A stretch of DNA of 64,000 nt from Aggregatilinea lenta (lineage in GTDB: Bacteria > Chloroflexota > Anaerolineae > Aggregatilineales > Aggregatilineaceae): the NCBI RefSeq assembly GCF_003569045.1, contig NZ_BFCB01000004.1, positions 238,281-302,280 on the forward strand, read 5' to 3'. Below the pieces are notes generated by a model. It did not search any database. It was not told the origin of the DNA and saw only the letters and a program-made list of their open reading frames with translations. The position numbers were made by a program, and so were the translations under genes. Position 1 is the stretch's first letter. Each line of letters starts with the position of its first letter. Below are positions 1 to 64,000 of the stretch, in pieces.

Positions 1-2
1 TG

Positions 3-2741
3 CCGCTGCTGCCACGGGGCGGGGGGAGCAGCCTGGCGGGGCAAACCGTCGGACACGCCGTCGTCATGGACTTTTCGCGTTATATGCGGCGCGTAATCGG
101 GATCAACGCGGATGCGCGAACCGTGCGCGTCCAGCCCGGCGTGGTGCTGGGACAGCTCAACGCACAGCTTGCGCCACTGCACCTGATGGTTGGACCGGAT
201 CCGGCCAGCGCCGAACGGGCGACCGTCGGCGGCTGCGTTGGGAACAACGCGACAGGCATGCACAGCATCCTGTACGGCATGTTTGGCGATCACGTACGGA
301 GTGTAGAGGTCGTGCTGGCGGACGGCGAGCGCCTCGCATTCGGGAAAGATGCGCCTACCAGCTCCCGGCGGCAGGCGTTGGAGAGCGTCGTCGCGCAGCT
401 TCTGGTCGAAAACGCCGACGAGATCGCGCGGCGGTATCCCAAAACGTGGCGCAGCGTCGCCGGATATGCGCTGAACAAGCTCGATCCGGCAGCGCCCGAT
501 CTGGCGCGCCTGTTCGTGGGGTCGGAGGGTACGCTGGGCACCGTGACTGAGGTCGAGCTGGGCCTCGTGCCACGCCCCATGATGACTCGGCTGGTACTGC
601 TGCACTACGATCAACTGCGCGCGGCGCTCGACGCTGTCCCGGCCATCCTCGAAACCGAACCGTCCGCCGTCGAGCTGCTGGACCGCATGCTGATCCAGAT
701 GACACGTGCCAGCCTGGAATTCTCGCGTTACCTGACGTTTGTGGAGGGCGATCCGGCGGCGGTACTGGCGGTCGAGTATTATGGCGAGAGCGAATCCGAG
801 CTGACTGCCAAAGTCGAGCGTCTGCGCGACCGCATGCGCGTGGCGGGCTTCGCGGGGCCGACCGTGATCGCGTCCACGGCGCGCCAGATGTCCGACGTGC
901 TCAAGGTTCGTAAGGCGGGCCTGGGTTTGCTGATGAGCATGCGCAGTGCCAAGAAGCCCGTAGCGTTCATCGAAGACGCCGCCGTGCCGGTCGCAAACCT
1001 GCCGGATTACGTCGAAGGGGTGGAGCAAATCGTCACAAGTGCGGGCACGAGCATGGCACTTTACGCGCACGCCAGCGCGGGCTGCCTGCACATCCGCCCG
1101 CTGATTGACCTCAAGACAGCGGAAGGGCTGGCGCGCTATCGGACAATTGCCGAAGGCGCGCTGGCGCTGGCGATCAAGTTTGGAGGTACGACCAGCGGCG
1201 AGCACGGCGAGGGCCTTTCACGTGGGGAATTCAGCGAGGCGCTGTTCGGCCCGCAGGTTGTGGCGGCCTTCCGGCAGGTCAAGAGGGCATTCGATCCCGG
1301 CAACCGCATGAATCCCGGCAAGATCGTGGACGCCGGGCCGATGGACGATCCGGCGACGCTGCGTTTTGGGCAGGACTACCATACGCCGCTGGCTCCCACG
1401 CGGCTGCGCCTGGACTGGTCCGCGGATGGCGGCTATCCGGCAGCAGTCGAGATGTGCAACGGCGCGGGCGTGTGCCGCAAGGAAGACGCGGGAATCATGT
1501 GTCCCAGCTTCATGGGCACGCGCAACGAGCGGGATTCGACGCGGGCACGGGCCAATGCGCTGCGGCTGGCGATGTCGGGGGCGCTGGGGCTGGACGGTCT
1601 CGCCGACGAGCGCGTACACGACATTCTGGACCTGTGCCTGTCATGTAAAGCGTGCAAAGCGGAGTGCCCATCCGGAGTGGACATGGCGCGCCTGAAGGCG
1701 GAATTTACTGCCAGCTACCAGGATACGCACGGCATCCCGCTGCGCTCGCGGCTGTTTGGCAACGTACACCACATGAATCGTCTCGGCAGCCTCGCGCCCT
1801 GGGCGACCAACACCGTGCTGCGTTCGCCGCTGACGCGGTGGGCGTTCGAGCGGCTGGGCATCACGTCACGGCGACAGCTTCCGCTGCTGGCCGACGAGCG
1901 CTTCAGTGCCTGGGCCAGCAAGCACCCGGTGAGCGGCACGGACGGGCGGCGCGCGCCTATTTTGATCTCCGATACCTACACCGAATACAATTATCCGCAT
2001 CTCGGCCAGGCAGTTCTGCGCATCGCGGAGGCTGCCAGGCTGGGCGTCGAGGTGTGGGGACCGGGTCAGATCGACTGCTGTGGACGGCCTCTGATCTCGA
2101 AGGGACTGCTCGACCAGGCGCGCGCGCTGGCCGCTGCGAATGTGCGCCGGATGGCGCCTGCCGTTGCGCGCGGGGAGCGGTTCATGCTCATCGAGCCAAG
2201 CTGTGCGGCGGCGTTCCGTGACGAGTATCCCGATCTGGTGCCGGGCGAGCTTCAGGCGGATGCGCGCGCCGTCGCCAACGCGGTGATCACGGTTGAAGAG
2301 TGGGCCGCCGAAGCCGCGACCAGCGGTTTGTTTGCTGACTTGCACTTCGACCCAACACCGCGCAAGATTGTGCTGCATGGGCACTGCTACCAGCGCACAC
2401 TGTGGGGAACCGGAGCGGCTCACCGGATGTTCGGCCTGCTGCCGGGCTGCGATGTGACCGAGCTGGACGACGGCTGCTGCGGGGTGGCGGGCAGCTTCGG
2501 GTTCGAAGCGGAACACTACGATCTCTCGATGGAGATTGGCGAGCAGCGCCTGCTCCCGGCAGTGCGGGCTGCGTCCGACGCGATCATCGCCGCCAGCGGC
2601 GTCTCGTGCCGCGAGCAGATCCAGCACGGAAGCGGGCGCGAAGCGCTGCACCCGATCGAGATCCTGGCCATGGCGCTGGACGACCGGCGCAAAAGTGACA
2701 GCGACGGTTCAGTTTTGGTGGGAAGCGAACGTGTCTTATGA
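3..2741 (+). CDS. FAD-linked oxidase / Fe-S dehydrogenase (GlcD-GlpC type fusion), 5' end cut by window
   Basis: Large flavoprotein that probably oxidises a 2-hydroxy acid (D-lactate, glycolate or similar) and passes electrons through Fe-S clusters to the respiratory chain. The open frame runs off the left edge. The residues just before the first Met (PRGGGSSLAGQ) are the PCMH-type FAD-binding loop, so the true start lies upstream. Order of domains: FAD_binding_4 (to about residue 170), FAD-oxidase C domain (about 180-435, ending GGTTSGEHGEG and NPGKI), a ferredoxin-like region with two cysteine clusters (CNGAGVC...C and CLSCKACKAECPSG), then two CCG cysteine-rich repeats (IDCCGRP; LDDGCCGVAG). 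This is the Dld2/YdiJ-like architecture with GlcD- and GlcF-like halves in one chain. The stop overlaps the next gene's start (ATGA), which implies coupling. The substrate cannot be told from the sequence. Confidence 0.9.
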   Translation, partial: PLLPRGGGSSLAGQTVGHAVVMDFSRYMRRVIGINADARTVRVQPGVVLGQLNAQLAPLHLMVGPDPASAERATVGGCVGNNATGMHSILYGMFGDHVRSVEVVLADGERLAFGKDAPTSSRRQALESVVAQLLVENADEIARRYPKTWRSVAGYALNKLDPAAPDLARLFVGSEGTLGTVTEVELGLVPRPMMTRLVLLHYDQLRAALDAVPAILETEPSAVELLDRMLIQMTRASLEFSRYLTFVEGDPAAVLAVEYYGESESELTAKVERLRDRMRVAGFAGPTVIASTARQMSDVLKVRKAGLGLLMSMRSAKKPVAFIEDAAVPVANLPDYVEGVEQIVTSAGTSMALYAHASAGCLHIRPLIDLKTAEGLARYRTIAEGALALAIKFGGTTSGEHGEGLSRGEFSEALFGPQVVAAFRQVKRAFDPGNRMNPGKIVDAGPMDDPATLRFGQDYHTPLAPTRLRLDWSADGGYPAAVEMCNGAGVCRKEDAGIMCPSFMGTRNERDSTRARANALRLAMSGALGLDGLADERVHDILDLCLSCKACKAECPSGVDMARLKAEFTASYQDTHGIPLRSRLFGNVHHMNRLGSLAPWATNTVLRSPLTRWAFERLGITSRRQLPLLADERFSAWASKHPVSGTDGRRAPILISDTYTEYNYPHLGQAVLRIAEAARLGVEVWGPGQIDCCGRPLISKGLLDQARALAAANVRRMAPAVARGERFMLIEPSCAAAFRDEYPDLVPGELQADARAVANAVITVEEWAAEAATSGLFADLHFDPTPRKIVLHGHCYQRTLWGTGAAHRMFGLLPGCDVTELDDGCCGVAGSFGFEAEHYDLSMEIGEQRLLPAVRAASDAIIAASGVSCREQIQHGSGREALHPIEILAMALDDRRKSDSDGSVLVGSERVL

Positions 2742-5509
2742 CCGACTCTGACTTACAAACCTCTGCGGCACCTGACATCCGCACTGAGCCAGACGACGCG
2801 GCTCTGGCCGCGCTGCTGCACTCCCTGAGCGGATTACTCGACTGCCCGGTGGCGGCACTGTGGCGCGCTGAGACGCTGGATGCGCCGCTGGCGCTGATCG
2901 CAGCGGATCCCGCGTGTGATGCGCTGGACGGTTACGCTGCGGAGGGCGAACAGACTCTCGTTGGCCGAGCCTTCAGCCGTCAGGAATCGCAATCCGTTGG
3001 TGAAGTGGCAGGCAACGGGGAGGATGCACGGCTTGGCGATCTGGGCTTCCGCGCCGGGCTGGCCGCGCCAGTCACCTGGAACGACGAGCACCTGGGTGTC
3101 ATTGCCGGGCTGGACCGCGCCGAAGGACGCACCTTCGACGCGCATGCCGTGCGGACGATCGAGCTTGGCGCGCAGTCCGCGGCGGCGTTGATAGTCGCCG
3201 AGCGGTTCCAGGCTCAAAAGCAGGTCATCGAAACAACCCTCCATACGGAACAAGACCGGCTGGCCGGTCTCCAGGCAGCAGTGCGGCGGGTCCTGGAGCA
3301 GCCCGACGTCAACGTAAACTTGATCGAGATCGCCGAGGCGTATCAAGGCCTGGGCTGGGAACAGGTCATCCTGGTGGTCTACGACGACAACGGGTCCGCC
3401 GACCAACTGATCACGTTGGGAGTGCAGGAGAACCGCCGAGAAGCGCTGCGCGAGGGCATTGTTCCTCGCCAGACATGGAGCCTGTTCGGGACCGGGCAGC
3501 TCGAGCAGTACCGCGTCGGTGCGCTGTACTTCATTCCCGCGACGGAGACTGGGATGCACTGGCACCCGGACGACCTGCTGTTCGCGCCACTGCGCCTGGG
3601 GCAGGGGCGGATCGTGGGCGCGATCCGGCTGGGCGATCCGGTGAACGGCTTACGACCCCAGCCGCCCGTGCTGCGCGTGCTGGACGTGTTGGCCAGCCAG
3701 ACAACGTATCTGGTCGAGAACGCGCGCCTGTTTGAGGAAAAAACGCACGCTCTTGAAGAGCTGGCCGATCAGGTCGAAGAGTTGTCGATGATTCACCGCG
3801 CGGACCGCGAACTCAGCTCGCACCTGAACATGGATCAGGTGATGACGCTGACGATGGACTGGGCGCTGCGTCGCACAGGGGCCGACACCGGCCTGCTGGC
3901 GCTGACCACGCAGGACCAGCGCGGGCTGGTGCCATTCACGACGATGGGCTACCTGGGCACGGACATCCTGGCCAGCACGGAGCAGAATCCGTGGCCGCTC
4001 GACCGGGGCATGCTGGGACGCGCGTTGACAACGGGGCAGATCCAGATTGCCAACGAGATGGCCAACGACGATCCCGACGCCCTGATGCCAGGAGCCAGGT
4101 CCCAGATCTCGGTGCCGCTGTCGATGCGCGGTGAGGTGCTGGGCGTGTTGTCGCTCATTTCCAGCGAGCCGGACACCTTTGGCGAGCAGAATACCAGCTT
4201 CCTCGAACGCCTGGCGCGGCGCGCGGCGGTGGCGCTGGATAACGCGCGTCTGTTTCGCCAGTCGGAGCAACTGGCCGATGACATGGCCGTGTTGTACTCC
4301 GCCAGTCGCACGATCACGGCGACGCTGGAACGTGACACGGTGCTGCAGCGCATCGCGCAGTCGATTGCCGTCGCGCTGGAGGCCTCCAGCGCGGTGATCC
4401 TGAACTACCGGGTCGATCGTGCCGAGGCCGAGGTGTTGGCCGTGTACCGTGTCGGCACGGCACGGGACGCGCAAGAAGAATTGCCGCCGGTAAAATCGAC
4501 GGTGCCCCTCGGCACGCTCGAACCGGTAGCGGACGCGATCAAGCATAACCGCGCGATTGTGCTGCGCATCGCCGATCCGTCGCTGCCGGAGCCGATACGG
4601 GCCAGCATGGAGGCATCGAAGGTGCGGGTCAACCTGCTGCTGCCGTTGGTCGCGCAGGATGAGCTGATCGGCGTGGTGCTGGTGAACGAAAGTCGCCAGG
4701 ATCGCATCTTCACGGCGAACGAGATCGCCAAAGCCGAAGCGCTGGCCAGCCAGGCATCGATTGCGCTGCGGCAGTCGATGCTTTACCAGGAGGTGCTGCA
4801 GCTCGACAAGATCAAGTCCGAGATGATCCGCATGGCCTCACACGACCTGCGTAATCCGCTGAACACGATTTTGGGCTACCTGGATCTGGTGTCGATAAGC
4901 CTGGAGCAGGTGGACGTCGGGCCGGAGATCAAGGAGTACATGGGCAGCCTGCGACGCAGCACGCGCACGATGCAGTCGCTTATTGACGATCTGCTCACGC
5001 TGGAACGCGTCGAGAGCGAGCGCGAAAGTGACTGGCAGACATTCGATCTGGCAGGGCTGGTGACTGAAGTCGTCGAGACGGAATTTTCCAGCGCGCACCT
5101 CAAGAAACAGGCGCTGACTTACCAGCGCGTGCAGGGGCTGCCGCAGGTTTATGGCAGCATCATGCAGCTACGGCAGGCGATCACCAATCTGGTGGGCAAC
5201 GCGATCAAGTATACGCCGGAGGGCGGCACAATCGACGTCACGCTGAGCGCCAACGACGATCAGGTGCATCTGAGCGTTACGGATACCGGATATGGTATCT
5301 CGCCGGACCGGCAGACACGCATCTTCGAGCGGTTTTATCGCGCGCGGGAGCCTGGCACGGAGACCATTCCGGGGACGGGCCTGGGACTGAGCCTGGTCAA
5401 GACCGTTGTCGAGCGCCACGGCGGGTTGGTGTGGTTCGAAAGCACGAAAGGGCAGGGCAGCACCTTCCACTTCTGGCTGCCCGCCGCGCACAACAATAAG
5501 GATCGCTGA
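2738..5509 (+). CDS. multi-GAF sensor histidine kinase
   Basis: Cytoplasmic sensor kinase of 923 residues with no membrane segment or signal peptide. I read four GAF-like modules (about 20-160, 185-330, 350-505 and 520-690) joined by short helical linkers, then a HisKA domain with phospho-acceptor His702 (SHDLRNPLN) and a HATPase_c domain with N box (NLVGNAIKYTPEGG) and G boxes (DTGYGIS, GTGLGLSLV). GAF domains bind small molecules, cofactors or redox centres; the ligand is not visible here. The start ATG overlaps the stop of the upstream oxidoreductase by four bases, so the two are co-translated and the kinase may report on that enzyme's pathway. No response regulator gene adjoins it. Confidence 0.9.
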   Translation: MTDSDLQTSAAPDIRTEPDDAALAALLHSLSGLLDCPVAALWRAETLDAPLALIAADPACDALDGYAAEGEQTLVGRAFSRQESQSVGEVAGNGEDARLGDLGFRAGLAAPVTWNDEHLGVIAGLDRAEGRTFDAHAVRTIELGAQSAAALIVAERFQAQKQVIETTLHTEQDRLAGLQAAVRRVLEQPDVNVNLIEIAEAYQGLGWEQVILVVYDDNGSADQLITLGVQENRREALREGIVPRQTWSLFGTGQLEQYRVGALYFIPATETGMHWHPDDLLFAPLRLGQGRIVGAIRLGDPVNGLRPQPPVLRVLDVLASQTTYLVENARLFEEKTHALEELADQVEELSMIHRADRELSSHLNMDQVMTLTMDWALRRTGADTGLLALTTQDQRGLVPFTTMGYLGTDILASTEQNPWPLDRGMLGRALTTGQIQIANEMANDDPDALMPGARSQISVPLSMRGEVLGVLSLISSEPDTFGEQNTSFLERLARRAAVALDNARLFRQSEQLADDMAVLYSASRTITATLERDTVLQRIAQSIAVALEASSAVILNYRVDRAEAEVLAVYRVGTARDAQEELPPVKSTVPLGTLEPVADAIKHNRAIVLRIADPSLPEPIRASMEASKVRVNLLLPLVAQDELIGVVLVNESRQDRIFTANEIAKAEALASQASIALRQSMLYQEVLQLDKIKSEMIRMASHDLRNPLNTILGYLDLVSISLEQVDVGPEIKEYMGSLRRSTRTMQSLIDDLLTLERVESERESDWQTFDLAGLVTEVVETEFSSAHLKKQALTYQRVQGLPQVYGSIMQLRQAITNLVGNAIKYTPEGGTIDVTLSANDDQVHLSVTDTGYGISPDRQTRIFERFYRAREPGTETIPGTGLGLSLVKTVVERHGGLVWFESTKGQGSTFHFWLPAAHNNKDR

Positions 5510-5530
5510 GCGGGCCGGTCTGGTGCGGCC

Positions 5531-6502
5531 TCAGCTATCCAGCACGGTCGCGCCCAGCATATAAGGGCGCGCGATGTGTGTCGTACACTCGATGCCCAGC
5601 GCGATATAAACCGCCTCGAAGGCGACGGTGACGCGTTCCGCCATCAACGGATCGTCGCACAAGGCAAAGATGGTCGGGCCTGCGCCGCTGATTCCGGCGG
5701 CCAGCGCGCCCGCCGCTCGCGCCGCGATCTGAGCCTGCTCCAGGCCGGGGATCAGGGCGGTGCGCGCAGGCGAAACGACCGTGTCGCGCTCGACAACATT
5801 GGCCAGCAGGGTCAGATCGTTGACGTGCAGCGCGTGGACAAATCCGGCGACGAGCGCGGTCTGCGTGACCATCGTGCGCAGCGACACGTGCGAGGGCAGT
5901 ACGGCGCGCGCTTCGACGGTCGGCAGGGCAACGTTCGCCGTAACGAGTGCGATGTGCAGGTTATCCGGCACGGGCATCGAGATCACGTGCGGCGGGTCAA
6001 CGCTGATGATCAGCACGATGCCACCCAGCAGCGCCGGAGCGACGTTATCCGCGTGACGCCCGCTGACCGCAGCCTCGGCTTCGACGCAGGGGGGCAGCAG
6101 TTCGACGCGATCGAGCGGCGCGCCAAACAGCTCGTTGACGGCCACGGCAGCAGCGGCTGCACTCGCCGCACTGCTGCCAAGGCCGCTGGCCAGCGGCAGC
6201 CCCTTGTCCAGCCACAGGCGGACGCCCGTTTCCACCCCCAGCGCGCGCAGCGTCTCGAACGCGGCAATGCACGCCGTGTTCTTCTCCGGGTCGGTGGGCA
6301 GCTTACCACCATCGCCTATAATCTCAACCAGATCGACTCCCGGCTGGTCCCAGGCCTCGACAGTGACTTTATCGCCCGGCGAATCGAGCGCCATGCCGAC
6401 GATATCGAACCCCACGCCGAGATTCGCGACGGTAGCGGGCGCATAAACGGTAACGCGATCTTTGACCGGCGATGGTACCGGGTGCTTGTGGAGCGTGCTC
6501 AC
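5531..6502 (-). CDS. thrB: homoserine kinase (GHMP family)
   Basis: Phosphorylates L-homoserine to O-phospho-L-homoserine, the step before threonine synthase. The N-terminus carries the VTVYAPATVANLGVGFD strand-loop of homoserine kinases and GHMP motif 2 is clear (GLPLASGLGSSAAS), followed by a C-terminal GISGAGPTIFAL motif. Length of about 323 residues fits the family. The frame extends 10 codons further to a TTG, but I place the start at the GTG at 6502 because a strong GGGGGA ribosome site lies just upstream of it. The gene stands alone, convergent with the sensor kinase and divergent from the FHA gene; no thrC or hom is seen nearby. Confidence 0.88.
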   Translation of the reverse strand: MSTLHKHPVPSPVKDRVTVYAPATVANLGVGFDIVGMALDSPGDKVTVEAWDQPGVDLVEIIGDGGKLPTDPEKNTACIAAFETLRALGVETGVRLWLDKGLPLASGLGSSAASAAAAAVAVNELFGAPLDRVELLPPCVEAEAAVSGRHADNVAPALLGGIVLIISVDPPHVISMPVPDNLHIALVTANVALPTVEARAVLPSHVSLRTMVTQTALVAGFVHALHVNDLTLLANVVERDTVVSPARTALIPGLEQAQIAARAAGALAAGISGAGPTIFALCDDPLMAERVTVAFEAVYIALGIECTTHIARPYMLGATVLDS

Positions 6503-6538
6503 CGCTTCCCCCTGCTTGGTGGTCAGGCGCAAGACCCA

Positions 6539-6547
6539 AGTATAACA
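6539..6547 (-). promoter_or_regulatory. extended -10 promoter for thrB
   Basis: On the minus strand the sequence reads TGTTATACT, a TGn-extended -10 box, about 40 bases before the chosen thrB start. No good -35 box is present, as is usual for extended -10 promoters. Confidence 0.45.
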
Positions 6548-6672
6548 AAAGTTCGGACAACCTGACTTATGAGTGTAGCCTGAAAATCAAAACGCGATTA
6601 CTATCAAAGGGTACAAGAGTGGGCAAAGGGCACAAGAGTGGGTTGTCATCAATAGGATTGGAAAAGTGGGGC

Positions 6673-7017
6673 ATGGAATTACTCATCATGGTGATGAGTG
6701 GCCCGGATGATGGCCGCACCATTACGCTAAATCCTGAGCGTGGTGACGGGTTCGTCGCAGCCGACGGCACGTGGACCATCGTGTTGGGGCGACGCGAAGA
6801 ATGCGACATCGGCATTCCGTTCGACACGCAGGTTTCGCGCCAACATGCGCTGCTGCGCCTCACTACCGATCAACAGATCTGGCTGGCCGATGCCAGCAGC
6901 CGTAACGGGACGTACGTGGGCAAGACGCGTATCGAAGAGCCGACCCTGGTCACGCCGGGGGAGTTATTCCGACTGGGACGGACGTGGCTCCGCATCCAGC
7001 CTGAGAGCGAACTGTAG
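6673..7017 (+). CDS. FHA domain protein
   Basis: A 114-residue protein made almost only of one forkhead-associated domain, which binds phosphothreonine peptides. The hallmark residues are present: the strand before GRREECDIGIPFD, then SRQHALLRL and ASSRNGTYVG, the SxxH and NG motifs that contact phosphothreonine. An upstream in-frame ATG at 6472 would overlap thrB and its promoter, so I use the ATG at 6673. Its stop codon shares a base with the GTG start of the next gene (TAGTG), so the two are translationally coupled. The obvious inference is that it docks onto a phosphoprotein made by, or part of, that neighbour's pathway. Confidence 0.85.
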   Translation: MELLIMVMSGPDDGRTITLNPERGDGFVAADGTWTIVLGRREECDIGIPFDTQVSRQHALLRLTTDQQIWLADASSRNGTYVGKTRIEEPTLVTPGELFRLGRTWLRIQPESEL

Positions 7018-8969
7018 TGGACACCATCCAGCTTGACGATATCCTCACACTGGCACGGCAGGAATCCGCCAATCTCTACCATTATTTCATCGGGGTGGAG
7101 CACCTTTTCATTGGCTTGACACAACTCAGCGGCGGACTGACGGTCGCCGCGCTGCAACATCACGGCATTTCGCCCCGGTTCGTGCGCTACAGCCTGCGCG
7201 AGTCAATCGGGCGCTACGAAGACCGGCGCTACTGGCCGGGCTTCCCCGAAACGCCGCGCGCGCAGTACGTGCTGGAGCTGGCGCGCCGCTACTCCGGGCC
7301 GGACGAGCCGTCGGAGCGGGACTTGCTGCTGGCGATTCTGGACGAAAACGACAGCGTGGTAGGCCGCGTGCTGACCGAGATCGGAGTGGACATCGCTGAC
7401 TTTCGGCGCACGGCGGCCAACTGGAGCGCCGAACTCAGCCCGCAGGCGCCGGAAGTGCCGATCCACGGGCGCGTCGACCTCGACCCGGAGCAGTTGCGCA
7501 TCTTGCAGTTGATGTTCCGCGAGTATGGGCAGGTCCAGATCGTGCGTGAACTGACAGGCGGCTACAGCGGCGCGCGGGTGCTACTGGTGCGCCCAATCCG
7601 TGTGGACGGGTACAAGGATGCGCCGGTGGTGGTCAAGCTGGACGACCGCCACGCGATTTTGTACGAGCGGCGGCGATACGACCTCTACGTGAAAAGTACG
7701 CTCCCCGCCAGCACCGCGCGACTGGTCGACAGCCCGGTCGTGCCGGACGATTCGAGCACCGGCGGCCTGAAATATACGTTTGTGGGGCAACTCGACGACA
7801 CCGAGCCGGTCAGCCTGCGCGAGTTCGCCGCGCAGCATGATCCCGAAGAACTGAGCGCGCTCATCCGGGCGCTGTTCGAGGTATTTGGCCCGGCGTGGTG
7901 GCTGCAGCGCAAGCCATACCGTTTCGGTGCGTGGCGCGAGTACGAGCACGTGCTGCCGCCTGCGCTGGTAATCGAGGCGCTGCCGGAAGATCAGGTGTCG
8001 CCCAGCGCGCAGCTTTTGACGCCGCTCGGCGCGTGGAGCCGTACCAAGCAAATTCTGCCGGGCGAAGTCGTGATGCTCAGCGGGTTTGTGGTACAGAAGA
8101 TCAGCGCGCACAAAGACGTTCTGCACCTGGCCGCCGGGGCGCAGCCGGAATCGATCAACCGCGCGAGCAAGGTCGAGGTGCGCGGACTGGACCTCAGCAA
8201 AAACAGCTACTTCCGGGGTGAGATGCTCGATCAGGTTGTGGGGCGGGTGGTCCGCACGCGCGACGATCTGCTGCTGCGTTCGGTGCAGGGGCTGGAACCG
8301 GAGTTCGACGTGATGGCCGAGCGCGTGTTTTCCGGCCACCCGTTCATCGGTACGATTCCGAACCCACTGCGGCGCGTCACGCAGCTGCTGGATCGCCAGA
8401 TCAGCGGTTATCTTTCTACAATTCATGGCGACTTGCACCTGGGCAACATCCTGGTTGGGCCGCGCGGTGACGCGTGGCTGATCGACTTCGCCTGGGCGCG
8501 CGAGGGACACACGCTGTTCGATTGGACGATGCTCGAAATGAGCCTGCTGGTCGAGGTGGTGGCCAAACACGCGCAGCCGGGCTGGCCGGGTGCGTGGGAA
8601 GTCGCGGCATGGCTGGCGTCGATCAACCGGGGTGAGGACATCGTGCTGCGCGACCCGTCACCGCTGGCGCGGGCACTCACGCCGATCAAGACGCTGCGTG
8701 ACGTAATTCAGCCGTGCCTGGGCGTCGAGGGGCGCTGGGACGAATACCACGTGGCGCTGGCATTGACCGCGCTGCGCCTGATGGACTGGCAAACGGAGTC
8801 GATTGACGCGCGGCGCATCGCGTTCCTGGCGGCGGCGTTGTCCACCGCCGAGGCTCTCAATCCGCACCGTAGCAGCGGCACCAGTGGTGACGCCACGCTG
8901 ACGGATATCACGACTGATATCGACATCGACCAGACCGAGCTTCGGCTAGACGACGGCAGCCGGGACTGA
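7017..8969 (+). CDS. Clp-N repeat domain fused to APH/kinase-like domain
   Basis: A 650-residue fusion. Residues 4-140 hold two Clp-N-like helical repeats (ARQESANLYHYFIGVEHLF; then a second from about 82), the module that ClpA/B/C use to bind partners, but no AAA+ domain follows. Residues 170 onward look like an aminoglycoside-phosphotransferase/protein-kinase fold: glycine-rich TGGYSGARVLLV, a candidate ATP-lysine Lys207 (VVKLDD), catalytic HGDLHLGN at 470 with Asp472, and a metal-binding Asp490 (IDFAWAREG). About 100 extra residues, apparently beta-rich, lie between the two lobes (roughly 330-440), which is more than an ordinary APH domain has. All catalytic residues seem intact, so it is probably an active kinase. 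GTG start, coupled to the upstream FHA gene. Substrate unknown. Confidence 0.75.
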   Translation: MDTIQLDDILTLARQESANLYHYFIGVEHLFIGLTQLSGGLTVAALQHHGISPRFVRYSLRESIGRYEDRRYWPGFPETPRAQYVLELARRYSGPDEPSERDLLLAILDENDSVVGRVLTEIGVDIADFRRTAANWSAELSPQAPEVPIHGRVDLDPEQLRILQLMFREYGQVQIVRELTGGYSGARVLLVRPIRVDGYKDAPVVVKLDDRHAILYERRRYDLYVKSTLPASTARLVDSPVVPDDSSTGGLKYTFVGQLDDTEPVSLREFAAQHDPEELSALIRALFEVFGPAWWLQRKPYRFGAWREYEHVLPPALVIEALPEDQVSPSAQLLTPLGAWSRTKQILPGEVVMLSGFVVQKISAHKDVLHLAAGAQPESINRASKVEVRGLDLSKNSYFRGEMLDQVVGRVVRTRDDLLLRSVQGLEPEFDVMAERVFSGHPFIGTIPNPLRRVTQLLDRQISGYLSTIHGDLHLGNILVGPRGDAWLIDFAWAREGHTLFDWTMLEMSLLVEVVAKHAQPGWPGAWEVAAWLASINRGEDIVLRDPSPLARALTPIKTLRDVIQPCLGVEGRWDEYHVALALTALRLMDWQTESIDARRIAFLAAALSTAEALNPHRSSGTSGDATLTDITTDIDIDQTELRLDDGSRD

Positions 8970-8997
8970 GCACGGCACGGATCATAAACAAGAATCA

Positions 8998-9029
8998 AAA
9001 GCGAAGCGCTCGATTGGGCGCTTCGCTTT
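8998..9029. terminator. bidirectional intrinsic terminator
   Basis: A perfect 12-bp stem (AAAGCGAAGCGC with GCGCTTCGCTTT, 8-base loop) sits between the convergent kinase-like and YkuD genes. A-rich and T-rich flanks on either side suit termination in both directions. Confidence 0.8.
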
Positions 9030-9053
9030 GTTGTGCGTTAATAACAGCGACGA

Positions 9054-10277
9054 CTAGCGGCGCGCCCAGGCGGGCAGGTCGCTGCGGTAGATGCCGCTGA
9101 TGTACACGTAGACTGCTGCGGTCGGCGCGTCCTCGGTCCATTGGAACAGCCAGCCCGCGTCCATGATCGACAGGTTCACACAACCGTGGCTCTGGCGGTA
9201 ACCGAAGCGGTCGTGCCAGTAGGTGCCGTGCAAGGCTACGTCGCCGTCGAAGTACATCACGTAGGGCACTTCCTCGATGAAGTAGAAGTCCGGCTGGCCC
9301 GCCGCGCCGCTCATCCGCGTATTTTCAAAGCGGTCGTAGATGTGGAACAGTCCCTGCGGCGTGGACCACAGCGCCAGACCCGACGATACGATCGTCGCGA
9401 AGACCATTTTGTCGCCTTCGTAGGCGACCAACGTCTGCTCGAACAGGTCCACCGCGACCCACTTTTCATCGGGGCCGATGCCTTCAGGCCGTTTGATCGG
9501 CTGGACCTTCGCCACGCGGATCTGCTGGAGCCACTCGTCCGGGCCGACGAGATACCACTCCCAGCCATCCACGTATTCCACGCCGTAGATGTTCATCAGC
9601 GAGTAGCGCTCGATCTGCTCGGCCTCTTTGTCTTCCGGCCCGCCGGGGTAGCGGCTGGGGTAGGCTTCGGCGAGCATCCACGCGAAGGGCCGCTCTGGCT
9701 GTTCCTGGATCTCCACGCCGGAGAACTCGGACACATCCGCGAAGGTGACCTGTTCTTCAGGGACCCACTGACCGTAATTGATCTGGACCCAGCCGCCTTC
9801 ATAGCTGACGGCGGTCACGAAGTTGTAACCTGCCGACAGCGAGCCGATAGGGTTGCCGTTCGGCGCGTCGAGAATGGTGATATCGCCGTTCAGGCGGCGG
9901 TAGGCGCGCGTCCACACCACATCTTCATCGTAGGGCACCTGGACCACGTCAGGAGTGGGGTGCTGCGTCATTTCCGCTTCAGCGGCGCGCATCTGGATGG
10001 CGGACATGCCGGTGTGTGGCGTGCAGTCATCCGGCAGATCGGCGTACGGATTGGAGACGGTGCTGTTGGCCTCGCTGGTCGTCGTGCCAGAGTCACCGAC
10101 GTTCAGCGTGGACAGCTCCGCGTGGGTGACGGCTTCGGCCTGGGCCAGCAGCGCGGCGCAACGCTCGTCGCGCTCGTCGCCGGGGAAGGCGTAGCTGGGG
10201 AGTGCAACGGCAAGCTGGGCAGCGATGACAACTACAGCAACAACAATGGGCAATAACGGCTTGCGCATACGACTCAT
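9054..10277 (-). CDS. L,D-transpeptidase (YkuD domain), exported
   Basis: Secreted or anchored enzyme of 407 residues acting on peptidoglycan peptides. The N-terminus is a signal sequence or anchor (basic MSRMRKP, then a long hydrophobic run ending SYAF). Around residues 145-195 an SH3b-like segment is visible (ILDAPNGNPIGSLSAGYNF). The C-terminal YkuD catalytic domain has the conserved first His (HGTYWHDRFG) and the active-site SHGCVNL, with Cys as nucleophile. Family knowledge: these enzymes form 3-3 cross-links or attach proteins to the wall. A well-formed promoter lies upstream and a shared terminator downstream, so it is probably a single-gene unit. Confidence 0.9.
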   Translation of the reverse strand: MSRMRKPLLPIVVAVVVIAAQLAVALPSYAFPGDERDERCAALLAQAEAVTHAELSTLNVGDSGTTTSEANSTVSNPYADLPDDCTPHTGMSAIQMRAAEAEMTQHPTPDVVQVPYDEDVVWTRAYRRLNGDITILDAPNGNPIGSLSAGYNFVTAVSYEGGWVQINYGQWVPEEQVTFADVSEFSGVEIQEQPERPFAWMLAEAYPSRYPGGPEDKEAEQIERYSLMNIYGVEYVDGWEWYLVGPDEWLQQIRVAKVQPIKRPEGIGPDEKWVAVDLFEQTLVAYEGDKMVFATIVSSGLALWSTPQGLFHIYDRFENTRMSGAAGQPDFYFIEEVPYVMYFDGDVALHGTYWHDRFGYRQSHGCVNLSIMDAGWLFQWTEDAPTAAVYVYISGIYRSDLPAWARR

Positions 10278-10321
10278 AGGAACACTACCTCATCTGCAAC
10301 CGGATGATTTGACTGGAAGAG

Positions 10322-10350
10322 AGGATAGCAACGAACCCTACAGGGGTCAA
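10322..10350 (-). promoter_or_regulatory. sigma70-type promoter for the YkuD gene
   Basis: Minus-strand TTGACC, 17-bp spacer, TATCCT, with a TG one base before the -10 (TGCTATCCT). It lies about 45 bases before the ATG at 10277. Confidence 0.65.
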
Positions 10351-10413
10351 TATCGATCCCCCGGCTAGCAGGCAAACGTCACGCAAGCGGTGGTTTGGTT
10401 GCCCGTTGCGCAG

Positions 10414-11580
10414 CTATCCGACGCGTTTGCCGGTCTCATAATCGAACAGGTAGACACGCTCCAGGGGGAACGCGATGCGGATGCTGCCGCCCGCGCGCAC
10501 CGCATCGTGCAGGGCGAAGCTGGCGACACAGGCGTGGCCGTTGATGACCAGATGCGCGAGCTGGCGGCGCTCCGCGAACAGCGGCTCGACATAGTCGACG
10601 CGGGCGAGGATGCCACCGTCGTCCAGCGCGATGTCTTCAGGCCGGATGCCGAGCCACATCCGTTGACCGTCGCGCAGGGCGGGGCGGATCGGCTCCACGA
10701 CGATACCTTTGCCGCGCCACGTTGTGCCGTCCGTGCGGCCCAGGATCAGGTTCATGGGCGGGTTGCCAAGGAACTGGGCGACGAAGGCGTTCATGGGCCG
10801 CTCGTAGAGCGTCGGGTAGGGGCCAATTTGCTCAATTTTGCCCGCGCGCATGATCGCGATGCGGTCCGCCAGGGCGATGGCTTCCTGCTGGTCGTGCGTG
10901 ACGTAGATCGCCGTGAGCTTGTAGTGCACCAGCAGGCGTTTGAGCTGGACGCGGGTGTCCACGCGCAGCTTGGCGTCCAGGTTGGACAGCGGCTCGTCAA
11001 ACAGGAAGACTTTCGGGTCGCGCGCGAGACAGTGCGCGATGGCGACGCGCTGCTGCTCCCCGCCGGACAGAGTGGGCGGCTTGCGCGCCAGCAGATGCTC
11101 GACCTCAATGCCCATCACGTCCACGATGTAACGGATGCGGTCCGTGATGCGCTCCGGCTGGCGGCGCACGATGTCGAAAAAGCCGATGTTGTCGTGCGTC
11201 TTCATGTGCGGGTAGAGCGCATAGTTCTGGAACACCATACCGATCCCGCGCTCCTCGATGGGGATGTCCTGCACCAGCACGCCGTCGTAGACGACCTCGC
11301 CGCTGTCCGGCGGGGTCAGCCCGGCGATCACGCGCAGCAGGGTGCTCTTGCCGCAGCCGGAGGGTCCCAGGATCGCCAACGTCTCGCCGTCGCGGATTTG
11401 CAGCGACAGATCGTCGAGCGCATGGAGCAGACCGTCCGATTCCGATTGATCGGCGGGGTCCGGCGCGGTGTGCTGAAGGAAACGTTGGGGGACAAAAGGC
11501 CGGGCGTCCAGCGCAGGGAGCGTGCGTTCCTTGTCGACCGGGAAGGCTTTGGTCACATGGCGAAGCGTAATCGTTGGCAT
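10414..11580 (-). CDS. ABC transporter ATP-binding protein (MalK/UgpC type)
   Basis: Cytoplasmic ATPase subunit of 388 residues for a CUT1-type importer of sugars or glycerol-3-phosphate-like solutes. Motifs in order: Walker A GPSGCGKST, Q-loop VFQNYALYPHM, signature LSGGEQQRVAIA, Walker B VFLFDEPLSNLD and the H-loop in YVTHDQQEA. The C-terminal third is the TOBE/regulatory region typical of MalK-like subunits (NPPMNLILG, LGIRPEDI). About 45 residues between the first strand and Walker A are longer than usual. There are no permease or binding-protein genes here, so it may serve transporters encoded elsewhere. It follows the glycosyltransferase gene by 16 bases and is likely co-transcribed with it. 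Confidence 0.9.
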   Translation of the reverse strand: MPTITLRHVTKAFPVDKERTLPALDARPFVPQRFLQHTAPDPADQSESDGLLHALDDLSLQIRDGETLAILGPSGCGKSTLLRVIAGLTPPDSGEVVYDGVLVQDIPIEERGIGMVFQNYALYPHMKTHDNIGFFDIVRRQPERITDRIRYIVDVMGIEVEHLLARKPPTLSGGEQQRVAIAHCLARDPKVFLFDEPLSNLDAKLRVDTRVQLKRLLVHYKLTAIYVTHDQQEAIALADRIAIMRAGKIEQIGPYPTLYERPMNAFVAQFLGNPPMNLILGRTDGTTWRGKGIVVEPIRPALRDGQRMWLGIRPEDIALDDGGILARVDYVEPLFAERRQLAHLVINGHACVASFALHDAVRAGGSIRIAFPLERVYLFDYETGKRVG

Positions 11581-11596
11581 GAAACGGCGCTGCGAC

Positions 11597-12517
11597 TCAC
11601 GTTCTGGTTGAACCGTCGGCCAGAAAGGCGCGGATTGAGTGAAGAATGACGCCGGTAAACAGCGTTTGAATGCCTGCGACGTCCAGCAGGATACTGATCA
11701 GGGCGTAGCCCACGGCGAGCGTCTTATAGGTATTATAGCGGTCGATGACCAGCAGTCCCAGCGCGATGCCGATCAGCAGCAAAATCATACCTGACACGCC
11801 GAAGAAAAACAGGGGGCGGTGCTGGCTGACCAGGGTGATAATCGCGTTGAGCACCTGGAGTCCATGCGAAAATGGGTTGCGCTTGGCCGGTTCTTCGTAG
11901 GTCATGGTGACCGGGACCTCGGCGATGGTCAGGCCGTGCTGGTGCACCAGGAACTGCATTTCGGACTCGATGGAGAAACCGCCGTTAGGACGAAAGCGCA
12001 GCCGTTCGAGCGCGCTGCGCGAGAGGGCGCGGTAGCCGCTCTGCGAGTCGGTGAGCGGTACGCCGGAGGCGACGTTGGTCGCCAGGGTCAGTGCGTGCTG
12101 GCCGAAGATGCGCCAGCGCGGAATGCGGCTGCGAATGCCCAGAAAGCGCGATCCCACGACGACATCCGCCGCGCCGCTTCGAATCGGCTCGATCAGCGCC
12201 GGGATGTGGTTCGGATCGTGCTGGCCGTCGGCGTCGAGCAGCACCACGAGCGCCGCGCCCATGTCGCGCGCGCGGCTGAGGCCGGTATTCACCGCTTCGG
12301 CCTTACCCCGGTTGTGATCGTGCAGCAGTACCTCCGCGCCCGCGGCCCGCGCGATGTCCGCCGTGGCGTCCTGCGAGCCGTCGTCCACCACGATCACGTG
12401 ATCGACGTGCTGGCTTGCCTTGAGCACCACGCTACCGATGAACCGGTCCTCGTTGTGGGCGGCGATGACAGCAACGATGGGATGGGGTAGGAGTTGGTTT
12501 GGTTCTTCCACAGCCAA
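11597..12517 (-). CDS. family 2 glycosyltransferase with C-terminal membrane helices
   Basis: A GT-A fold transferase of 306 residues, dolichol-phosphate-mannose-synthase-like. The nucleotide-sugar site is clear: VAVIAAHNEDRFIG at the N-terminus, VIVVDDGSQDAT, and the DXD-type metal motif LLDADGQHDP. After residue 225 there are two hydrophobic segments (FFFGVSGMILLLIGIALGLL and a second ending in the C-terminal tail), as in polyprenyl-phosphate glycosyltransferases. It probably loads a sugar onto a lipid carrier for envelope glycans or protein glycosylation. The start is read as TTG at 12517; a GTG at 12511 is the alternative and no strong ribosome site decides it. Confidence 0.85.
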   Translation of the reverse strand: MAVEEPNQLLPHPIVAVIAAHNEDRFIGSVVLKASQHVDHVIVVDDGSQDATADIARAAGAEVLLHDHNRGKAEAVNTGLSRARDMGAALVVLLDADGQHDPNHIPALIEPIRSGAADVVVGSRFLGIRSRIPRWRIFGQHALTLATNVASGVPLTDSQSGYRALSRSALERLRFRPNGGFSIESEMQFLVHQHGLTIAEVPVTMTYEEPAKRNPFSHGLQVLNAIITLVSQHRPLFFFGVSGMILLLIGIALGLLVIDRYNTYKTLAVGYALISILLDVAGIQTLFTGVILHSIRAFLADGSTRT

Positions 12518-12559
12518 AATCGATCAGCGCTCTGCGCGGATAACACCGGATCGCCTAGC

Positions 12560-12587
12560 ATTTTATCACGTTCCGCCCAACTGACCA
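12560..12587 (-). promoter_or_regulatory. possible promoter for the GT2-ABC unit
   Basis: Minus-strand TGGTCA, 16-bp spacer, TAAAAT, about 43 bases ahead of the GT2 start. The -35 is only a partial match, so this is tentative. Confidence 0.35.
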
Positions 12588-12661
12588 GGACCGTGTTGGC
12601 CGGACGTATAGTGGACGTAGGCTGATGAGTGCTCGTTACGCCTCCCCGCGCGGGAGAGATC

Positions 12662-12670
12662 TGGTATACT
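12662..12670 (+). promoter_or_regulatory. extended -10 promoter for the LCP gene
   Basis: TGGTATACT is a full extended -10 element 40 bases before the LCP ATG; no -35 match is seen. A GAGGTG ribosome site follows just before the start. Confidence 0.55.
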
Positions 12671-12709
12671 TGGCCCTTCTGAACGATCCGTGTGGACACG
12701 TGAGGTGTT

Positions 12710-14491
12710 ATGCGAACTGGACTGCGGCTTGGACTGCGGCTGACTCGCCGCGTGCTGGGCGCGATCATCATCGCCGTCGTGGCGCTGACTACCGTGGGGT
12801 ACGTGGTCTATGCGGCCAATGGCATCCTGGACGAGGCGGACGCGCGCCAACAGCGCGACGATTACGACCAACTCAGTATCAGCACCGCCACGGGCATCGC
12901 CGAGCGGTTGACATCGATCGCCATTAGCGAGCAAAGTGCAGTGGCAACAGGTGCGGCCACGGAAGCGGCTGACTCCACCGACGGCGTGACGCCGGAGCCG
13001 GTTGGAATGAATGGCAGCGTGGCGCTGGTGGCATTGGTGCAATCCAGCCCGACACCGCTGCCGACGGCGACCCTGATTCCGACCAACACGCCGCGCGCGA
13101 CTGTGCCGCCGATCAACACGCCGCGTCCCTCCCCGACCGTGCTGCCGAGCGAAACGCCAACGCCGACGCTCACGGTGGAACCCAGCGCCACGCCGACCGC
13201 GACCGCCACACTGACGCCGACCTACGCGATCGAGGGCACGTATGCGCTGCCGGAAACGACGCCTGTCGTGGCGATCCCGGCGCGCGCCGAGCAGGTCGAA
13301 GACAGCGACGACATCATCAACTTCTTGCTGCTGGGCAGCGATTCGTCGCAGAGCGCGCTCGGCCAGACGGACGTGATCATCGTCGTGTCGGTGAACAAGC
13401 AGGCCGGGTCCGTAGCGATGTGGCACGTGCCGCGCGACTTGTTCGTATATGTCCCCGGCAACACGATGGACCGCATCAACCGCGCGTACGCTATCGGCGA
13501 GATGGGCGACTATCCGGGCGGTGGCTTTGGCCTGATGCAGGAAACATTCCTGTATAACTTCGGCATTCCGATCGACCATTATGCACGCGTGGACTTCAGT
13601 GACTTCATGCGCATCGTGGAGGAACTCGGCGGGCTGCAGATCAGCGTCGATTGCAGCATCGAGGACTGGCGGCTGATCGATCCGGCCATGGACCCGACGC
13701 TTGAAGAGAGCTACGAGCGCTACACGCTGCCCATCGGGCGGCAGACGCTGACGCCATACATGGCGCTGTGGTACGTGCGCAGCCGCTACACGACCAGCGA
13801 CCTGGACCGGGGCCGCCGCCAGATGGACGCGCTACGCGCCATGTGGCAGCAGGCGCTGCAGCAGGGCCTGTTCACGCAGGTGACGCAGCTCTGGCCGGAG
13901 GCGGTAGATACGGTGGAGACCGACATGTCGCTGACCGACGTGCTGTCGTTCGTGCCGATGGCGGTCAGCCTGGACATGAGTCACATCGCGCGCTACAGCG
14001 GTTCCTATGGCGCGGACGGACAGTATATCCCGTTCCTCACGCCGGACAATGGCCGCTCGGTCTTTTTGCCCGATTACGAAAAACTGCGCCCGATGATCCA
14101 GGACTTCATGACGCCGCCGACCGCCAATCGTACCGGGCGGCAGGCCGTCACGGTCGAGATCGTGGATTCAACCCTGTGGAATATCGGCTTCGACCTCGTC
14201 GCGGCGGACCGGCTGGCGTGGGAGGGCTTCGCGGCGACGGCGGTCGGCGCGCCGCAAGGTACCGTGCGCCGGGGATCGACCGTCATTTACGACTACACGG
14301 GCCAGTCGAAGGGCAGCGTGGTGGAGGATCTCAAACGCATCCTGCGCGTGTCGGACGATCAGATCGTCATCGAGCCAGACCCGAACCGCACGGTGGACTA
14401 CCGTGTCGAGATCGGGACGGCGTACAACTCGTGTGTGTACGGGAACGCCGAGGACGAACTGTCCGGCCCGCCCGTGGAAAGCGCGCCGTAG
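12710..14491 (+). CDS. LytR-CpsA-Psr (LCP) family protein
   Basis: Membrane-anchored phosphotransferase of 593 residues. LCP enzymes move glycopolymers from a lipid carrier to the cell wall or to proteins. Residues about 18-36 form one transmembrane helix; residues 110-185 are a Thr/Pro-rich linker; the LCP domain runs from about 200 to 420 (FLLLGSDSSQ, TDVIIVVSVN, WHVPRDLFV, DRINRAYAIG), including the Arg and Asp positions that bind the pyrophosphate lipid. A LytR_C-like domain follows (about 480-575, VTVEIVDSTLWNIG). The ATG has a GAGGTG ribosome site. An intrinsic terminator follows, so it is a single-gene unit. In this phylum the acceptor polymer is unknown to me. Confidence 0.88.
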   Translation: MRTGLRLGLRLTRRVLGAIIIAVVALTTVGYVVYAANGILDEADARQQRDDYDQLSISTATGIAERLTSIAISEQSAVATGAATEAADSTDGVTPEPVGMNGSVALVALVQSSPTPLPTATLIPTNTPRATVPPINTPRPSPTVLPSETPTPTLTVEPSATPTATATLTPTYAIEGTYALPETTPVVAIPARAEQVEDSDDIINFLLLGSDSSQSALGQTDVIIVVSVNKQAGSVAMWHVPRDLFVYVPGNTMDRINRAYAIGEMGDYPGGGFGLMQETFLYNFGIPIDHYARVDFSDFMRIVEELGGLQISVDCSIEDWRLIDPAMDPTLEESYERYTLPIGRQTLTPYMALWYVRSRYTTSDLDRGRRQMDALRAMWQQALQQGLFTQVTQLWPEAVDTVETDMSLTDVLSFVPMAVSLDMSHIARYSGSYGADGQYIPFLTPDNGRSVFLPDYEKLRPMIQDFMTPPTANRTGRQAVTVEIVDSTLWNIGFDLVAADRLAWEGFAATAVGAPQGTVRRGSTVIYDYTGQSKGSVVEDLKRILRVSDDQIVIEPDPNRTVDYRVEIGTAYNSCVYGNAEDELSGPPVESAP

Positions 14492-14517
14492 CGCGGGGAC
14501 GTTTTGTGCAGTCACTC

Positions 14518-14546
14518 AGCCGGAGCATTTCGCTCCGGCTTTTTTT
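14518..14546 (+). terminator. intrinsic terminator after the LCP gene
   Basis: Perfect 9-bp stem AGCCGGAGC / GCTCCGGCT with a 5-base loop, followed by seven T residues on the plus strand. Confidence 0.9.
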
Positions 14547-14555
14547 GTTGCGCCG

Positions 14556-16691
14556 TTACCCGACCGTCGAGGACCACTCCGGCAGGAAGTCCCCCTCGGC
14601 CTCGGCGATGGAGACGAAGTCGCCGCCCGCCGCAGGCAGCACGCGCAGCCCGGACGCGCTCTCCGGGCCGTGCTGGTAGATGATATACGCCCCGTCCGGG
14701 GACCAGTCGGGGAAGGCCTCGCGGTCCGCCGAGGAGGTGAGGGCGCGCATGCCAGTCCCGTCCGCCTGCATGACGACTACATTCACTGCATTATCACGAA
14801 TAGTATTGTAGGCGATCTCGGTTCCATCCGGTGACCACACAGGAAACGAGTTGATCTCATCCGAATCGGTGATCTGGCGGACATCGAGCGTATTCAGGTC
14901 TACGACTGCGATCTGGTAGGTGGTACTCCACAGGTCGGTGTGGAACGCGATGGTGCGCCCGTCCGGGGACCAGTCGGGGCCGAGGTCCTGGGCGGTGTTC
15001 GACGTGATGGCGCGCTGCTCGCCCGACGCCAGATCGACGGTATAGATGTCGAAGTCGCCGTCGGCATTGCTGTGGAAGGCGATCTGGCTGCCGTCCGGCG
15101 ACCACGTGGGATAGCGTTCGTCCACATCCGGCGAGGCGGTGAGGTTGCGCATGTTTGAACCATCGACTGCAATCACAAAAATATCGAAATTGGTGCTGTC
15201 CGCCGCCGCGCCGTAGTAAGCCAACTGTGTGCCGTCCGGTGACCAGCTTGGGCCGCGTTCGTCCCCCGATCCCGACGTCATTGCCTGCAGATTGCTGCCA
15301 TCCAGGTCCATCACGAAGATGTCGAGCGTGCCGTTGCGGCGGGAATCGAACGCGATGCGGCTGGTGCTGCCCCACTGCGCGATGACGTCCGCACTATCAC
15401 CTGAGACAGGCGTGTTCGTGGCCGTGTCGCCGGTCGTCGGGCTGTCATCTGTACTGCCGGAATTGCCGGCGGTCGGCCTGGAAGTCGGGTTTGCGCCGGA
15501 ATCGTTGAGCAGATACCAGCTAAACGCACAGACAGCACCCGCCACCAACAGCCCACCGATCACGAACAACAGGATGACCGGATTAAGCCGGGATCTGCGG
15601 CGGCGCGGAACCTCAGCGCTCGGGTGCTGCCGCGAGTAAACGGGCGGACGGTACGGCACGGCCTGCGGGACCTGCGGCTGGGCAGGCTGTGGCGGGTGCG
15701 CCTGAGTCACCGAGCTGGGCGGCGGGGCGGGCGCAGGCTCCGGTTCCGGCGCGGGCGTCATGAACTGCGACCACTCCGGCAGGCGCAGATCGGACCCAGC
15801 GGCAGCGGGATCGGTCTGGTCTGGTGACGGGCGGCTGGTGTCGCCGATGACCTGCGCCAGCGCGTCGTAGAATTCGGGCGTGGAGTGGAAACGGCGTTCC
15901 GGGCGTTTGTCGAGCGCGCGCAGCATGACGTTTTGCAGAGCGACGCTCAACTGCGGATTCAACTGAATCGGCGGTTCCGGCAGGACATGCACATGCTCGT
16001 ACGCAATGCGCTCCGAGGTGGATCTGCCGCGCGTGCCGGTGCTCACGCCGCGAAATGGCGTCTGTCCGGTGAGCATCTCGTAAACCATCACGCCCAGCGC
16101 GTATATATCGGCGGCGGGCGTGACCGGCTGGCCCATGATCTGCTCCGGGGCCATATAGAGCGGCGTGCCGAGCGCCATGCCCATCGTCAGCGTGCTCGTG
16201 TCGCTCAGGATGCGTGCGATGCCGAAGTCAGTGATGTAGAGCGTGCCGTTGTCGTGGATCAGGACGTTGGCGGGTTTCAAATCGCGGTGAATGATGCCGT
16301 CCGCGTGCGCGTAGTGTAAGGCCGCTACGAGGGGTGCGAGATAAACCAGGGCGGCACGCGGAATGAGCGGTTTGGTCGCGGCCAGCGCGGTTTGCAGCGT
16401 CTCGCCGGGGATGAGGTCCATCAGGATGAAGACCTGCTCGTCGGCCTCGACAATGCCATAGCAGCGCACGATGTGCGGGTGCTGCAGGCGGGTCAGAATG
16501 GCCGCTTCGCGCTCGAAGCGCTTGAAGAAGGCATGCTCGCGCGTGACGCCGCGCCGCAGGACTTTGGCAGCCAGCGCACTGCGGCGGCGCTCGTCGTACA
16601 CGCGGTAAACCTGGGCGAAGGTGCCTTCGCCCAACAGGGCTTCGAAGCGATAGCGGTTTCCTAGCGTGCGCCCGACAAGCTCGCCGGTCAT
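14556..16691 (-). CDS. membrane Ser/Thr protein kinase with PD40/TolB-like propeller
   Basis: PknB-type receptor kinase of about 711 residues. The cytoplasmic kinase domain (about 5-265) has LLGEGTFAQVYRV, the ATP lysine in AAKVLRR, catalytic HRDLKPANVLI and ITDFGIAR with a GTPLYMAPEQ activation segment. A Pro-rich juxtamembrane stretch (about 285-370) leads to one helix (PVILLFVIGGLLVAGAVCAF). The outer part is made of repeated PD40 beta-propeller blades, each with a SPDGT/SPDG core (GPSWSPDGTQLAY, YPTWSPDGSQIAF and later copies). The sensor end therefore resembles TolB rather than the usual PASTA repeats. I place the start at the ATG at 16691 with AAAGGA upstream; a TTG seven codons earlier is less likely. 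It has its own promoter. Confidence 0.88.
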   Translation of the reverse strand: MTGELVGRTLGNRYRFEALLGEGTFAQVYRVYDERRRSALAAKVLRRGVTREHAFFKRFEREAAILTRLQHPHIVRCYGIVEADEQVFILMDLIPGETLQTALAATKPLIPRAALVYLAPLVAALHYAHADGIIHRDLKPANVLIHDNGTLYITDFGIARILSDTSTLTMGMALGTPLYMAPEQIMGQPVTPAADIYALGVMVYEMLTGQTPFRGVSTGTRGRSTSERIAYEHVHVLPEPPIQLNPQLSVALQNVMLRALDKRPERRFHSTPEFYDALAQVIGDTSRPSPDQTDPAAAGSDLRLPEWSQFMTPAPEPEPAPAPPPSSVTQAHPPQPAQPQVPQAVPYRPPVYSRQHPSAEVPRRRRSRLNPVILLFVIGGLLVAGAVCAFSWYLLNDSGANPTSRPTAGNSGSTDDSPTTGDTATNTPVSGDSADVIAQWGSTSRIAFDSRRNGTLDIFVMDLDGSNLQAMTSGSGDERGPSWSPDGTQLAYYGAAADSTNFDIFVIAVDGSNMRNLTASPDVDERYPTWSPDGSQIAFHSNADGDFDIYTVDLASGEQRAITSNTAQDLGPDWSPDGRTIAFHTDLWSTTYQIAVVDLNTLDVRQITDSDEINSFPVWSPDGTEIAYNTIRDNAVNVVVMQADGTGMRALTSSADREAFPDWSPDGAYIIYQHGPESASGLRVLPAAGGDFVSIAEAEGDFLPEWSSTVG

Positions 16692-16727
16692 GCGCGATCC
16701 TTTGGTGACCAATTGACCACGCTGGTG

Positions 16728-16756
16728 AGTGTAAGCAATCGCCTGAGGGCTGTCAA
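16728..16756 (-). promoter_or_regulatory. sigma70 promoter for the Ser/Thr kinase gene
   Basis: Minus-strand TTGACA, 17-bp spacer, TACACT. The -35 overlaps the last codons of the upstream YigZ gene, giving the kinase a separate start of transcription within an otherwise co-directional series. Confidence 0.7.
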
Positions 16757-17373
16757 CCGGGCGTCTCGTCCAGCACGACTGGCACGACCTGTCCGGAGGT
16801 CAGCTCGGTCAACGCGTTTGAGAGCGATTCAAGCTGGTTGCTGGGTAGCACAGCGTAGACCGTGACGTCCACAGCGAACTCCTCATTCTCGATCGCGGCC
16901 TGATGCTCGGCCAGCAGCAGCTTCAGCCGCTCGTAGTGGGTGTAGGCGACCGAGATGCCGACGGTCGTTTTGGGGATCTTCAGCTCGACGGGCAGCGCCG
17001 CGAGGACTTGCTTCGCTGCCCCGCTGTAAGCGCGCACGAGGCCGCCGGTACCCAGCTTGGTGCCGCCGAAATAGCGTGTGACCACGATCACCGTGTCGCC
17101 GAGGTCCGCGCCGCGCAGCACAGTCAGCGTCGGCGGGCCTGACGTGCCTGACGGCTCGCCGTCGTCGGACATGCCTTCGATCACGCTGCCGCCATAGCCG
17201 ACCTTGAACGCATAGACGTGGTGCGAAGCGTCCGGCATTTCGTTGCGGATCGACTGGATGAAGGCTTTGGCCTCTTCGACCGAGGTCGCACGGGCTGCGG
17301 TGGCGATGAACCGGGAATTAACCACGACTGTCTCGACGCGCGTGGTTTCCACCGGAACCAAATAAATACTCAT
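16753..17373 (-). CDS. YigZ/IMPACT family protein (UPF0029)
   Basis: A 206-residue protein of the IMPACT/YigZ family, which in other organisms touches translation control; its bacterial role is unsettled. The N-terminal UPF0029 domain shows the family block HHVYAFKVG, SDDGEPSGTSG and TRYFGGTKLGTGGLVRAY; the C-terminal half matches the DUF1949 ferredoxin-like extension. The start is taken at ATG 17373, whose first bases overlap the recJ stop (ATGA), so it is translated in tandem with RecJ; an in-frame ATG four codons upstream is less well placed. It is the last gene of the helicase-nuclease operon. Confidence 0.88.
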   Translation of the reverse strand: MSIYLVPVETTRVETVVVNSRFIATAARATSVEEAKAFIQSIRNEMPDASHHVYAFKVGYGGSVIEGMSDDGEPSGTSGPPTLTVLRGADLGDTVIVVTRYFGGTKLGTGGLVRAYSGAAKQVLAALPVELKIPKTTVGISVAYTHYERLKLLLAEHQAAIENEEFAVDVTVYAVLPSNQLESLSNALTELTSGQVVPVVLDETPG

Positions 17374-19697
17374 GTTTCGTCCCATCCGAGCAGGGCGTGC
17401 GGCGCGGCGCGGCGGAAGAACGTGCGATAGGCCGCCGTTTCGCCGAGATGCGCCAGCGTCCGCGCCCGTTGGTCGTCCAGCGATGCGTCGCGGATGCCTG
17501 TTCCGGGGGCGATCATAACCACATTTGTCGCATAAGACACGCCGATTTCACCCTGCGCGGCGGCAAGATCGAGCAGATCACGCACAACGCCGGGCGTCTG
17601 CGCCAGCGCCCCGGCAAGATCGTCGAGCGTCGTGCTCCCGTGCAGGCGACCGATCACGTATTTGCACAGTTCAAGCAGGCGACGCTGAAGATCCGCGAGG
17701 GTTTGGAGTGGCGGCGGCGCGGCGACCAGCGCAACGCGTTCTGGCTGGGTGCGTTTCAACGCCTCATTTAGCCGCCCGGCGGCGGGCGGCGTCGTGTAGA
17801 CGATTAGCGTCGGCGCGCGCTCAAGCTGGTGGAGTGGGCGTCCTGGCGACGTGGCGGCGGGAATGCCTTCCGCCCAGATCGCGGCGTCGGGATAGTCTCG
17901 CTTGAGCGCGTCCAGAGCGCGCAGTGGATCGGGGCTGGCGCGGCAGTCGATCACCTCCCGACGCGGCGCGGGAACTTCGGGCAGCGCGGACGCGGCGCGG
18001 CGGAAATCGAGCAGAATCAGCTGAGGCTCGCCGGACGTTGTCGCGCGCGTGCGCCAGTCGAACTGGATCGCGGCGTCGAAGGCGTCGGCGGGCAGTACAC
18101 GGTGAGCACTGCGCCACCAGATCAGCGGCTGGCGCATGCCTGATGGGTCCTGAACGGTCAGACGGCGATGCTGCCGGGCACGATCAACGAAGGCGGCGCT
18201 CCTCAGCGTGAGATCGGTGACCATAAACGTAACGGGTGGATTGCCTTCGCCGAAAGGCGCGATCTGCTGCAAGCGGTTGGCGAGCGTAGGCGTCAATTCT
18301 GCGAGGGAAACGATCGCATCGATGGCGATTGCCGGGAGATCGACATCCGGCTGCATACGCTCAAGGGCGGCAAAAAGCCGCTCGCGGAACGCCTCGAGGT
18401 CGGTGGCGCGCAGCGCGAAGCCCGCGGCCCGACTGTGCCCACCGAATGACACCAGCCGGTCCTGCACGGCGCTGAGAGCCGCGTGTACGTCGTAGCCAGG
18501 CACTGAGCGCGCCGATCCCCGGATTGGGTTGCCACTGGCATTTAGCAGAAACACCGGGCGCTGGAGTTCTTCGGCAAGCTGTCCGGCGGCGGGGCCGATC
18601 ACGCCGGGATGCCATGTCTCGCTGCTGAGCAGTAGCGCGGGGCGATCGAGCAGGGACAGGTTGGCCTCCATCTGGCGCTGGATATCGGCAAGCACGTCGC
18701 TTTGCAAGGCACGACGCTGGCGGTTCAGGCCATCCACCTGCGCGGCCAGGATGCGCGCCTGCGCGAGATCGTCTGCGAGCAGCAGATCGACGCCGAGAGT
18801 CGCGTCCGCCAGACGCCCGGCAGCATTAAGGCGGGGTGCGAGGTCGAACGCGAGGTCCCCAGCGGTCAGCGTTTCGGCGGCCAGGCCGGCGACGTCCGCC
18901 AGGGCGCGCAGACCCACGCGGGGCGCAGTCTGCATCTGCCGCAAACCGAGCTGCAGCAGGGTGCGCGTGTCGTCCACCTGTGGGCTGACGTCCGCGACGA
19001 TGCCCAGCGCGACCAGATCCAGGAATCGGGGCAGATCGCGCACGCGACCCCGCAGTGTGTAAAGCTGCTCGATCAGCTTGTACGCCACGCCGACGCCAGG
19101 CAGTGCCGCCAGCGGGTGATTGTCGGGCAGCCGGTGCGGATTGACGATAGCATCTGAGTCCGGTAATGGGTCCGGCAGGGTGTGATGATCGGTGATGATG
19201 GTCGTGATGCCTGCCTGCCGCGCGTACGCGATCGCGTCGTGGCTGGACACGCCCGTGTCACAGGTCAGCAGCAGGCCGGGGCGATGCTGCGCGACGAGAT
19301 CGGTCAGATCGGCGCGGTGAACGCCGTGCGATCTGCGGCTGCGTTCCGGTAAGGTAAAGATGACCTGTCCGTCCAGGCCGCGCAGTGCCTCGACCAGCAG
19401 CGCGGTGGATGCCTGCCCATCGACATCGAAATCGCCCCAGATCAGGATCGTTCGGCCTGCGTGCAGCGCGTCGTCCAGCAGGTCAGCGGCGCGGTCGAGA
19501 TCGGGCAGATCGCTAGATGGCGCCGACCGATAATATGCCGGATCGAGAAAGGCGCGCGCCGCGTCCGGCGACGTGTAGCCGCGCTGCGCCAGAATCCGCG
19601 CCACAAGTGCGTCACCGCCTACCGCCTCAATCAAACGGGCGTTCACGTCGGCAGGTGGGGGCAAGGTCCACTGCGAGCTGCGCGCTGTGTCCGCCAT
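17370..19697 (-). CDS. recJ: single-stranded-DNA-specific exonuclease RecJ
   Basis: 5'-3' exonuclease of the DHH superfamily that trims single-stranded DNA in RecF-type recombination and mismatch repair. DHH motifs are intact: IWGDFDVDGQASTALLVEAL near residue 90, LLTCDTGVSSHDA and ITDHHTLPD, followed by the DHHA1 region (HPGVIGPAAGQLAEEL; FGGHSRAAGFALR) and the OB-like RecJ domain (PFGEGNPPVTFMV). At 775 residues it is longer than the E. coli enzyme; the last 200 residues form an extra domain ending in a winged-helix-like segment, as in long RecJ forms. It begins 3 bases after the nuclease gene and overlaps yigZ by four bases. Confidence 0.93.
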   Translation of the reverse strand: MADTARSSQWTLPPPADVNARLIEAVGGDALVARILAQRGYTSPDAARAFLDPAYYRSAPSSDLPDLDRAADLLDDALHAGRTILIWGDFDVDGQASTALLVEALRGLDGQVIFTLPERSRRSHGVHRADLTDLVAQHRPGLLLTCDTGVSSHDAIAYARQAGITTIITDHHTLPDPLPDSDAIVNPHRLPDNHPLAALPGVGVAYKLIEQLYTLRGRVRDLPRFLDLVALGIVADVSPQVDDTRTLLQLGLRQMQTAPRVGLRALADVAGLAAETLTAGDLAFDLAPRLNAAGRLADATLGVDLLLADDLAQARILAAQVDGLNRQRRALQSDVLADIQRQMEANLSLLDRPALLLSSETWHPGVIGPAAGQLAEELQRPVFLLNASGNPIRGSARSVPGYDVHAALSAVQDRLVSFGGHSRAAGFALRATDLEAFRERLFAALERMQPDVDLPAIAIDAIVSLAELTPTLANRLQQIAPFGEGNPPVTFMVTDLTLRSAAFVDRARQHRRLTVQDPSGMRQPLIWWRSAHRVLPADAFDAAIQFDWRTRATTSGEPQLILLDFRRAASALPEVPAPRREVIDCRASPDPLRALDALKRDYPDAAIWAEGIPAATSPGRPLHQLERAPTLIVYTTPPAAGRLNEALKRTQPERVALVAAPPPLQTLADLQRRLLELCKYVIGRLHGSTTLDDLAGALAQTPGVVRDLLDLAAAQGEIGVSYATNVVMIAPGTGIRDASLDDQRARTLAHLGETAAYRTFFRRAAPHALLGWDET

Positions 19698-19700
19698 CGC

Positions 19701-20537
19701 CTAAAACCCGACTTCCTCGACGTCCGCCAGATGGATCTGCGGCAGGACGTCTTCTTCCAGCAGGTCGTCCGCGTGGATCTGCCCGGCCTGCACGCCGCGC
19801 TCGCACAGGGAGCGGTACTCGCAGAAGCGGCAGTGCGATTCGTCGGCGGTCAGCGTCCAGACCGCGTTATCCGGCTGGGCCAGGATGTCCGCGATCAGGC
19901 CGGTGACAAACGCCTCATCGCTGGCGGCCTGTGCGGGGCTGTAATCGAAGATTACTGGCTGGGCAGGTGCGCCAGCGACCCAGTAGATCAGCTGGATCTG
20001 TTCGGCGCGCAGCGGCCCGCCGAACAGCGCTGTGCCCGCATGCAGCAGTACCAACGGATAGAGGCGCGTTTGCAGCCGCCGCGCAAACCACTCGCGCCGG
20101 GGCGCACGTGCGTAGGTCTTCCAATCGAAAATGACGGCGCGCTGCTCCGGTACGACAACCAACAGGTCGAACTTGGCACTGATTCGCTGGCTGCCGAGCG
20201 TGGCGGAAAGGGATTGTTCCGCGTGGCGCTCGCCGTCGAGCTTGTGGAGCAGGGCGAAGGCCAGATAGCTGCGCCACCAGCCGCGCAAGTCGTCATCCTG
20301 AATCGACGCTTCCAGCAGCGCCGGATCCAGGCCGAGTTGATGCCGCTCGACGAGGCGGTGGAACTGGATGCCGCGCTCGACATGGCGCTCGTGGTCCAGT
20401 AATGGCTCGGCGCGCACGGCGGGCCATGCCACTCGCTCGACGTAGCGCAGTTGGAAGCGGCGAGCGCAGTCTGTGTAGTCTTGCAGGCTGCTTTGCGTGA
20501 ATTGAAACGGCTGTGGAAACATAAGCGACTCACTCAT
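19701..20537 (-). CDS. PD-(D/E)XK Fe-S nuclease (RecB/Cas4/AddB-like)
   Basis: A stand-alone nuclease of about 278 residues. Catalytic motifs are readable: a conserved His in HVERGIQFHRLVE, AKFDLLVV (motif II Asp), VIFDWKT (motif III Asp and Lys) and the RLQTRLYPL Q-x3-Y motif. Four cysteines are placed as in Cas4, AddB and AdnAB 4Fe-4S nucleases: Cys24 (YTDCARRF) and a C-terminal C-x2-C-x5-C (CRFCEYRSLC). The start at ATG 20537 overlaps the helicase gene by 8 bases; a GTG four codons earlier is possible. By position this looks like the nuclease domain of an AddAB-like complex carried on its own chain. Confidence 0.85.
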   Translation of the reverse strand: MSESLMFPQPFQFTQSSLQDYTDCARRFQLRYVERVAWPAVRAEPLLDHERHVERGIQFHRLVERHQLGLDPALLEASIQDDDLRGWWRSYLAFALLHKLDGERHAEQSLSATLGSQRISAKFDLLVVVPEQRAVIFDWKTYARAPRREWFARRLQTRLYPLVLLHAGTALFGGPLRAEQIQLIYWVAGAPAQPVIFDYSPAQAASDEAFVTGLIADILAQPDNAVWTLTADESHCRFCEYRSLCERGVQAGQIHADDLLEEDVLPQIHLADVEEVGF

Positions 20538-22869
20538 GTGATGCAGCACCGACTAAATAGTTGTTCAGCGCGATGAGGGGCAGCGCCGCCTGGTTTTCTT
20601 TGCCTTTTTGCCAGAAGCGCCCCATGTTCCAGGTGATGATCAACTCGCGCCGGGCGCGGGTGATGCCAACGTAGAGCAGGCGCAGACGCTCCGCTGCGTA
20701 GTCGATCCGGGCCTGGAACGTGGCCTCGCCCTCGACGTACGCGTCGAGCGTTCCGGCGGTCAGCGCCTGAAGCTGCGCGACGACTTCCGCCTCCAGGTTG
20801 AGGCTGTCGCGCACGTACCAGCGCTCGCCGATGTAGTTGTCGTAGGGCTGCGCCGAGGGGAAGCCGTAATTGCTGATCGACATCAGGTAGACGCGATCCC
20901 ATTCCAGCCCTTTGGCGGCGTGCATGGTCGCGACGGTGACCACACCGGGTTCCGGCACGTAGCCTTCTTCGGTATCATCAAAGCCGATGAAGCGCCGCTC
21001 GTTGCTGCCGATGGCGCGCAGCTCGTCCACAAACTGGGGTAGACGCCAGTCAGGGTAGGCGTGCGAGATGCCCTTGAGCAGCACGGCGACTTTGTAGGCC
21101 AGGGCGATGTCCACCGGCTTGTCGAACAGATCCTGACCAACCGTCAGCACGAGCTGATCGACGGGCAGAGTCGTGGCTTCCAGCCAGCGCCGCATGCGCG
21201 CGCGGAACACGTCCAGCTCGCCGGGCAGCCAGGGATACGCGCTGGCGTCGACCGAGTGGCCGTCGCTGGCGGTGTCGGTCGCGGCAGGCCAGAGGAACGC
21301 CTCGATGTTGCGGTAGCCGTTGAACAGTTTCGTCATCGTATGGCGCAGGTCGATGTCCCCGTGCACCAATTCCTGATAGGCAGGAGCCATCGTAATCCAG
21401 AATACCTGCTTCAGCGCCTTGAGATCGACCGGATCGGCCAGATAGTCGAGCACGGCGCGCAGCAGGTTGACCGCGCGGCGCGTGTCGGTCGTGCTGCGCA
21501 GCAGCTCCTTGCAGGGAATGCGATATTTGTGCAGTAACTCGACGAGTTTGAAACCCCGGCTGTTTTCGGGCACAAGCACGGCCACGGTGGGGCGCTCGGC
21601 AGGTGGGACGTCTTTCAGATCCTCAAACCAACTTGCCAGCGACCAGTCTTCTCCGGCGACGACCATCTGTAATTCCTGGTCCGGCGTGATTTTTTGGCCG
21701 GGCTGGTACTCGATGTGCAGCCATGCGGCGTCACTAGGCGGGTTGGGCTGCGGATCGTCGTCGCTGGTAGCGGGCTGAATGCTGCCGCGCCGGATGCCGC
21801 GCCCTTCGTCCACCAGATAGCTGAACGCGCGACGCAGCGCAGGCGTTGGGTGTTCCTCGACAGACCAGCGCACCAGCTCATTGGCCAGATCGATGATCGG
21901 CAGCGCCGATCGGCCCGATACGGACAGGGGACGTTCCTCCACGCCGGGCGTCTGGCGCGGATCGAGGAAGTCGAGCAGGAACTGCGCGCTGGCCGTGGTG
22001 AACGTCGTATTGATCGCCTGGTTGGGATCACCGACGCGCACCCAGTTCCGCCCCGCGCTGAGGCGCGTTAGCATCTCCTGTTGGAGCTGGCTGCTGTCTT
22101 GCGCTTCATCCTCCAGAATATACGGCCAGCGATCCTGCAATCGGCGACAGAAGTCACGGTCCACGTCTAGCGCGCGCAGCGCCATTCGGACCAAATCGTC
22201 GAAATCTACCGCGCCGCGCGTGGCGAGGCTGCGCTGGTAGTCCGCGTAAACCTCCGCCGCAAAGCGCAGCAGGGTCGTGTTCTCACTCGCGCCGTGCAGC
22301 AGATCGTCCAACTGTTCCGGGTCGAGGCGCAAATCTTTCGCCTGCTGGATGAAGCGCGCCACGAGCGTTGGCAGATCCTGCTCGAACTGGCGGCGCGCGA
22401 AGTTGAACTTGGAGTCCTCGTCGGCGTTCACGTACGCGCTGAGCGCTTCACGCCACGGGGCAAGCTTCTGGACCGTAAGGTCGCGCTGAATCTCAAGCAC
22501 CGCGCGCTCGTCGAGAATCACGAAGTCGTCGGCCAGTCCCACCAGGGCAGGGCGCTCGCGCACGATGTCGTGGGCGAGGCCGTGCAACGTGCGCACACGG
22601 TAGCCAATCGTGGGCAGCAGGGTGTACTGCTGGCGCAGGATCTGGGCGATGCGTGCCTGGAAGCCGTTCACCGCCGAGTTGGTGAAGGTGACGACCAGGA
22701 CTTCCTGGTTGTTTTCGACGCGGCCCGTCGCGATCAGGCGTGCGGCCAGGTGCGCCAGGGTGAACGTCTTGCCACTGCCGGGCACGGCGGCGACGCCCGT
22801 CTGCCCGTGCGTGTAGCCTTCGACAATCGCGGCCTGTTCGGGACGGAAACCGGACCCGTTGGTGCTCAT
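20530..22869 (-). CDS. UvrD/PcrA-type superfamily 1 helicase
   Basis: ATP-dependent 3'-5' DNA helicase of 779 residues. Motif I AAVPGSGKT with Lys34, motif II YILEDEAQDSSQ, motif III WVRVGDPNQAI, motif V TMHAAKGLEWDRVYL and motif VI LLYVGITRARREL are all intact, so it should be active. The C-terminus ends after motif VI and lacks the nuclease domain that AddA or RecB would have. The frame runs on upstream for 90 codons, but this part is out-of-frame shadow of the neighbour; the ATG at 22869 shares a base with the upstream stop (TAATG). It probably works with the gene products on either side. Confidence 0.92.
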   Translation of the reverse strand: MSTNGSGFRPEQAAIVEGYTHGQTGVAAVPGSGKTFTLAHLAARLIATGRVENNQEVLVVTFTNSAVNGFQARIAQILRQQYTLLPTIGYRVRTLHGLAHDIVRERPALVGLADDFVILDERAVLEIQRDLTVQKLAPWREALSAYVNADEDSKFNFARRQFEQDLPTLVARFIQQAKDLRLDPEQLDDLLHGASENTTLLRFAAEVYADYQRSLATRGAVDFDDLVRMALRALDVDRDFCRRLQDRWPYILEDEAQDSSQLQQEMLTRLSAGRNWVRVGDPNQAINTTFTTASAQFLLDFLDPRQTPGVEERPLSVSGRSALPIIDLANELVRWSVEEHPTPALRRAFSYLVDEGRGIRRGSIQPATSDDDPQPNPPSDAAWLHIEYQPGQKITPDQELQMVVAGEDWSLASWFEDLKDVPPAERPTVAVLVPENSRGFKLVELLHKYRIPCKELLRSTTDTRRAVNLLRAVLDYLADPVDLKALKQVFWITMAPAYQELVHGDIDLRHTMTKLFNGYRNIEAFLWPAATDTASDGHSVDASAYPWLPGELDVFRARMRRWLEATTLPVDQLVLTVGQDLFDKPVDIALAYKVAVLLKGISHAYPDWRLPQFVDELRAIGSNERRFIGFDDTEEGYVPEPGVVTVATMHAAKGLEWDRVYLMSISNYGFPSAQPYDNYIGERWYVRDSLNLEAEVVAQLQALTAGTLDAYVEGEATFQARIDYAAERLRLLYVGITRARRELIITWNMGRFWQKGKENQAALPLIALNNYLVGAASHE

Positions 22870-24926
22870 TAGGCGCTCTCCTCGACGTGACCGTAGCGCT
22901 GGGCGGTTTGCTGGAGCACGCGCAGCAGTGGGCCGCGCTGCTCGTAGCCTTGTTCGCCCAGGTTCGACACCGAGATATAGATGTGTCCCGTGGCGCGGCG
23001 GACAAGGCCGGTGATTACGCGCCGCATGGCCTGCTGGCGCGCGTAGAACTCGTCTTCGTCGGTCCATACCTTGTCGGTAGGATAGTCGCGCATGAGCACG
23101 TAAGGGTGCGTGAGCGGCTGTTCCAGGCGTTCCCACCACAGGCTGCTGCCCGCATCCAGCCAGAACTGGATCGCGACAGGTCGGTTGCGCATCAGAAAGG
23201 TGTGCGCGGGTGCGACGAACACTGCGCTTTGCTCATCCTGCTGCCAGCTTGGCAGGTAGAGGCCGCCGAACAGGCCCTGCTGAACGAGTGACACGTATTC
23301 CTGCGTCACGGTGGACCAGTCCTCCACACCATCAGGATACAGCGTCTGCCGGAACTTGCGCGCCGAGGCGACCAGTTCCGCGACGACGCGCCCCGCCTGC
23401 ATATCCGTGTGGAAACCGAATCCGGGCTGCGACAAGACCTCGCCAAACAGACGGCTGAAGAAGTGATCGGGCGGGGTGCTGGCCGTGTCGGCGCGGTAAT
23501 CGAGCAGCCACGCGCGCAAAATATCATAGCGCTGGCCTGCACGATAGGTGATCCGGTCGCGTGCCGTGGAGGCGATCTCCTCGAACGCGCCCAGGTCGCG
23601 TCCAGGGTGATAGACGATCTGGGCCAGCAGCCACGCGCGGATTGGGTCGAGTTCACCTACCACGTGTTGCAGCGCATCCGCAACATCCAGAGCAGGGGGC
23701 AGGCTGTTCCAGGCCGGATGCGCCAGAATGGTCAGTGTAAGAAGTGTACGCGCCGACGGCTCATCGCGTACGGCGCGCGAAGGCCGGTGCGAGACGGCAG
23801 GAATGCCCCGCGCGTCCAGGCGCGACATGAGCGTGAAGCGCAGCGAGTCGTTGAGCAACGGTACGAGCACCGCGATGTCGCTCGGTGCAATGCCGCGCTC
23901 GACCTGCTGCGCGATGGCGTCTGCGACCCATTCGATCATCTGAGGGTAGAAGCGGTGGAACTCGAACGTATAGGCATCCAGTGGGTTCGCATCGGCTTCG
24001 GGCGGTTCGTCGTCATCGAGCAGCGCGGACAGGGTGGATTCCAGCGCGGCGAGTGGGGCGGGGCGCTCTGCCGGGGTGTCGAACGTTATCCTTTCCTCAC
24101 AAAGATCGGCAAGTGTGTGCATCCCGGCGGGGTCCGCACCTAAAAACGTGCGATAACCGCCGTCGCGGTCGTAGACCAACACGGCGGAATCCAGGCTATC
24201 CCACAGCCAGCGAATGAAGTCTGCTGCCACGGGATAGTTCTCCTCCAGATTGTCCGCGACGAGGTGGTGGTACTGGCCGGTGAAGTTGTTACGGAATACC
24301 GGCTCTCGCAGGAGGTGGCGCGCAAAGACCTCGATCTGCAGCGAGAAATCCAGCAGGCTGTGCTCCAGGCAGTAGGCGCGGAACTGGCGCGCGACGTCCA
24401 GGCTGGCGGCGTACATCGGCGGACGGCTCGAATGGCGTTCGCCCCAGGCTGCCACCAGTCGTTTCTCGACTTCGTCCAGGCTGAAGCCGTTGATTGCCGC
24501 GCGCGACAGGTTATTGAGAGTTTCGATCATGATGCGGAAAGGGGTCATGTTCACGCCGTCAAACAGGCCGCCTTCGACCGCTGCCATGACGAAGCGCGCC
24601 ATCTGGTGCTGTGACGTTTCGACAGTCAGGAACTGAGGCTCGATTTCCGGGTGAGCAAAGCCTGCTTTCGCAGCCACGAGTGGCCAGTAGGTTGCGACGT
24701 TTTGTTGCGCGAGGCGCCCCAGCGTGACCACGTCGAGGCCAGCCGATCCCGGCCAGTCGGGCGCGGCAGCGGCATGCCGGTAGGGTTCGCCCAATGCGGG
24801 ATGGGGCACGAGGACCAGGAGGCTGTCCGCGCCTGCTCCCAGCGATAACAAATCACGGATATGTGTGAGCGCTGCCTCGGTTTTGCCTGCCTGCGCCGGA
24901 CCTTCGAGAAAGCGACTGCGCGCCAT
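22869..24926 (-). CDS. AddB/RecC-like degenerate SF1 helicase protein
   Basis: A 685-residue relative of UvrD-family helicases. Motif I is intact (EGPAQAGKTEAA, Lys15) but others have decayed: the Walker B position reads VADNLEENYP, the motif III region reads VYDRDGGYRTFLGADP, and the end (YISVSNLGEQGYEQRGPLL) lacks the arginine finger of motif VI. This pattern fits the non-translocating partner of an AddAB- or RecBC-like enzyme. No C-terminal nuclease or Fe-S cysteine set is visible. Start at ATG 24926 with AGAGGCAGG upstream; the frame extends a further 247 codons over the divergent ATPase gene, which is not credible. First gene of the operon. The AddB-like call is an inference from motif decay plus context. 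Confidence 0.72.
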   Translation of the reverse strand: MARSRFLEGPAQAGKTEAALTHIRDLLSLGAGADSLLVLVPHPALGEPYRHAAAAPDWPGSAGLDVVTLGRLAQQNVATYWPLVAAKAGFAHPEIEPQFLTVETSQHQMARFVMAAVEGGLFDGVNMTPFRIMIETLNNLSRAAINGFSLDEVEKRLVAAWGERHSSRPPMYAASLDVARQFRAYCLEHSLLDFSLQIEVFARHLLREPVFRNNFTGQYHHLVADNLEENYPVAADFIRWLWDSLDSAVLVYDRDGGYRTFLGADPAGMHTLADLCEERITFDTPAERPAPLAALESTLSALLDDDEPPEADANPLDAYTFEFHRFYPQMIEWVADAIAQQVERGIAPSDIAVLVPLLNDSLRFTLMSRLDARGIPAVSHRPSRAVRDEPSARTLLTLTILAHPAWNSLPPALDVADALQHVVGELDPIRAWLLAQIVYHPGRDLGAFEEIASTARDRITYRAGQRYDILRAWLLDYRADTASTPPDHFFSRLFGEVLSQPGFGFHTDMQAGRVVAELVASARKFRQTLYPDGVEDWSTVTQEYVSLVQQGLFGGLYLPSWQQDEQSAVFVAPAHTFLMRNRPVAIQFWLDAGSSLWWERLEQPLTHPYVLMRDYPTDKVWTDEDEFYARQQAMRRVITGLVRRATGHIYISVSNLGEQGYEQRGPLLRVLQQTAQRYGHVEESA

Positions 24927-24940
24927 AAGCCTGCCTCTTT

Positions 24941-24973
24941 TGAGGGCTTGTAACACCCTCATTTTTAGGGGTG
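24941..24973 (-). promoter_or_regulatory. alternative hairpins in the helicase-nuclease operon leader
   Basis: In the leader just before the first ribosome site, TGAGGG (minus strand 24961-24956) can pair with CCCTCA (24946-24941), or GGGTG (24958-24954) with CACCC (24973-24969). The two stems share the GGG run and cannot form together. The proximal stem ends about 6 bases before AGAGG. This could be a small attenuator, or chance. Confidence 0.3.
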
Positions 24974-25063
24974 ATAGCCGGGAAAGCTGAGCTAAGACTG
25001 ATACAGCGTAGACCCAGCCGGACACCCGAAAAAAACGAAACGGATGTTCTGATTTGAATGGAA

Positions 25064-25072
25064 AGTATAACA
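25064..25072 (-). promoter_or_regulatory. extended -10 promoter for the helicase-nuclease operon
   Basis: Minus-strand TGTTATACT in an AT-rich island between the divergent AddB-like and P-ATPase genes, about 140 bases before the first start codon. Confidence 0.5.
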
Positions 25073-25217
25073 TATATAGTAAATAAAATAAATAATTTAG
25101 TGCTAACATTTGGGAGGCACCGGGTGCGTTTGCGATAGAGAAGGGGCACCGGAACTGTGGTACACTTGCGCGGAGATTTAGCCCGAAGAGTGCGGACACC
25201 GTAGGAAGCTGATACGA

Positions 25218-27998
25218 ATGACAACGACTTCTACTCCCTGGCATACGCAGCCAATCGATGACGTCGTCGAGCAACTGGGAACGGACATCAAACACGGTCT
25301 CAGCGAGACGACGGCTGCGGAACGTTTGCAGCAGGTTGGCCCGAATGCACTGCAAGAGCAGCCGCGCCCGACGTTCTGGCAGCGGCTGCTGGCCCAATTT
25401 CAGAGTTTTGTCATCTATATTTTGATCTTTGCAGCAGTTCTGTCTGGTTTGCTTGGCGACTGGGTCGAGGCTGCCGCCATTGCTGCGATTGTAGCGCTTA
25501 ACGCGACGATGGGCGTCATTCAAGAGGGGCGGGCGGAAGAGGCACTGGCCGTGCTTCGGAAGCTCACCTCGCCGGACGCGCTCGTTATTCGCGGCGGTCA
25601 CCAGCACGTGATTCCCGCCAGCCAATTGGTCCCCGGCGATGTCGTGATTCTCGAAGCCGGCAACCACATTCCGGCGGACGTGCGGCTGATCGAGGCGATG
25701 AATCTCAAGGTCGATGAAGCCTCGATGACGGGCGAGTCCGTTCCGGTAGACAAGCGCGCAGCGATGATTGTCTCGGAAGACTCCGTGCTCGGCGATCGCC
25801 GGAATATGGCTTATATGAGCACAACGGCGACGTATGGTCGTGGCAAAGCGGTCGTCGTCAATACGGGCATGAAGACCGAAATCGGTAAGATCGCGGACAT
25901 GATCCAGTCCACCGAGACGGAAATCACGCCGCTTCAGCGCCGCCTGGACGAGCTGGGGCGTACGCTGAGCATCGGATCGCTGGCGATTTGTCTGCTGGTA
26001 GGTGTGGTGATCTTCGTGCGCGAGATGACCGGCGGGGACTTCGAGTTTGCGGACGCGCTGACCGATTCGATCATGACAGCGGTCGCTCTGGCAATCGCCG
26101 CCGTGCCCGAAGGCTTACCGGCGGTTGTGACGATTAATCTGGCGATCGGTATGCGCGAGATGATCCGGCGCAACGCGCTGATCCGGCGGCTGCCTGCCGT
26201 GGAGACGTTGGGCAGCGCCTCAACGATTTGCTCGGACAAGACCGGCACGCTGACACAGAACGAAATGACCGCTGTGCGGCTGTTTGTGACCAACAAGCGC
26301 TTTGACGTCAGTGGTGAGGGCTTCAGCCCGGTTGGATCGTTTAGCCAGAATGGGGTCGACGTTGAGATCGCGGCCAATCCCGAGGCGGGGCGGCTGCTGT
26401 TGGCGGCCCTGTTAGCCAGTGACGCGCAGCTTGAGATGAATCGGGACGGGCGCGACGAAGGGCAAAGCGGCTACCAGATGATCGGCGATCCGACCGAGGG
26501 CGCGATGGTTGTGGCGGCGGCGAAGGCGGGCCTGTGGCGCGAATCGTCGGAGCAAGAGTATCCGCGCGTGAATGAGATTCCGTTCGATTCCGCCCGCAAG
26601 CGTATGAGCACAATTCACAAGGGGAACAACGGCAACGGCACGCAGTTTGTGGTGTTTACTAAGGGCGCGCCAGAGATCTTGCTGGAGCACTGCGACAGCG
26701 TGCTTGAGAACGGCGTTGTGGTGCCGCTAGACGATATGAAACGCCAGGAAATTCTGGCCGCCAACACGCAAATGGCACATCAGGCGCTGCGTGTGCTGGC
26801 CGTCGCTCAGCGCGAGCTGGACACGCTGCCGGAGGAGGTTACGCCGGACACTGTCGAAAATCACCTGACGCTGCTCGGTCTCATCGCCATGATCGATCCG
26901 GCGCGCCCGGAGGTGAAATCGGCGATCGCGAAGGCGCGGCACGCGGGTATCCGCACGGTGATGGTGACCGGCGACTATCCCGACACGGCGCGGGCTATCG
27001 CTGAGCAAATTGGTTTGCTGCGCGAGAATGGCCGTGTGATGCAGGGCAGCGAACTTGAGCGAATCTCCGGGAGCGAGCTGGCGGCGATCATCGACGAGGT
27101 GGATGTCTTCGCGCGCGTTTCACCAGAACACAAGGTGCGTATTGTCGAAGCCTTCCGCGCGCGTGATTACGTCGTGGCGATGACCGGTGACGGCGTTAAC
27201 GATGCGCCTGCACTCAAGCGTGCCAGTATTGGCGTGGCGATGGGTATCACGGGCACAGACGTCTCTAAAGAAACGGCGGATATGGTGCTCACCGACGACA
27301 ACTACGTAAGTATTGTGTCGGCGGTAGAACAGGGCCGTGTTATCTATGCCAACATCCGCAAGTTCGTGTACTTCCTGCTGAGCTGCAACCTGGCGGAAAT
27401 CGCAGTGATTTTCCTGGCGACGCTGGCAGGCGCGCCGTCACCGCTGACGCCGATCCAGCTGCTGTGGCTGAATCTGCTGACCGACGGCGCTCCGGCCCTG
27501 GCGCTGGGTGTCGAGAAGGGCGACCCAGATATCATGGACCGTCCGCCGCGTCCGACGAAGGAGCCGATCATTGACCGCAATATGCGCCTGGGTCTGGTCT
27601 TGCAAACCATCGCCAAAACGACCGCAACGCTGCTGGCATTCATGATCGGGCGCCATCTCGATCCCACTAGCTGGGATCTGGCGCGGACGATGGCATTTGT
27701 AACGCTGTCCATGTCGGAATTGCTGCGGGGCTATACCTCGCGGTCGGAGCTAAACTCGGTGTTCAAGATTGGCGTGTTTAGCAACTCGTTCATGCAGTAC
27801 GCGGTGTTCACATCGAGTGCGCTGCTGATGTTGGTGGTGTACGTTCCGTTCCTGCAGGAGATCTTCGACACGGTGCCGCTGCAGGTCGAGCACTGGCTAT
27901 ATGCGGTTCCGCTGCTGCTGACGCCCGCTGTTGTGGATGAACTCACAAAACTCTACCTGCGCATGAAGCAGGAAAAGGCGGCTCCCGTCGCCGCTTAG
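25218..27998 (+). CDS. P-type Ca2+-transporting ATPase (P2A)
   Basis: Membrane cation pump of 926 residues. An actuator loop with MTGESVPV, phosphorylation motif [10 protein letters not shown] (Asp340), nucleotide-binding domain, and hinge [12 protein letters not shown] are all present, with about ten hydrophobic segments. The transport-site residues match calcium pumps of the SERCA/PMR1 class: PEGLPAVV in M4, [11 protein letters not shown] in M5, [13 protein letters not shown] in M6 and [12 protein letters not shown] in M8. It should export Ca2+, possibly Mn2+. ATG start. A TGGTACACT extended -10 (25158-25166) lies 50 bases upstream. It is a single gene followed by a terminator. Confidence 0.9.
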
Positions 27999-28023
27999 CG
28001 GCAGATTTCTGGCAAACCAGCGA

Positions 28024-28057
28024 GTGCGTGGGGGTGATCCCTGCGCACCCTTATTTC
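28024..28057 (+). terminator. terminator after the Ca2+ ATPase gene
   Basis: Stem GTGCGTGGGG with CCCTGCGCAC (two G-U pairs), 5-base loop, followed by a T-rich run, 26 bases after the stop codon. Confidence 0.55.
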
Positions 28058-28069
28058 TTGATAAAACTA

Positions 28070-28095
28070 GTCGTGATAATGATACTTATCACGAC
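28070..28095. repeat. perfect 10-bp inverted repeat
   Basis: GTCGTGATAA, 6-base spacer, TTATCACGAC. It resembles a dimeric-regulator operator more than a terminator because no T run follows. It partly resembles metal-regulator (Fur-like) boxes, but no gene starts close downstream. Confidence 0.55.
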
Positions 28096-28275
28096 CTAAT
28101 TCGGAATTTCCCGCGTGTAAGGCCAAAACGGCGCGATCTGTGCGCTTGAACGCATCCGGGCGCTTTCTAAAGCGTTTTCAAGTTCCAGCGTGGTGCACAA
28201 TTCAATTTGCTTGCGAGACTGGAAAAAACGACACCGCATCACTGCGTTGACTGCGCACGTACATGACTCGCATAT

Positions 28276-28326
28276 GTGTAAAAAATCGAAAAGGACGAGC
28301 GCAAGTCATCCTTTGCTTGTGCTCGT
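28276..28326 (-). terminator. terminator-like hairpin on the minus strand
   Basis: ACGAGCACAAG pairs with CTTGCGCTCGT (11 bp, one G-U pair), and on the minus strand is followed by CCTTTTCGATTTTTT. It would end a minus-strand transcript from the gene-free region, or read-through from beyond it. Confidence 0.5.
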
Positions 28327-28402
28327 GATTTGGCCTCCACGCGTTTGATGATCGACACGCTTGCTGGACGCGCGACCTCTCATGCATACGCTGCTGCATT
28401 AG

Positions 28403-28432
28403 TTGCGTGCCCTGTACAGGCGATTCTACAAT
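28403..28432 (+). promoter_or_regulatory. orphan sigma70-like promoter
   Basis: TTGCGT, 18-bp spacer, TACAAT on the plus strand. No coding start with a ribosome site follows, so if active it would make an untranslated RNA or antisense to the next gene. Confidence 0.35.
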
Positions 28433-28585
28433 CGGCAAGGATTCCCTCGAAGCTGTGAAGCCAAGACCCTGACACAGGATGGGCGCCTAGAGTGTCAATG
28501 GCAGCGAACTCGGGTCAATCTATTAGTAAATAGATGACTAATTATGCGAGAATTATTACTGTTAATATCAGAGTCTTTAAAAGGC

Positions 28586-28615
28586 GAGCGTCGCGTGTGG
28601 GGAGACGCGACGCTC
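28586..28615 (-). terminator. terminator for the zinc-ribbon gene
   Basis: Perfect 11-bp stem GAGCGTCGCGT / ACGCGACGCTC with an 8-base loop. On the minus strand it is followed by GCCTTTTAAAG, about 80 bases after the stop of the trpS-linked gene. Confidence 0.55.
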
Positions 28616-28692
28616 TAGCGGGTGGGGTGGTGGGATGTCCTGTATGGACTGTTAATGTTAGTATAAACAACTCGTCAAAAGATGTCAAGCAC

Positions 28693-29427
28693 TCATTGAG
28701 ATTGCGGTCCAGCCAGATACTTGCGCCACAGGGCTTCGATCACGGTTGCGATCAGTTGCACGTCGATCTGGTCCGGCAGGTTCGTGCCCTGCATTGAAAC
28801 CGCACGATCCCCCTGCTCTACCGTCACGGTCCACGCTTGATCCGAATAACGAATATCTTTGATAACATCGAAGGGATACTTCCAGACCTGGCGCTGGCCG
28901 TCCAGGTACAGCATATCCCCGGTGACAAACAGCTTGCCCGAATCGAGCACGGTGCTGCCGCTGCCCAGCCCGAGGATACCCGTCCCAACCGGTTCGCGCA
29001 GGCTGGTGCCCTTCAGGCTCAAGTACGGCTGACCTGCGCGCTCATCCTCTGGGATCTGCTCCGGCTGGAGCCACGATAGATCGCCCGATTGTGCTTGCTG
29101 GACGCGCTGGCGCTGGATATAGCCATCCGTGCTGATCGTCAAGGCTTGCTGGCCGGTGAGCCATCCGGCCTTATCAAAGTGGAGTGCGACGTAGAAGTAG
29201 CGGGGATCGCTATTGCAGTGGCGAAAGCGGATATGCCATGCTTCTGGCAGAGCCGGATCGGCGTCGAACTCGGCGGTGGTACCGCAGCGACTGCAGCGGA
29301 GGATCGGGAACTCGCCCCCGATCCCCAGCACGCGCCGTCCTGGAAACAGTGAAGTTGTTCCCTCGGCGTGACAGTACAGGCATCCCTGAAGCGGTGGTAA
29401 CCGCGTGATATTCCCGTCTACCACCAT
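28693..29427 (-). CDS. zinc-ribbon protein of unknown function
   Basis: A 244-residue soluble protein that I do not recognise as a named family. The N-terminus has two cysteine knuckles, CLYCHAEG and, about 20 residues on, LRCSRCGTTAEF, giving a C-x2-C ... C-x2-C zinc ribbon. The C-terminal 100 residues alternate short strands (KLFVTGDMLYLDGQRQVWKY, DIRYSDQAWTVTVEQG) and end in a helix, reminiscent of a PH-like fold of the kind used for membrane or protein binding. ATG 29427 is preferred over a GTG two codons earlier because GGAGG is well spaced from it. It follows trpS by 22 bases and is probably co-transcribed. Confidence 0.7.
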   Translation of the reverse strand: MVVDGNITRLPPLQGCLYCHAEGTTSLFPGRRVLGIGGEFPILRCSRCGTTAEFDADPALPEAWHIRFRHCNSDPRYFYVALHFDKAGWLTGQQALTISTDGYIQRQRVQQAQSGDLSWLQPEQIPEDERAGQPYLSLKGTSLREPVGTGILGLGSGSTVLDSGKLFVTGDMLYLDGQRQVWKYPFDVIKDIRYSDQAWTVTVEQGDRAVSMQGTNLPDQIDVQLIATVIEALWRKYLAGPQSQ

Positions 29428-29449
29428 CGCCACCTCCGGTCTTGCAACC

Positions 29450-30478
29450 CTAGCGGAGAGGCTCTAGGAACCCCATCCTTTCGCGGACGGTTTTCAGTGT
29501 TGCACTGGCAACTTCATTGGCGCGCTCCGCGCCCCGCGCCAGAAGATTATCGATGTAGCTGGAGTCGCGCGTGAGGTCTTCGTAGCGCTGCTGGATCGGC
29601 CCCAGCATGTCTACGACCGCCTCGGCGACGGCTTTCTTCAGGTCACCGTAGCCCTTACCGTCGAACTGCTGCTCGATGTCCTCACGCGATTGCGCGGTCA
29701 AGGCTTCGTACAGCTCCAGCAGATTGTTGACGCCTGCGCGCTCCGGATCGCGGCTGAAGCGAATCTCACGCCCGGAATCCGTCACGGCGCGCATAACTTT
29801 CTTTCGCGCGCGATTGGGCGGATCGAGCAGGTAGACGGCGTGGTATTCTGACCCTGTCTCGCTCTTGCTCATTTTTGCTGTTGGGTTGTCCAGCCCCATG
29901 ATACGCGCGCCCGTCGGCGGAATCATCGGATCGGGGATGGTAAATGTGTCACCAAAAAGGTGGTTGAAACGCTGGGCGATGTCGCGCGTCAGTTCAAGGT
30001 GCTGTTTCTGATCTTCGCCCACCGGCACGGCGTCCGCCTGATACAGCAGAATATCGGCTGCCATGAGTACCGGATAGTCGAGCAGTCCCATGCTGACCGA
30101 ATCGACCTGCTGCTTGGCGGACTTATCCTTGAACTGTGTCATGCGGTTGAGCCAGCCCAGCGGTGTGATGCCGTTCAGCAGCCAGGTCAGCTCCGCATGG
30201 GCCGACACGTGCGACTGGACGAAGACGGTGGAAACTTCCGGGTCTATACCGCACGCCAGATACAGCGCCGCGACTTCGCGTGTCTTCTCGCGCAAGGCGA
30301 GCGGGTCGTACGGAACGGTAATCGCGTGTAGATCGACCACGCAAAAAAAGCTTTCGAAGTTGTACTGCTCGCGCGCCCACTGCCGCAGCGCACCAACGTA
30401 ATTACCAACGGTGAGATTGCCGGAAGGCTGCACGCCAGAGAGGACACGCTTGCGCTTCCCCACGGAATTGTCGCTCAT
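29450..30478 (-). CDS. trpS: tryptophanyl-tRNA synthetase
   Basis: Class Ic aminoacyl-tRNA synthetase of 342 residues that charges tRNA-Trp. The HIGH-type signature is GNLTVGNYVGAL within LSGVQPSGNLTVG, and the KMSKS loop reads AKMSKSETG. Residues contacting tryptophan, such as the DLHAITV and VGEDQKQHLELTRDIA blocks, are in place. Length matches bacterial TrpRS. A sigma70 promoter sits 60 bases upstream, between it and the tRNA-Arg gene. The leader shows no T-box or Trp-rich peptide. Confidence 0.96.
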   Translation of the reverse strand: MSDNSVGKRKRVLSGVQPSGNLTVGNYVGALRQWAREQYNFESFFCVVDLHAITVPYDPLALREKTREVAALYLACGIDPEVSTVFVQSHVSAHAELTWLLNGITPLGWLNRMTQFKDKSAKQQVDSVSMGLLDYPVLMAADILLYQADAVPVGEDQKQHLELTRDIAQRFNHLFGDTFTIPDPMIPPTGARIMGLDNPTAKMSKSETGSEYHAVYLLDPPNRARKKVMRAVTDSGREIRFSRDPERAGVNNLLELYEALTAQSREDIEQQFDGKGYGDLKKAVAEAVVDMLGPIQQRYEDLTRDSSYIDNLLARGAERANEVASATLKTVRERMGFLEPLR

Positions 30479-30538
30479 TCGATCTGCTTTCTATGGTGCA
30501 GGAAGGGTGATTTTACACTTGGTTTTGCACATGGGAGA

Positions 30539-30567
30539 ATTGTAACATTCCCCTGCGGGGTGGGCAA
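30539..30567 (-). promoter_or_regulatory. sigma70 promoter for trpS
   Basis: Minus-strand TTGCCC, 17-bp spacer, TACAAT, about 60 bases upstream of the trpS ATG. The spacer contains a small CCCCGCAGGGG palindrome. Confidence 0.6.
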
Positions 30568-30593
30568 CCGGAGGCGCCACGCTGGATCAAAAG

Positions 30594-30666
30594 TACCGCC
30601 GGTAGGATTCGAACCCACGACGCCCAGTTCCGAAGACTGGCGCTCTATCCCCTGAGCTACGGCGGC
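30594..30666 (-). tRNA. tRNA-Arg (anticodon TCG)
   Basis: A 73-nt cloverleaf: acceptor arms GCCGCCG / CGGCGGT, D arm AGCTCAGGGGATAGAGC, anticodon stem CCAGT/ACTGG with loop CTTCGGA (anticodon TCG, reading CGA and CGG), and T loop GTTCGAATC. The 3' CCA is not encoded. Confidence 0.96.
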
Positions 30667-30702
30667 AAAGTATCCCTAGTCTACCACGTGGGCAGGAGGC
30701 AA

Positions 30703-33138
30703 TCAATAGGGCGGATCGAGGCCGGAATCGGCATGAAGCTGGGCGAAGTTTTGCCGGGTGATTTCCAGGCCGATAGCATCTCCCATGTGCTGCTGAATGG
30801 TCCACGCGCGATGTAGCAGATCAAATATCTCTTGCGGGCTAACTCTCCGCTCGTGGAGCGGCTGATGCAGGTAGGCAGCGGCGAGGTTATTATGCGCGCG
30901 CGCCAGCCCGACTATATCGTGTGCCTGTTCCAACAGGTCGGCGGCCAGCGTCAGGTACTGGACGGCCTGCTGGAGCGCGCCCAGGTGCACGTGGATCTGG
31001 CCCAGCGTGGCGAGTGCGCGTCCACGGTTGGCGTGTGTCGTCGGCAGCAGGTGCAACGCCTGCTCAGCGGCATGCCGGGCGCCGCGATAGTCTTCCGTCT
31101 GGAGATAGATCTGGCTGGCAAGGCTCCACATGCGCGCCGACGGCGACAACCGGCTCAGCCACCGCAGCGCCTCGTCCGGTTGCTGGCCATCGATCATGAG
31201 CTGGCACAGTTCCTGAATGCATCGTTCGGCGCGTACTGCCTCGTTTGCGCCCGAGTACAGTCTCAACGCGCGCAGCAGATCATCTTGCGCAGCCTCCCAC
31301 CTGCCCCAATAGCGATTCACAACGGCCAGCTCGATCAGGACATCCGCCTGCTCTGCCGAGTCTTCAGGGTATGTGGCGAGCGCACGCTGAAGGCTGTCCC
31401 ATGCGGCGGATAGATCCCCCAGCCATCGCTGCGCCACGCCGTGCTGTGCATTCAGCCAGGGCCGGTAGTCGTCCGGAGCGTCGGACAGCAGTGACTGGAT
31501 CGCCCTGCTCCAGGCGTACCAGCGCCCGTCGTTGGTGATCTGCGCGGCAAGTGCATAGGCGCAGCTACACCGCTGTTCGACCGGCAGCAGAAACCGCGCG
31601 CTCAGGTCGATCGTTAGCAGCGCCGTCGCCGGATCGGGCTGGATTTGCAGCCGCTCGACTTGTTGGTTCAGCGCCCGCCGGATGAATGCCTGAGCGGGTT
31701 CGCGCTCTGTTATCAGAACATCCCGGTTGACTTGCTCGCGGACATAGAGCGCGGCCAGATCGCGCAGCGTGTAGTCAACCGAGTCGCCATTGGGTGTGGC
31801 GTGCAGCAGCGTGGCGTTGACCAGTTGTTGCAGACCTCTATCAGCGGTTTCAGCATCGACCGCGGCCAGATGTGCCGCTGCATCATAGGGCATACCCGAC
31901 GGCGGAAACAGCAGCGGTAGCAGCCACAGCCGCCGCGCGACGGGCGTCAGGTCGCCCCAGTGCCGTCCATAGATGTCGTCCAGCTCGAAGCTGAGCGAAC
32001 GGCCCGATACCGGCACCGCCCAGGACTGCTGCGCGAGAACCTGCAACGCCAGCGGATTACCGCCCGCTGTGGCCCATATGGCGTCAAACCGGTCGAGCGG
32101 ATCGCGCCGCGTCGGGGCGCTGATGGCGATCTGCTCCACGAGGTGGAATGCATCGTGGCGCTCAAGCGGCGGGAGCGATAGTTCATACACGTGGATCGGG
32201 AGGCGCGCTCGTGTCTGGCTGGTGACGACGATGCGCGCCGGTTCAAGCGCCGCAAGCACCTGTTCCGTCTGCGCGTAGTCGACCAGCAGCGACTCGGCGT
32301 GATCCAGCACGACGAGCACGCTGTACGCGCTGAGGTACGCGCGCAGCGATTGGCGCGCCGTGGCGGTAGACGACACAGGCAGGCTCAGACGTGCGATCAG
32401 ATCCGCGTCAAGGTCAGGAAAAGCCAGAGGCTCGGTGTCGAGGTTGATCCATAAAACGTCGTCCAATTCGTTTAGAAGTTCCTGGACGACGGCCATCGCC
32501 AGCACCGTCTTGCCGATGCCCGGCGCGCCGTGGAGCAGCAGGTGATGAGGTGACAGCCCGCTGCGCAGCACCTTGATCGCCTGCGAAAAAAGCGCTGCGC
32601 GCCCGAACAGCAGGGGCAGCTCAAGGCGGGGCAGCGCGAGGCGGAGACGCTGCTGGTGCTCGGTGAACCGGGCGTTTTGTTCGAGGCGGATCAGGTCGAG
32701 TGTGAGGCGTTCCAGCGCGAGCTTCTGGCGCCGGCGGACGGTACGCGCTTCTTGCTGCGCAGCGTCTTCAATCATGCGCATCGAGAGGTTCTGGTCAATG
32801 CACGCGTAGCGGTGATATAGCACGCTCCAGCCCTCAAGTTCCTGGTTGCCGTGGGTGAAATCTTCCGCGAGATTGGCCGCATAGGCACGGCACGAGGCGG
32901 AGCGCAACCCGTACTCCTGGCGCAGCGCCGTGTAGTGATCTGTGATGGTGGCGATCAGGTGATCGAACACGGCGGCCTCTAGCGGGAGGTCGCCGGTAAG
33001 GGTATGGGGCGCGCGCAGCCGGTTGGTGACGCTAAGGAAGAATTTCAGCGGGTGATTACCAAGCGGCTTCGTGCCGGACATGGCTGCCAGCGCACCTTCG
33101 ACGAGGCGCACATCCAGGGATGGCCGATGACCGCTCAT
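30703..33138 (-). CDS. STAND-type NTPase with C-terminal TPR-like repeats
   Basis: An 811-residue signalling ATPase. An unrecognised helical N-terminal domain (1-170) is followed by a NACHT/NB-ARC-like ATPase: Walker A LLHGAPGIGKT with Lys210, Walker B SVLVVLDHAES and a sensor strand RIVVTSQTRARLP. After a winged-helix-like stretch (about 390-470) the rest is helical repeats with TPR character (WLGDLSAAWDSLQRALATYP; RALATLGQIHVHLGALQQAV). STAND proteins act as ligand-triggered switches, often as transcription factors or defence proteins, but no DNA-binding or toxic effector domain is visible. The N-terminal domain may be the effector. ATG with GGGGGAG upstream. Confidence 0.82.
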   Translation of the reverse strand: MSGHRPSLDVRLVEGALAAMSGTKPLGNHPLKFFLSVTNRLRAPHTLTGDLPLEAAVFDHLIATITDHYTALRQEYGLRSASCRAYAANLAEDFTHGNQELEGWSVLYHRYACIDQNLSMRMIEDAAQQEARTVRRRQKLALERLTLDLIRLEQNARFTEHQQRLRLALPRLELPLLFGRAALFSQAIKVLRSGLSPHHLLLHGAPGIGKTVLAMAVVQELLNELDDVLWINLDTEPLAFPDLDADLIARLSLPVSSTATARQSLRAYLSAYSVLVVLDHAESLLVDYAQTEQVLAALEPARIVVTSQTRARLPIHVYELSLPPLERHDAFHLVEQIAISAPTRRDPLDRFDAIWATAGGNPLALQVLAQQSWAVPVSGRSLSFELDDIYGRHWGDLTPVARRLWLLPLLFPPSGMPYDAAAHLAAVDAETADRGLQQLVNATLLHATPNGDSVDYTLRDLAALYVREQVNRDVLITEREPAQAFIRRALNQQVERLQIQPDPATALLTIDLSARFLLPVEQRCSCAYALAAQITNDGRWYAWSRAIQSLLSDAPDDYRPWLNAQHGVAQRWLGDLSAAWDSLQRALATYPEDSAEQADVLIELAVVNRYWGRWEAAQDDLLRALRLYSGANEAVRAERCIQELCQLMIDGQQPDEALRWLSRLSPSARMWSLASQIYLQTEDYRGARHAAEQALHLLPTTHANRGRALATLGQIHVHLGALQQAVQYLTLAADLLEQAHDIVGLARAHNNLAAAYLHQPLHERRVSPQEIFDLLHRAWTIQQHMGDAIGLEITRQNFAQLHADSGLDPPY

Positions 33139-33197
33139 GCTCCCCCGTGCGGATTGGCCTGAATGGAATTATGAAATCTGACTGGATGACCGGGGCG

Positions 33198-34001
33198 CTA
33201 CCACATGCTGTCTGGGAATGTACGGATATTGGCTGCATGTCCGACGCGTTTGTACATGTGAATTCCGGTCAACGGCTGGCCCAAAATGCCGTCGTGGATC
33301 GCCCAGGAACGTCCCAATACGGTTGAGGCGGCTTGAGACCGCCGGAACGGCGTTGTATCGTCAAGACGGGCGTGTAAGTCACCGCCTGGCAGAAATCGCT
33401 CGTGGATGCTGCGCATGCTCCCGGCCCCGCGCTCGTACGCAAAGCCGTAGCGCTCGAACGCGATCGCGTTGTGGTAAAACAGCGGCTCGATGAAGAACAT
33501 CTCATGCTGCATCTGGCGGATAAACGCTTCAAACAGCGGGACTGCCGTACGAAACAGCCGCAGCCCGCGCCGGATCTGGCCGGGCGCGAGTCCGGCTTCC
33601 ATGGCGCGGATCTCCTCCGGGATGTTGCGGCTCCGGGTGCCGAGCTGGGTGGGCTGCCCGTTCTCATCCGTGTCGATGTTGAAGCGCGGCGCGTACGGAT
33701 CGTTTACGATAACCATCAGCACAGCCAACTGCGAGTTGACCGTGTCGCCCATTTGCAAGTACAGCGCCGGATCGGCTGCGCCCGGTTCGTGGTAGATGGT
33801 CAGCTCGACCGACCGGCTTCCCGACGGGCATCGGACATGGACGACCCTTTCTCCCCGGACGCTGTAGCTGTCGCGGTCTATCCCGAACATAGGGAAGACC
33901 CACTCCGGCACAAGCGCGCGGTAGATGGCGAGCTTGTCGTCGTTCGGGAGATCGTTGATCTCGCGAACGGTGTGCGGCAGCTCAGCGCGGAGAGGCGTCA
34001 T
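33198..34001 (-). CDS. uncharacterised protein
   Basis: A soluble protein of about 267 residues that I cannot assign. It starts with a polar helix (ELPHTVREINDLPNDDKLAI), has a central region with strands (VHVRCPSGSRSVELTIYHEP; SQLAVLMVIVNDPYAPRFNI) and a helical part (RRGLRLFRTAVPLFEAFIRQ), and ends without membrane segments. The AVLMVIVNDPYAPRF-DTDENG stretch is the most conserved-looking. ATG 34001 is preferred to a GTG four codons earlier because GGTGG is better spaced. It starts just after smpB and is probably in the same transcript. Codon use resembles its neighbours, so it is a real gene. Confidence 0.65.
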   Translation of the reverse strand: MTPLRAELPHTVREINDLPNDDKLAIYRALVPEWVFPMFGIDRDSYSVRGERVVHVRCPSGSRSVELTIYHEPGAADPALYLQMGDTVNSQLAVLMVIVNDPYAPRFNIDTDENGQPTQLGTRSRNIPEEIRAMEAGLAPGQIRRGLRLFRTAVPLFEAFIRQMQHEMFFIEPLFYHNAIAFERYGFAYERGAGSMRSIHERFLPGGDLHARLDDTTPFRRSQAASTVLGRSWAIHDGILGQPLTGIHMYKRVGHAANIRTFPDSMW

Positions 34002-34016
34002 ACGGAGATCCACCCT

Positions 34017-34478
34017 CTACTGGTTGCGTTCGCGCAGCGCACGCTCGATCTGCCGCTGGCTGTCCTTCTCCCGCAGCGAGCTGCGTTTGTCGTACTGCTT
34101 TTTACCGCGCGCTAGCGCAATTTCGACTTTGGCCTTGCCGCGCAGCAGGTAAAGCTGAACGGGAATCAGCGCCAGACCTTTTTCCTGCACGCGGCTCAAC
34201 AAACTGACAATCTCGCGCTTGTGCAGCAGCAGCTTGCGCGGGCGCAGCGGCTCGTGCCCAAACGTTCCCGCCTCGTCGTAGGAGGCGATGTGCACGTTGA
34301 GCAGCCACAGCTCGCCGTCGCGCGGTTGGACGTAGCCCTCGCGCAGGTTGGCGTGACCCGCACGGATCGATTTGATCTCCGACCCGGTGAGCACCAGTCC
34401 GGCTTCGATCGTGTCGACAAACTCGTAGTCGTGCCGGGCTTTGCGATTGGTTGAAATGACCTTGTGGCCCTGTTCCAT
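34017..34478 (-). CDS. smpB: SsrA-binding protein SmpB
   Basis: Partner of tmRNA in rescuing stalled ribosomes. The 153-residue chain has the family landmarks: NRKARHDYEFVDTIEAGLVL, GSEIKSIRAGHANLREGYV, the ASYDEAGTFGHEPLRPRKLL block and the basic C-terminal tail (RGKKQYDKRSSLREKDSQRQ) that enters the decoding site. ATG start. It lies 29 bases after the S41 protease gene and 15 bases before the unknown gene; the run reads protease-smpB-unknown. The tmRNA gene itself is not in the window. Confidence 0.96.
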   Translation of the reverse strand: MEQGHKVISTNRKARHDYEFVDTIEAGLVLTGSEIKSIRAGHANLREGYVQPRDGELWLLNVHIASYDEAGTFGHEPLRPRKLLLHKREIVSLLSRVQEKGLALIPVQLYLLRGKAKVEIALARGKKQYDKRSSLREKDSQRQIERALRERNQ

Positions 34479-34507
34479 CTAGAACTGTCCTTTGCGTACT
34501 GCGTTTC

Positions 34508-35722
34508 TCAGGAGCTTTCAGGCGCCGCCAGTTGATCGGTGAGCTGGCGCAGCGCTTCTCCAAGCTCGACGTCGCGGCCATCTTCGGCGGGTATCATCGC
34601 AATGTCGGGGTCCAGGCCGTTCCCGTTCAGGGCAGCATGGGCCGGCGTGAACCATTCTGCTGACGTGATGTGAATCGACGAGTCGTCCGACAGGCGGAAG
34701 ATGAGTTGGACCGAGCCTTTGCCGTACGTCTTTTGCCCGATCAGCATGCCGCGCTCGCGATCCTTGATCGCCCCCGCGACCAGCTCGGCAGCGCTGGCCG
34801 TCCCGCCGTCGACCAGCACGGTCAGCGGCAGATCGGTCGCGGTGCCGGTTTGAGTCGTTTCCGTGGCCTGTTCGCTGTTGCGTGTTTTCTCGTAAAAGAT
34901 CACGCCGCCGTCGAGGAATTCCGACGCGACTTCGACTGATTCGGCCAGCAAGCCGCCCGCATTCCCGCGCAGATCCAGCACGAGGGCCTGCATCCCCTGC
35001 TCGCGCAGATCTGCGATCGCGCCGTGCAGCTCGTCCGGGGTGCGGCTGGTGAAGCGGATGATCTGGATGTAGCCGATGGCCGGATTGTCCTGCGCCAAAC
35101 GCCAGACTACCGACGGGTCGGCGACGACCGCGAACTCGATGAAGTACTCGTTCGTTTCGCTCTGGTCGGGATTCGTCACGGTGACGGTGACGCCGCGTCC
35201 ATCACCGACCTCGCCGCGCAGCATCTGGTCGACCACATCCGTACGCTCGTCGGCACTGATCGGCTCGCCGTTGATGGCGATCAGTAGATCGCCCTGCTCG
35301 ATGCCTGCCTGCTCCGCAGGGCTGTCAGGTACGGGAAACAGCACGAAGTTGCCCATCTCGTCGCGGCGCACTCGCGCGCCGATGCCGCCGTACTGGCCGG
35401 CGAGTACGTCCGATTCGCTCTGGGCGACCGGCGGATCGTTGAAGAACGTGTACGGGTCGTTGAGCCGCCCCAGGTAGCCCCGGATGGCGGCGTATTCCAT
35501 CTCGTGCCCGTCGGGGATCGCGCGTAGGTAGTGATCTTCTACGAGCTGCTCGACTTCCGACAGCAACGGAAACTCGGTGTCTTGTTTTGACTGGGCGGTG
35601 GCGGGCACCTGCCCGCGAACGACGAATCCAGCCAGGAAGAACGCAGCCAGAATCAGGCCAGTGAGCATGCCCTGTCCAACAGCTTCAACAATACGATGCT
35701 TTGACCGAAATCCGTGTCCCAT
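34508..35722 (-). CDS. S41 family carboxyl-terminal processing protease (CtpA-like)
   Basis: Periplasmic or extracytoplasmic serine protease of 404 residues. An N-terminal signal/anchor helix (GMLTGLILAAFFLAGFVVRG) is followed by an S41 N-terminal part, a PDZ domain (about 100-190, with SPAEQAGIEQGDLLIAINGE) and the S41 catalytic core. The Ser-Lys dyad is in DGGTASAAELVAGA and IGQKTYGKGSVQ. CtpA-type enzymes trim or degrade envelope proteins. The frame extends 171 codons upstream, over the promoter region and the divergent hybrid kinase, so the ATG at 35722 is the start. It heads a unit with smpB. Confidence 0.9.
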   Translation of the reverse strand: MGHGFRSKHRIVEAVGQGMLTGLILAAFFLAGFVVRGQVPATAQSKQDTEFPLLSEVEQLVEDHYLRAIPDGHEMEYAAIRGYLGRLNDPYTFFNDPPVAQSESDVLAGQYGGIGARVRRDEMGNFVLFPVPDSPAEQAGIEQGDLLIAINGEPISADERTDVVDQMLRGEVGDGRGVTVTVTNPDQSETNEYFIEFAVVADPSVVWRLAQDNPAIGYIQIIRFTSRTPDELHGAIADLREQGMQALVLDLRGNAGGLLAESVEVASEFLDGGVIFYEKTRNSEQATETTQTGTATDLPLTVLVDGGTASAAELVAGAIKDRERGMLIGQKTYGKGSVQLIFRLSDDSSIHITSAEWFTPAHAALNGNGLDPDIAMIPAEDGRDVELGEALRQLTDQLAAPESS

Positions 35723-35762
35723 ACTTGTGATCCGCTCGTTTGGCCGAAGTGCGATAGTCGCG

Positions 35763-35771
35763 ATTGTAGCA
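35763..35771 (-). promoter_or_regulatory. extended -10 promoter for the S41-smpB unit
   Basis: Minus-strand TGCTACAAT, 41 bases before the protease ATG. It faces the divergent promoter of the hybrid kinase 27 bases away. Confidence 0.5.
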
Positions 35772-35797
35772 TAGCTGGAGAGAAAAACTACGTTTGA

Positions 35798-35827
35798 TTG
35801 CCTGTATACCCCAAGTCGGATTATATT
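35798..35827 (+). promoter_or_regulatory. promoter for the REC-GAF-kinase gene
   Basis: TTGCCT, 18-bp spacer, TATATT. It coincides with a possible TTG start codon, which argues that translation begins further downstream. Confidence 0.5.
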
Positions 35828-35866
35828 ACTGCCCACGATCCAATGCAGCTCCGCAGGAAGGCAGCC

Positions 35867-37522
35867 GTGGCCGGAGACGTCGAACAGCCCCTGGTATTGA
35901 TAGCAGATGACGAAAGCAATGCCGTAATGCTTCTGACGCGTGTACTGGAACGCGATGGTTTCGCCGTCGCCAGCGCACGGGATGGCGAGGAAGCGCTTGA
36001 CAAGGCGCGCAGTCTGCGTCCCGATTTGATCCTGATGGATGTCCAGATGCCGAAGCTGAATGGCTTCGAGGTCGTGCGCCAGTTGCGCGAGGAAGCCGAG
36101 ACATCGCGCATCCCGATCATCTTCGTGACGGCTGCCGCACGTGAGCCGTCCGATGTCGCGCATGGCTTCAAGCTCGGCGCGGACGACTACATGCGCAAGC
36201 CGTACAACTATCACGAGCTGCTGGCCCGCGCCCACAGCAAGATGCAGGCGCGCCGATTGGAAGAACGCTTGCAGCGCCGGAGCGAAGAACTGGAAGCGCT
36301 GCTGCGTATCGGGCAGGAGTTCAACCAGCGGCTGGGCCTGAACGAGCTGGTGGAGCTAATTCTGGGCACGACCAGCCAGGAGCTTGGCGCGGACTATGCC
36401 GAGCTGTACCTGTTCGACGACACAGAACAGGTCGCACGCTTCGCGGTGAAAGGCGCGGCGGAAAGCTCGCTGGATGACGCCGAGCAGCGGCTCCGGCGGC
36501 GTGGCAGCGCGGCGGGTTGGGTGTTGAAGTCCGGCGAGCCGATCCTGGTAGGCGACACTTCGGCCCAGCTCGACGTGGCGACCGATCTCGCCTCGATGGA
36601 CTATGGGTGCGCGGTCGCGGCTCCGCTGCGCCATCACGGCAGCCTGTCGGGCATCCTCGTCCTGGCGAAGGTCGAGATGAACGGTTTTTCCGAGAGCGAC
36701 CTGCGCCTGCTGCGGCTGATAGGGGAACAGGCCGCGCTCGCGGTACGGAACGCGCAACTGTATGCCGAGCTGCGCAATTACGCGCAGAACCTCGAAGAAA
36801 TGGTCGAGGTACGCACCAAGGAATTGCGCGCAGCCCAGGCGCAGCTCATCCGCAGTGAAAAGCTGGCGGGGCTTGGACGGCTTGCCGCCGGGATCGCGCA
36901 CGAAGTGAACAATCCGCTCCAGCCGATCTTGAACTGTCTGGATATGGCGATCGAGGACGTGAACTCAGGGAATATGGTCGATACGGAAGTGCTGCGCGTG
37001 GCCGAGCGCGAGGTGCAGCGCATCAAGACCATCGTCTCGCGCCTGCTGGACTTCGCGCGGCCCGGCACGTCGTCCGACACGGAAGAGGTCGATCTGCGTT
37101 CTCTGATCCAGGAAATCATGCTGCTGACCCGCAAGAATCTGGAGCAGCGCAGCGTCACCGTCACCACGCGCGTGGACGTCGAGCAGCCGCTAATCGGCAA
37201 TCCAGCCCAGTTGAAGCAAGTGGTGCTTAATCTGGTGCTCAACGCGATGGAAGCCATGCCCGAAGGCGGCGAGATCGCGATCGACGTATATGCGGCGGAG
37301 GGCGGCGCGGTAATCGCTGTGACGGATACCGGCATCGGCATGGACGCCGAGACGGTTGCGCAGATTTTCGACCCGTTCTATTCGACCAAGCAGGAAGGAA
37401 CCGGCCTGGGGCTAGCCGTGACGTACGGCATCATCGAGGGGCACGGAGGCCGGATTAGCGTTGAGAGTGAGCTGGGGAAGGGAACCCAGTTTTCGATCTG
37501 GATTCCCTATATGCAGCCGTAG
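35867..37522 (+). CDS. hybrid response regulator / GAF / histidine kinase
   Basis: Soluble signalling protein of about 551 residues. N-terminal receiver domain with acidic pair (IADDESN), phospho-acceptor Asp58 (LMDVQMPKLNG) and Lys in YMRKPYN; a coiled-coil linker; one GAF domain (about 150-300); a helical linker (LEEMVEVRTKELRAAQAQLI); HisKA with His345 (AGIAHEVNNPL) and HATPase_c (LNLVLNAMEAMPEGG, DTGIGMD, GTGLGLAV). A receiver placed before the kinase suggests that an upstream kinase tunes this one. The start is GTG 35867, with AGGAAGG five bases upstream and after the likely promoter; in-frame TTG 35798 and ATG 35843 have no ribosome site. Confidence 0.9.
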   Translation: MAGDVEQPLVLIADDESNAVMLLTRVLERDGFAVASARDGEEALDKARSLRPDLILMDVQMPKLNGFEVVRQLREEAETSRIPIIFVTAAAREPSDVAHGFKLGADDYMRKPYNYHELLARAHSKMQARRLEERLQRRSEELEALLRIGQEFNQRLGLNELVELILGTTSQELGADYAELYLFDDTEQVARFAVKGAAESSLDDAEQRLRRRGSAAGWVLKSGEPILVGDTSAQLDVATDLASMDYGCAVAAPLRHHGSLSGILVLAKVEMNGFSESDLRLLRLIGEQAALAVRNAQLYAELRNYAQNLEEMVEVRTKELRAAQAQLIRSEKLAGLGRLAAGIAHEVNNPLQPILNCLDMAIEDVNSGNMVDTEVLRVAEREVQRIKTIVSRLLDFARPGTSSDTEEVDLRSLIQEIMLLTRKNLEQRSVTVTTRVDVEQPLIGNPAQLKQVVLNLVLNAMEAMPEGGEIAIDVYAAEGGAVIAVTDTGIGMDAETVAQIFDPFYSTKQEGTGLGLAVTYGIIEGHGGRISVESELGKGTQFSIWIPYMQP

Positions 37523-37542
37523 CGAGCAGTGTCGAGTGCGGA

Positions 37543-38766
37543 TCAGGCGGTGAGCCAGGTCGCGCGGAACTCGTCCCAGGTGATTGTGCCGTTCGCGTAT
37601 TGCAGCGCCTGCTCCATCGGCGCAACGGCCCGGTAGAGCTTGTCATGGTCGGCGGTGCTGCATGCATCGATCGTGATGCCTACTGCCGAGACCTGATCCT
37701 GCAGCGTGGGCGCTTGTCCAGCGGCCAAGCCCATGCTGGTGGTGACCAACTCCGGCAGTGTCGGGGATGGTGACGAGCACAATTCGATATAGAAGGTGTT
37801 GCCCAGCGAGCTTGGCGCGACGACCGCCCTGCCCTGCTCGCCCGGTATTGCGCCGGGCAGCTGTGCTTCGATGGCGGCCTGGGCATCAGCGATTTGCGGG
37901 CTGTCCAGCGCCAGGGCCTGCAGCGCCCCAGGATCGGTCGTGCTCTCGTCCTCCTGCATAATGAAGTACACCACCAGAACGCCCGCGAGCGCGATGGCCA
38001 CGACGATCAGCGTTAACAACAGGAGGCGCACACCGCAACCGCGCTGGCGCACGACAGGGGCCGGTTCCGCCACAAAGAGATCCTCGTCCGGGAATTCAGG
38101 CTCCAGCGTGGAATCCGGACTGGATATCAGTTCCGGGAAGAGATCGTCGTCGAACGGCAGCACGCCCATAGCGGCGTCGGTGTCCTCGACGGCCAGGAGG
38201 TCCTGTTCCAAACCAGCGAAGGGATCTTCTTCAGGGAACAGCTCGTCGGGGTTGTCGGTGAACAACATGGAATCGAACAGGTCGTCAGGATCTTCCATCG
38301 CCTCGATCGTTTGCGCTTCTTCGAGTTCAAGTTCCGGCGATGGTTCGGTGATGAATGCAGGCAGCTCGACTTCTTCACGCTCGTCCACGAGCAGGTCCGG
38401 CGGCATCGGTTCTTCCGTTGCTGCGGCGGCTTCGACCGGCAGCGTGTCTGATGCCACGCTGTAGTCAGCCGCAAGCTCTGGGAAGCGCTCCTGTTCATCG
38501 AATTCGGGTGGATACTGCTGGTTTAGCTGGAGCAGCATTTCGCGCGCTTTGGGCGCGTTGACGTATGTCGGATCGAGGCGCAGGACCATCAGCAGCGCCT
38601 CGCGGGCTTCGCGCGGCTCTGACGCTGCGTAGGCCAGCAGCCACCACGCATGGACGTTTTCGGGTTCCATTGCCACAATGGGCCGCAGCAGATCGAGCGC
38701 GTCTTGCGTTTTTTCGCGCTTGATCAGCTTATAGGCAAATTCCAGATCGTCTCGGTTGCTGCTCAT
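37543..38766 (-). CDS. TPR-containing membrane protein of unknown function
   Basis: A 407-residue protein not assigned to a family. Residues 1-85 form two to three TPR-like helical hairpins (FAYKLIKREKTQDALDLLRP; HAWWLLAYAASEPREAREAL). A long acidic, Glu/Asp/Pro-rich spacer covers about 90-240. One transmembrane helix lies near 250-270 (LLLLTLIVVAIALAGVLVVY), preceded by basic residues, and the outer domain of about 130 residues follows. The layout puts the TPR and acidic spacer in the cytoplasm. ATG start. It is convergent with the hybrid kinase, 20 bases away, and the region between it and tRNA-Leu holds the tRNA terminator. Confidence 0.75.
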   Translation of the reverse strand: MSSNRDDLEFAYKLIKREKTQDALDLLRPIVAMEPENVHAWWLLAYAASEPREAREALLMVLRLDPTYVNAPKAREMLLQLNQQYPPEFDEQERFPELAADYSVASDTLPVEAAAATEEPMPPDLLVDEREEVELPAFITEPSPELELEEAQTIEAMEDPDDLFDSMLFTDNPDELFPEEDPFAGLEQDLLAVEDTDAAMGVLPFDDDLFPELISSPDSTLEPEFPDEDLFVAEPAPVVRQRGCGVRLLLLTLIVVAIALAGVLVVYFIMQEDESTTDPGALQALALDSPQIADAQAAIEAQLPGAIPGEQGRAVVAPSSLGNTFYIELCSSPSPTLPELVTTSMGLAAGQAPTLQDQVSAVGITIDACSTADHDKLYRAVAPMEQALQYANGTITWDEFRATWLTA

Positions 38767-38925
38767 GATGCCGTTCTCCGGTCAGCTCGCCTGATAGGTT
38801 GGAAGGCTCGTTGAGGCATAATTAAGATGCAAGACGGTGGACCCGTCATTTGGCGCAAATGGATGCTGATGGGAGTGTACGTTGATTTGCAGCGAGGCGC
38901 AACCGTGGGGCGCCGATTGCGGGCA

Positions 38926-38950
38926 AACAAAAAAGCTTCCGAAGAAGCTT
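38926..38950 (-). terminator. terminator after tRNA-Leu
   Basis: Minus-strand stem AAGCTTC / GAAGCTT with a 4-base loop followed by a T run, 26 bases beyond the tRNA 3' end. Confidence 0.8.
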
Positions 38951-38975
38951 CTGCGAGGTAAATCTCAAGCGGTGG

Positions 38976-39058
38976 TGCCCTGGAGAGGACTCGAACCTCC
39001 ACGTCCAAACGGACACAGGCCCTCAACCTGCCGCGTATGCCAATTCCGCCACCAGGGC
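38976..39058 (-). tRNA. tRNA-Leu (anticodon GAG)
   Basis: An 83-nt class II tRNA: acceptor arms GCCCTGG / CCAGGGC, anticodon stem GCAGG/CCTGT with loop TTGAGGG (anticodon GAG, reading CUC and CUU), a long variable arm (TGTCCGTTTGGACG) and T loop GTTCGAGTC. The base after the acceptor is A followed by CCA (38975-38973), so the 3' end may be encoded, unlike the two tRNA-Arg genes. Confidence 0.96.
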
Positions 39059-39070
39059 ATTGCAGATGTC

Positions 39071-39098
39071 ATTATACACGGCGGAAATGGATTGTCAA
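39071..39098 (-). promoter_or_regulatory. full-consensus sigma70 promoter for tRNA-Leu
   Basis: Minus-strand TTGACA, 16-bp spacer, TATAAT: both hexamers match consensus in full. Predicted transcription start is a few bases before the tRNA 5' end at 39058. Confidence 0.8.
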
Positions 39099-39179
39099 TG
39101 GCTGGCAGTTGCCGTTCTACACGCGTAAAATTGAGTGTTACTGCAAGGCTTGGGTGCGTTCAAAGTGGAAGGTTTGAAG

Positions 39180-40211
39180 ATGCGAATCGTCGTTGATGCG
39201 ATGGGAACCGATCAAAATCCTGGGCCGGATGTTGAGGGGTCAGTGCTGGCCGCGCGCGAGTATGGCGTAGCGATTGTGCTGGTGGGCGATCAGGTCCAGG
39301 TCGAGCGTGAACTGGCCTATCATGACGTATCGGGGTTGTCCATCGAGATCGTACATGCGCCGGAACAGATCACAATGGAAGATAAGCCCGGCGTCGTTGG
39401 GCGCAGCAAGCCCGGTTCGTCGATGCACGTTGGCATGCAGTTGGTCCGTGACGGGCGTGGCGACGCGTTCGTAACCGCAGGGAACACCGGCGCGGCGCTG
39501 TCCATCGCAACGCTTCACACGCTGCGACGTATACCCGGCGTACACCGCCCTGCCCTTTCGACAATTCTGTCGCTGCGTAACCGGTCGATGATTTTGTTGG
39601 ACATTGGCGCAAACACGGACTGCCGCCCGGAGTGGATGGTACAGTTTGCGGTGATGGGCGGCGTGTATTCCGAACGTGCGCTGGGGACCACCTTGTCCCG
39701 TGTCGCGCTGCTGTCAAATGGCGAGGAAGAAGGCAAAGGCAGCAGTTTGGTTCAAGAAAGTGCGGAACTCCTCAGTCAATCTGGGGTTAACTTTATTGGA
39801 AACGTCGAGCCTAAAGACGTGTTGGCCAATAAGGCCGACGTGATTGTAATGGACGGCTTCGTCGGCAACGTGATGATCAAAACGCTTGAGGCGATGTCGC
39901 GCACACTGTTTGAGCTGCTCCGGCAGGAGCTGACTACCGACTTGCGATCCAAAGCCGGGGGCTTGCTGTTGAGACCGGCTTTCAGGCGCGTTTACGGCCA
40001 AGTCGATCCGTTTGAGATCGGCGGCGCACCGATGTTGGGTGTGAACGGCGTCGTCATCATCGGGCATGGACGGTCGAACGCAACAGCTATCAAGAATGCC
40101 ATTCGCCAGGCACAGAGTGCCGTGAATGGCCATATTGTCGAAGCGATACGTGACGGAATCGAACAATCCTCGCCTGTGGCGAGCCAAGCTCACCAGAACA
40201 CATCAGAGTAA
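39180..40211 (+). CDS. plsX: phosphate acyltransferase PlsX
   Basis: Makes acyl-phosphate from acyl-ACP, the first step of phospholipid synthesis in the PlsX/PlsY route. The 343-residue chain opens with the family's IVVDAMGTDQNPG and carries GNTGAALSIATLHTLRRIPG, LLDIGANTDCRPE and ADVIVMDGFVGNVMIKTLEA. The ATG at 39180 has GGAAGG seven bases upstream; an in-frame TTG 15 codons earlier is ignored. It is followed 10 bases later by fabF. It may start from a promoter near 39092-39131, but I could not read a convincing one. Confidence 0.95.
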   Translation: MRIVVDAMGTDQNPGPDVEGSVLAAREYGVAIVLVGDQVQVERELAYHDVSGLSIEIVHAPEQITMEDKPGVVGRSKPGSSMHVGMQLVRDGRGDAFVTAGNTGAALSIATLHTLRRIPGVHRPALSTILSLRNRSMILLDIGANTDCRPEWMVQFAVMGGVYSERALGTTLSRVALLSNGEEEGKGSSLVQESAELLSQSGVNFIGNVEPKDVLANKADVIVMDGFVGNVMIKTLEAMSRTLFELLRQELTTDLRSKAGGLLLRPAFRRVYGQVDPFEIGGAPMLGVNGVVIIGHGRSNATAIKNAIRQAQSAVNGHIVEAIRDGIEQSSPVASQAHQNTSE

Positions 40212-40221
40212 AGGACGACCA

Positions 40222-41478
40222 ATGGACTTCACACGTAATGGTTTTCCCCGGGTCGTGATTACCGGAATCGGCGCAATCACGCCGCTGGGACGCTTCCCCG
40301 ATTTTTGGGAAGCGCTCAAACGCGGCGAATCGGGGATCCGTCGCATCCAGAGCTTCGATCCGTCGGCCCTGGAAGTGCAGATTGCAGCCGAAGTGCTGGA
40401 TTTTGATCCCACCCAGTTTCTGGATGCTAAGGAGGCGCGGCGTATGGGGCGCCCCGCGCAGTTTGCGGTGGCTGCCGTGCAGGACGCGATGGCCGATGCC
40501 GGATTTTCCCCTGCCGATCTGGAACCGATTCGGGATCGCGTTGGCGTGGACTTCGGCTCATCAATGGGAGGGCACGATCTCGCGCAGCAGGCATCGTTTG
40601 GGTATCGTACGCGTGGCCGGCGGCCTGGGCCGTTTTCGCTGATCCAGTCGCTGCCCAACATTCCCGCGCACTACGTGAGTCGCGTAACAGGCGCGCTGGG
40701 GCCACTGGTGTGCATCTCGACGGCTTGCGCAACCGGAACGCACAGCATCGGCGACGGGTTTAACCTCGTGCGCTACGGGCGGGCCGATGTCGTCTTTACC
40801 GGTGGCGTTGAAGCGATGATCCTTGACTACGCGATTGCCGGGTTCATCTCAATGACGGCGTTGGCGACGGGATATAACGATAACCCGGCGGCATCCAGCC
40901 GCCCGTTCGACCTGAACCGGACCGGGTTCGTGTTCGGTGAAGGTGGCGGTATCCTGGTGTTGGAGACGATGGAACGTGCCGTGAAGCGTGGCGCGCGTAT
41001 CTACGCCGAAGTGCTGGGCATGGCCTCCTCGTCGGATGCGTACCATGTGGCGGCGCTGGACCCGGATGGCAGTGGCGCGGCGCGCGCGATGACATCCGCA
41101 CTCAGCGACGCTAAAGTCAATGCGCGTGATATCGACTACATCAACGCGCATGGTACTTCGACCAAAGCGAACGACTCGGTCGAAACGAAGGCCATCAAGG
41201 ACGTTTTTGGCGAGCACGCGTATGATCTGTCGGTTAGCTCGACCAAGAGCATGGTGGGCCATCTGCTGGGCGGCGCGGGCGCGATCGAAGCTATCGCCAC
41301 GGTCATGACTTTGTACGAGAAGGTCATGCACCCGACGATCAATTACGAAACGCCCGATCCGGAATGCGACTTGGACTACGTGCCGAACGTGGCGCGCGAA
41401 CGCGACGTGCGTTATGCTCTGTCCAACAGCTTTGGACTGGGCGGGCAGAATGCCTGCATCGTGCTCGGCGCTGTCTGA
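40222..41478 (+). CDS. fabF: beta-ketoacyl-ACP synthase II
   Basis: Condensing enzyme that extends acyl-ACP with malonyl-ACP in fatty acid synthesis. Thiolase-fold protein of 418 residues with nucleophile Cys169 (ISTACATGTHSIGDG), first His in INAHGTSTKANDSVE and second in STKSMVGHLLGGAGA, which is the Cys-His-His triad of FabF/FabB. GEGGGILVLE and SNSFGLGGQNACIVLG complete the family signature. ATG start with AAAGGA upstream. It forms a unit with plsX; acpP, fabD and fabG are not adjacent. Its terminator region is shared with the convergent lytic transglycosylase gene. Confidence 0.95.
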   Translation: MDFTRNGFPRVVITGIGAITPLGRFPDFWEALKRGESGIRRIQSFDPSALEVQIAAEVLDFDPTQFLDAKEARRMGRPAQFAVAAVQDAMADAGFSPADLEPIRDRVGVDFGSSMGGHDLAQQASFGYRTRGRRPGPFSLIQSLPNIPAHYVSRVTGALGPLVCISTACATGTHSIGDGFNLVRYGRADVVFTGGVEAMILDYAIAGFISMTALATGYNDNPAASSRPFDLNRTGFVFGEGGGILVLETMERAVKRGARIYAEVLGMASSSDAYHVAALDPDGSGAARAMTSALSDAKVNARDIDYINAHGTSTKANDSVETKAIKDVFGEHAYDLSVSSTKSMVGHLLGGAGAIEAIATVMTLYEKVMHPTINYETPDPECDLDYVPNVARERDVRYALSNSFGLGGQNACIVLGAV

Positions 41479-41508
41479 GTCAGACGGCTGCGAGGGAAAA
41501 GAAAGAGG

Positions 41509-41541
41509 ACAGCAGGCCGGAGCTAGTACCCGGCCTGCTGT
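41509..41541. terminator. terminator between fabF and the SLT gene, overlapping the SLT 3' end
   Basis: Perfect 12-bp stem ACAGCAGGCCGG / CCGGCCTGCTGT with a 9-base loop. On the minus strand a T-rich run follows (CCTCTTTCTTTT). The stem includes the final codons and stop of the lytic transglycosylase. Confidence 0.7.
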
Positions 41542-42275
41542 TGTGTAAGCTGGTCTTCGGTGGCCTGTGCGCGGGTGCAGAGGCTGCCGCCGCCCGCCGT
41601 CAACCATTCCTGGAGTGTAGGACTGGACCCCGTGCCTGAAGTCGCCTCGGAGTAGATGCGCGATCCCCAGTAGTAATAGCGCTGTGTCTCGGCGGGCCAG
41701 GTCGCCCATCCCCGGTCGATGACGCCGTGTCCGCCGTTGTATCCGGCCAGCGCCAGACCAACGTGGCCATTTGCCTTAGCCAGCCCCCCGGCCAGATAAT
41801 TCAAGCCGCGAGCCGCATTCGTCTGGACGTCAAGCATATCCTCGCCGGGCGCAAAGTGGAACGGCATCACCTGAAACAATCCCTGTGCGCCTGCGCTCGA
41901 TCCTACGGACGGATCGCCGCAGCTTTCGATCTGGATCACGGTGGCGATCAGGTTAGGGTCCATCTGGAAGGCGATGGCCCAGGCGTTAATAAGCGGCGCC
42001 CAGTACTGTACCTGGGGCGTGAATACGGACGACAGCGGCGTAAGCGCCGCTGACTCCCCCATTGCCACAGCCGAATAGGCGGGCGTCTGAGGCTCGATGA
42101 TCTCGTATGTGATCGTGCTGGCTGCGAGCGGCGTCAGGATGTGTGCCGCGCCGAGTGTCCCCGCGAAGCCAATGGCCCCGCAGAGCAGCAGGACGAAGGC
42201 GCACACGATGGATTGCAGCCGGTCGTAGAGTGAGCTTACCAGTGAATCTGAACGTTCGTAGGTTTGGGTTGCCAT
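41523..42275 (-). CDS. lytic transglycosylase (SLT domain), membrane-anchored
   Basis: A 250-residue peptidoglycan-cleaving enzyme. A hydrophobic segment near residues 23-45 (VCAFVLLLCGAIGFAGTLGA) anchors or exports it. The SLT domain has catalytic Glu in VIQIESCGDPSVGS, then SAGAQGLFQVMPFHF, a NAARGLNYLAGGLA helix and LALAGYNGGHGVID. Family knowledge: cuts between MurNAc and GlcNAc to give anhydro-muropeptides. The ATG has GAGGACAC just upstream and a good promoter 55 bases back. A further Cys (near the end, GSLCTRAQ) could pair with that of the catalytic strand. Confidence 0.9.
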   Translation of the reverse strand: MATQTYERSDSLVSSLYDRLQSIVCAFVLLLCGAIGFAGTLGAAHILTPLAASTITYEIIEPQTPAYSAVAMGESAALTPLSSVFTPQVQYWAPLINAWAIAFQMDPNLIATVIQIESCGDPSVGSSAGAQGLFQVMPFHFAPGEDMLDVQTNAARGLNYLAGGLAKANGHVGLALAGYNGGHGVIDRGWATWPAETQRYYYWGSRIYSEATSGTGSSPTLQEWLTAGGGSLCTRAQATEDQLTQQQAGY

Positions 42276-42330
42276 GTGTCCTCAATGTGATACTCAGGAC
42301 TAGAACGTATGTTCCAAATCGAGTGAATTA

Positions 42331-42359
42331 AGGATACCAGACTAGGAAGAAAAGATCAA
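42331..42359 (-). promoter_or_regulatory. sigma70 promoter for the SLT gene
   Basis: Minus-strand TTGATC, 17-bp spacer, TATCCT with TG one base before it. About 55 bases upstream of the start codon. Confidence 0.6.
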
Positions 42360-42438
42360 TAATAATGGGGGTAGATTCATGCAAGATTCGTACAAGAATG
42401 GTGACTATTAGCGGCTAGATCGAGCTTGTGCAGGTGGG

Positions 42439-42467
42439 TAGACAGGCCTGGAGGCGTCCGCTACAAT
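42439..42467 (+). promoter_or_regulatory. sigma70 promoter for trmFO-hflX
   Basis: TAGACA, 17-bp spacer, TACAAT; each hexamer matches consensus at five of six positions. It supports the internal start at 42521 for trmFO. Confidence 0.6.
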
Positions 42468-42520
42468 CGAATGGTAGTCGAATGTGTGAAAACTGGATAA
42501 GAGTGGTGAATGGGGTGCGA

Positions 42521-43870
42521 ATGCCGGTAGTCGTTGATGTTATTGGTGGTGGATTGGCAGGAACCGAAGCGGCGTGGCAGTTGGCCGAACGTGGGATTGA
42601 CGTCCGCCTGTATGAGATGCGCCCGATCAAAATGACTCCGGCGCACCTGACGGACCAATTGGGTGAGCTGATTTGCAGCAATTCACTGGGTTCCAATCTG
42701 CCCGACCGTGCACCGGGCGTACTGAAAGCGGAACTGCGGCGGCTCGGGTCGCTCCTGATGCGGTGCGCGGATCAATCATCAGTTCCGGCGGGCGGTGCGC
42801 TGGCCGTCGACCGGGAACGCTTCGCGCAGTTGATCACCGGGTCCATCGAGGGCCATCCCCGCATTACGCTGGTGCGCGAAGAAGTCAAACGCATCCCGGC
42901 GGGACCGTGTATCATCGCAACCGGACCGCTTACGGCGGAAGCGCTGGCGGGGGAGATCGCGGGGATGGTCGGCGAGGAGTATCTCTACTTCTACGACGCC
43001 ATTGCGCCGATGGTTACTGCGGACTCGATCGATATGTCGATTGCGTTCCGGGCCAGCCGGTATGGGCGCGGTGAAGACGAGGCCGGCGACTATATCAACT
43101 GCCCGATGACGCACGAGGAGTACGATCGCTTTGTTCAGGCGCTGCTGGAAGCAGAGCTGATCGATCTGCGCGCGTTCGAGCGGGAAGATCCGCACTTTTT
43201 TGAGGGGTGTCTGCCTGTCGAGCAGATTGCGGCGCGTGGTGAGCGGTCGCTGGCGTTTGGCCCTATGCGCCCAGTTGGTTTGACGGATCCGCGTACCGGG
43301 CATCGCCCGTATGCGGTGGTGCAGCTCCGGCAGGATAATCTGGCGGGTACGCTGTACAATCTGGTGGGTTTCCAGACGAATTTGCGCTGGGGCGAGCAAA
43401 AACGTGTCTTCCGGCTGATTCCGGGTTTGGAAACGGCGGAGTTTTCGCGTTATGGGCAGATGCACCGCAATACGTTCCTCAACTCGCCGATACACCTGCG
43501 GCAGACGTTACAGGCGAAGAGCCGCGATGATTTGATCTTTGCGGGGCAGATTACTGGTGTAGAGGGCTATGTTGGCAATATCGGGACGGGCTTGCTGGCC
43601 GGAATCAATTTGGCGCACCGTGTGACGGATCGACCATTGTGGACACTGCCGCCAACGACGATGTTGGGCGCGCTGTGTTATTACGTGACGCACGCCGATT
43701 CGGGTGATTTTCAGCCGATGAAGGCGAATTTTGGCATTCTCCCGGAACTTGAGAATGCGCCGAAGGGAAAGCGTGACCGGCAGAAGGCATATGCCGCGCG
43801 TGCGGCGGCTGATCTGGAATCCTTCCTGGCCGCAGCGGAAATAACGTCACCTGTTGTGGGTGATCGGTAG
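42521..43870 (+). CDS. trmFO: folate-dependent tRNA (uracil-54-C5)-methyltransferase TrmFO
   Basis: FAD protein that makes ribothymidine at position 54 of tRNA using methylene-tetrahydrofolate. The 449-residue chain begins with the FAD Rossmann motif [20 protein letters not shown], then [12 protein letters not shown] and [10 protein letters not shown], and has the family's [20 protein letters not shown] and NFGILPEL blocks near the end. The ATG at 42521 is the only start that leaves the promoter upstream; the frame stays open for 31 more codons. hflX follows 14 bases later. Gram-positives and several deep phyla use this enzyme in place of TrmA. Confidence 0.95.
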
Positions 43871-43884
43871 GGAGTTGAAATCGC

Positions 43885-45204
43885 TTGCCAGCTTATTTTG
43901 AAACGGATGATGGACGGAGTATCAGTGGCGCTGGACGCGCGCTTCTAGTCGGCGTCGAGATCCGCGAAGAACAGTCGTTGTTCTCCGTTGAAGATTCACT
44001 GGACGAACTGGCGCTACTGGCGCAGACCGCTGGCGTGGAGGTCGTTGGGCGTGTGATCCAGCGGTTGTCCCGCCCCGATCCAGCAACGTTTATCGGGTCG
44101 GGCAAGGTCGGGGAAGTCGTGACGTTACTGGGTGAAACCGGTGCGGCGATGGTGATCTTCGATGACGAGTTATCCCCGCGTCACCAACGTGAGTTGGAAA
44201 AGGCGTTCGGAGAGGATGTTCAGGTTCTCGATCGTTCGGCCCTGATTCTGGATATCTTCGCCCAGCACGCCCAGACGCGCGAGGGTGCCTTGCAGGTGGA
44301 ACTGGCGCAGTATGAGTACCGTCTGCCCCGCCTGACGCGCCAGTGGACGCATCTCGCCCGGCAGGCTGGTGGTGGTGCGGCACGTGGTGGTGCCGGCGGT
44401 GTCGGGCTGCGTGGTCCGGGTGAAACGCAGTTGGAAGTGGACCGCCGCGAAATCCGGCGGAAGATCTTGAAGCTCAAAGAGGAGCTTGAGCAGGTGCGCG
44501 CTCACCGGCAGCGGCATCGCAACCAGCGCAGTCGTGCCGGGATGCCAACTGTCGCGCTGGTGGGCTATACCAACGCGGGCAAATCTACGCTGCTAAACGC
44601 GCTGTCCGGTGCGGATGTCTACGTCGCTGACCAGTTGTTCGCAACGCTCGATCCGACGACGCGGCGAGTCAAACTGCCGAGTGGCCGCGTGGTGCTGTTG
44701 ACTGATACGGTTGGCTTTATTCAGAAACTGCCGGTGACGCTAGCGGCTGCGTTTCGCGCGACGCTCGAAGAGGTGGCTGAGGCGGATGTGATTTTGCACG
44801 TGGTGGATGCGAGTCATCCGCGCGCGCTCGATCATATCGACGTGGTTGAAGATACGTTGGCGGAGATTGATGCGACGCGGGTACCTGAGGTTTTGGTATT
44901 GAACAAGAGAGATCGCGTTACCGCGAACCTGGATCTGGATGTATCGGCGCTTGGCTATCGCGATGCGGTTTCTGTGTCGGCGCTCAAGAAAACCGGTTTG
45001 CAGGAGCTTCTGGCTGCGATTGGGGTTGTGCTGTCCGAGTCGATGGTAGAAATCGAGCAGTTTGTGTCCTATCGGGATGGCGATCTGATTTCGTCATTGT
45101 ACGACCACGGTGTTGTGCTCGGTGAGGAGCATATTGAGGGCGGAATCAAGATCAAAGCGCGTGTTCCGGTGTGGTTAGCGAGTCGTTTGGGGCAGCTTGA
45201 CTGA
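43885..45204 (+). CDS. hflX: ribosome-associated GTPase HflX
   Basis: GTPase of 439 residues that splits or rescues 70S ribosomes under stress. N-terminal HflX domain with GSGKVGEVVTLL and a coiled coil (about 180-220), with the GLRGPGETQLEVDRR motif before the G domain. G1 GYTNAGKSTLLN, G2 TTRRV, G3 TDTVGFI, G4 NKRD and G5 VSALKKTG are all present. It has a TTG start with GGGAG upstream. Co-directional with trmFO. Codon third positions contain more T than in most of the window. Confidence 0.95.
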   Translation: MPAYFETDDGRSISGAGRALLVGVEIREEQSLFSVEDSLDELALLAQTAGVEVVGRVIQRLSRPDPATFIGSGKVGEVVTLLGETGAAMVIFDDELSPRHQRELEKAFGEDVQVLDRSALILDIFAQHAQTREGALQVELAQYEYRLPRLTRQWTHLARQAGGGAARGGAGGVGLRGPGETQLEVDRREIRRKILKLKEELEQVRAHRQRHRNQRSRAGMPTVALVGYTNAGKSTLLNALSGADVYVADQLFATLDPTTRRVKLPSGRVVLLTDTVGFIQKLPVTLAAAFRATLEEVAEADVILHVVDASHPRALDHIDVVEDTLAEIDATRVPEVLVLNKRDRVTANLDLDVSALGYRDAVSVSALKKTGLQELLAAIGVVLSESMVEIEQFVSYRDGDLISSLYDHGVVLGEEHIEGGIKIKARVPVWLASRLGQLD

Positions 45205-45235
45205 GGACGAGGCTCGCTGTTGAGAGGATGTTTGG

Positions 45236-45625
45236 ATGGGGGGCGTGACGTGGTTGTTGGGGCGAATGTTAATCTGGCCGTTTCGGTTAGTGGGTAGGCT
45301 GGTTGTGTTGCTTGTTCGTCCTGTGGTTGTGCCAGTGCAGAGGCGTCTGGATCGCTCCCCTGCTCTGGGACGTCTGATTGGGCGTGCGTCGTCTTCGATG
45401 GCGACTCAGCGTGGCTTGCTGCTGATGATTGGCGTAGGTCTGTTGTTAGTGAGTTTGGTGCTGCATATTGGTGCGTTGGTGATTATGGTGTCGGTGGGTG
45501 GGTTTGGGACGGCGCTTTACTGGTTGTGTATTCCTTTTGTGATGTTCCATTTTGCGGTGTTTGTGGCATTTGTTGGGGTGATGTTGGCTGTGCCGTTGGG
45601 TCAGGGATATAGCGATCGGGTGTAG
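45236..45625 (+). CDS. small membrane protein of unknown function
   Basis: A 129-residue protein with an amphipathic basic N-terminal third (LGRMLIWPFRLVGRLVVLLV) and two or three hydrophobic segments (LLLMIGVGLLLVSLVLHIGA; FVMFHFAVFVAFVGVMLAVP). No catalytic motif is visible. The ATG follows GAGAGGA. It comes 31 bases after hflX and is likely on the same transcript. The DNA here is strikingly G+T rich on the coding strand, unlike most of the window. No family recognised. Confidence 0.65.
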   Translation: MGGVTWLLGRMLIWPFRLVGRLVVLLVRPVVVPVQRRLDRSPALGRLIGRASSSMATQRGLLLMIGVGLLLVSLVLHIGALVIMVSVGGFGTALYWLCIPFVMFHFAVFVAFVGVMLAVPLGQGYSDRV

Positions 45626-45703
45626 CGAACTGTCCGTTGGTTGGGGTGGTTTTTTGGGGTTTTGTTCTTTGTAATGACTATACGAAATCTTAGTTAAAAA
45701 CAA

Positions 45704-46252
45704 TCAATGTGACGGTAGCCACTCCATTTCGTCGCGATCGTCCAGAAAATTTGCGTAACGCGCCAGCACAAACAGCCAATCCGATAGACGATTCACGTAC
45801 TGTTGCGCCGCCGGATTGACGTCTTCTTGCGTGCTCAACTCTGTGAGCCAGCGCTCCGCACGACGGCATACCGTGCGCGCCAAATGCAGATACGCGCCAG
45901 ACGGTCCGCCACCTGGCAAAATGAAGTTCTTCAGCGCTGGCAACTCCGCCTGCCAACCGTCAATGTCCCGCTCTAGCTGCTCGACCATTTCCGATGAGAC
46001 GCGCACCAACCACTTCGGCTTCGCGTCGACTGGTGTCGCGAGATCGGCCCCCACGCTGAACAAATCGGCTTGAACGCGCTGCAGCGGCATGAGGATCTCC
46101 GCGCGCGTGGTGGAGGTCGCTGCAAGTCCCAATACGCTGTTAAGCTCATCGATTGTGCCATAGCTGTGCAGCCGGACGTGGTTTTTCCCCACGCGTCCGC
46201 CTGCAAACAGCCCTGTTTCGCCCTTGTCCCCGGTTCGTGTATAGATCTTCAA
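45704..46252 (-). CDS. cob(I)alamin adenosyltransferase, PduO/MMAB type
   Basis: Transfers the adenosyl group of ATP to reduced corrinoid to make coenzyme B12. The 182-residue, mainly helical chain starts with the ATP-binding block IYTRTGDKGETGLFAGGRV, then YGTIDELNSVLG, and shows FILPGGGPSGAYLHLARTVC and RRAERWLTEL, the residues of the trimer's active site. ATG start. It follows the sensor kinase by 9 bases on the same strand. No other B12 gene is present, so it probably supports B12-dependent enzymes elsewhere. Confidence 0.93.
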   Translation of the reverse strand: MKIYTRTGDKGETGLFAGGRVGKNHVRLHSYGTIDELNSVLGLAATSTTRAEILMPLQRVQADLFSVGADLATPVDAKPKWLVRVSSEMVEQLERDIDGWQAELPALKNFILPGGGPSGAYLHLARTVCRRAERWLTELSTQEDVNPAAQQYVNRLSDWLFVLARYANFLDDRDEMEWLPSH

Positions 46253-46261
46253 AATAGCTCC

Positions 46262-48502
46262 TTAGGCATCGATGCTTTCGGCTGCGGGTAGGCGTATAGT
46301 GACGATGGTCCCCACGCCAATCGCGCTTTTCAGGTCGATCCTGCCGTTGTGGCGCTCGACGACCGCCTTGACCAAACTCAGTCCCAGACCGGTACCGCCT
46401 GCATTGGTCAGGCCACGTTGCTGGCCGCGGAAGAAACGCTCGAAAACGCGGTCCAGTTCTTCGCCTACGATCCCAATGCCGGAGTCCTCGACGGCAATCT
46501 CGACCCAGGGGCTGTCGATGCGTGCGCGAATTGTGATGCTGCCGCCTTCCGGGGTGAATTTTATCGCATTTTCCACCAGATTGATGACGGCTTGTCCCAA
46601 TTGGTGCGCGTCACCGAGCACGTACGGCACCGGTGGTGAGACGGAAAGTTGTAAGCTCAGCCCCTTCGAGCGCGCCTGATCGGACATTTCGTCGATCGTG
46701 CGCTGCAGGATTGTTTCCAGCGCGCAAACTTCGAACGCGGGCGTGCCAGAGCGGACACGTTCCAGGTCGAGGATGCCGCTGATGATGCGATGCATTCGGT
46801 TGAGCTGGCTCCAGATTACCCCCATGTCGGCACGCATATCGTCCGTTAGCACGTCCTGCCCATCATCCGAGAGCAGCTCCATGTAGCTCATCGCCGCCTG
46901 AAGCGGATTCTTCAGATCGTGGCTGGTCATCTGGATCATCTGGCTCTTGAGGCGATCCAGTTCTTTCAACTCCGTGACGTCGTTCAGTACAGCCACCCAC
47001 CCTTCCCCACGGCGCCGCCCCAGCTCAGCGACGTGACACAGGTAAGTACGTCCCTGCGCCGTCACGTCATATGTAAAGGTGCGGTACCGCCAAAGGCTTT
47101 GCAGTGCGGCCCTGGGATCATACGGCAGCAGCTCATTGGGGATCAGATCGACGAGATATGTTCCCGCCGGGTCACTTGTCGTCGATTGATTGAACAGGCT
47201 CAATGCCGCCGGATTCACCAGCAGAACGCGAAATTTGCGGTCACAGGCCACTACCGGATTCTCGGTGCTGGTCAGGATCGTCTCCAACTGGTTCTTGGCG
47301 GCGACGAGATCGCGCGACAGCTTGCGTTCTGCTTCGAAGAGGCGGCTGTTGGTGATTGCCACGGCAGCCTGTGGGCCTAGCAGTTGCAGCAGCCGCATGT
47401 CTTCGCGATCGAAGAGGCGTCCCTGGCGGCCCGCAATCACCAGCAGCACGCCGACGACGTCGCCCGCGAACATAAGCGGCACACAGACCACGGCCTCGAA
47501 GGTTTCCCGTGCCAGCGGCAAATCGGTGTTGCCCTGCCAGTCCCGGCTGTAGTTGTCGAGCCGCCTACCCTGCTGCTCGGCGGCAACGGTCCCGGCAAGC
47601 CCGATGCCGACCGGGATCGTAATGCCCAGGTAGGCGGCGGGCAGCTCATGAACGGCGGCAACTTCCAGCATGCCGGCACGCTTGAGGAAAATCGCTGCGC
47701 CATCAGCATCCAGCAGTCCAGCTGCCTGGGCTGCAATGGTAGACAGTGTGTCTTCCAGCGTGAGGCGGCTTGTGACAGCCAACCCCACGTCCCGGACCGC
47801 CTCGACCTGCCGCGCGCGCCCCAGCAGCGGCGCCATGATTTGCTGGCGCACGACGGCGTAGCTGATCAGCAGCGTCGCAATCGAGCCGATTTCCTCCGGC
47901 GTACCGCGCGCTCGCAAGTGAGGACTTACCAGGCTGAAAAGCTGTGCGGCTGCAAACAGCAGAATTCCCAACCGCAGCGCGGTGGCCCGAATCTTGCGGC
48001 GGTTCTGCCAGATCAGAATGGTCGTGGCGAGTAGGAAGATCAGATAGATAACGATTGCAGCGGGATCGAGTTCATAGTTGAGCAAGCCGCTGGACGTGAT
48101 TTCGAACGTGCGGGGTGTTTCGGTGATGAGCAGCAGCGCGTGGTAGGTGCCAATGAGTATGAATCCGGCGATGGCGGTGAATTGGAACCAGCGTCCCCGA
48201 ATGCCGGTGATCACGGCGCTGAAGATGTAGAGTGTGATGCTGGCACCCATGAACCCGATATCCAGCAGGGCCAGTCCAAGCTGTATGGTACTCTCGCCCG
48301 CGTTGACATAGGCGGCAGCGCGTGCAAGCAGAGAACCGGAGGCCCAGATGAGGACCGAAAATAGGAAGAGTGCAAAGACCTGATTAGGTGCCGCGCTGGC
48401 ATCCTGCCACAGCGTAAGCACGAGCATGCTTAGGGCGAGAGCGAGCGTGAGGCCGTTAAACAGCAGGATGATTGAGTCTGCTGGCATGACTACGCGAAGC
48501 AC
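46262..48502 (-). CDS. membrane sensor histidine kinase (7TM-like, GAF, PAS)
   Basis: A 746-residue kinase. The first 220 residues contain about seven hydrophobic segments (IILLFNGLTLALALSMLVLT; VFALFLFSVLIWASGSLLA and more), a membrane sensor like that of the 7TM histidine kinases. A GAF domain covers about 235-390, a PAS domain about 400-510, then HisKA with His528 (MTSHDLKNPLQ) and HATPase_c (NLVENAIKFTPEGG, EDSGIGIV, GTGLGLSLV). GTG 48502 or ATG 48487 can start it. Nine bases after the response regulator gene, so they form a two-component pair. Confidence 0.92.
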   Translation of the reverse strand: MLRVVMPADSIILLFNGLTLALALSMLVLTLWQDASAAPNQVFALFLFSVLIWASGSLLARAAAYVNAGESTIQLGLALLDIGFMGASITLYIFSAVITGIRGRWFQFTAIAGFILIGTYHALLLITETPRTFEITSSGLLNYELDPAAIVIYLIFLLATTILIWQNRRKIRATALRLGILLFAAAQLFSLVSPHLRARGTPEEIGSIATLLISYAVVRQQIMAPLLGRARQVEAVRDVGLAVTSRLTLEDTLSTIAAQAAGLLDADGAAIFLKRAGMLEVAAVHELPAAYLGITIPVGIGLAGTVAAEQQGRRLDNYSRDWQGNTDLPLARETFEAVVCVPLMFAGDVVGVLLVIAGRQGRLFDREDMRLLQLLGPQAAVAITNSRLFEAERKLSRDLVAAKNQLETILTSTENPVVACDRKFRVLLVNPAALSLFNQSTTSDPAGTYLVDLIPNELLPYDPRAALQSLWRYRTFTYDVTAQGRTYLCHVAELGRRRGEGWVAVLNDVTELKELDRLKSQMIQMTSHDLKNPLQAAMSYMELLSDDGQDVLTDDMRADMGVIWSQLNRMHRIISGILDLERVRSGTPAFEVCALETILQRTIDEMSDQARSKGLSLQLSVSPPVPYVLGDAHQLGQAVINLVENAIKFTPEGGSITIRARIDSPWVEIAVEDSGIGIVGEELDRVFERFFRGQQRGLTNAGGTGLGLSLVKAVVERHNGRIDLKSAIGVGTIVTIRLPAAESIDA

Positions 48503-48511
48503 CCCACTGTG

Positions 48512-49210
48512 TCAGCGATTGTTCTGTTTTTCGAAGCGATATCCTACGCGATGTTCGGTGAGGATATAGAGCGGATTGGTCACGTCCGGCTCGATTTTTC
48601 GCCGCAACTGGCTGATATACACGCGTGGATAGTACACATCATCGACATATTCCGGCCCCCACACTTGTTCGAGCAGCTCGCGTTGGGATACGACCCGACC
48701 GGAGTGTTCCAGCAGCACGACCAGCAGCTTAAACTCCGTGGGCGTCAGGTGGATCTTCTGTCCGTTAACGTGCACGTGCCGCCGCTGCAAATCGATGTTC
48801 AGATAGCCGTCGTTGTAGCCCGATTCGGCTTCGGTCCCAATCAACTGCGATCGGCGCAAAATTGCCTGGACACGCGCCACAAATTCGTTGAGCCGAATTG
48901 GTTTAACCAAATATTCATCCGCGCCAGCGTTCAAGCCTTCAATAATGTCTTCTTCCGTCACGGCCTGTGCCGACAGCATCACGATCGGCGTCTCTGCCAC
49001 TTCGCGGATGCGCTGGCATACGGTCAGTCCGTCCATCTCCGGCATGACGATGTCGAGGATCACCAGTCCTGGCCGCTCGCTGTGGAACGCTCTCAAGCCT
49101 TCGAGACCATTCCCTGCCATCACCACCGTAAAGCCCTCACGCCGCAACTTACGTCCTAGAGCGTCACGAATGGCAACCTCATCATCCACAATCAGCACTT
49201 TCATGCCCAT
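48512..49210 (-). CDS. OmpR/PhoB-family response regulator
   Basis: DNA-binding response regulator of 232 residues. Receiver domain (1-120) with acidic pair IVDDEV, phospho-acceptor Asp53 (LVILDIVMPEMDG), a Thr/Ser switch (TPIVMLSAQ) and Lys in YLVKPIR. The C-terminal winged helix (about 130-230) has the standard LTPTEFKLLVVLLEHSGRVV recognition region. GGGGAGAG precedes the ATG. It is transcribed with the membrane kinase that follows and presumably receives phosphate from it. Confidence 0.95.
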   Translation of the reverse strand: MGMKVLIVDDEVAIRDALGRKLRREGFTVVMAGNGLEGLRAFHSERPGLVILDIVMPEMDGLTVCQRIREVAETPIVMLSAQAVTEEDIIEGLNAGADEYLVKPIRLNEFVARVQAILRRSQLIGTEAESGYNDGYLNIDLQRRHVHVNGQKIHLTPTEFKLLVVLLEHSGRVVSQRELLEQVWGPEYVDDVYYPRVYISQLRRKIEPDVTNPLYILTEHRVGYRFEKQNNR

Positions 49211-49352
49211 GTGTCTTCGCTCTCCCCTGCCCTGCTTTCACCACGTCCCCCTGCCCAACACGGTCAGGTGGCGCATAGCGGCAGGGCCGCTGCCCGTCCG
49301 GCATAAGCAGAACAATCGTCCCCCAGCAGGCCGGTGTCCGGTTTCACCATAC

Positions 49353-49380
49353 TCTATACACTGTTTTCCGGGACGCGCAA
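49353..49380 (-). promoter_or_regulatory. promoter for the two-component operon
   Basis: Minus-strand TTGCGC, 16-bp spacer, TATAGA, about 143 bases upstream of the response regulator ATG. Confidence 0.45.
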
Positions 49381-49413
49381 GTCACACGCACCGCTGCGCC
49401 ACTCAGACGGACA

Positions 49414-49447
49414 GCGAGCGGTCACGGGTTCGACCCGGACCGCTCGC
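49414..49447. terminator. hairpin downstream of aconitase
   Basis: GCGAGCGGTC pairs with GACCGCTCGC, one bulged A, and an inner CGGGT/ACCCG stem with a 3-base loop. There is no T run, so it may act as an mRNA 3' end stabiliser or factor-dependent stop. It lies 26 bases after the acnA stop. Confidence 0.5.
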
Positions 49448-49473
49448 AAAATCACAGTCAGCAGAGGGCGCGC

Positions 49474-52209
49474 TTAGGCATTCACTTCCTGGTGCAGGAA
49501 GTTGCGCAGAACGGTTTGCAGGATGCCGCCGTTACGGTAGTAGTTCACTTCCACAGGTGTGTCGAGGCGGCACAGAACGGCGAACGACTTCACCGTGCCG
49601 TCTTCGGTGGTCGCGCGGACCTGAAGTTCCTGAGCGGCCTTGAGATTGTCATCGAGGCCCAGGACGTCGTACGTCTCGTACCCGGTCAGGCCCAGGCTCT
49701 GCCAGCTCTCCCCGGACTTAAACTGGAGCGGCAGCACGCCCATGCCGATCAGATTGCTGCGGTGGATGCGCTCGTAGCTCTCGGCGAGCACGGCCCGCAC
49801 GCCGAGAAGGAAGGTACCCTTCGCGGCCCAGTCACGCGAACTGCCTGTGCCATATTCCTTGCCAGCCATCACCAACAGCGACGTATTCTTCGCCTGATAC
49901 AACTCCGACGCGTCGAAGATCGACATCTGCTGGCCGGTCGGCAGATACGTCGTGACGCCGCCTTCCGTGCCTGGTGCAAGCTGGTTGCGCAGCCGGATGT
50001 TGGCGAAGGTCCCGCGCACCATCACGCGGTCGTTGCCGCGCCGCGTGCCGTACGAGTTGAAGTCCTTCGGCTCGACGCCGTGCTCCATCAGGTACTTCGC
50101 CGCCGGGCTGTTCAGCGAGATCGATCCGGCGGGCGAGATGTGGTCGGTCGTCACGGAATCGCCCACGAGCACCAGCACGCGCGCGTCGTGAATCTCCTGC
50201 AGCGGCTCCGGCGCGGCGGGCAGGTCAATGAAGAAGGGCGGCTCCTGGATATAGGTCGAGTCGTCACTCCAGCCATAGACCTGGCTGTCCGTCACCGGGA
50301 TGGCGTTCCACGTCTCGTTGCCGTCGTAGACGTTGGCGTACTGCTTGGCGTACATATCCGGCTTGAGTGCAGCGGCAATCGTGTCCGCAATTTCCTTCTG
50401 TGTCGGCCAAATATCCCTCAGGTAGACCGGTTTGCCATGCGAATCGATCGCCAGTGGCTCGTTAATGAGATCGACATCGATACGGCCCGCGATAGCATAC
50501 GCCACCACCAGCGGTGGCGACGCAAGGTAGTTCGCGCGCACGTAGGGGTTGATGCGGCCTTCAAAGTTGCGGTTACCGCTCAATACGGCGGCGGCAACCA
50601 GTTGGTTCTCATCGATCACACCGGACACGGTTGCGGGCAGCGGTCCGCTGTTGCCGATGCAGGTCGTGCAGCCGTAGCCCACCACGTAGAAGCCGAGTTC
50701 CTCCAGGTACGGCAGCAGACCCGCTTCCTTCAGGTAGGCGGTCACCACCTTCGACCCCGGCGCGAGGCTGGTCTTGACGTAAGGCGCGCTGTGCAGGCCG
50801 CGCTCGGCGGCTTTCTTGGCCAGCAGCCCGGCAGCAACCATCACGGACGGATTCGACGTATTGGTGCAGCTCGTGATTGCGGCAATGACGACCATGCCGT
50901 GCGCCACTTCCGCCTTGCTGCCGTTGTCGCCCACCGGAATGGTGGCCTTGGCCTTGAGCGCGTCACCGGACAGGGCAAACCCTCGCTCCGACGTCGGAGC
51001 GACCAACGCTTTCTCAAACGCGGGCTTCACTTCGCGCAGCAGGATCTTATCCTGGGGGCGCTTCGGCCCGGCGATGCTCGGCTCGACCGTGTTCATATCC
51101 AGTTCGAGTGAATCGGTGAAGATCGGATCGGGCGTTTCGTCGGTGCGGAATAGCCCCTGCCGCTGCGTGTATTCCTCGACCAGGCGCACCAGTTCCGGCG
51201 GACGTCCCGTCTGGAGCAGATAGCGCAGCGTCTCGGCATCCACCGGGAAGAAGCCCATCGTCGCGCCGTATTCGGGGGCCATGTTGCCCAGCGTCGCCCG
51301 ATCGGCCAGACTGAGGTTACTCAAGCCGGCACCGTAAAACTCTACGAACTTACCTACCACGCCCCGCGCACGCAGAATCTGCGTGACCGTAAGCACGAGG
51401 TCGGTGGCGGTCGCGCCTTCGGGCAGGTGTCCGGTGAGCTTGAAGCCGATCACTTCGGGAATCAGCATGTAGATCGGCTGGTCGAGCATGACGGCCTCGG
51501 CCTCGATGCCGCCAACGCCCCACCCCACGACGCCCAAGCCGTTGATCATCGTCGTGTGCGAGTCGGTGCCAACCAGGCTGTCCGGCAGTGCGATGCGCTT
51601 TCCGTCGATCTCCTGCGACATCACACAGTGCGCCAGATATTCGAGGTTCACTTGATGGATGATGCCGGTCGCCGGGGGAACCACGCGGAAGTTCTTGAAC
51701 GCACCCTGCCCCCACCGCAGGAACTCGTATCGCTCGCGGTTGCGCTCGAACTCGATGTCGGCGTTGATCTGGAGCGCAGCCAGCGACCCGAAGCTGTCCA
51801 CCTGGACCGAGTGGTCGATCACCAGATCGACCGGGATTGACGGCTGGATGCGGGCCGGATCGCCACTCATGCGCTGCATCGCGGACCGCAGGGCAGCCAG
51901 GTCCACCAGCGACGGGACGCCCGTGAAGTCTTGCAGCACGACGCGCCCCGGCTTGAATGGCATCTCGCGCGCTTCGCCCAGGTTGGGCGACCACTGTGCC
52001 AGATTCTTGACGTCCTCGTCCGTCACTTCGAAGCCGTTGTTGTTGCGCACCACCGACTCAAGCAGCACTTTGATTGAGAACGGGAGCCGCGACACCGCGC
52101 CGATGCCCTGTTCTTCGAGCCGCTCAAGCCGGTAATAATGAATGGGTTCGCCGTCAAGTTCAAAGCTTGAAAGCGTGCCGAATGTGTCCCGGAAATCTCT
52201 GTTTGCCAT
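49474..52209 (-). CDS. acnA: aconitate hydratase (AcnA/IRP1 type)
   Basis: TCA-cycle enzyme converting citrate to isocitrate through a 4Fe-4S cluster. The 911-residue chain has the cluster cysteines in [12 protein letters not shown] and in [12 protein letters not shown], the [20 protein letters not shown] block, the [17 protein letters not shown] active-site loop of domain 4, and the [11 protein letters not shown] arginine motif. Length and layout match AcnA rather than AcnB. ATG with AGGAAGGAAC upstream. The two-component genes lie downstream, separated by a hairpin. In AcnA/IRP1 relatives the apo-protein can bind mRNA, which the sequence cannot show. Confidence 0.97.
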
Positions 52210-52321
52210 CGTGTTCCTTCCTGGGGACTAGCCGTGTGCTGTCACAGCGCTCGCATACGCCGCAGCGTAGGGAGCTTAGGGAGTTGCTCTTCTGCTTAAT
52301 TTAGGCAGATTTCTTCTTCAT

Positions 52322-52327
52322 ATTATA
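52322..52327 (-). promoter_or_regulatory. possible acnA -10 box
   Basis: Minus-strand TATAAT about 113 bases before the acnA start; the -35 region is a poor match. Confidence 0.35.
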
Positions 52328-52421
52328 CCCAAATCGATCTCTTTTCCCGAAACTGCGCCTCACTGCTTGAACGATCAAGCATGTCGCTTGTACGGTTGAT
52401 CCAATCAGCCTAGAGCCAGCC

Positions 52422-52449
52422 TTGCGACACACTCGCTCTTTGCTATAAT
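52422..52449 (+). promoter_or_regulatory. promoter for the winged-helix-like pair
   Basis: TTGCGA, 16-bp spacer, TATAAT with a TG one base before it (TGCTATAAT), 54 bases ahead of the TTG start. Confidence 0.65.
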
Positions 52450-52502
52450 CTACCTCGCACATCACCGCCAGATTCACTAGCAGACAGCAGCAGGGAAACA
52501 CA

Positions 52503-54077
52503 TTGCTCCAGTATCAAATCGAAACCGAACAGTATTGGACGGATCAGTTTCAGCTGACTGATGAGGATGTCGAACACATCTTCTCGGTTTTCCTCGAAGA
52601 AGAAACGCCTCTCAGCAGTGCTGAAATTGCCCGACGCCTCATCCAGTATCGCATCAATCAGGAAGCCCAATCGCTCCGCCGCCGCCTAGAACGAGGCGAA
52701 CTCTTCCAGCCCCGCGATTCATACGCCGTGGGCCAGAAGTTGGTCTTCCCCGCGATGGGGTTTGCCGCTGGCGAGATCGTCGATGCGCGTCCGGGCAACA
52801 ACCCTGAGCACGGCGAGTTCACCGTGCTGCGCGTTACTTTCGAGGGAGGCCGCACGCGCGAGTTCGCCAGCGATCTGTCAACCGAGCACGCGCTGAACTA
52901 TCCCGAAGATATGGACCCCGCCGAGGCAGATCTCGGCGCTGATGCGCAGGCGATTTTCGAGCAGTTCGGGGACGACATCATCTATCTGGTCGAAGAACGG
53001 CTGCGGCAGGACTCTGACGCCGTCTACTTCGCCGGGCGGTGGTTCCTGCAGTCGCTACTGGCAGACGTCAACATCGCGCAGCTTCATCTGGCCGAAGCAG
53101 TGCTCGTCATGCACGACGGCGGCCCACTGAGCACGAACGACATCGCGGCGGATCTCGACTTCCCGCGCGAAATCGAGCCGCGCCTGCGTAACTTCTCGCT
53201 GGACAACGCACTCTTCCATGACGCGCGATTCGACGAAGTCGGCCCTGCCGGGAAGGTACTGTGGTTCCTGCACGACATGGAGCCAGAAGAAGTTACGTCC
53301 GTGCCGCCGCGTCTGCGCCACGAGCCGATCGAGCATAGTCGCCAGATGCTCACCGACGAGCTGATGGCAATCGAGAGAGAGATCGACGACGAGCTTTCGA
53401 GCATGCGTTCCCCCGCGCATCCCGCGGACGAGGTGACGTTTAGTCTCAACTTCCCGCACCGCCGCACGGGCACGCTGCCGCTCAGCTCCCGGCTGCGCCA
53501 CCTGTTCCCGACCGCCTACGAAGCGCCGCACATCTTGATGACGCTTGTTGATGGTCAGTCCGGTGACGAAATGCAGGGTTGGGTCGTACGCGAGCACCAG
53601 TATGTATATGGACTGGCCGACTTCTACCGGAAGTATCATCTGCCGGTCGGCGCGTATGTCACCGTAAAGCGCACCGATGATCCGTCCCGTGTGATTATCG
53701 ATTTTGCTTCTCATCGCCCGCGCACCGAGTGGATCCGGCTGGCCGCCCCCGGCGATCACCAGATTCTGTTCGACAGCCAGAAGCGTGCGATTGGCGCCGA
53801 CTACGACGACCTGATGGTGCTTGGCGCAGACGATCTGCAAGGTATCGATGCGCTCTGGCTGCCGCCGACGCGTGCCGCACAGCGCCTACCCGACATCATG
53901 CGCCAGTGCATATCGCAGTTGGCGCGTCTCAGCCCGCAGCAGGCAGTCCACGCCAAAACCGTATACAGCGCCGTAAATGTCGTTCTGCGCTGCCCGCCCG
54001 GCCCGATCTTTTCCATGCTCGTGATGCGACCGGAGTTTGAGCACGTGGGTGGTCCCTATTGGCGGTTGTCATCGTGA
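52503..54077 (+). CDS. uncharacterised multi-winged-helix-like protein
   Basis: A 524-residue soluble, acidic protein that I cannot name. Three segments look like winged helices: about 30-75 (TPLSSAEIARRLIQYRIN... then a strand KLVFP), about 190-250 (GGPLSTNDIAADLDFPREIE) and the C-terminal 60 residues (HAKTVYSAVNVVLRCPPG... ending GGPYWRL), a closing resembling HARE-HTH-type domains. The middle (about 320-440) has a strand-rich part (WVVREHQYVYGLADFYRKYH; GAYVTVKRT). No nuclease, NTPase or helicase motif is seen. The start is TTG 52503, after a good promoter. A partner gene follows 29 bases later. Confidence 0.68.
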   Translation: MLQYQIETEQYWTDQFQLTDEDVEHIFSVFLEEETPLSSAEIARRLIQYRINQEAQSLRRRLERGELFQPRDSYAVGQKLVFPAMGFAAGEIVDARPGNNPEHGEFTVLRVTFEGGRTREFASDLSTEHALNYPEDMDPAEADLGADAQAIFEQFGDDIIYLVEERLRQDSDAVYFAGRWFLQSLLADVNIAQLHLAEAVLVMHDGGPLSTNDIAADLDFPREIEPRLRNFSLDNALFHDARFDEVGPAGKVLWFLHDMEPEEVTSVPPRLRHEPIEHSRQMLTDELMAIEREIDDELSSMRSPAHPADEVTFSLNFPHRRTGTLPLSSRLRHLFPTAYEAPHILMTLVDGQSGDEMQGWVVREHQYVYGLADFYRKYHLPVGAYVTVKRTDDPSRVIIDFASHRPRTEWIRLAAPGDHQILFDSQKRAIGADYDDLMVLGADDLQGIDALWLPPTRAAQRLPDIMRQCISQLARLSPQQAVHAKTVYSAVNVVLRCPPGPIFSMLVMRPEFEHVGGPYWRLSS

Positions 54078-54106
54078 CCTACCAGGCATCAACGTAAGGA
54101 GTCTCC

Positions 54107-54562
54107 GTGAGCACATCAGCCAGCGCCGCGAGCCGCCGGGTCAAGCCCACACTGGATACGAAGTTCCACATCGATTACGAGTGGTGGGACCGTGAAGGGC
54201 AGGAACTGCGGGTCTATCTGCTGAGCCACCTGTCGCCCGAGCAGCGCGATTTTTTTACCGAGCACCGGGACACTGAGGAAATTGACTGGATCGATCCCGT
54301 CACCGCCGAAGTTCACCGCGTGGATGCACTACAGCGCGCCCTGCAAGAGGCGGCGCGCCAGCCGGATTTCATCTCGGCGCATACGTCCCTGGTGGACGCG
54401 GTCTTCCGGGTTTTTCTGGCCAACAACAACACGCCGTTGACGCCGGTCGAACTGAGCCAGCATATCGAGCGCCCGCCAATGACCATTCTCCGCACGCTCA
54501 CCGGCGCCCGAATCTACAAAGGCATCCGGCCCGTCATTGACGACGGCGAAAACGACAGCTAA
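54107..54562 (+). CDS. small winged-helix-like partner protein
   Basis: A 151-residue protein downstream of the 524-residue gene and probably co-transcribed with it. The first half is rich in aromatic and acidic residues (FHIDYEWWDREGQELRVYLL; EEIDWIDPVTAEVHRVDALQ). The C-terminal 55 residues have the helix-turn-helix pattern seen in the neighbour (NNTPLTPVELSQHIERPPMT followed by a strand). GTG start with AAGGAG correctly spaced. No family recognised. The shared TPL-T-E/A-A style segment suggests the two proteins are related and act together. Confidence 0.65.
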   Translation: MSTSASAASRRVKPTLDTKFHIDYEWWDREGQELRVYLLSHLSPEQRDFFTEHRDTEEIDWIDPVTAEVHRVDALQRALQEAARQPDFISAHTSLVDAVFRVFLANNNTPLTPVELSQHIERPPMTILRTLTGARIYKGIRPVIDDGENDS

Positions 54563-54590
54563 CTGAGCCGCGACTCAGCGCCTTCTCCAC

Positions 54591-54663
54591 GCCCCTGTAG
54601 CTCAGAGGATAGAGCAACCGCCTTCTAAGCGGGAGGTCGCGGGTTCGAATCCCTCCAGGGGTG
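54591..54663 (+). tRNA. tRNA-Arg (anticodon TCT)
   Basis: A 73-nt cloverleaf: acceptor arms GCCCCTG / CAGGGGT, D arm AGCTCAGAGGATAGAGC, anticodon loop CTTCTAA (anticodon TCT, reading AGA and AGG) and T loop GTTCGAATC. The CCA end is not encoded. It lies 28 bases after the small partner gene. Confidence 0.96.
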
Positions 54664-54679
54664 CTGCACGCAATATAAG

Positions 54680-54714
54680 AGAAGCCCGCCAAAAGACGGG
54701 CTTCTTCATTTTTA
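54680..54714 (+). terminator. intrinsic terminator after tRNA-Arg(TCT)
   Basis: GAAGCCCG pairs with CGGGCTTC, with one or two more pairs possible at the base, an 8-base loop and a downstream T run. It ends the winged-helix pair plus tRNA transcript. Confidence 0.8.
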
Positions 54715-54732
54715 GACTGGAAACTGGACTGG

Positions 54733-56004
54733 TTACGACATAATCGACTGGTATAGTGCCTGCGTGTCGGCTTCCGGCTCGCGCCCTTCCCCACGCAGAC
54801 GCTCGACCAACTTCTGGTAGTGCCCGGCGGCCTCACTGCGACGACCCAGATCCGCGTACAACTGCATGATCTGGCGGTGGATCGGCTCGAAGCGATCGTT
54901 TTCGCCAACCGCGCGCAGCAGCAGGCCGAGTGCATGTTCCTGGCGGCCTTCCTCCAACCGGATGCGCGCCATTTCGCTCAACGCTTCCAGGTAGCCCGCC
55001 TGGTATTCCTGGCGTCGCTCGACGATCCAGTCATCGCTGTGACCCTGCAGGAACGGCCCGCGATAAAGGTCAATCGCTTCCTGCCACGCAGACGCTTTGT
55101 CTTGGGTTTCCGGCGAGCGCCCCTTCACCAAGGCGCCCACAAACGCCATGATGTCGTACTGGACCGAAGCATCGGGGTTGACGCGATAGTAGCCGCCCTC
55201 GTGGACCAGCACGTCAAAGTCGAGCGCCTTGTGCAGGCGGCGCTTGGTCACGTGAAAGACGTTGACGGCTTGATCGTTGTCGAGGTCCGGCCAGAAAGCC
55301 TGGCAGATCTCCGAACGCGTGACTACGGGGCGATCGAGCGCGAAGAAGAACAGCAAGCGCGGCAGATGCCCTTCCCAGGTATCCACCGGATGGCTATTCA
55401 ACAGGACATAGCCCGGCCCCAGCGCGTTGACTTCCAGCAGGTTCGAGCCTTGGGTCCGCATATCGTAGAAATCGGTCGCCACGACTTGATCGTCTTCCAG
55501 CACAACGGCCTTGCGCTGCGCGATCAGGGAAACCCACGGCAGACGCGGCAGCGTGCGGCTGTTAATGACCAGCTTCGAATCGGGCGAGAGGCGCACGATC
55601 ACCTGCTCCACGAACGCCTGCAGATCATCGGCGCTGTCCGTCCGGTCGTATTCGTCAAGGATCAGCAGGAACGGCTCGTCGCTCAGTTCCTCAACATCCT
55701 TCACAAAGGCGGTCAGCATCTCCTCGAAGTCGGCCTTCGACTCGAAACGCACCTGATTCAGATGGCGGCCAAACGTGGGGTGTTGGTTCGCCAAATCGTG
55801 CGTGATCCCTGACAGGAAGGACTGCACGTTGACGTCATCGGGACCCATAGCATAATAGAATACCCGCATTTCGGGATCGTTCATAAGCTGCGCAACCAAC
55901 ATGGAGCGGTAATGACTGCGCGGGTGAAGAAGGACCACACTGGCGTCTGCCGTGCGTTCCTGGAAAGTTTGATAGGATGCTCCTACCAGGTTTCTCAGTT
56001 CCAT
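54733..56004 (-). CDS. SARP-like regulator: degenerate ATPase module, winged helix and BTAD
   Basis: A 423-residue regulator. Residues 20-190 follow the ATPase layout of MalT/LAL-type proteins but the P-loop position (residues 27-34) reads HPRSHYRSM, with no Gly-Lys-Thr; the Walker B strand is intact (PFLLILDEYD, Asp117-Glu118) and a sensor strand (KLVINSRTLP) follows. Residues about 195-275 are an OmpR-type winged helix (LLFFFALDRPVVTRSEICQA; DNDQAVNVFHVTKRRLH), and 285-423 form the BTAD helical domain. It should bind DNA but probably not hydrolyse ATP. ATG start, own promoter, divergent from the HhH gene. Targets unknown. Confidence 0.82.
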   Translation of the reverse strand: MELRNLVGASYQTFQERTADASVVLLHPRSHYRSMLVAQLMNDPEMRVFYYAMGPDDVNVQSFLSGITHDLANQHPTFGRHLNQVRFESKADFEEMLTAFVKDVEELSDEPFLLILDEYDRTDSADDLQAFVEQVIVRLSPDSKLVINSRTLPRLPWVSLIAQRKAVVLEDDQVVATDFYDMRTQGSNLLEVNALGPGYVLLNSHPVDTWEGHLPRLLFFFALDRPVVTRSEICQAFWPDLDNDQAVNVFHVTKRRLHKALDFDVLVHEGGYYRVNPDASVQYDIMAFVGALVKGRSPETQDKASAWQEAIDLYRGPFLQGHSDDWIVERRQEYQAGYLEALSEMARIRLEEGRQEHALGLLLRAVGENDRFEPIHRQIMQLYADLGRRSEAAGHYQKLVERLRGEGREPEADTQALYQSIMS

Positions 56005-56049
56005 AGTGAGAAAAGTCCTCTGTAGTGGCGGTTGAAAAGAGATAACCTT

Positions 56050-56078
56050 AGTATAATCAGACTAAATAGATAAGGCAA
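56050..56078 (-). promoter_or_regulatory. sigma70 promoter for the BTAD regulator
   Basis: Minus-strand TTGCCT, 17-bp spacer, TATACT, 46 bases before the start codon. It sits in an AT-rich island back to back with the divergent promoter. Confidence 0.6.
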
Positions 56079-56130
56079 GTACTAAGCTGGCCGTATTCAG
56101 CACTTACGACAAAGTAAGGAACAGCAACTT

Positions 56131-56159
56131 TTGACATAGGCTTAGTATGGCACTAGAAT
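56131..56159 (+). promoter_or_regulatory. sigma70 promoter for the HhH-DUF971 unit
   Basis: TTGACA, 17-bp spacer, TAGAAT, about 46 bases before the ATG at 56205. The -35 is full consensus. Confidence 0.7.
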
Positions 56160-56204
56160 CATCGTCAATTACTCGTTTAACCAATAACAAAGAGTCCTTC
56201 CTCC

Positions 56205-56615
56205 ATGTACAAGCTAACCAGAAGCGCAACCGTTTTGGGCGTAGGTTTGAGCATCAGCGCATTCGTGGGCTGGCTGCTCATGCGCGAGAGTAAGCGCGCG
56301 CCCGAGTCCGACACGATTGTAAAGTCGCGCATGGCCGACCCCGACGAAATGTCCGAAATTCCCCTGCCCCTGGAGGAAATCGACTCGGACGATGACGCGG
56401 CAGTGCCTTCCTTTGACGATTTGACCGAGATACGCGGCATAGGGCCGAACTACGCCCAGGCACTCCACGCGATAGGCATCACCCGCTTCGAACAGCTCGC
56501 CCAGGAGACAGCCGACACTCTGGCTGAGCGCCTGGCGGCACATGCGACGATCAGCTCCCAGCGTATCCGCGAGTCCGACTGGATCGGGCAGGCAGTCCTC
56601 AGGGCACAGCACTAA
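56205..56615 (+). CDS. membrane-anchored helix-hairpin-helix protein
   Basis: A 136-residue protein. Residues about 5-24 form one hydrophobic helix (ATVLGVGLSISAFVGWLLM). After an acidic spacer the C-terminal 65 residues are a helix-hairpin-helix domain (DLTEIRGIGPNYAQALHAIG, ITRFEQLAQETADTLAERL), the DUF4332-like type also seen at the ends of ribosomal-protein and NADH-dehydrogenase paralogues. Such domains often bind nucleic acid, but a membrane tether makes that role unclear. ATG without a clear ribosome site. DUF971 follows 5 bases later. Confidence 0.8.
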   Translation: MYKLTRSATVLGVGLSISAFVGWLLMRESKRAPESDTIVKSRMADPDEMSEIPLPLEEIDSDDDAAVPSFDDLTEIRGIGPNYAQALHAIGITRFEQLAQETADTLAERLAAHATISSQRIRESDWIGQAVLRAQH

Positions 56616-56620
56616 CTCTT

Positions 56621-56956
56621 ATGGCCGTAATTCCCACGAATATCACGCTCAACCAGAAGTCCGAAGAACTAATCATCGAGTGGTCCACCGGTCGAACATG
56701 CAGCTACCCACTGGGGCCGCTGCGCCTCGCTTGCCCCTGCGTGCAGTGTCGCGGTGGGCACGAAAAGATGGGACGCGAGCACGATCCCAAGAGTCTCAAG
56801 GACCTCATTCCGCTGACGCGTGTCGGCGCCGAGCGCGTCGAGCTGGTCGGCAATTATGCGCTCCAATTCTTCTGGAGCGACGGTCACAATACCGGCATCT
56901 ATACCTGGGACTACCTGTATCGTCTGTGCCCGGCGGAGGAATCCGAGCATGCCTGA
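56621..56956 (+). CDS. DUF971 domain protein
   Basis: A 111-residue domain protein resembling the N-terminal part of gamma-butyrobetaine hydroxylases. Visible landmarks: the opening strands (ITLNQKSEELIIEWSTGRTC), ACPCVQCRGG, LIPLTRVGAERVELVGNYAL and the ending FFWSDGHNTGIYTWDYLYRL. Two CxxC-like cysteines could bind metal; in some relatives the domain links to Fe-S cluster assembly. Function in bacteria is not settled. ATG start. Overlaps the next gene by 8 bases. Confidence 0.85.
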   Translation: MAVIPTNITLNQKSEELIIEWSTGRTCSYPLGPLRLACPCVQCRGGHEKMGREHDPKSLKDLIPLTRVGAERVELVGNYALQFFWSDGHNTGIYTWDYLYRLCPAEESEHA

Positions 56957-57464
56957 GCCGCATGGGGCCGAGGGCCTGTTTTCGATCGCGGAGATCTACC
57001 GTCTGCGCGTCGAGGCCATGCACCTCTACGAGCACTGCCTGACCTCGGGCGACGATTCCTCGTTCGTCAACTTTGTCGAGGCCCGCATCGTGGAAACCCC
57101 GCCGCGCCTGCTCCTGATGCATGGCATTGCGGACGACCTGGAACAGCGACTGCTGTCGCTACGCTCGCATCACCTGGATGTGCGGGAACGCGTTGCTCAG
57201 GCACTGCGCGAGGGGTACAACCTCGACGTCAGCACGGTCCAGCAGTCCATTCAGGAGAACGCCGGGTCCCTGCCGGACGGGTCGCTCCTGCGCCACGTGC
57301 TCACCGCTTCGACCGAAGTAGAACAGTCGCTTGAGACGGACATTCAGCTCACGCTGCGCCTGTATAATCTGGTTCTGGACTGGCTGGAAGGCATGAGCGC
57401 CGTTGCGATTCGACAGCGCTGGATTGGCCCGGTGCGATCTGAATCGCGCCCTGTGCTGCACTAG
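56949..57464 (+). CDS. uncharacterised helical protein
   Basis: A 171-residue protein with mostly helical, acidic composition (LRVEAMHLYEHCLTSGDDSS; VRERVAQALREGYNLDVSTV; LTLRLYNLVLDWLEGMSAVA). No membrane segment, metal motif or family signature recognised. The ATG at 56949 overlaps the DUF971 stop by 8 bases and has GGAGGAA eight bases upstream, so it is translated with it; the frame extends upstream inside DUF971 without a better start. Confidence 0.7.
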   Translation: MPEPHGAEGLFSIAEIYRLRVEAMHLYEHCLTSGDDSSFVNFVEARIVETPPRLLLMHGIADDLEQRLLSLRSHHLDVRERVAQALREGYNLDVSTVQQSIQENAGSLPDGSLLRHVLTASTEVEQSLETDIQLTLRLYNLVLDWLEGMSAVAIRQRWIGPVRSESRPVLH

Positions 57465-57542
57465 CGACGACCGAGTACCAGTCCGATCGCTTTTTGCGAC
57501 GACTGGCCTCTCTGATGACGACTGCACGGCAAGGACTGACGA

Positions 57543-58106
57543 ATGACAGCACCCTACGAGCGCTATCTGCAAGAAACATTGATTTCTGAGGATGCTCTAC
57601 AAGCCCGCATACGCGAGCTAGGCGAACAAATCACGCGCGATTATGCGGACAGCCACAACCTCCTGCTGATCTGCATCCTCAAAGGCGGCGTCCTGTTCCT
57701 GGCCGACCTCATGCGGCACATCGACGTCCCACACGCCATCGACTTCATGGCGATCTCGAGCTACGGCGACGGTGTACGCGAATCGTCGGGCCACGTGCGC
57801 ATCGACATGGATCTGAATCAGGATGTGGCGGGCAAAGATCTGCTCATCGTCGAAGACATCATCGACAGCGGCAACACCATGCAGTACATCCTCAGCCTGC
57901 TCCGCACCCGCAAGCCAGCCAGCGTGCGGATCTGTACCCTGCTGAACAAACCCGATCGCCGCAAGGTCGATATCACGCTCGACTATGTGGGGTTTGATAT
58001 CCCCGATAAGTTCGTATTTGGTTATGGCCTCGATCTCGACGAGATCTTTCGCAACCTGCCATTCATCGGGGTTTGCCGGCCCGACATGGACACCTCCCAG
58101 AGCTGA
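57543..58106 (+). CDS. hpt: hypoxanthine phosphoribosyltransferase
   Basis: Purine salvage enzyme that attaches phosphoribose to hypoxanthine or guanine. The 187-residue chain has the PRPP-binding motif LLIVEDIIDSGNT, the N-terminal LICILKGGVLFLADLMRHI and the flexible loop SSYGDGVRESSG, and ends with VGFDIPDKFVFGYGLDLDE. Length matches bacterial Hpt. ATG start. Its stop shares a base with the next start (TGATG). Confidence 0.95.
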   Translation: MTAPYERYLQETLISEDALQARIRELGEQITRDYADSHNLLLICILKGGVLFLADLMRHIDVPHAIDFMAISSYGDGVRESSGHVRIDMDLNQDVAGKDLLIVEDIIDSGNTMQYILSLLRTRKPASVRICTLLNKPDRRKVDITLDYVGFDIPDKFVFGYGLDLDEIFRNLPFIGVCRPDMDTSQS

Positions 58107-59614
58107 TGGACCCCATCCTGCCGTCTCGCCCGCTGATCTGGCACCCCGCCGTCAAGGCGATGCGCGACACACTGCCCCCCTCCGAGGACGTTTACATCGT
58201 CGGCGGGACCACGCGCGACGCGTTTCTGCACCGCCCGATCCGCGACATCGATCTGGCGACGGAGGGCGACGGGCGGCCCGTAGCGCGCCGGATCGCCAAT
58301 GCGTTTTCCGGCAGCTACTACCCCCTCGACGCCGAACGAAATGTGGGCCGCGCGATCATCCCGTGGGCTGATGGCCAGATTACCGTGGACGTCGCGCAGT
58401 TTCGCGGCCCTGATCTGGAAGCGGATCTGCTGCACCGTGATTTCACGCTCAACGCGATGGCCGTGCCGCTCAACAGCGACCTGTCGCACGTGATCGATCC
58501 GCTGGGTGGATTACACGACCTGGAACGCAAGCTCCTGCGTCGCTGTTCGCCCGACTCGATCCCCAGCGATCCGATCCGGGCGCTGCGCGCGGTCCGCATG
58601 GGTGTGGAGTTCGGGCTGCGAATCGAACCGGAGACAAAGGTGGACCTGAAAGCCGCCGCACCCCGCGTGGCCCAGGTGTCGCCGGAGCGCATGCGGGACG
58701 AGTTGTTCCACATCCTCGATGCGCGCGATCCGGCGGCGGCGCTGCGCGTGCTCTATCAGGTGGGCCTGTTGCAAGCCGTCGTGCCGGAAGTCGCCGGGCT
58801 GGATGGCATCGCGCAGGGACCGCCGCACCAATTCGACGTGTGGCACCACACGCTCGAAGCCGTTGCCCGACTGAATGTGTTCCTGCGCGTGATGCGCGGC
58901 GAACGCAGTGACGCCTTGACCTCAAACATGCCCATCGGCGCAGCGGTCTTCGCGTTCGCGGACCTCCGCCCGCGCATCGCAGCCGAGCTGGACATCAGTT
59001 GGCCGCAGGACCGGTCCCACCATGCGCTGTTACTGCTGGGCGCGCTGATGCACGACACGGCCAAAGCGGTCACGCGCACCATTGCGGACAACGGGCAGGT
59101 GCACTTTTATGGGCATGACACCATTGGCGCGGAATGGGTTCACGAGCGTGCCAAACGCCTGCATCTGAGCAACGACGAGGCTGACCGCCTGCAAACCATC
59201 GTGCGCAACCACATGCGCCCGCATTGGCTGAATAATGGGCCCCTCACGCCGCGCGCCATCTACCGTTACTGGCGGGACACCGGCTCGGCGGGCGTAGACA
59301 TCTGCTTCCAGGCGATGGCCGACTACCTCGCCACGGTCGCGTCCACGCTCGACCCGGCGACGTGGGTGCACTACCTGGAAACAGTACGCACGCTGCTGGA
59401 GCGCTACTTCTTCAAGTTCGACACCGCAATCGCGCCCCCTGCCCTGTTGAGCGGACATGACCTGATCGAACGGCTCGCCATCGAGCCGGGGCCTCAGGTC
59501 GGTGCGCTACTGGAGGCGCTGCGCGAGGCTCAGGTCGAGCAGCGCGTCGTGACAAAACAGGACGCGCTGAAGTTTATTCAGCGCGCCCTGGAAGAAGGAT
59601 CAAGCGAAAGCTAG
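58106..59614 (+). CDS. CCA-adding enzyme / poly(A) polymerase family nucleotidyltransferase with HD domain
   Basis: Class II nucleotidyltransferase of 502 residues. Head domain motif VGGTTRDAFLHRPIRDIDLA carries the catalytic DxD aspartates, followed by RDFTLNAMAV and the RAVRMGVEFGLRI helix of the neck. An HD domain lies further on (LLLGALMHDTAKAVTR; HDTIGAEWVHERAKRL), common in bacterial CCA enzymes and tied to phosphatase or phosphodiesterase activity. It adds CCA to tRNA or tails RNA; sequence alone cannot separate these, but tRNA genes here without an encoded CCA favour CCA addition. ATG start coupled to hpt. Confidence 0.9.
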   Translation: MDPILPSRPLIWHPAVKAMRDTLPPSEDVYIVGGTTRDAFLHRPIRDIDLATEGDGRPVARRIANAFSGSYYPLDAERNVGRAIIPWADGQITVDVAQFRGPDLEADLLHRDFTLNAMAVPLNSDLSHVIDPLGGLHDLERKLLRRCSPDSIPSDPIRALRAVRMGVEFGLRIEPETKVDLKAAAPRVAQVSPERMRDELFHILDARDPAAALRVLYQVGLLQAVVPEVAGLDGIAQGPPHQFDVWHHTLEAVARLNVFLRVMRGERSDALTSNMPIGAAVFAFADLRPRIAAELDISWPQDRSHHALLLLGALMHDTAKAVTRTIADNGQVHFYGHDTIGAEWVHERAKRLHLSNDEADRLQTIVRNHMRPHWLNNGPLTPRAIYRYWRDTGSAGVDICFQAMADYLATVASTLDPATWVHYLETVRTLLERYFFKFDTAIAPPALLSGHDLIERLAIEPGPQVGALLEALREAQVEQRVVTKQDALKFIQRALEEGSSES

Positions 59615-59616
59615 CG

Positions 59617-60228
59617 TCAGGCTTCTGCCGGGTCCTCCGGCGGCTTGTCCTCTTGTTGATCTTCGTCTTCCGGTGAAACCAACTCGTAGAATCGCAGCAG
59701 CGTTCTGCCATACGAGCGCTCGTCGTACAGCACCAGGCTGCGCAGCGGTACGTCTTCCGCTTCGTCGGGATCGATCTGCACGATCACGATTCCGTCCTCG
59801 GCCAGTGGCGCAGGGTTTTCGTCCAGGTGAAGCAGTACTTCCTTCCACATGCCTTTGTACTGCGGCGGGGCGATGTAGATGAACTCGAACGGCTCCGCCG
59901 ATTGCCGTCCCAGATATTCGAAAGCGTTCGTGCGTAATACGTCGGCAAACGCGGCAAGGCCGGTGCTTTCCAGGTTTTCGTGAATGGTACGGATCGCCAT
60001 CCGATCGTTGTCGATGAACAGCACGTGCTGTGCGCCCCGGCTGAGCGCCTCAATGCCGATGCTGCCGGTTCCGGCGAACAAATCCAGCATCGTACTGCCC
60101 TGGATCGCGGTCCCCAGGATGCTGAATAACGCTTCTTTCACGCGGTCCATGACGGGACGGGTACTGTCGCCAGGGACCATCTTCAGCTTACGGCCCTTGG
60201 CGCGGCCTGCAATCACACGAATCGGCAT
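59617..60228 (-). CDS. rsmD: RsmD-like rRNA (guanine-N2) methyltransferase
   Basis: SAM-dependent methyltransferase of 203 residues that in E. coli methylates G966 of 16S rRNA. The opening IRVIAGRAKGRKLKMVPGD, TRPVMDRVKEALFSIL and the SAM motif MLDLFAGTGSIGIEALSRGA are classic RsmD. The catalytic motif IV, usually (D/N)PP(Y/F), reads YIAPPQYKGM here. A charged C-terminal tail extends about 20 residues. ATG with GGAGG upstream. It starts 13 bases after the UROD-like gene's stop and is convergent with the CCA-type gene, 2 bases away. Confidence 0.88.
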   Translation of the reverse strand: MPIRVIAGRAKGRKLKMVPGDSTRPVMDRVKEALFSILGTAIQGSTMLDLFAGTGSIGIEALSRGAQHVLFIDNDRMAIRTIHENLESTGLAAFADVLRTNAFEYLGRQSAEPFEFIYIAPPQYKGMWKEVLLHLDENPAPLAEDGIVIVQIDPDEAEDVPLRSLVLYDERSYGRTLLRFYELVSPEDEDQQEDKPPEDPAEA

Positions 60229-60241
60229 ATAATCCTCCGCC

Positions 60242-61234
60242 CTAGACCGGCGATTCGACGGTTTCGCGTGCCGCGCGGATATTCGATTGCGGCGTGGTCG
60301 TCATGATCACGCAGCCAGTCGATAGGATCAGGCGGCGTGCGCCCGTCTCTTCGATGGCCTTCCGTGCCTGCGCGCGCACTTCGACCGGCGTGCCCACATG
60401 CATCGGGTCCCAGCGGCCAATGCCGCCGCTCACTGCCCCTTTGAACTTGAGCTTGCCGTTCGCCAGATCTGGCTCGGCCTCACGGTCGTGCCAATTGAGC
60501 GCCTGCACGGGATAGTCCGCGATCAGCTCGAACATCGGAGCAGCGCCGTGCAGGTGGACCATATTCAGCCACCAGCTTTCGGGCAGCGCTTCGAGAATCT
60601 GCATATCGTACGGGCGGCCAAACGTCCCATATTCCGTCTCACTCATCACAGTCAGTGACGCGTGCTGGATGGCGTAGAAGATGCCTGCGACCCCGCTGCG
60701 CCGGATCGCTTCGACGAAGCGCAGCGTGCTTTCGGTGATCGTATTCAGGCCGGTTTTCAGCCGGTCTGGGGACGTGCGCATATGCTCGATCAGCAACTCG
60801 CGCCCGGCGATGTTTTTCGCCTGCGCCAGCGGGCTGAAGATCGTCATTATAAACGGGGTTTCGTTGCCAAACGTATCGTTGAGCAGCCGCAGCGTTTCGA
60901 TCTGGCGACCGAGCGCGCCCTTTGATGGGTCGAGCACGCGCAGGTCGGTCCAGTCCAGCGAGCGCGTCACGGCACGCCGCACGTATTCCCGTGTGCCTTC
61001 GATATGCCCCGCCCACTTATCTTGAACGCCATAATCGCTGATACAGTAGCTGCTTGAGGGAGTTACCTTCACAAAGTCAAAGTCCCACCGGCGTTGGAAG
61101 GCGACGGTAGCCTCGGCCAGGTCCGCCGGGCGCTGGTCGTCGCCGGGCCAATGCCGCCACAACGCAATCGGGACGCGATCTGTTGGTTCGCCAGCAATCG
61201 TCTTTTCGAGACGCTCGCGCTTACTCATGGGCAT
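60242..61234 (-). CDS. uroporphyrinogen decarboxylase-fold protein
   Basis: A 330-residue TIM-barrel protein of the UROD superfamily. The N-terminal RERLEKTIAGEPTDRVPIAL and the WRHWPGDDQRP segment, the central FIMTIFSPLAQAKNI, and the end blocks HLHGAAPMFELIADY and LNWHDREAEPDL are typical of the branch that also includes corrinoid methyltransferases (MtaA, MtbA). It lacks the clear arginine/aspartate set of heme-pathway HemE, so I do not call it hemE. ATG 61234 or 61228. It sits 3 bases after a small TPR gene and before rsmD. Confidence 0.85.
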   Translation of the reverse strand: MPMSKRERLEKTIAGEPTDRVPIALWRHWPGDDQRPADLAEATVAFQRRWDFDFVKVTPSSSYCISDYGVQDKWAGHIEGTREYVRRAVTRSLDWTDLRVLDPSKGALGRQIETLRLLNDTFGNETPFIMTIFSPLAQAKNIAGRELLIEHMRTSPDRLKTGLNTITESTLRFVEAIRRSGVAGIFYAIQHASLTVMSETEYGTFGRPYDMQILEALPESWWLNMVHLHGAAPMFELIADYPVQALNWHDREAEPDLANGKLKFKGAVSGGIGRWDPMHVGTPVEVRAQARKAIEETGARRLILSTGCVIMTTTPQSNIRAARETVESPV

Positions 61235-61237
61235 AAT

Positions 61238-61582
61238 CTAGTCGCTGCTTTCCGTTTGGGAACTCTGTGCCACAAAAGCGTCCATCTGCGTGAGCTGCTG
61301 ATCCACCATGCGCGCCAGCATCAGATAACGCTCGTGGTTTTTGATTTCTTCGCTCGCAAGTTGGGCCGCGATCATGTCCTTCGCCTTCTGGAACACTTGC
61401 GCCGCGCTAGCCAGATCGCCCGCATCGCGATAGGACAGGCCGAGACCCCAATAGGCGTCGATGTTATCAGGCACTTCTTGCACCAGATCGTTGAACTGCT
61501 GGATGGCAAGATCTTCCTGCCCCTGATAGTGCACCTTCCATGCTTCACCGATTCGTTCGTCAATGTTCTTAGATGGTTCCAT
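61238..61582 (-). CDS. small TPR-like protein
   Basis: A 114-residue helical protein. The central part has a TPR-type hairpin pair (GQEDLAIQQFNDLVQEVPDN; IDAYWGLGLSYRDAGDLASAAQ) followed by a helix with Glu/Gln-rich sequence. No enzyme motif. It is probably an adaptor. ATG start. It begins a unit with the UROD-like gene and rsmD, each separated by fewer than 15 bases. Confidence 0.72.
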   Translation of the reverse strand: MEPSKNIDERIGEAWKVHYQGQEDLAIQQFNDLVQEVPDNIDAYWGLGLSYRDAGDLASAAQVFQKAKDMIAAQLASEEIKNHERYLMLARMVDQQLTQMDAFVAQSSQTESSD

Positions 61583-61731
61583 GCTTTTTATTCCCCCAGA
61601 TCCGAACTGGAAGCCAAGTACCGTGCAAAAGTGAGCTGATCATCTCGTTAGTGTAGCGTATACTTTAGCGCGCGGATGGCTGTCACACAACCGAGTAGCA
61701 CGATTTGGCGGTTCCCTGAGGCGGCAAAATC

Positions 61732-64000
61732 TCATCGGACCACGATATCCGTAGGTAGTGCGATGTACTGCCCCAGGCTCGTTTCGCTGCTACCGCTGAC
61801 AAACAGCGGCTCGATTCGCTCACAGGGCATCAGTGCATTGCCTTCACACTCCCCCACCTGGATCAACACGCGATACATGCCGGACGGGGCATCGTCTACG
61901 ATCTCCAGGTTGTATTCGTCGCGCACGTACGATGTCCGCAGTGGCCAGTGTGGCCAGAGGCTCACGGGGAATCCCCCAGGGTTACGGTGCTGCGCTGCAG
62001 TGACCTGCCGCGCGGGATCGTCCGCGCCAACCACCGCCAGATTGACTTGATAGTCGGGCATGTCGGGCCGGACCGCGCGCCAGTACAGAGCGATGTAGAC
62101 CGTGTCGCCGGGCGCAACCGCGCCGTCCGGTTCCACGTCGTATGCAACAAGGTCGATACCACCCTGCAAAGCAAGCGGCAGAGGATACTCGGCAACCCGA
62201 ATTTCTCCTTCGGACGAGCGAAATGCGCCGATCGAAGGAACGATGGCGGCAGCGCCGTACGCGCCACCAAACATCAGAATCGCCGCGCAAGACAGCGCCC
62301 CCGTGCGCCAATCTGCTCCGTGCGCCATGTCCTGAACCGTCCGCGCTCCCGGCGACTGGCGCTCCAGACGTACGGCAAGCGCGATTGTCAGGGCCACCGC
62401 GAGCAGTGCAATCAGCCACGCGGCCCGGCGGACGGGCGTGCTGCCGAAAGAGATCTTGACCTCGTGACGGCCCGCTGGCACCTCGACGCTGATGAACCCA
62501 TCCGGCGTCGTCACGATCGGCACCTCGCTGCCGTCGATTTCGGCGTGCCAGCCGGGATAATCGAAGGTGAGCAGCGTGATCGTCACGGGGAGCCGGGCAT
62601 AGACGGCCAGCCGCTCCTGGCGGGCGCTGCGCTCGATGGTGTCCGCCTGCACGCTGACCGGCAGTAGATCCCGCGCGACCTTGTCGAGCTGCCCCGTTTC
62701 GTAGCCGTTGATCAACGCGGCGGCCCCGCGAGGCAGCGTTGGTGCGGAGTCCGGCAGCAGCCAGCCGTCATTTAGGCCACCGATCAAGGTGCCGCGAATC
62801 TCATCCCGCACGACGTCGCGCGCATCGTCCGCGACAGGATCGTAGGTCCACGCCGGCATGGTCAGCACCGGAACCGTCACCAATGCCGCCAGCGCCAGGA
62901 GCGCGACGTCACCGCTCAGAGACGCCGCGCGCCGTCGGAATGGCCTCCACACAGCGCTTCCCTGTCCCACCGCCACCGCTCCGCAAGCCATCACCATCGC
63001 CAGCCCTTCCATACGGATCGAGGCGCTCCAGTCACGAACCGGAGACGGGACCAGCAGAATGAGCAGCAGCACAACGCATAGAATGGGAAAATAGAGCGCA
63101 GCGCGCTGGTCCGGCGTCAGCGTTTGACCCAGCCACTGCGCCGCCCGCCATTGCAGCGCATCCCCGCGCGGGACCGCCCGCTGATCCCTCGGTGTGCGCC
63201 GCCAGCTCTCAACGAGGATGTACGCCCACACCAGTAGCGGCAGCAGCCACACCGCCAGCCCGACCGACGTCGTCACCGGCGGATTGATCGCGCTCAGATC
63301 AAGGCGTCCCGGCAGGGCCAGGGCGTCGCTCCAGGCCAACACGCGCGGAACTTCAACCTCGCTGGCCGCCATATGCCAGATCACCGTGTTTCGCTCGGCC
63401 AGCGCGGGCAGCCAGTAGATCGCGGCAACCAGTGTGCCGAGCAGCAGCGACACCACCGCCAATAGCCATCCGGCCCGGTTGCGTTGGCGTCCGCCCACCA
63501 ACGACAGCCAGATCAACCAACCCAACAGCAAGCCGGCCAGCAGCACGTTGAGCGGCGCGGCGGTGAGCCACAGCGCGGCCACGGCCACCACCGCCACGGC
63601 GACGTCTCGTCCCCGGCGCAAGACGAGCACGCTGTCCACCGCCGCCAGCGCCGCAGGGAGCAGGCCCATCGCCAGCAGCAGCGGGAGATCGCCGTCACGG
63701 TACAGCCGGTTCACGATTAGTTGAGGGCTAAACAGGTAGATCGAGGTCGCGATCAATCCGGCGTGCGCCCCCCACCGTCCGCGCACGAACAGCAGCATGC
63801 CCGTTCCGGCCAGGAACACGCTCAACGCGACGATCGCCTTGACGCTGTTTTCGGCGCTCGCCTGCACCGCGACCCGGTACAGGCCGGTCAGGTAATCGGG
63901 CAGCGGCGGGATCACGTTCCACAGCGGGGAGCCATACCCATAGTTGAAGTCGGGCGCCCAGCGGGGGTAGACAGCGCCGCTTTCCAGGCTCGCTCCCATC
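61732..64000 (-). CDS. large multi-pass membrane protein (6-pyruvoyl-tetrahydropterin-synthase-related/YfhO-like), 5' end cut by window
   Basis: At least 755 residues; the frame is open at the right edge and the opening residues (SGAVYPRWAPDFNYGYGSPL) are the conserved first outer loop of a family that begins with an earlier membrane helix, so the true start is outside. I count about ten hydrophobic segments, then a large outer domain (about residues 415 on) with a beta-sandwich feel (GWHAEIDGSEVPIVTTPDG; GFISVEVPAGRHEVKISFG), another helix (WLIALLAVALTIALAV) and a second outer domain near the end. The layout fits membrane glycosyltransferase-like proteins of the GT-C/YfhO type that modify lipid-linked glycans. 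Function unproven. Confidence 0.75.
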   Translation of the reverse strand, partial: MGASLESGAVYPRWAPDFNYGYGSPLWNVIPPLPDYLTGLYRVAVQASAENSVKAIVALSVFLAGTGMLLFVRGRWGAHAGLIATSIYLFSPQLIVNRLYRDGDLPLLLAMGLLPAALAAVDSVLVLRRGRDVAVAVVAVAALWLTAAPLNVLLAGLLLGWLIWLSLVGGRQRNRAGWLLAVVSLLLGTLVAAIYWLPALAERNTVIWHMAASEVEVPRVLAWSDALALPGRLDLSAINPPVTTSVGLAVWLLPLLVWAYILVESWRRTPRDQRAVPRGDALQWRAAQWLGQTLTPDQRAALYFPILCVVLLLILLVPSPVRDWSASIRMEGLAMVMACGAVAVGQGSAVWRPFRRRAASLSGDVALLALAALVTVPVLTMPAWTYDPVADDARDVVRDEIRGTLIGGLNDGWLLPDSAPTLPRGAAALINGYETGQLDKVARDLLPVSVQADTIERSARQERLAVYARLPVTITLLTFDYPGWHAEIDGSEVPIVTTPDGFISVEVPAGRHEVKISFGSTPVRRAAWLIALLAVALTIALAVRLERQSPGARTVQDMAHGADWRTGALSCAAILMFGGAYGAAAIVPSIGAFRSSEGEIRVAEYPLPLALQGGIDLVAYDVEPDGAVAPGDTVYIALYWRAVRPDMPDYQVNLAVVGADDPARQVTAAQHRNPGGFPVSLWPHWPLRTSYVRDEYNLEIVDDAPSGMYRVLIQVGECEGNALMPCERIEPLFVSGSSETSLGQYIALPTDIVVR

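Follow-up and report, generated by a model that had tools for sequence, protein, structure and literature searches.

A four-gene helicase, nuclease and RecJ cassette of Anaerolineae as a candidate split AddAB/AdnAB-like end-resection system

Four adjoining genes and their products

We analysed a stretch of 64,000 nucleotides from Aggregatilinea lenta (the window) and found four genes in a row on its minus strand: hel1 (24926-22869, 685 aa), hel2 (22869-20530, 779 aa), nuc (20537-19701, 278 aa from its ATG) and recJ2 (19697-17370, 775 aa). The coordinates, confirmed to the base, bore out the spacing given in the original prediction, with hel1 and hel2 overlapping by 1 base (TAATG), hel2 and nuc overlapping by 8 bases, and recJ2 following nuc after a gap of 3 bases. 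The predicted motifs, namely a helicase retaining motif I only, a UvrD-type helicase and a four-cysteine nuclease, likewise held across homologs. Divergently from hel1, and sharing its upstream region, lies a gene at 25218-27998 of the window (plus strand), recognised by eye as a P-type cation ATPase of 926 aa.

The Walker A motif of Hel1, GPAQAGKT (24879..24902, minus strand; residues 9-16), was retained among homologs, with G9 present in 64/64 sequences and G14, K15 and T16 in 65/65, while motifs II to V were replaced by other conserved residues. The degenerate motif II, HLVADNLEE (24240..24266, minus strand; residues 221-229), was placed opposite ILEDEAQDSS of Hel2 by profile alignment and carries Asn226 in place of the catalytic Glu, a position held by N in 61 and by H in 5 of 66 homologs. 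Across homologs, motif III has Gly in place of Gln, the motif V position is taken by an invariant PA[YH]TFLMR, and H-R-P-S-R (380-384) is invariant (66/66). Judged by this conservation, the altered site is under strong purifying selection and is not decaying; Hel1 probably binds ATP but does not hydrolyse it. The chain lacks a nuclease domain and has no plausible activity alone.

Hel1 gave no Pfam domain over the cut-off, no match to the NCBIfam addB model and no clear relative in a sequence search of the PDB, so that a fold search was needed. Its AlphaFold2 model (pLDDT 90.3, pTM 0.87) adopted the SF1A helicase fold along the whole length and matched UvrD (Z 28.8), AdnB (Z 25.1, 607 residues, rmsd 4.2) and AddB (Z 22.8, 612 residues, rmsd 6.2). 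The UvrD matches had equally high Z scores but mostly larger rmsd values; in the predicted model, the likeness to AddB/AdnB is thus not exclusive, the match to plain UvrD/Rep being also high (Z 28). An AddB profile search on the 685-residue protein, proposed earlier, succeeded in part: ADDB_N (PF21445) scored 12.1 bits, below its cut-off of 26.6, but the hel1 profile gave a distant hhalign match to the AddB profile of A. lenta (E 2.3e-9). Since the hel1 profile also matched that of hel2 (E 2.2e-7), part of the match to AddB reflects the shared helicase fold. We labelled Hel1 AddB/AdnB-like because of the extent of the structural match, the AddB profile match and the inactive motifs, and its predicted fold agrees with the AddB-type partner that had been proposed. 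The lack of a Pfam match fits the low similarity among AddB proteins, those of Firmicutes and Proteobacteria showing no significant similarity to each other (PMC1193525).

Hel2 is a UvrD-type SF1A helicase with UvrD domains in Pfam, complete motifs and no nuclease domain. Its Walker A motif, AVPGSGKT (22765..22788, minus strand; residues 28-35), was conserved in 30/30 sequences at seven of eight positions and in 29/30 at S32; across these 30 sequences, motifs I, Ia, II, III, V and VI were essentially invariant, as was the Arg of motif IV (SGRS). The best NCBIfam scores were to the pcrA, rep and uvrD models, all far below the cut-offs (pcrA: 141 bits, cut-off 911), and the recB and recD models matched weakly, also far below theirs. 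The addA model TIGR02785 gave 71 bits against a cut-off of 707.65; this cut-off alone is strict, since the real AddA of the same genome also misses it with 340.8 bits. The best structural Z of the predicted Hel2 model was to UvrD, and for both Hel1 and Hel2 the alignment with the helicase part of AdnB exceeded 600 residues. A 1180-aa frame in one relative (G086), considered as a natural hel2-nuc fusion, proved to be merely stop-free upstream sequence. The hel2 frames as counted in two genomes of genus g26 (G182 and G350; loci L160 and L159) span one in-frame TGA, which may lie inside or outside the gene.

Nuc is a stand-alone PD-(D/E)XK chain and the only product of the operon with a PF12705 match. 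The catalytic residues D124 and D138-W-K140 (20118..20168, minus strand), W139 included, were each present in 20/20 sequences, as were the C-terminal cysteines C236-x2-C239-x5-C245 (19803..19832, minus strand), the fourth Fe-S cysteine C24 (20466-20468, minus strand), and H60, E107, Q156 and Y160. These residues correspond to the RecB-type "iron staple" pattern of H, D, D-x-K and Q-x3-Y with four cysteines spanning the domain, a signature described in PMC7430649. The nuc profile aligned to the C-terminal nuclease of AddB (E 1.6e-5), and we regard Nuc as a putative Fe-S nuclease of this AddB kind.

A RecJ had been predicted beside these genes; it is present, but it is not the housekeeping enzyme. 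RecJ2 has DHH, DHHA1 and RecJ_OB domains in Pfam and was the sole operon protein over an NCBIfam curated cut-off (TIGR00644 recJ: 441, cut-off 397), while an ordinary RecJ of about 590 aa is encoded elsewhere in the genome (C2:437053-438666). RecJ2 is extended at its C terminus by about 200 residues (about residues 575-775; 17373..17975, minus strand), a feature of 14/14 long RecJs and 0/32 ordinary ones. The extension had no Pfam match, and the closest solved RecJ, 8y30 (757 aa), aligned only as far as profile position 653. The long RecJs have intact catalytic motifs and form one clade (support 100/99) apart from the ordinary RecJs, with a plasmid copy from Salinibacter ruber M8 inside it. 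A long RecJ was found in 13/18 hel1-bearing genomes, in six of the 13 away from hel1, compared with 0/14 genomes without hel1 among those tested; it was absent from the hel1-bearing genomes G190, G360, G375 and G333. By sequence, the operon RecJ is a dedicated, non-housekeeping second paralog.

Conservation, co-inheritance and copies outside the phylum

hel1 was present in all 18 genomes of the family at about 60% identity and, when 400 genomes of the phylum were sampled, in 46 of the 58 genomes of the class, with no strong match in the other 342. Scanning GTDB contigs yielded 71 hel1 loci, nearly all titled Chloroflexota. The gene-order survey supported the expected arrangement: hel1-hel2-nuc-recJ2 recurred at many loci in Anaerolineae, the genes overlapping or separated by short gaps, and all four genes lay on one strand in 23 of the 57 loci whose downstream sequence reached at least 7 kb. 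Because conservation and gene order are repeated in many genomes, chance is excluded as the origin of the cassette. The module is not a relic.

We compiled a phylogenetic profile of 63 Anaerolineae genomes, 51 with and 12 without hel1. hel2 was present in 51/51 hel1-bearing versus 0/12 hel1-less genomes, and nuc in 47/51 versus 0/12; these tallies are raw counts from unevenly sampled genomes, many of them MAGs, that are not phylogenetically independent. Three genomes had hel1-hel2 without nuc (G166, G272 and G333), and nuc was weak in G314. As some relatives lack nuc and others RecJ2, neither nuclease is strictly required. Genus g25 (G166, G333 and G314; loci L211, L212 and L214) has overlapping hel1 and hel2, with nuc missing there; by eye, a nucleotidyl-transferase-like and an acyl-CoA-dehydrogenase-like gene lie downstream, an order shared by the three loci. 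No substitute nuclease was recognised beside hel2 in them.

Co-retention of the module genes persists when they are unlinked, for example at 2.22, 0.20 and 1.03 Mb of contig C1 in G375. Repair genes often cluster, a complex of the chains is only an inferred one, and Nuc is missing in G166 and G333, so an ordinary operon of independent repair genes with no common complex was considered. We judge it highly improbable given that Hel1 has no plausible solo activity, that the genes are kept together although scattered over the chromosome, and that all four occur together on a plasmid of another phylum.

That plasmid is pSR56 of Salinibacter ruber M8 (NC_014028.1, locus L231), which carries the complete cassette in the same order at 5756-13639. 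Its hel1, hel2 and nuc products share 36-40% identity, and its recJ encodes 785 aa; hel1 bears no annotation beyond "hypothetical protein", and the others are labelled helicase, nuclease and RecJ. A tblastn search of 72,556 plasmids found full-length hel1 and nuc in this record alone; a partial hel1 match in an Ilyobacter plasmid was rejected as a UvrD-type gene. In a concatenated tree, the pSR56 cassette fell among Anaerolineae without firm support, and it was likely acquired by joint transfer. Thus, the earlier idea of a split end-resection machine holds up in that the parts behave as one unit, in conserved order, in co-inheritance when unlinked and in a joint plasmid copy.

The presence of the full cassette on a plasmid from a different phylum would also suit an antiviral or plasmid-borne defence system, Gabija-like or UvrD-Cas4-like. 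Gabija consists of GajA, an OLD-family ATPase-Toprim nuclease, beside the helicase GajB. PADLOC returned GajB-type matches for the operon helicases, with E 7.8e-37 for Hel2, and UvrD-Cas4 fusions are known in defence contexts (PMC5704561). However, the operon partner is a PF12705 nuclease, no GajA was among the PADLOC matches listed, and the matches to GajB stem from the UvrD fold that the proteins have in common. Occurrence in 46/58 class genomes and 18/18 family genomes is unlike that of patchy defence genes, and the hel1 profile found no copy in the viral contigs of IMG/VR, nor did hel1 occur in phage records. We therefore consider a defence role quite unlikely. Phage matches to hel2 were only partial and of UvrD type. 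On contig C3 of A. lenta, a phage-like replication island was seen by eye (L008 4668-8623; G000:C3, about 1,638,700-1,642,600), in which successive genes encode a DnaB-like helicase, a 270-aa nuclease of Cas4-like/RecB type and an AAA ATPase.

AddAB in the same genome and across Anaerolineae

The original prediction had the module standing in for AddAB in A. lenta. That claim failed on the finding which the prediction itself had named against it: contig C2 encodes a full AddA (1208 aa, UvrD and PF12705) and AddB (1139 aa; ADDB_N 62.4 bits, over the cut-off; PF12705 113.5 bits). Contamination was ruled out, since AddB also occurs, at 47-58% identity, in relatives belonging to this family. As AddAB is also encoded, the module is not the sole resection machine of A. 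lenta. Many relatives possess the module but lack AddAB. AddB was present in 11/18 family genomes and absent from all five of genus g12, which all keep hel1; canonical AddB was found in about 10 of the 51 hel1-bearing genomes. We checked 37 of these 51 for large nuclease frames, and 31, including the single-contig genomes G126, G344 and G190, had no PF12705 frame of at least 900 aa, hence no RecB, AddA, AddB, AdnA or AdnB of the usual size. In most hel1-bearing Anaerolineae checked, the cassette is thus the only candidate resection machine of the RecBCD/AddAB/AdnAB kind. Four Anaerolineae (G206, G222, G286 and G327) had neither the module nor any PF12705 frame above 300 aa.

These data bear on whether the proteins act at double-strand ends at all. 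Hel2 might instead be a helicase of the UvrD/PcrA type that serves repair or anti-recombination and is held by the pseudo-helicase, while Nuc and RecJ2 would trim flaps or gaps. The best scores of Hel2 to pcrA, rep and uvrD (far below the cut-offs), its best structural Z to UvrD and the loss of Nuc or RecJ2 in some genomes would allow this. The AddB/AdnB-like extent of Hel1 and its profile match to AddB, the AddB-type Fe-S nuclease and the retention of the set by AddAB-less genomes argue against this explanation, which we hold to be unlikely. The module is best read as an undescribed split AddAB/AdnAB-like end-resection system.

Like AddAB, the module pairs one active SF1A motor with a helicase-like subunit that has a Walker A motif and otherwise inactive motifs, and it has a four-cysteine "iron staple" nuclease as at the AddB C terminus. 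In contrast to AddAB, this nuclease is a separate 278-aa chain and neither helicase chain carries a nuclease domain; there is no AddA-type second nuclease, an own RecJ paralog lies alongside, and the AddA and AddB family models do not recognise the module proteins. The alignments of both helicases with AdnB recall AdnAB, in which, however, helicase and nuclease are fused within both AdnA and AdnB, whereas here the parts are unfused and one helicase is inactive by motif. RecBCD differs in that no recC model matched any of the four operon proteins and the nuclease here is unfused. RecJ2, for its part, is set apart from ordinary RecJ by being an additional paralog, by its separate clade and by its extension. 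In Clostridiales, a UvrD helicase lies beside an unfused Cas4-like nuclease, and UvrD-Cas4 fusions also exist (PMC5704561). This precedent, too, lies outside CRISPR and has an unfused PF12705 nuclease beside an SF1A helicase, so that a separate nuclease beside UvrD is not new in itself; compared by description and not by orthology, it differs in that no Hel1-like pseudo-helicase or RecJ paralog is reported.

Proposed mechanism and significance

Taken together, it is fairly probable that the four genes act as a single unit in the processing of DNA ends. Hel2 would translocate 3'-5' and unwind the duplex, and Hel1, as its partner, would split the strands and guide them, with ATP bound but probably not hydrolysed. 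Nuc would cut an emerging strand, the 5'-terminated one by analogy with AddB, and the long RecJ2 would digest the displaced 5' strand, leaving a 3' overhang for RecA. A physical complex, the choice of strand and a role in double-strand-break repair are the inferred parts of this scheme.

The original prediction further proposed that the set combines both nuclease polarities. As an exonuclease, RecJ works in the 5'-3' direction. Within AddAB, the 5'-terminated strand falls to the nuclease of AddB (PMC4824097, PMC7430649) and the 3'-terminated strand, until Chi, to that of AddA (PMC4824097). The set holds an AddB-type Fe-S nuclease and RecJ and no AddA-type 3'-strand nuclease, and does not support that proposal; because only these two nucleases are present, a 5'-strand bias is expected, and by analogy the module is probably biased to 5'-strand degradation and not of dual polarity. 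A bolder view, which we put forward tentatively as possible and rather doubtful, is that separate pseudo-helicase, motor and Fe-S nuclease with a dedicated RecJ make up a further resection class beside RecBCD, AddAB and AdnAB, acting on the 5' strand only, hence with no Chi-type switch, and being the sole such machine in most Anaerolineae.

The cassette bears on how bacteria without RecBCD, AddAB and AdnAB prepare broken ends. Among the papers searched, none was found to describe the cassette or a pseudo-helicase with a dedicated RecJ. Most of the class keep the set, often without ordinary AddAB, so that their trimming of DNA breaks may follow a route not described before. With motor, scaffold and nuclease on separate chains, each activity should be separable, unlike in the fused enzymes, and the pSR56 copy in Salinibacter ruber M8 provides a named strain as a starting point.
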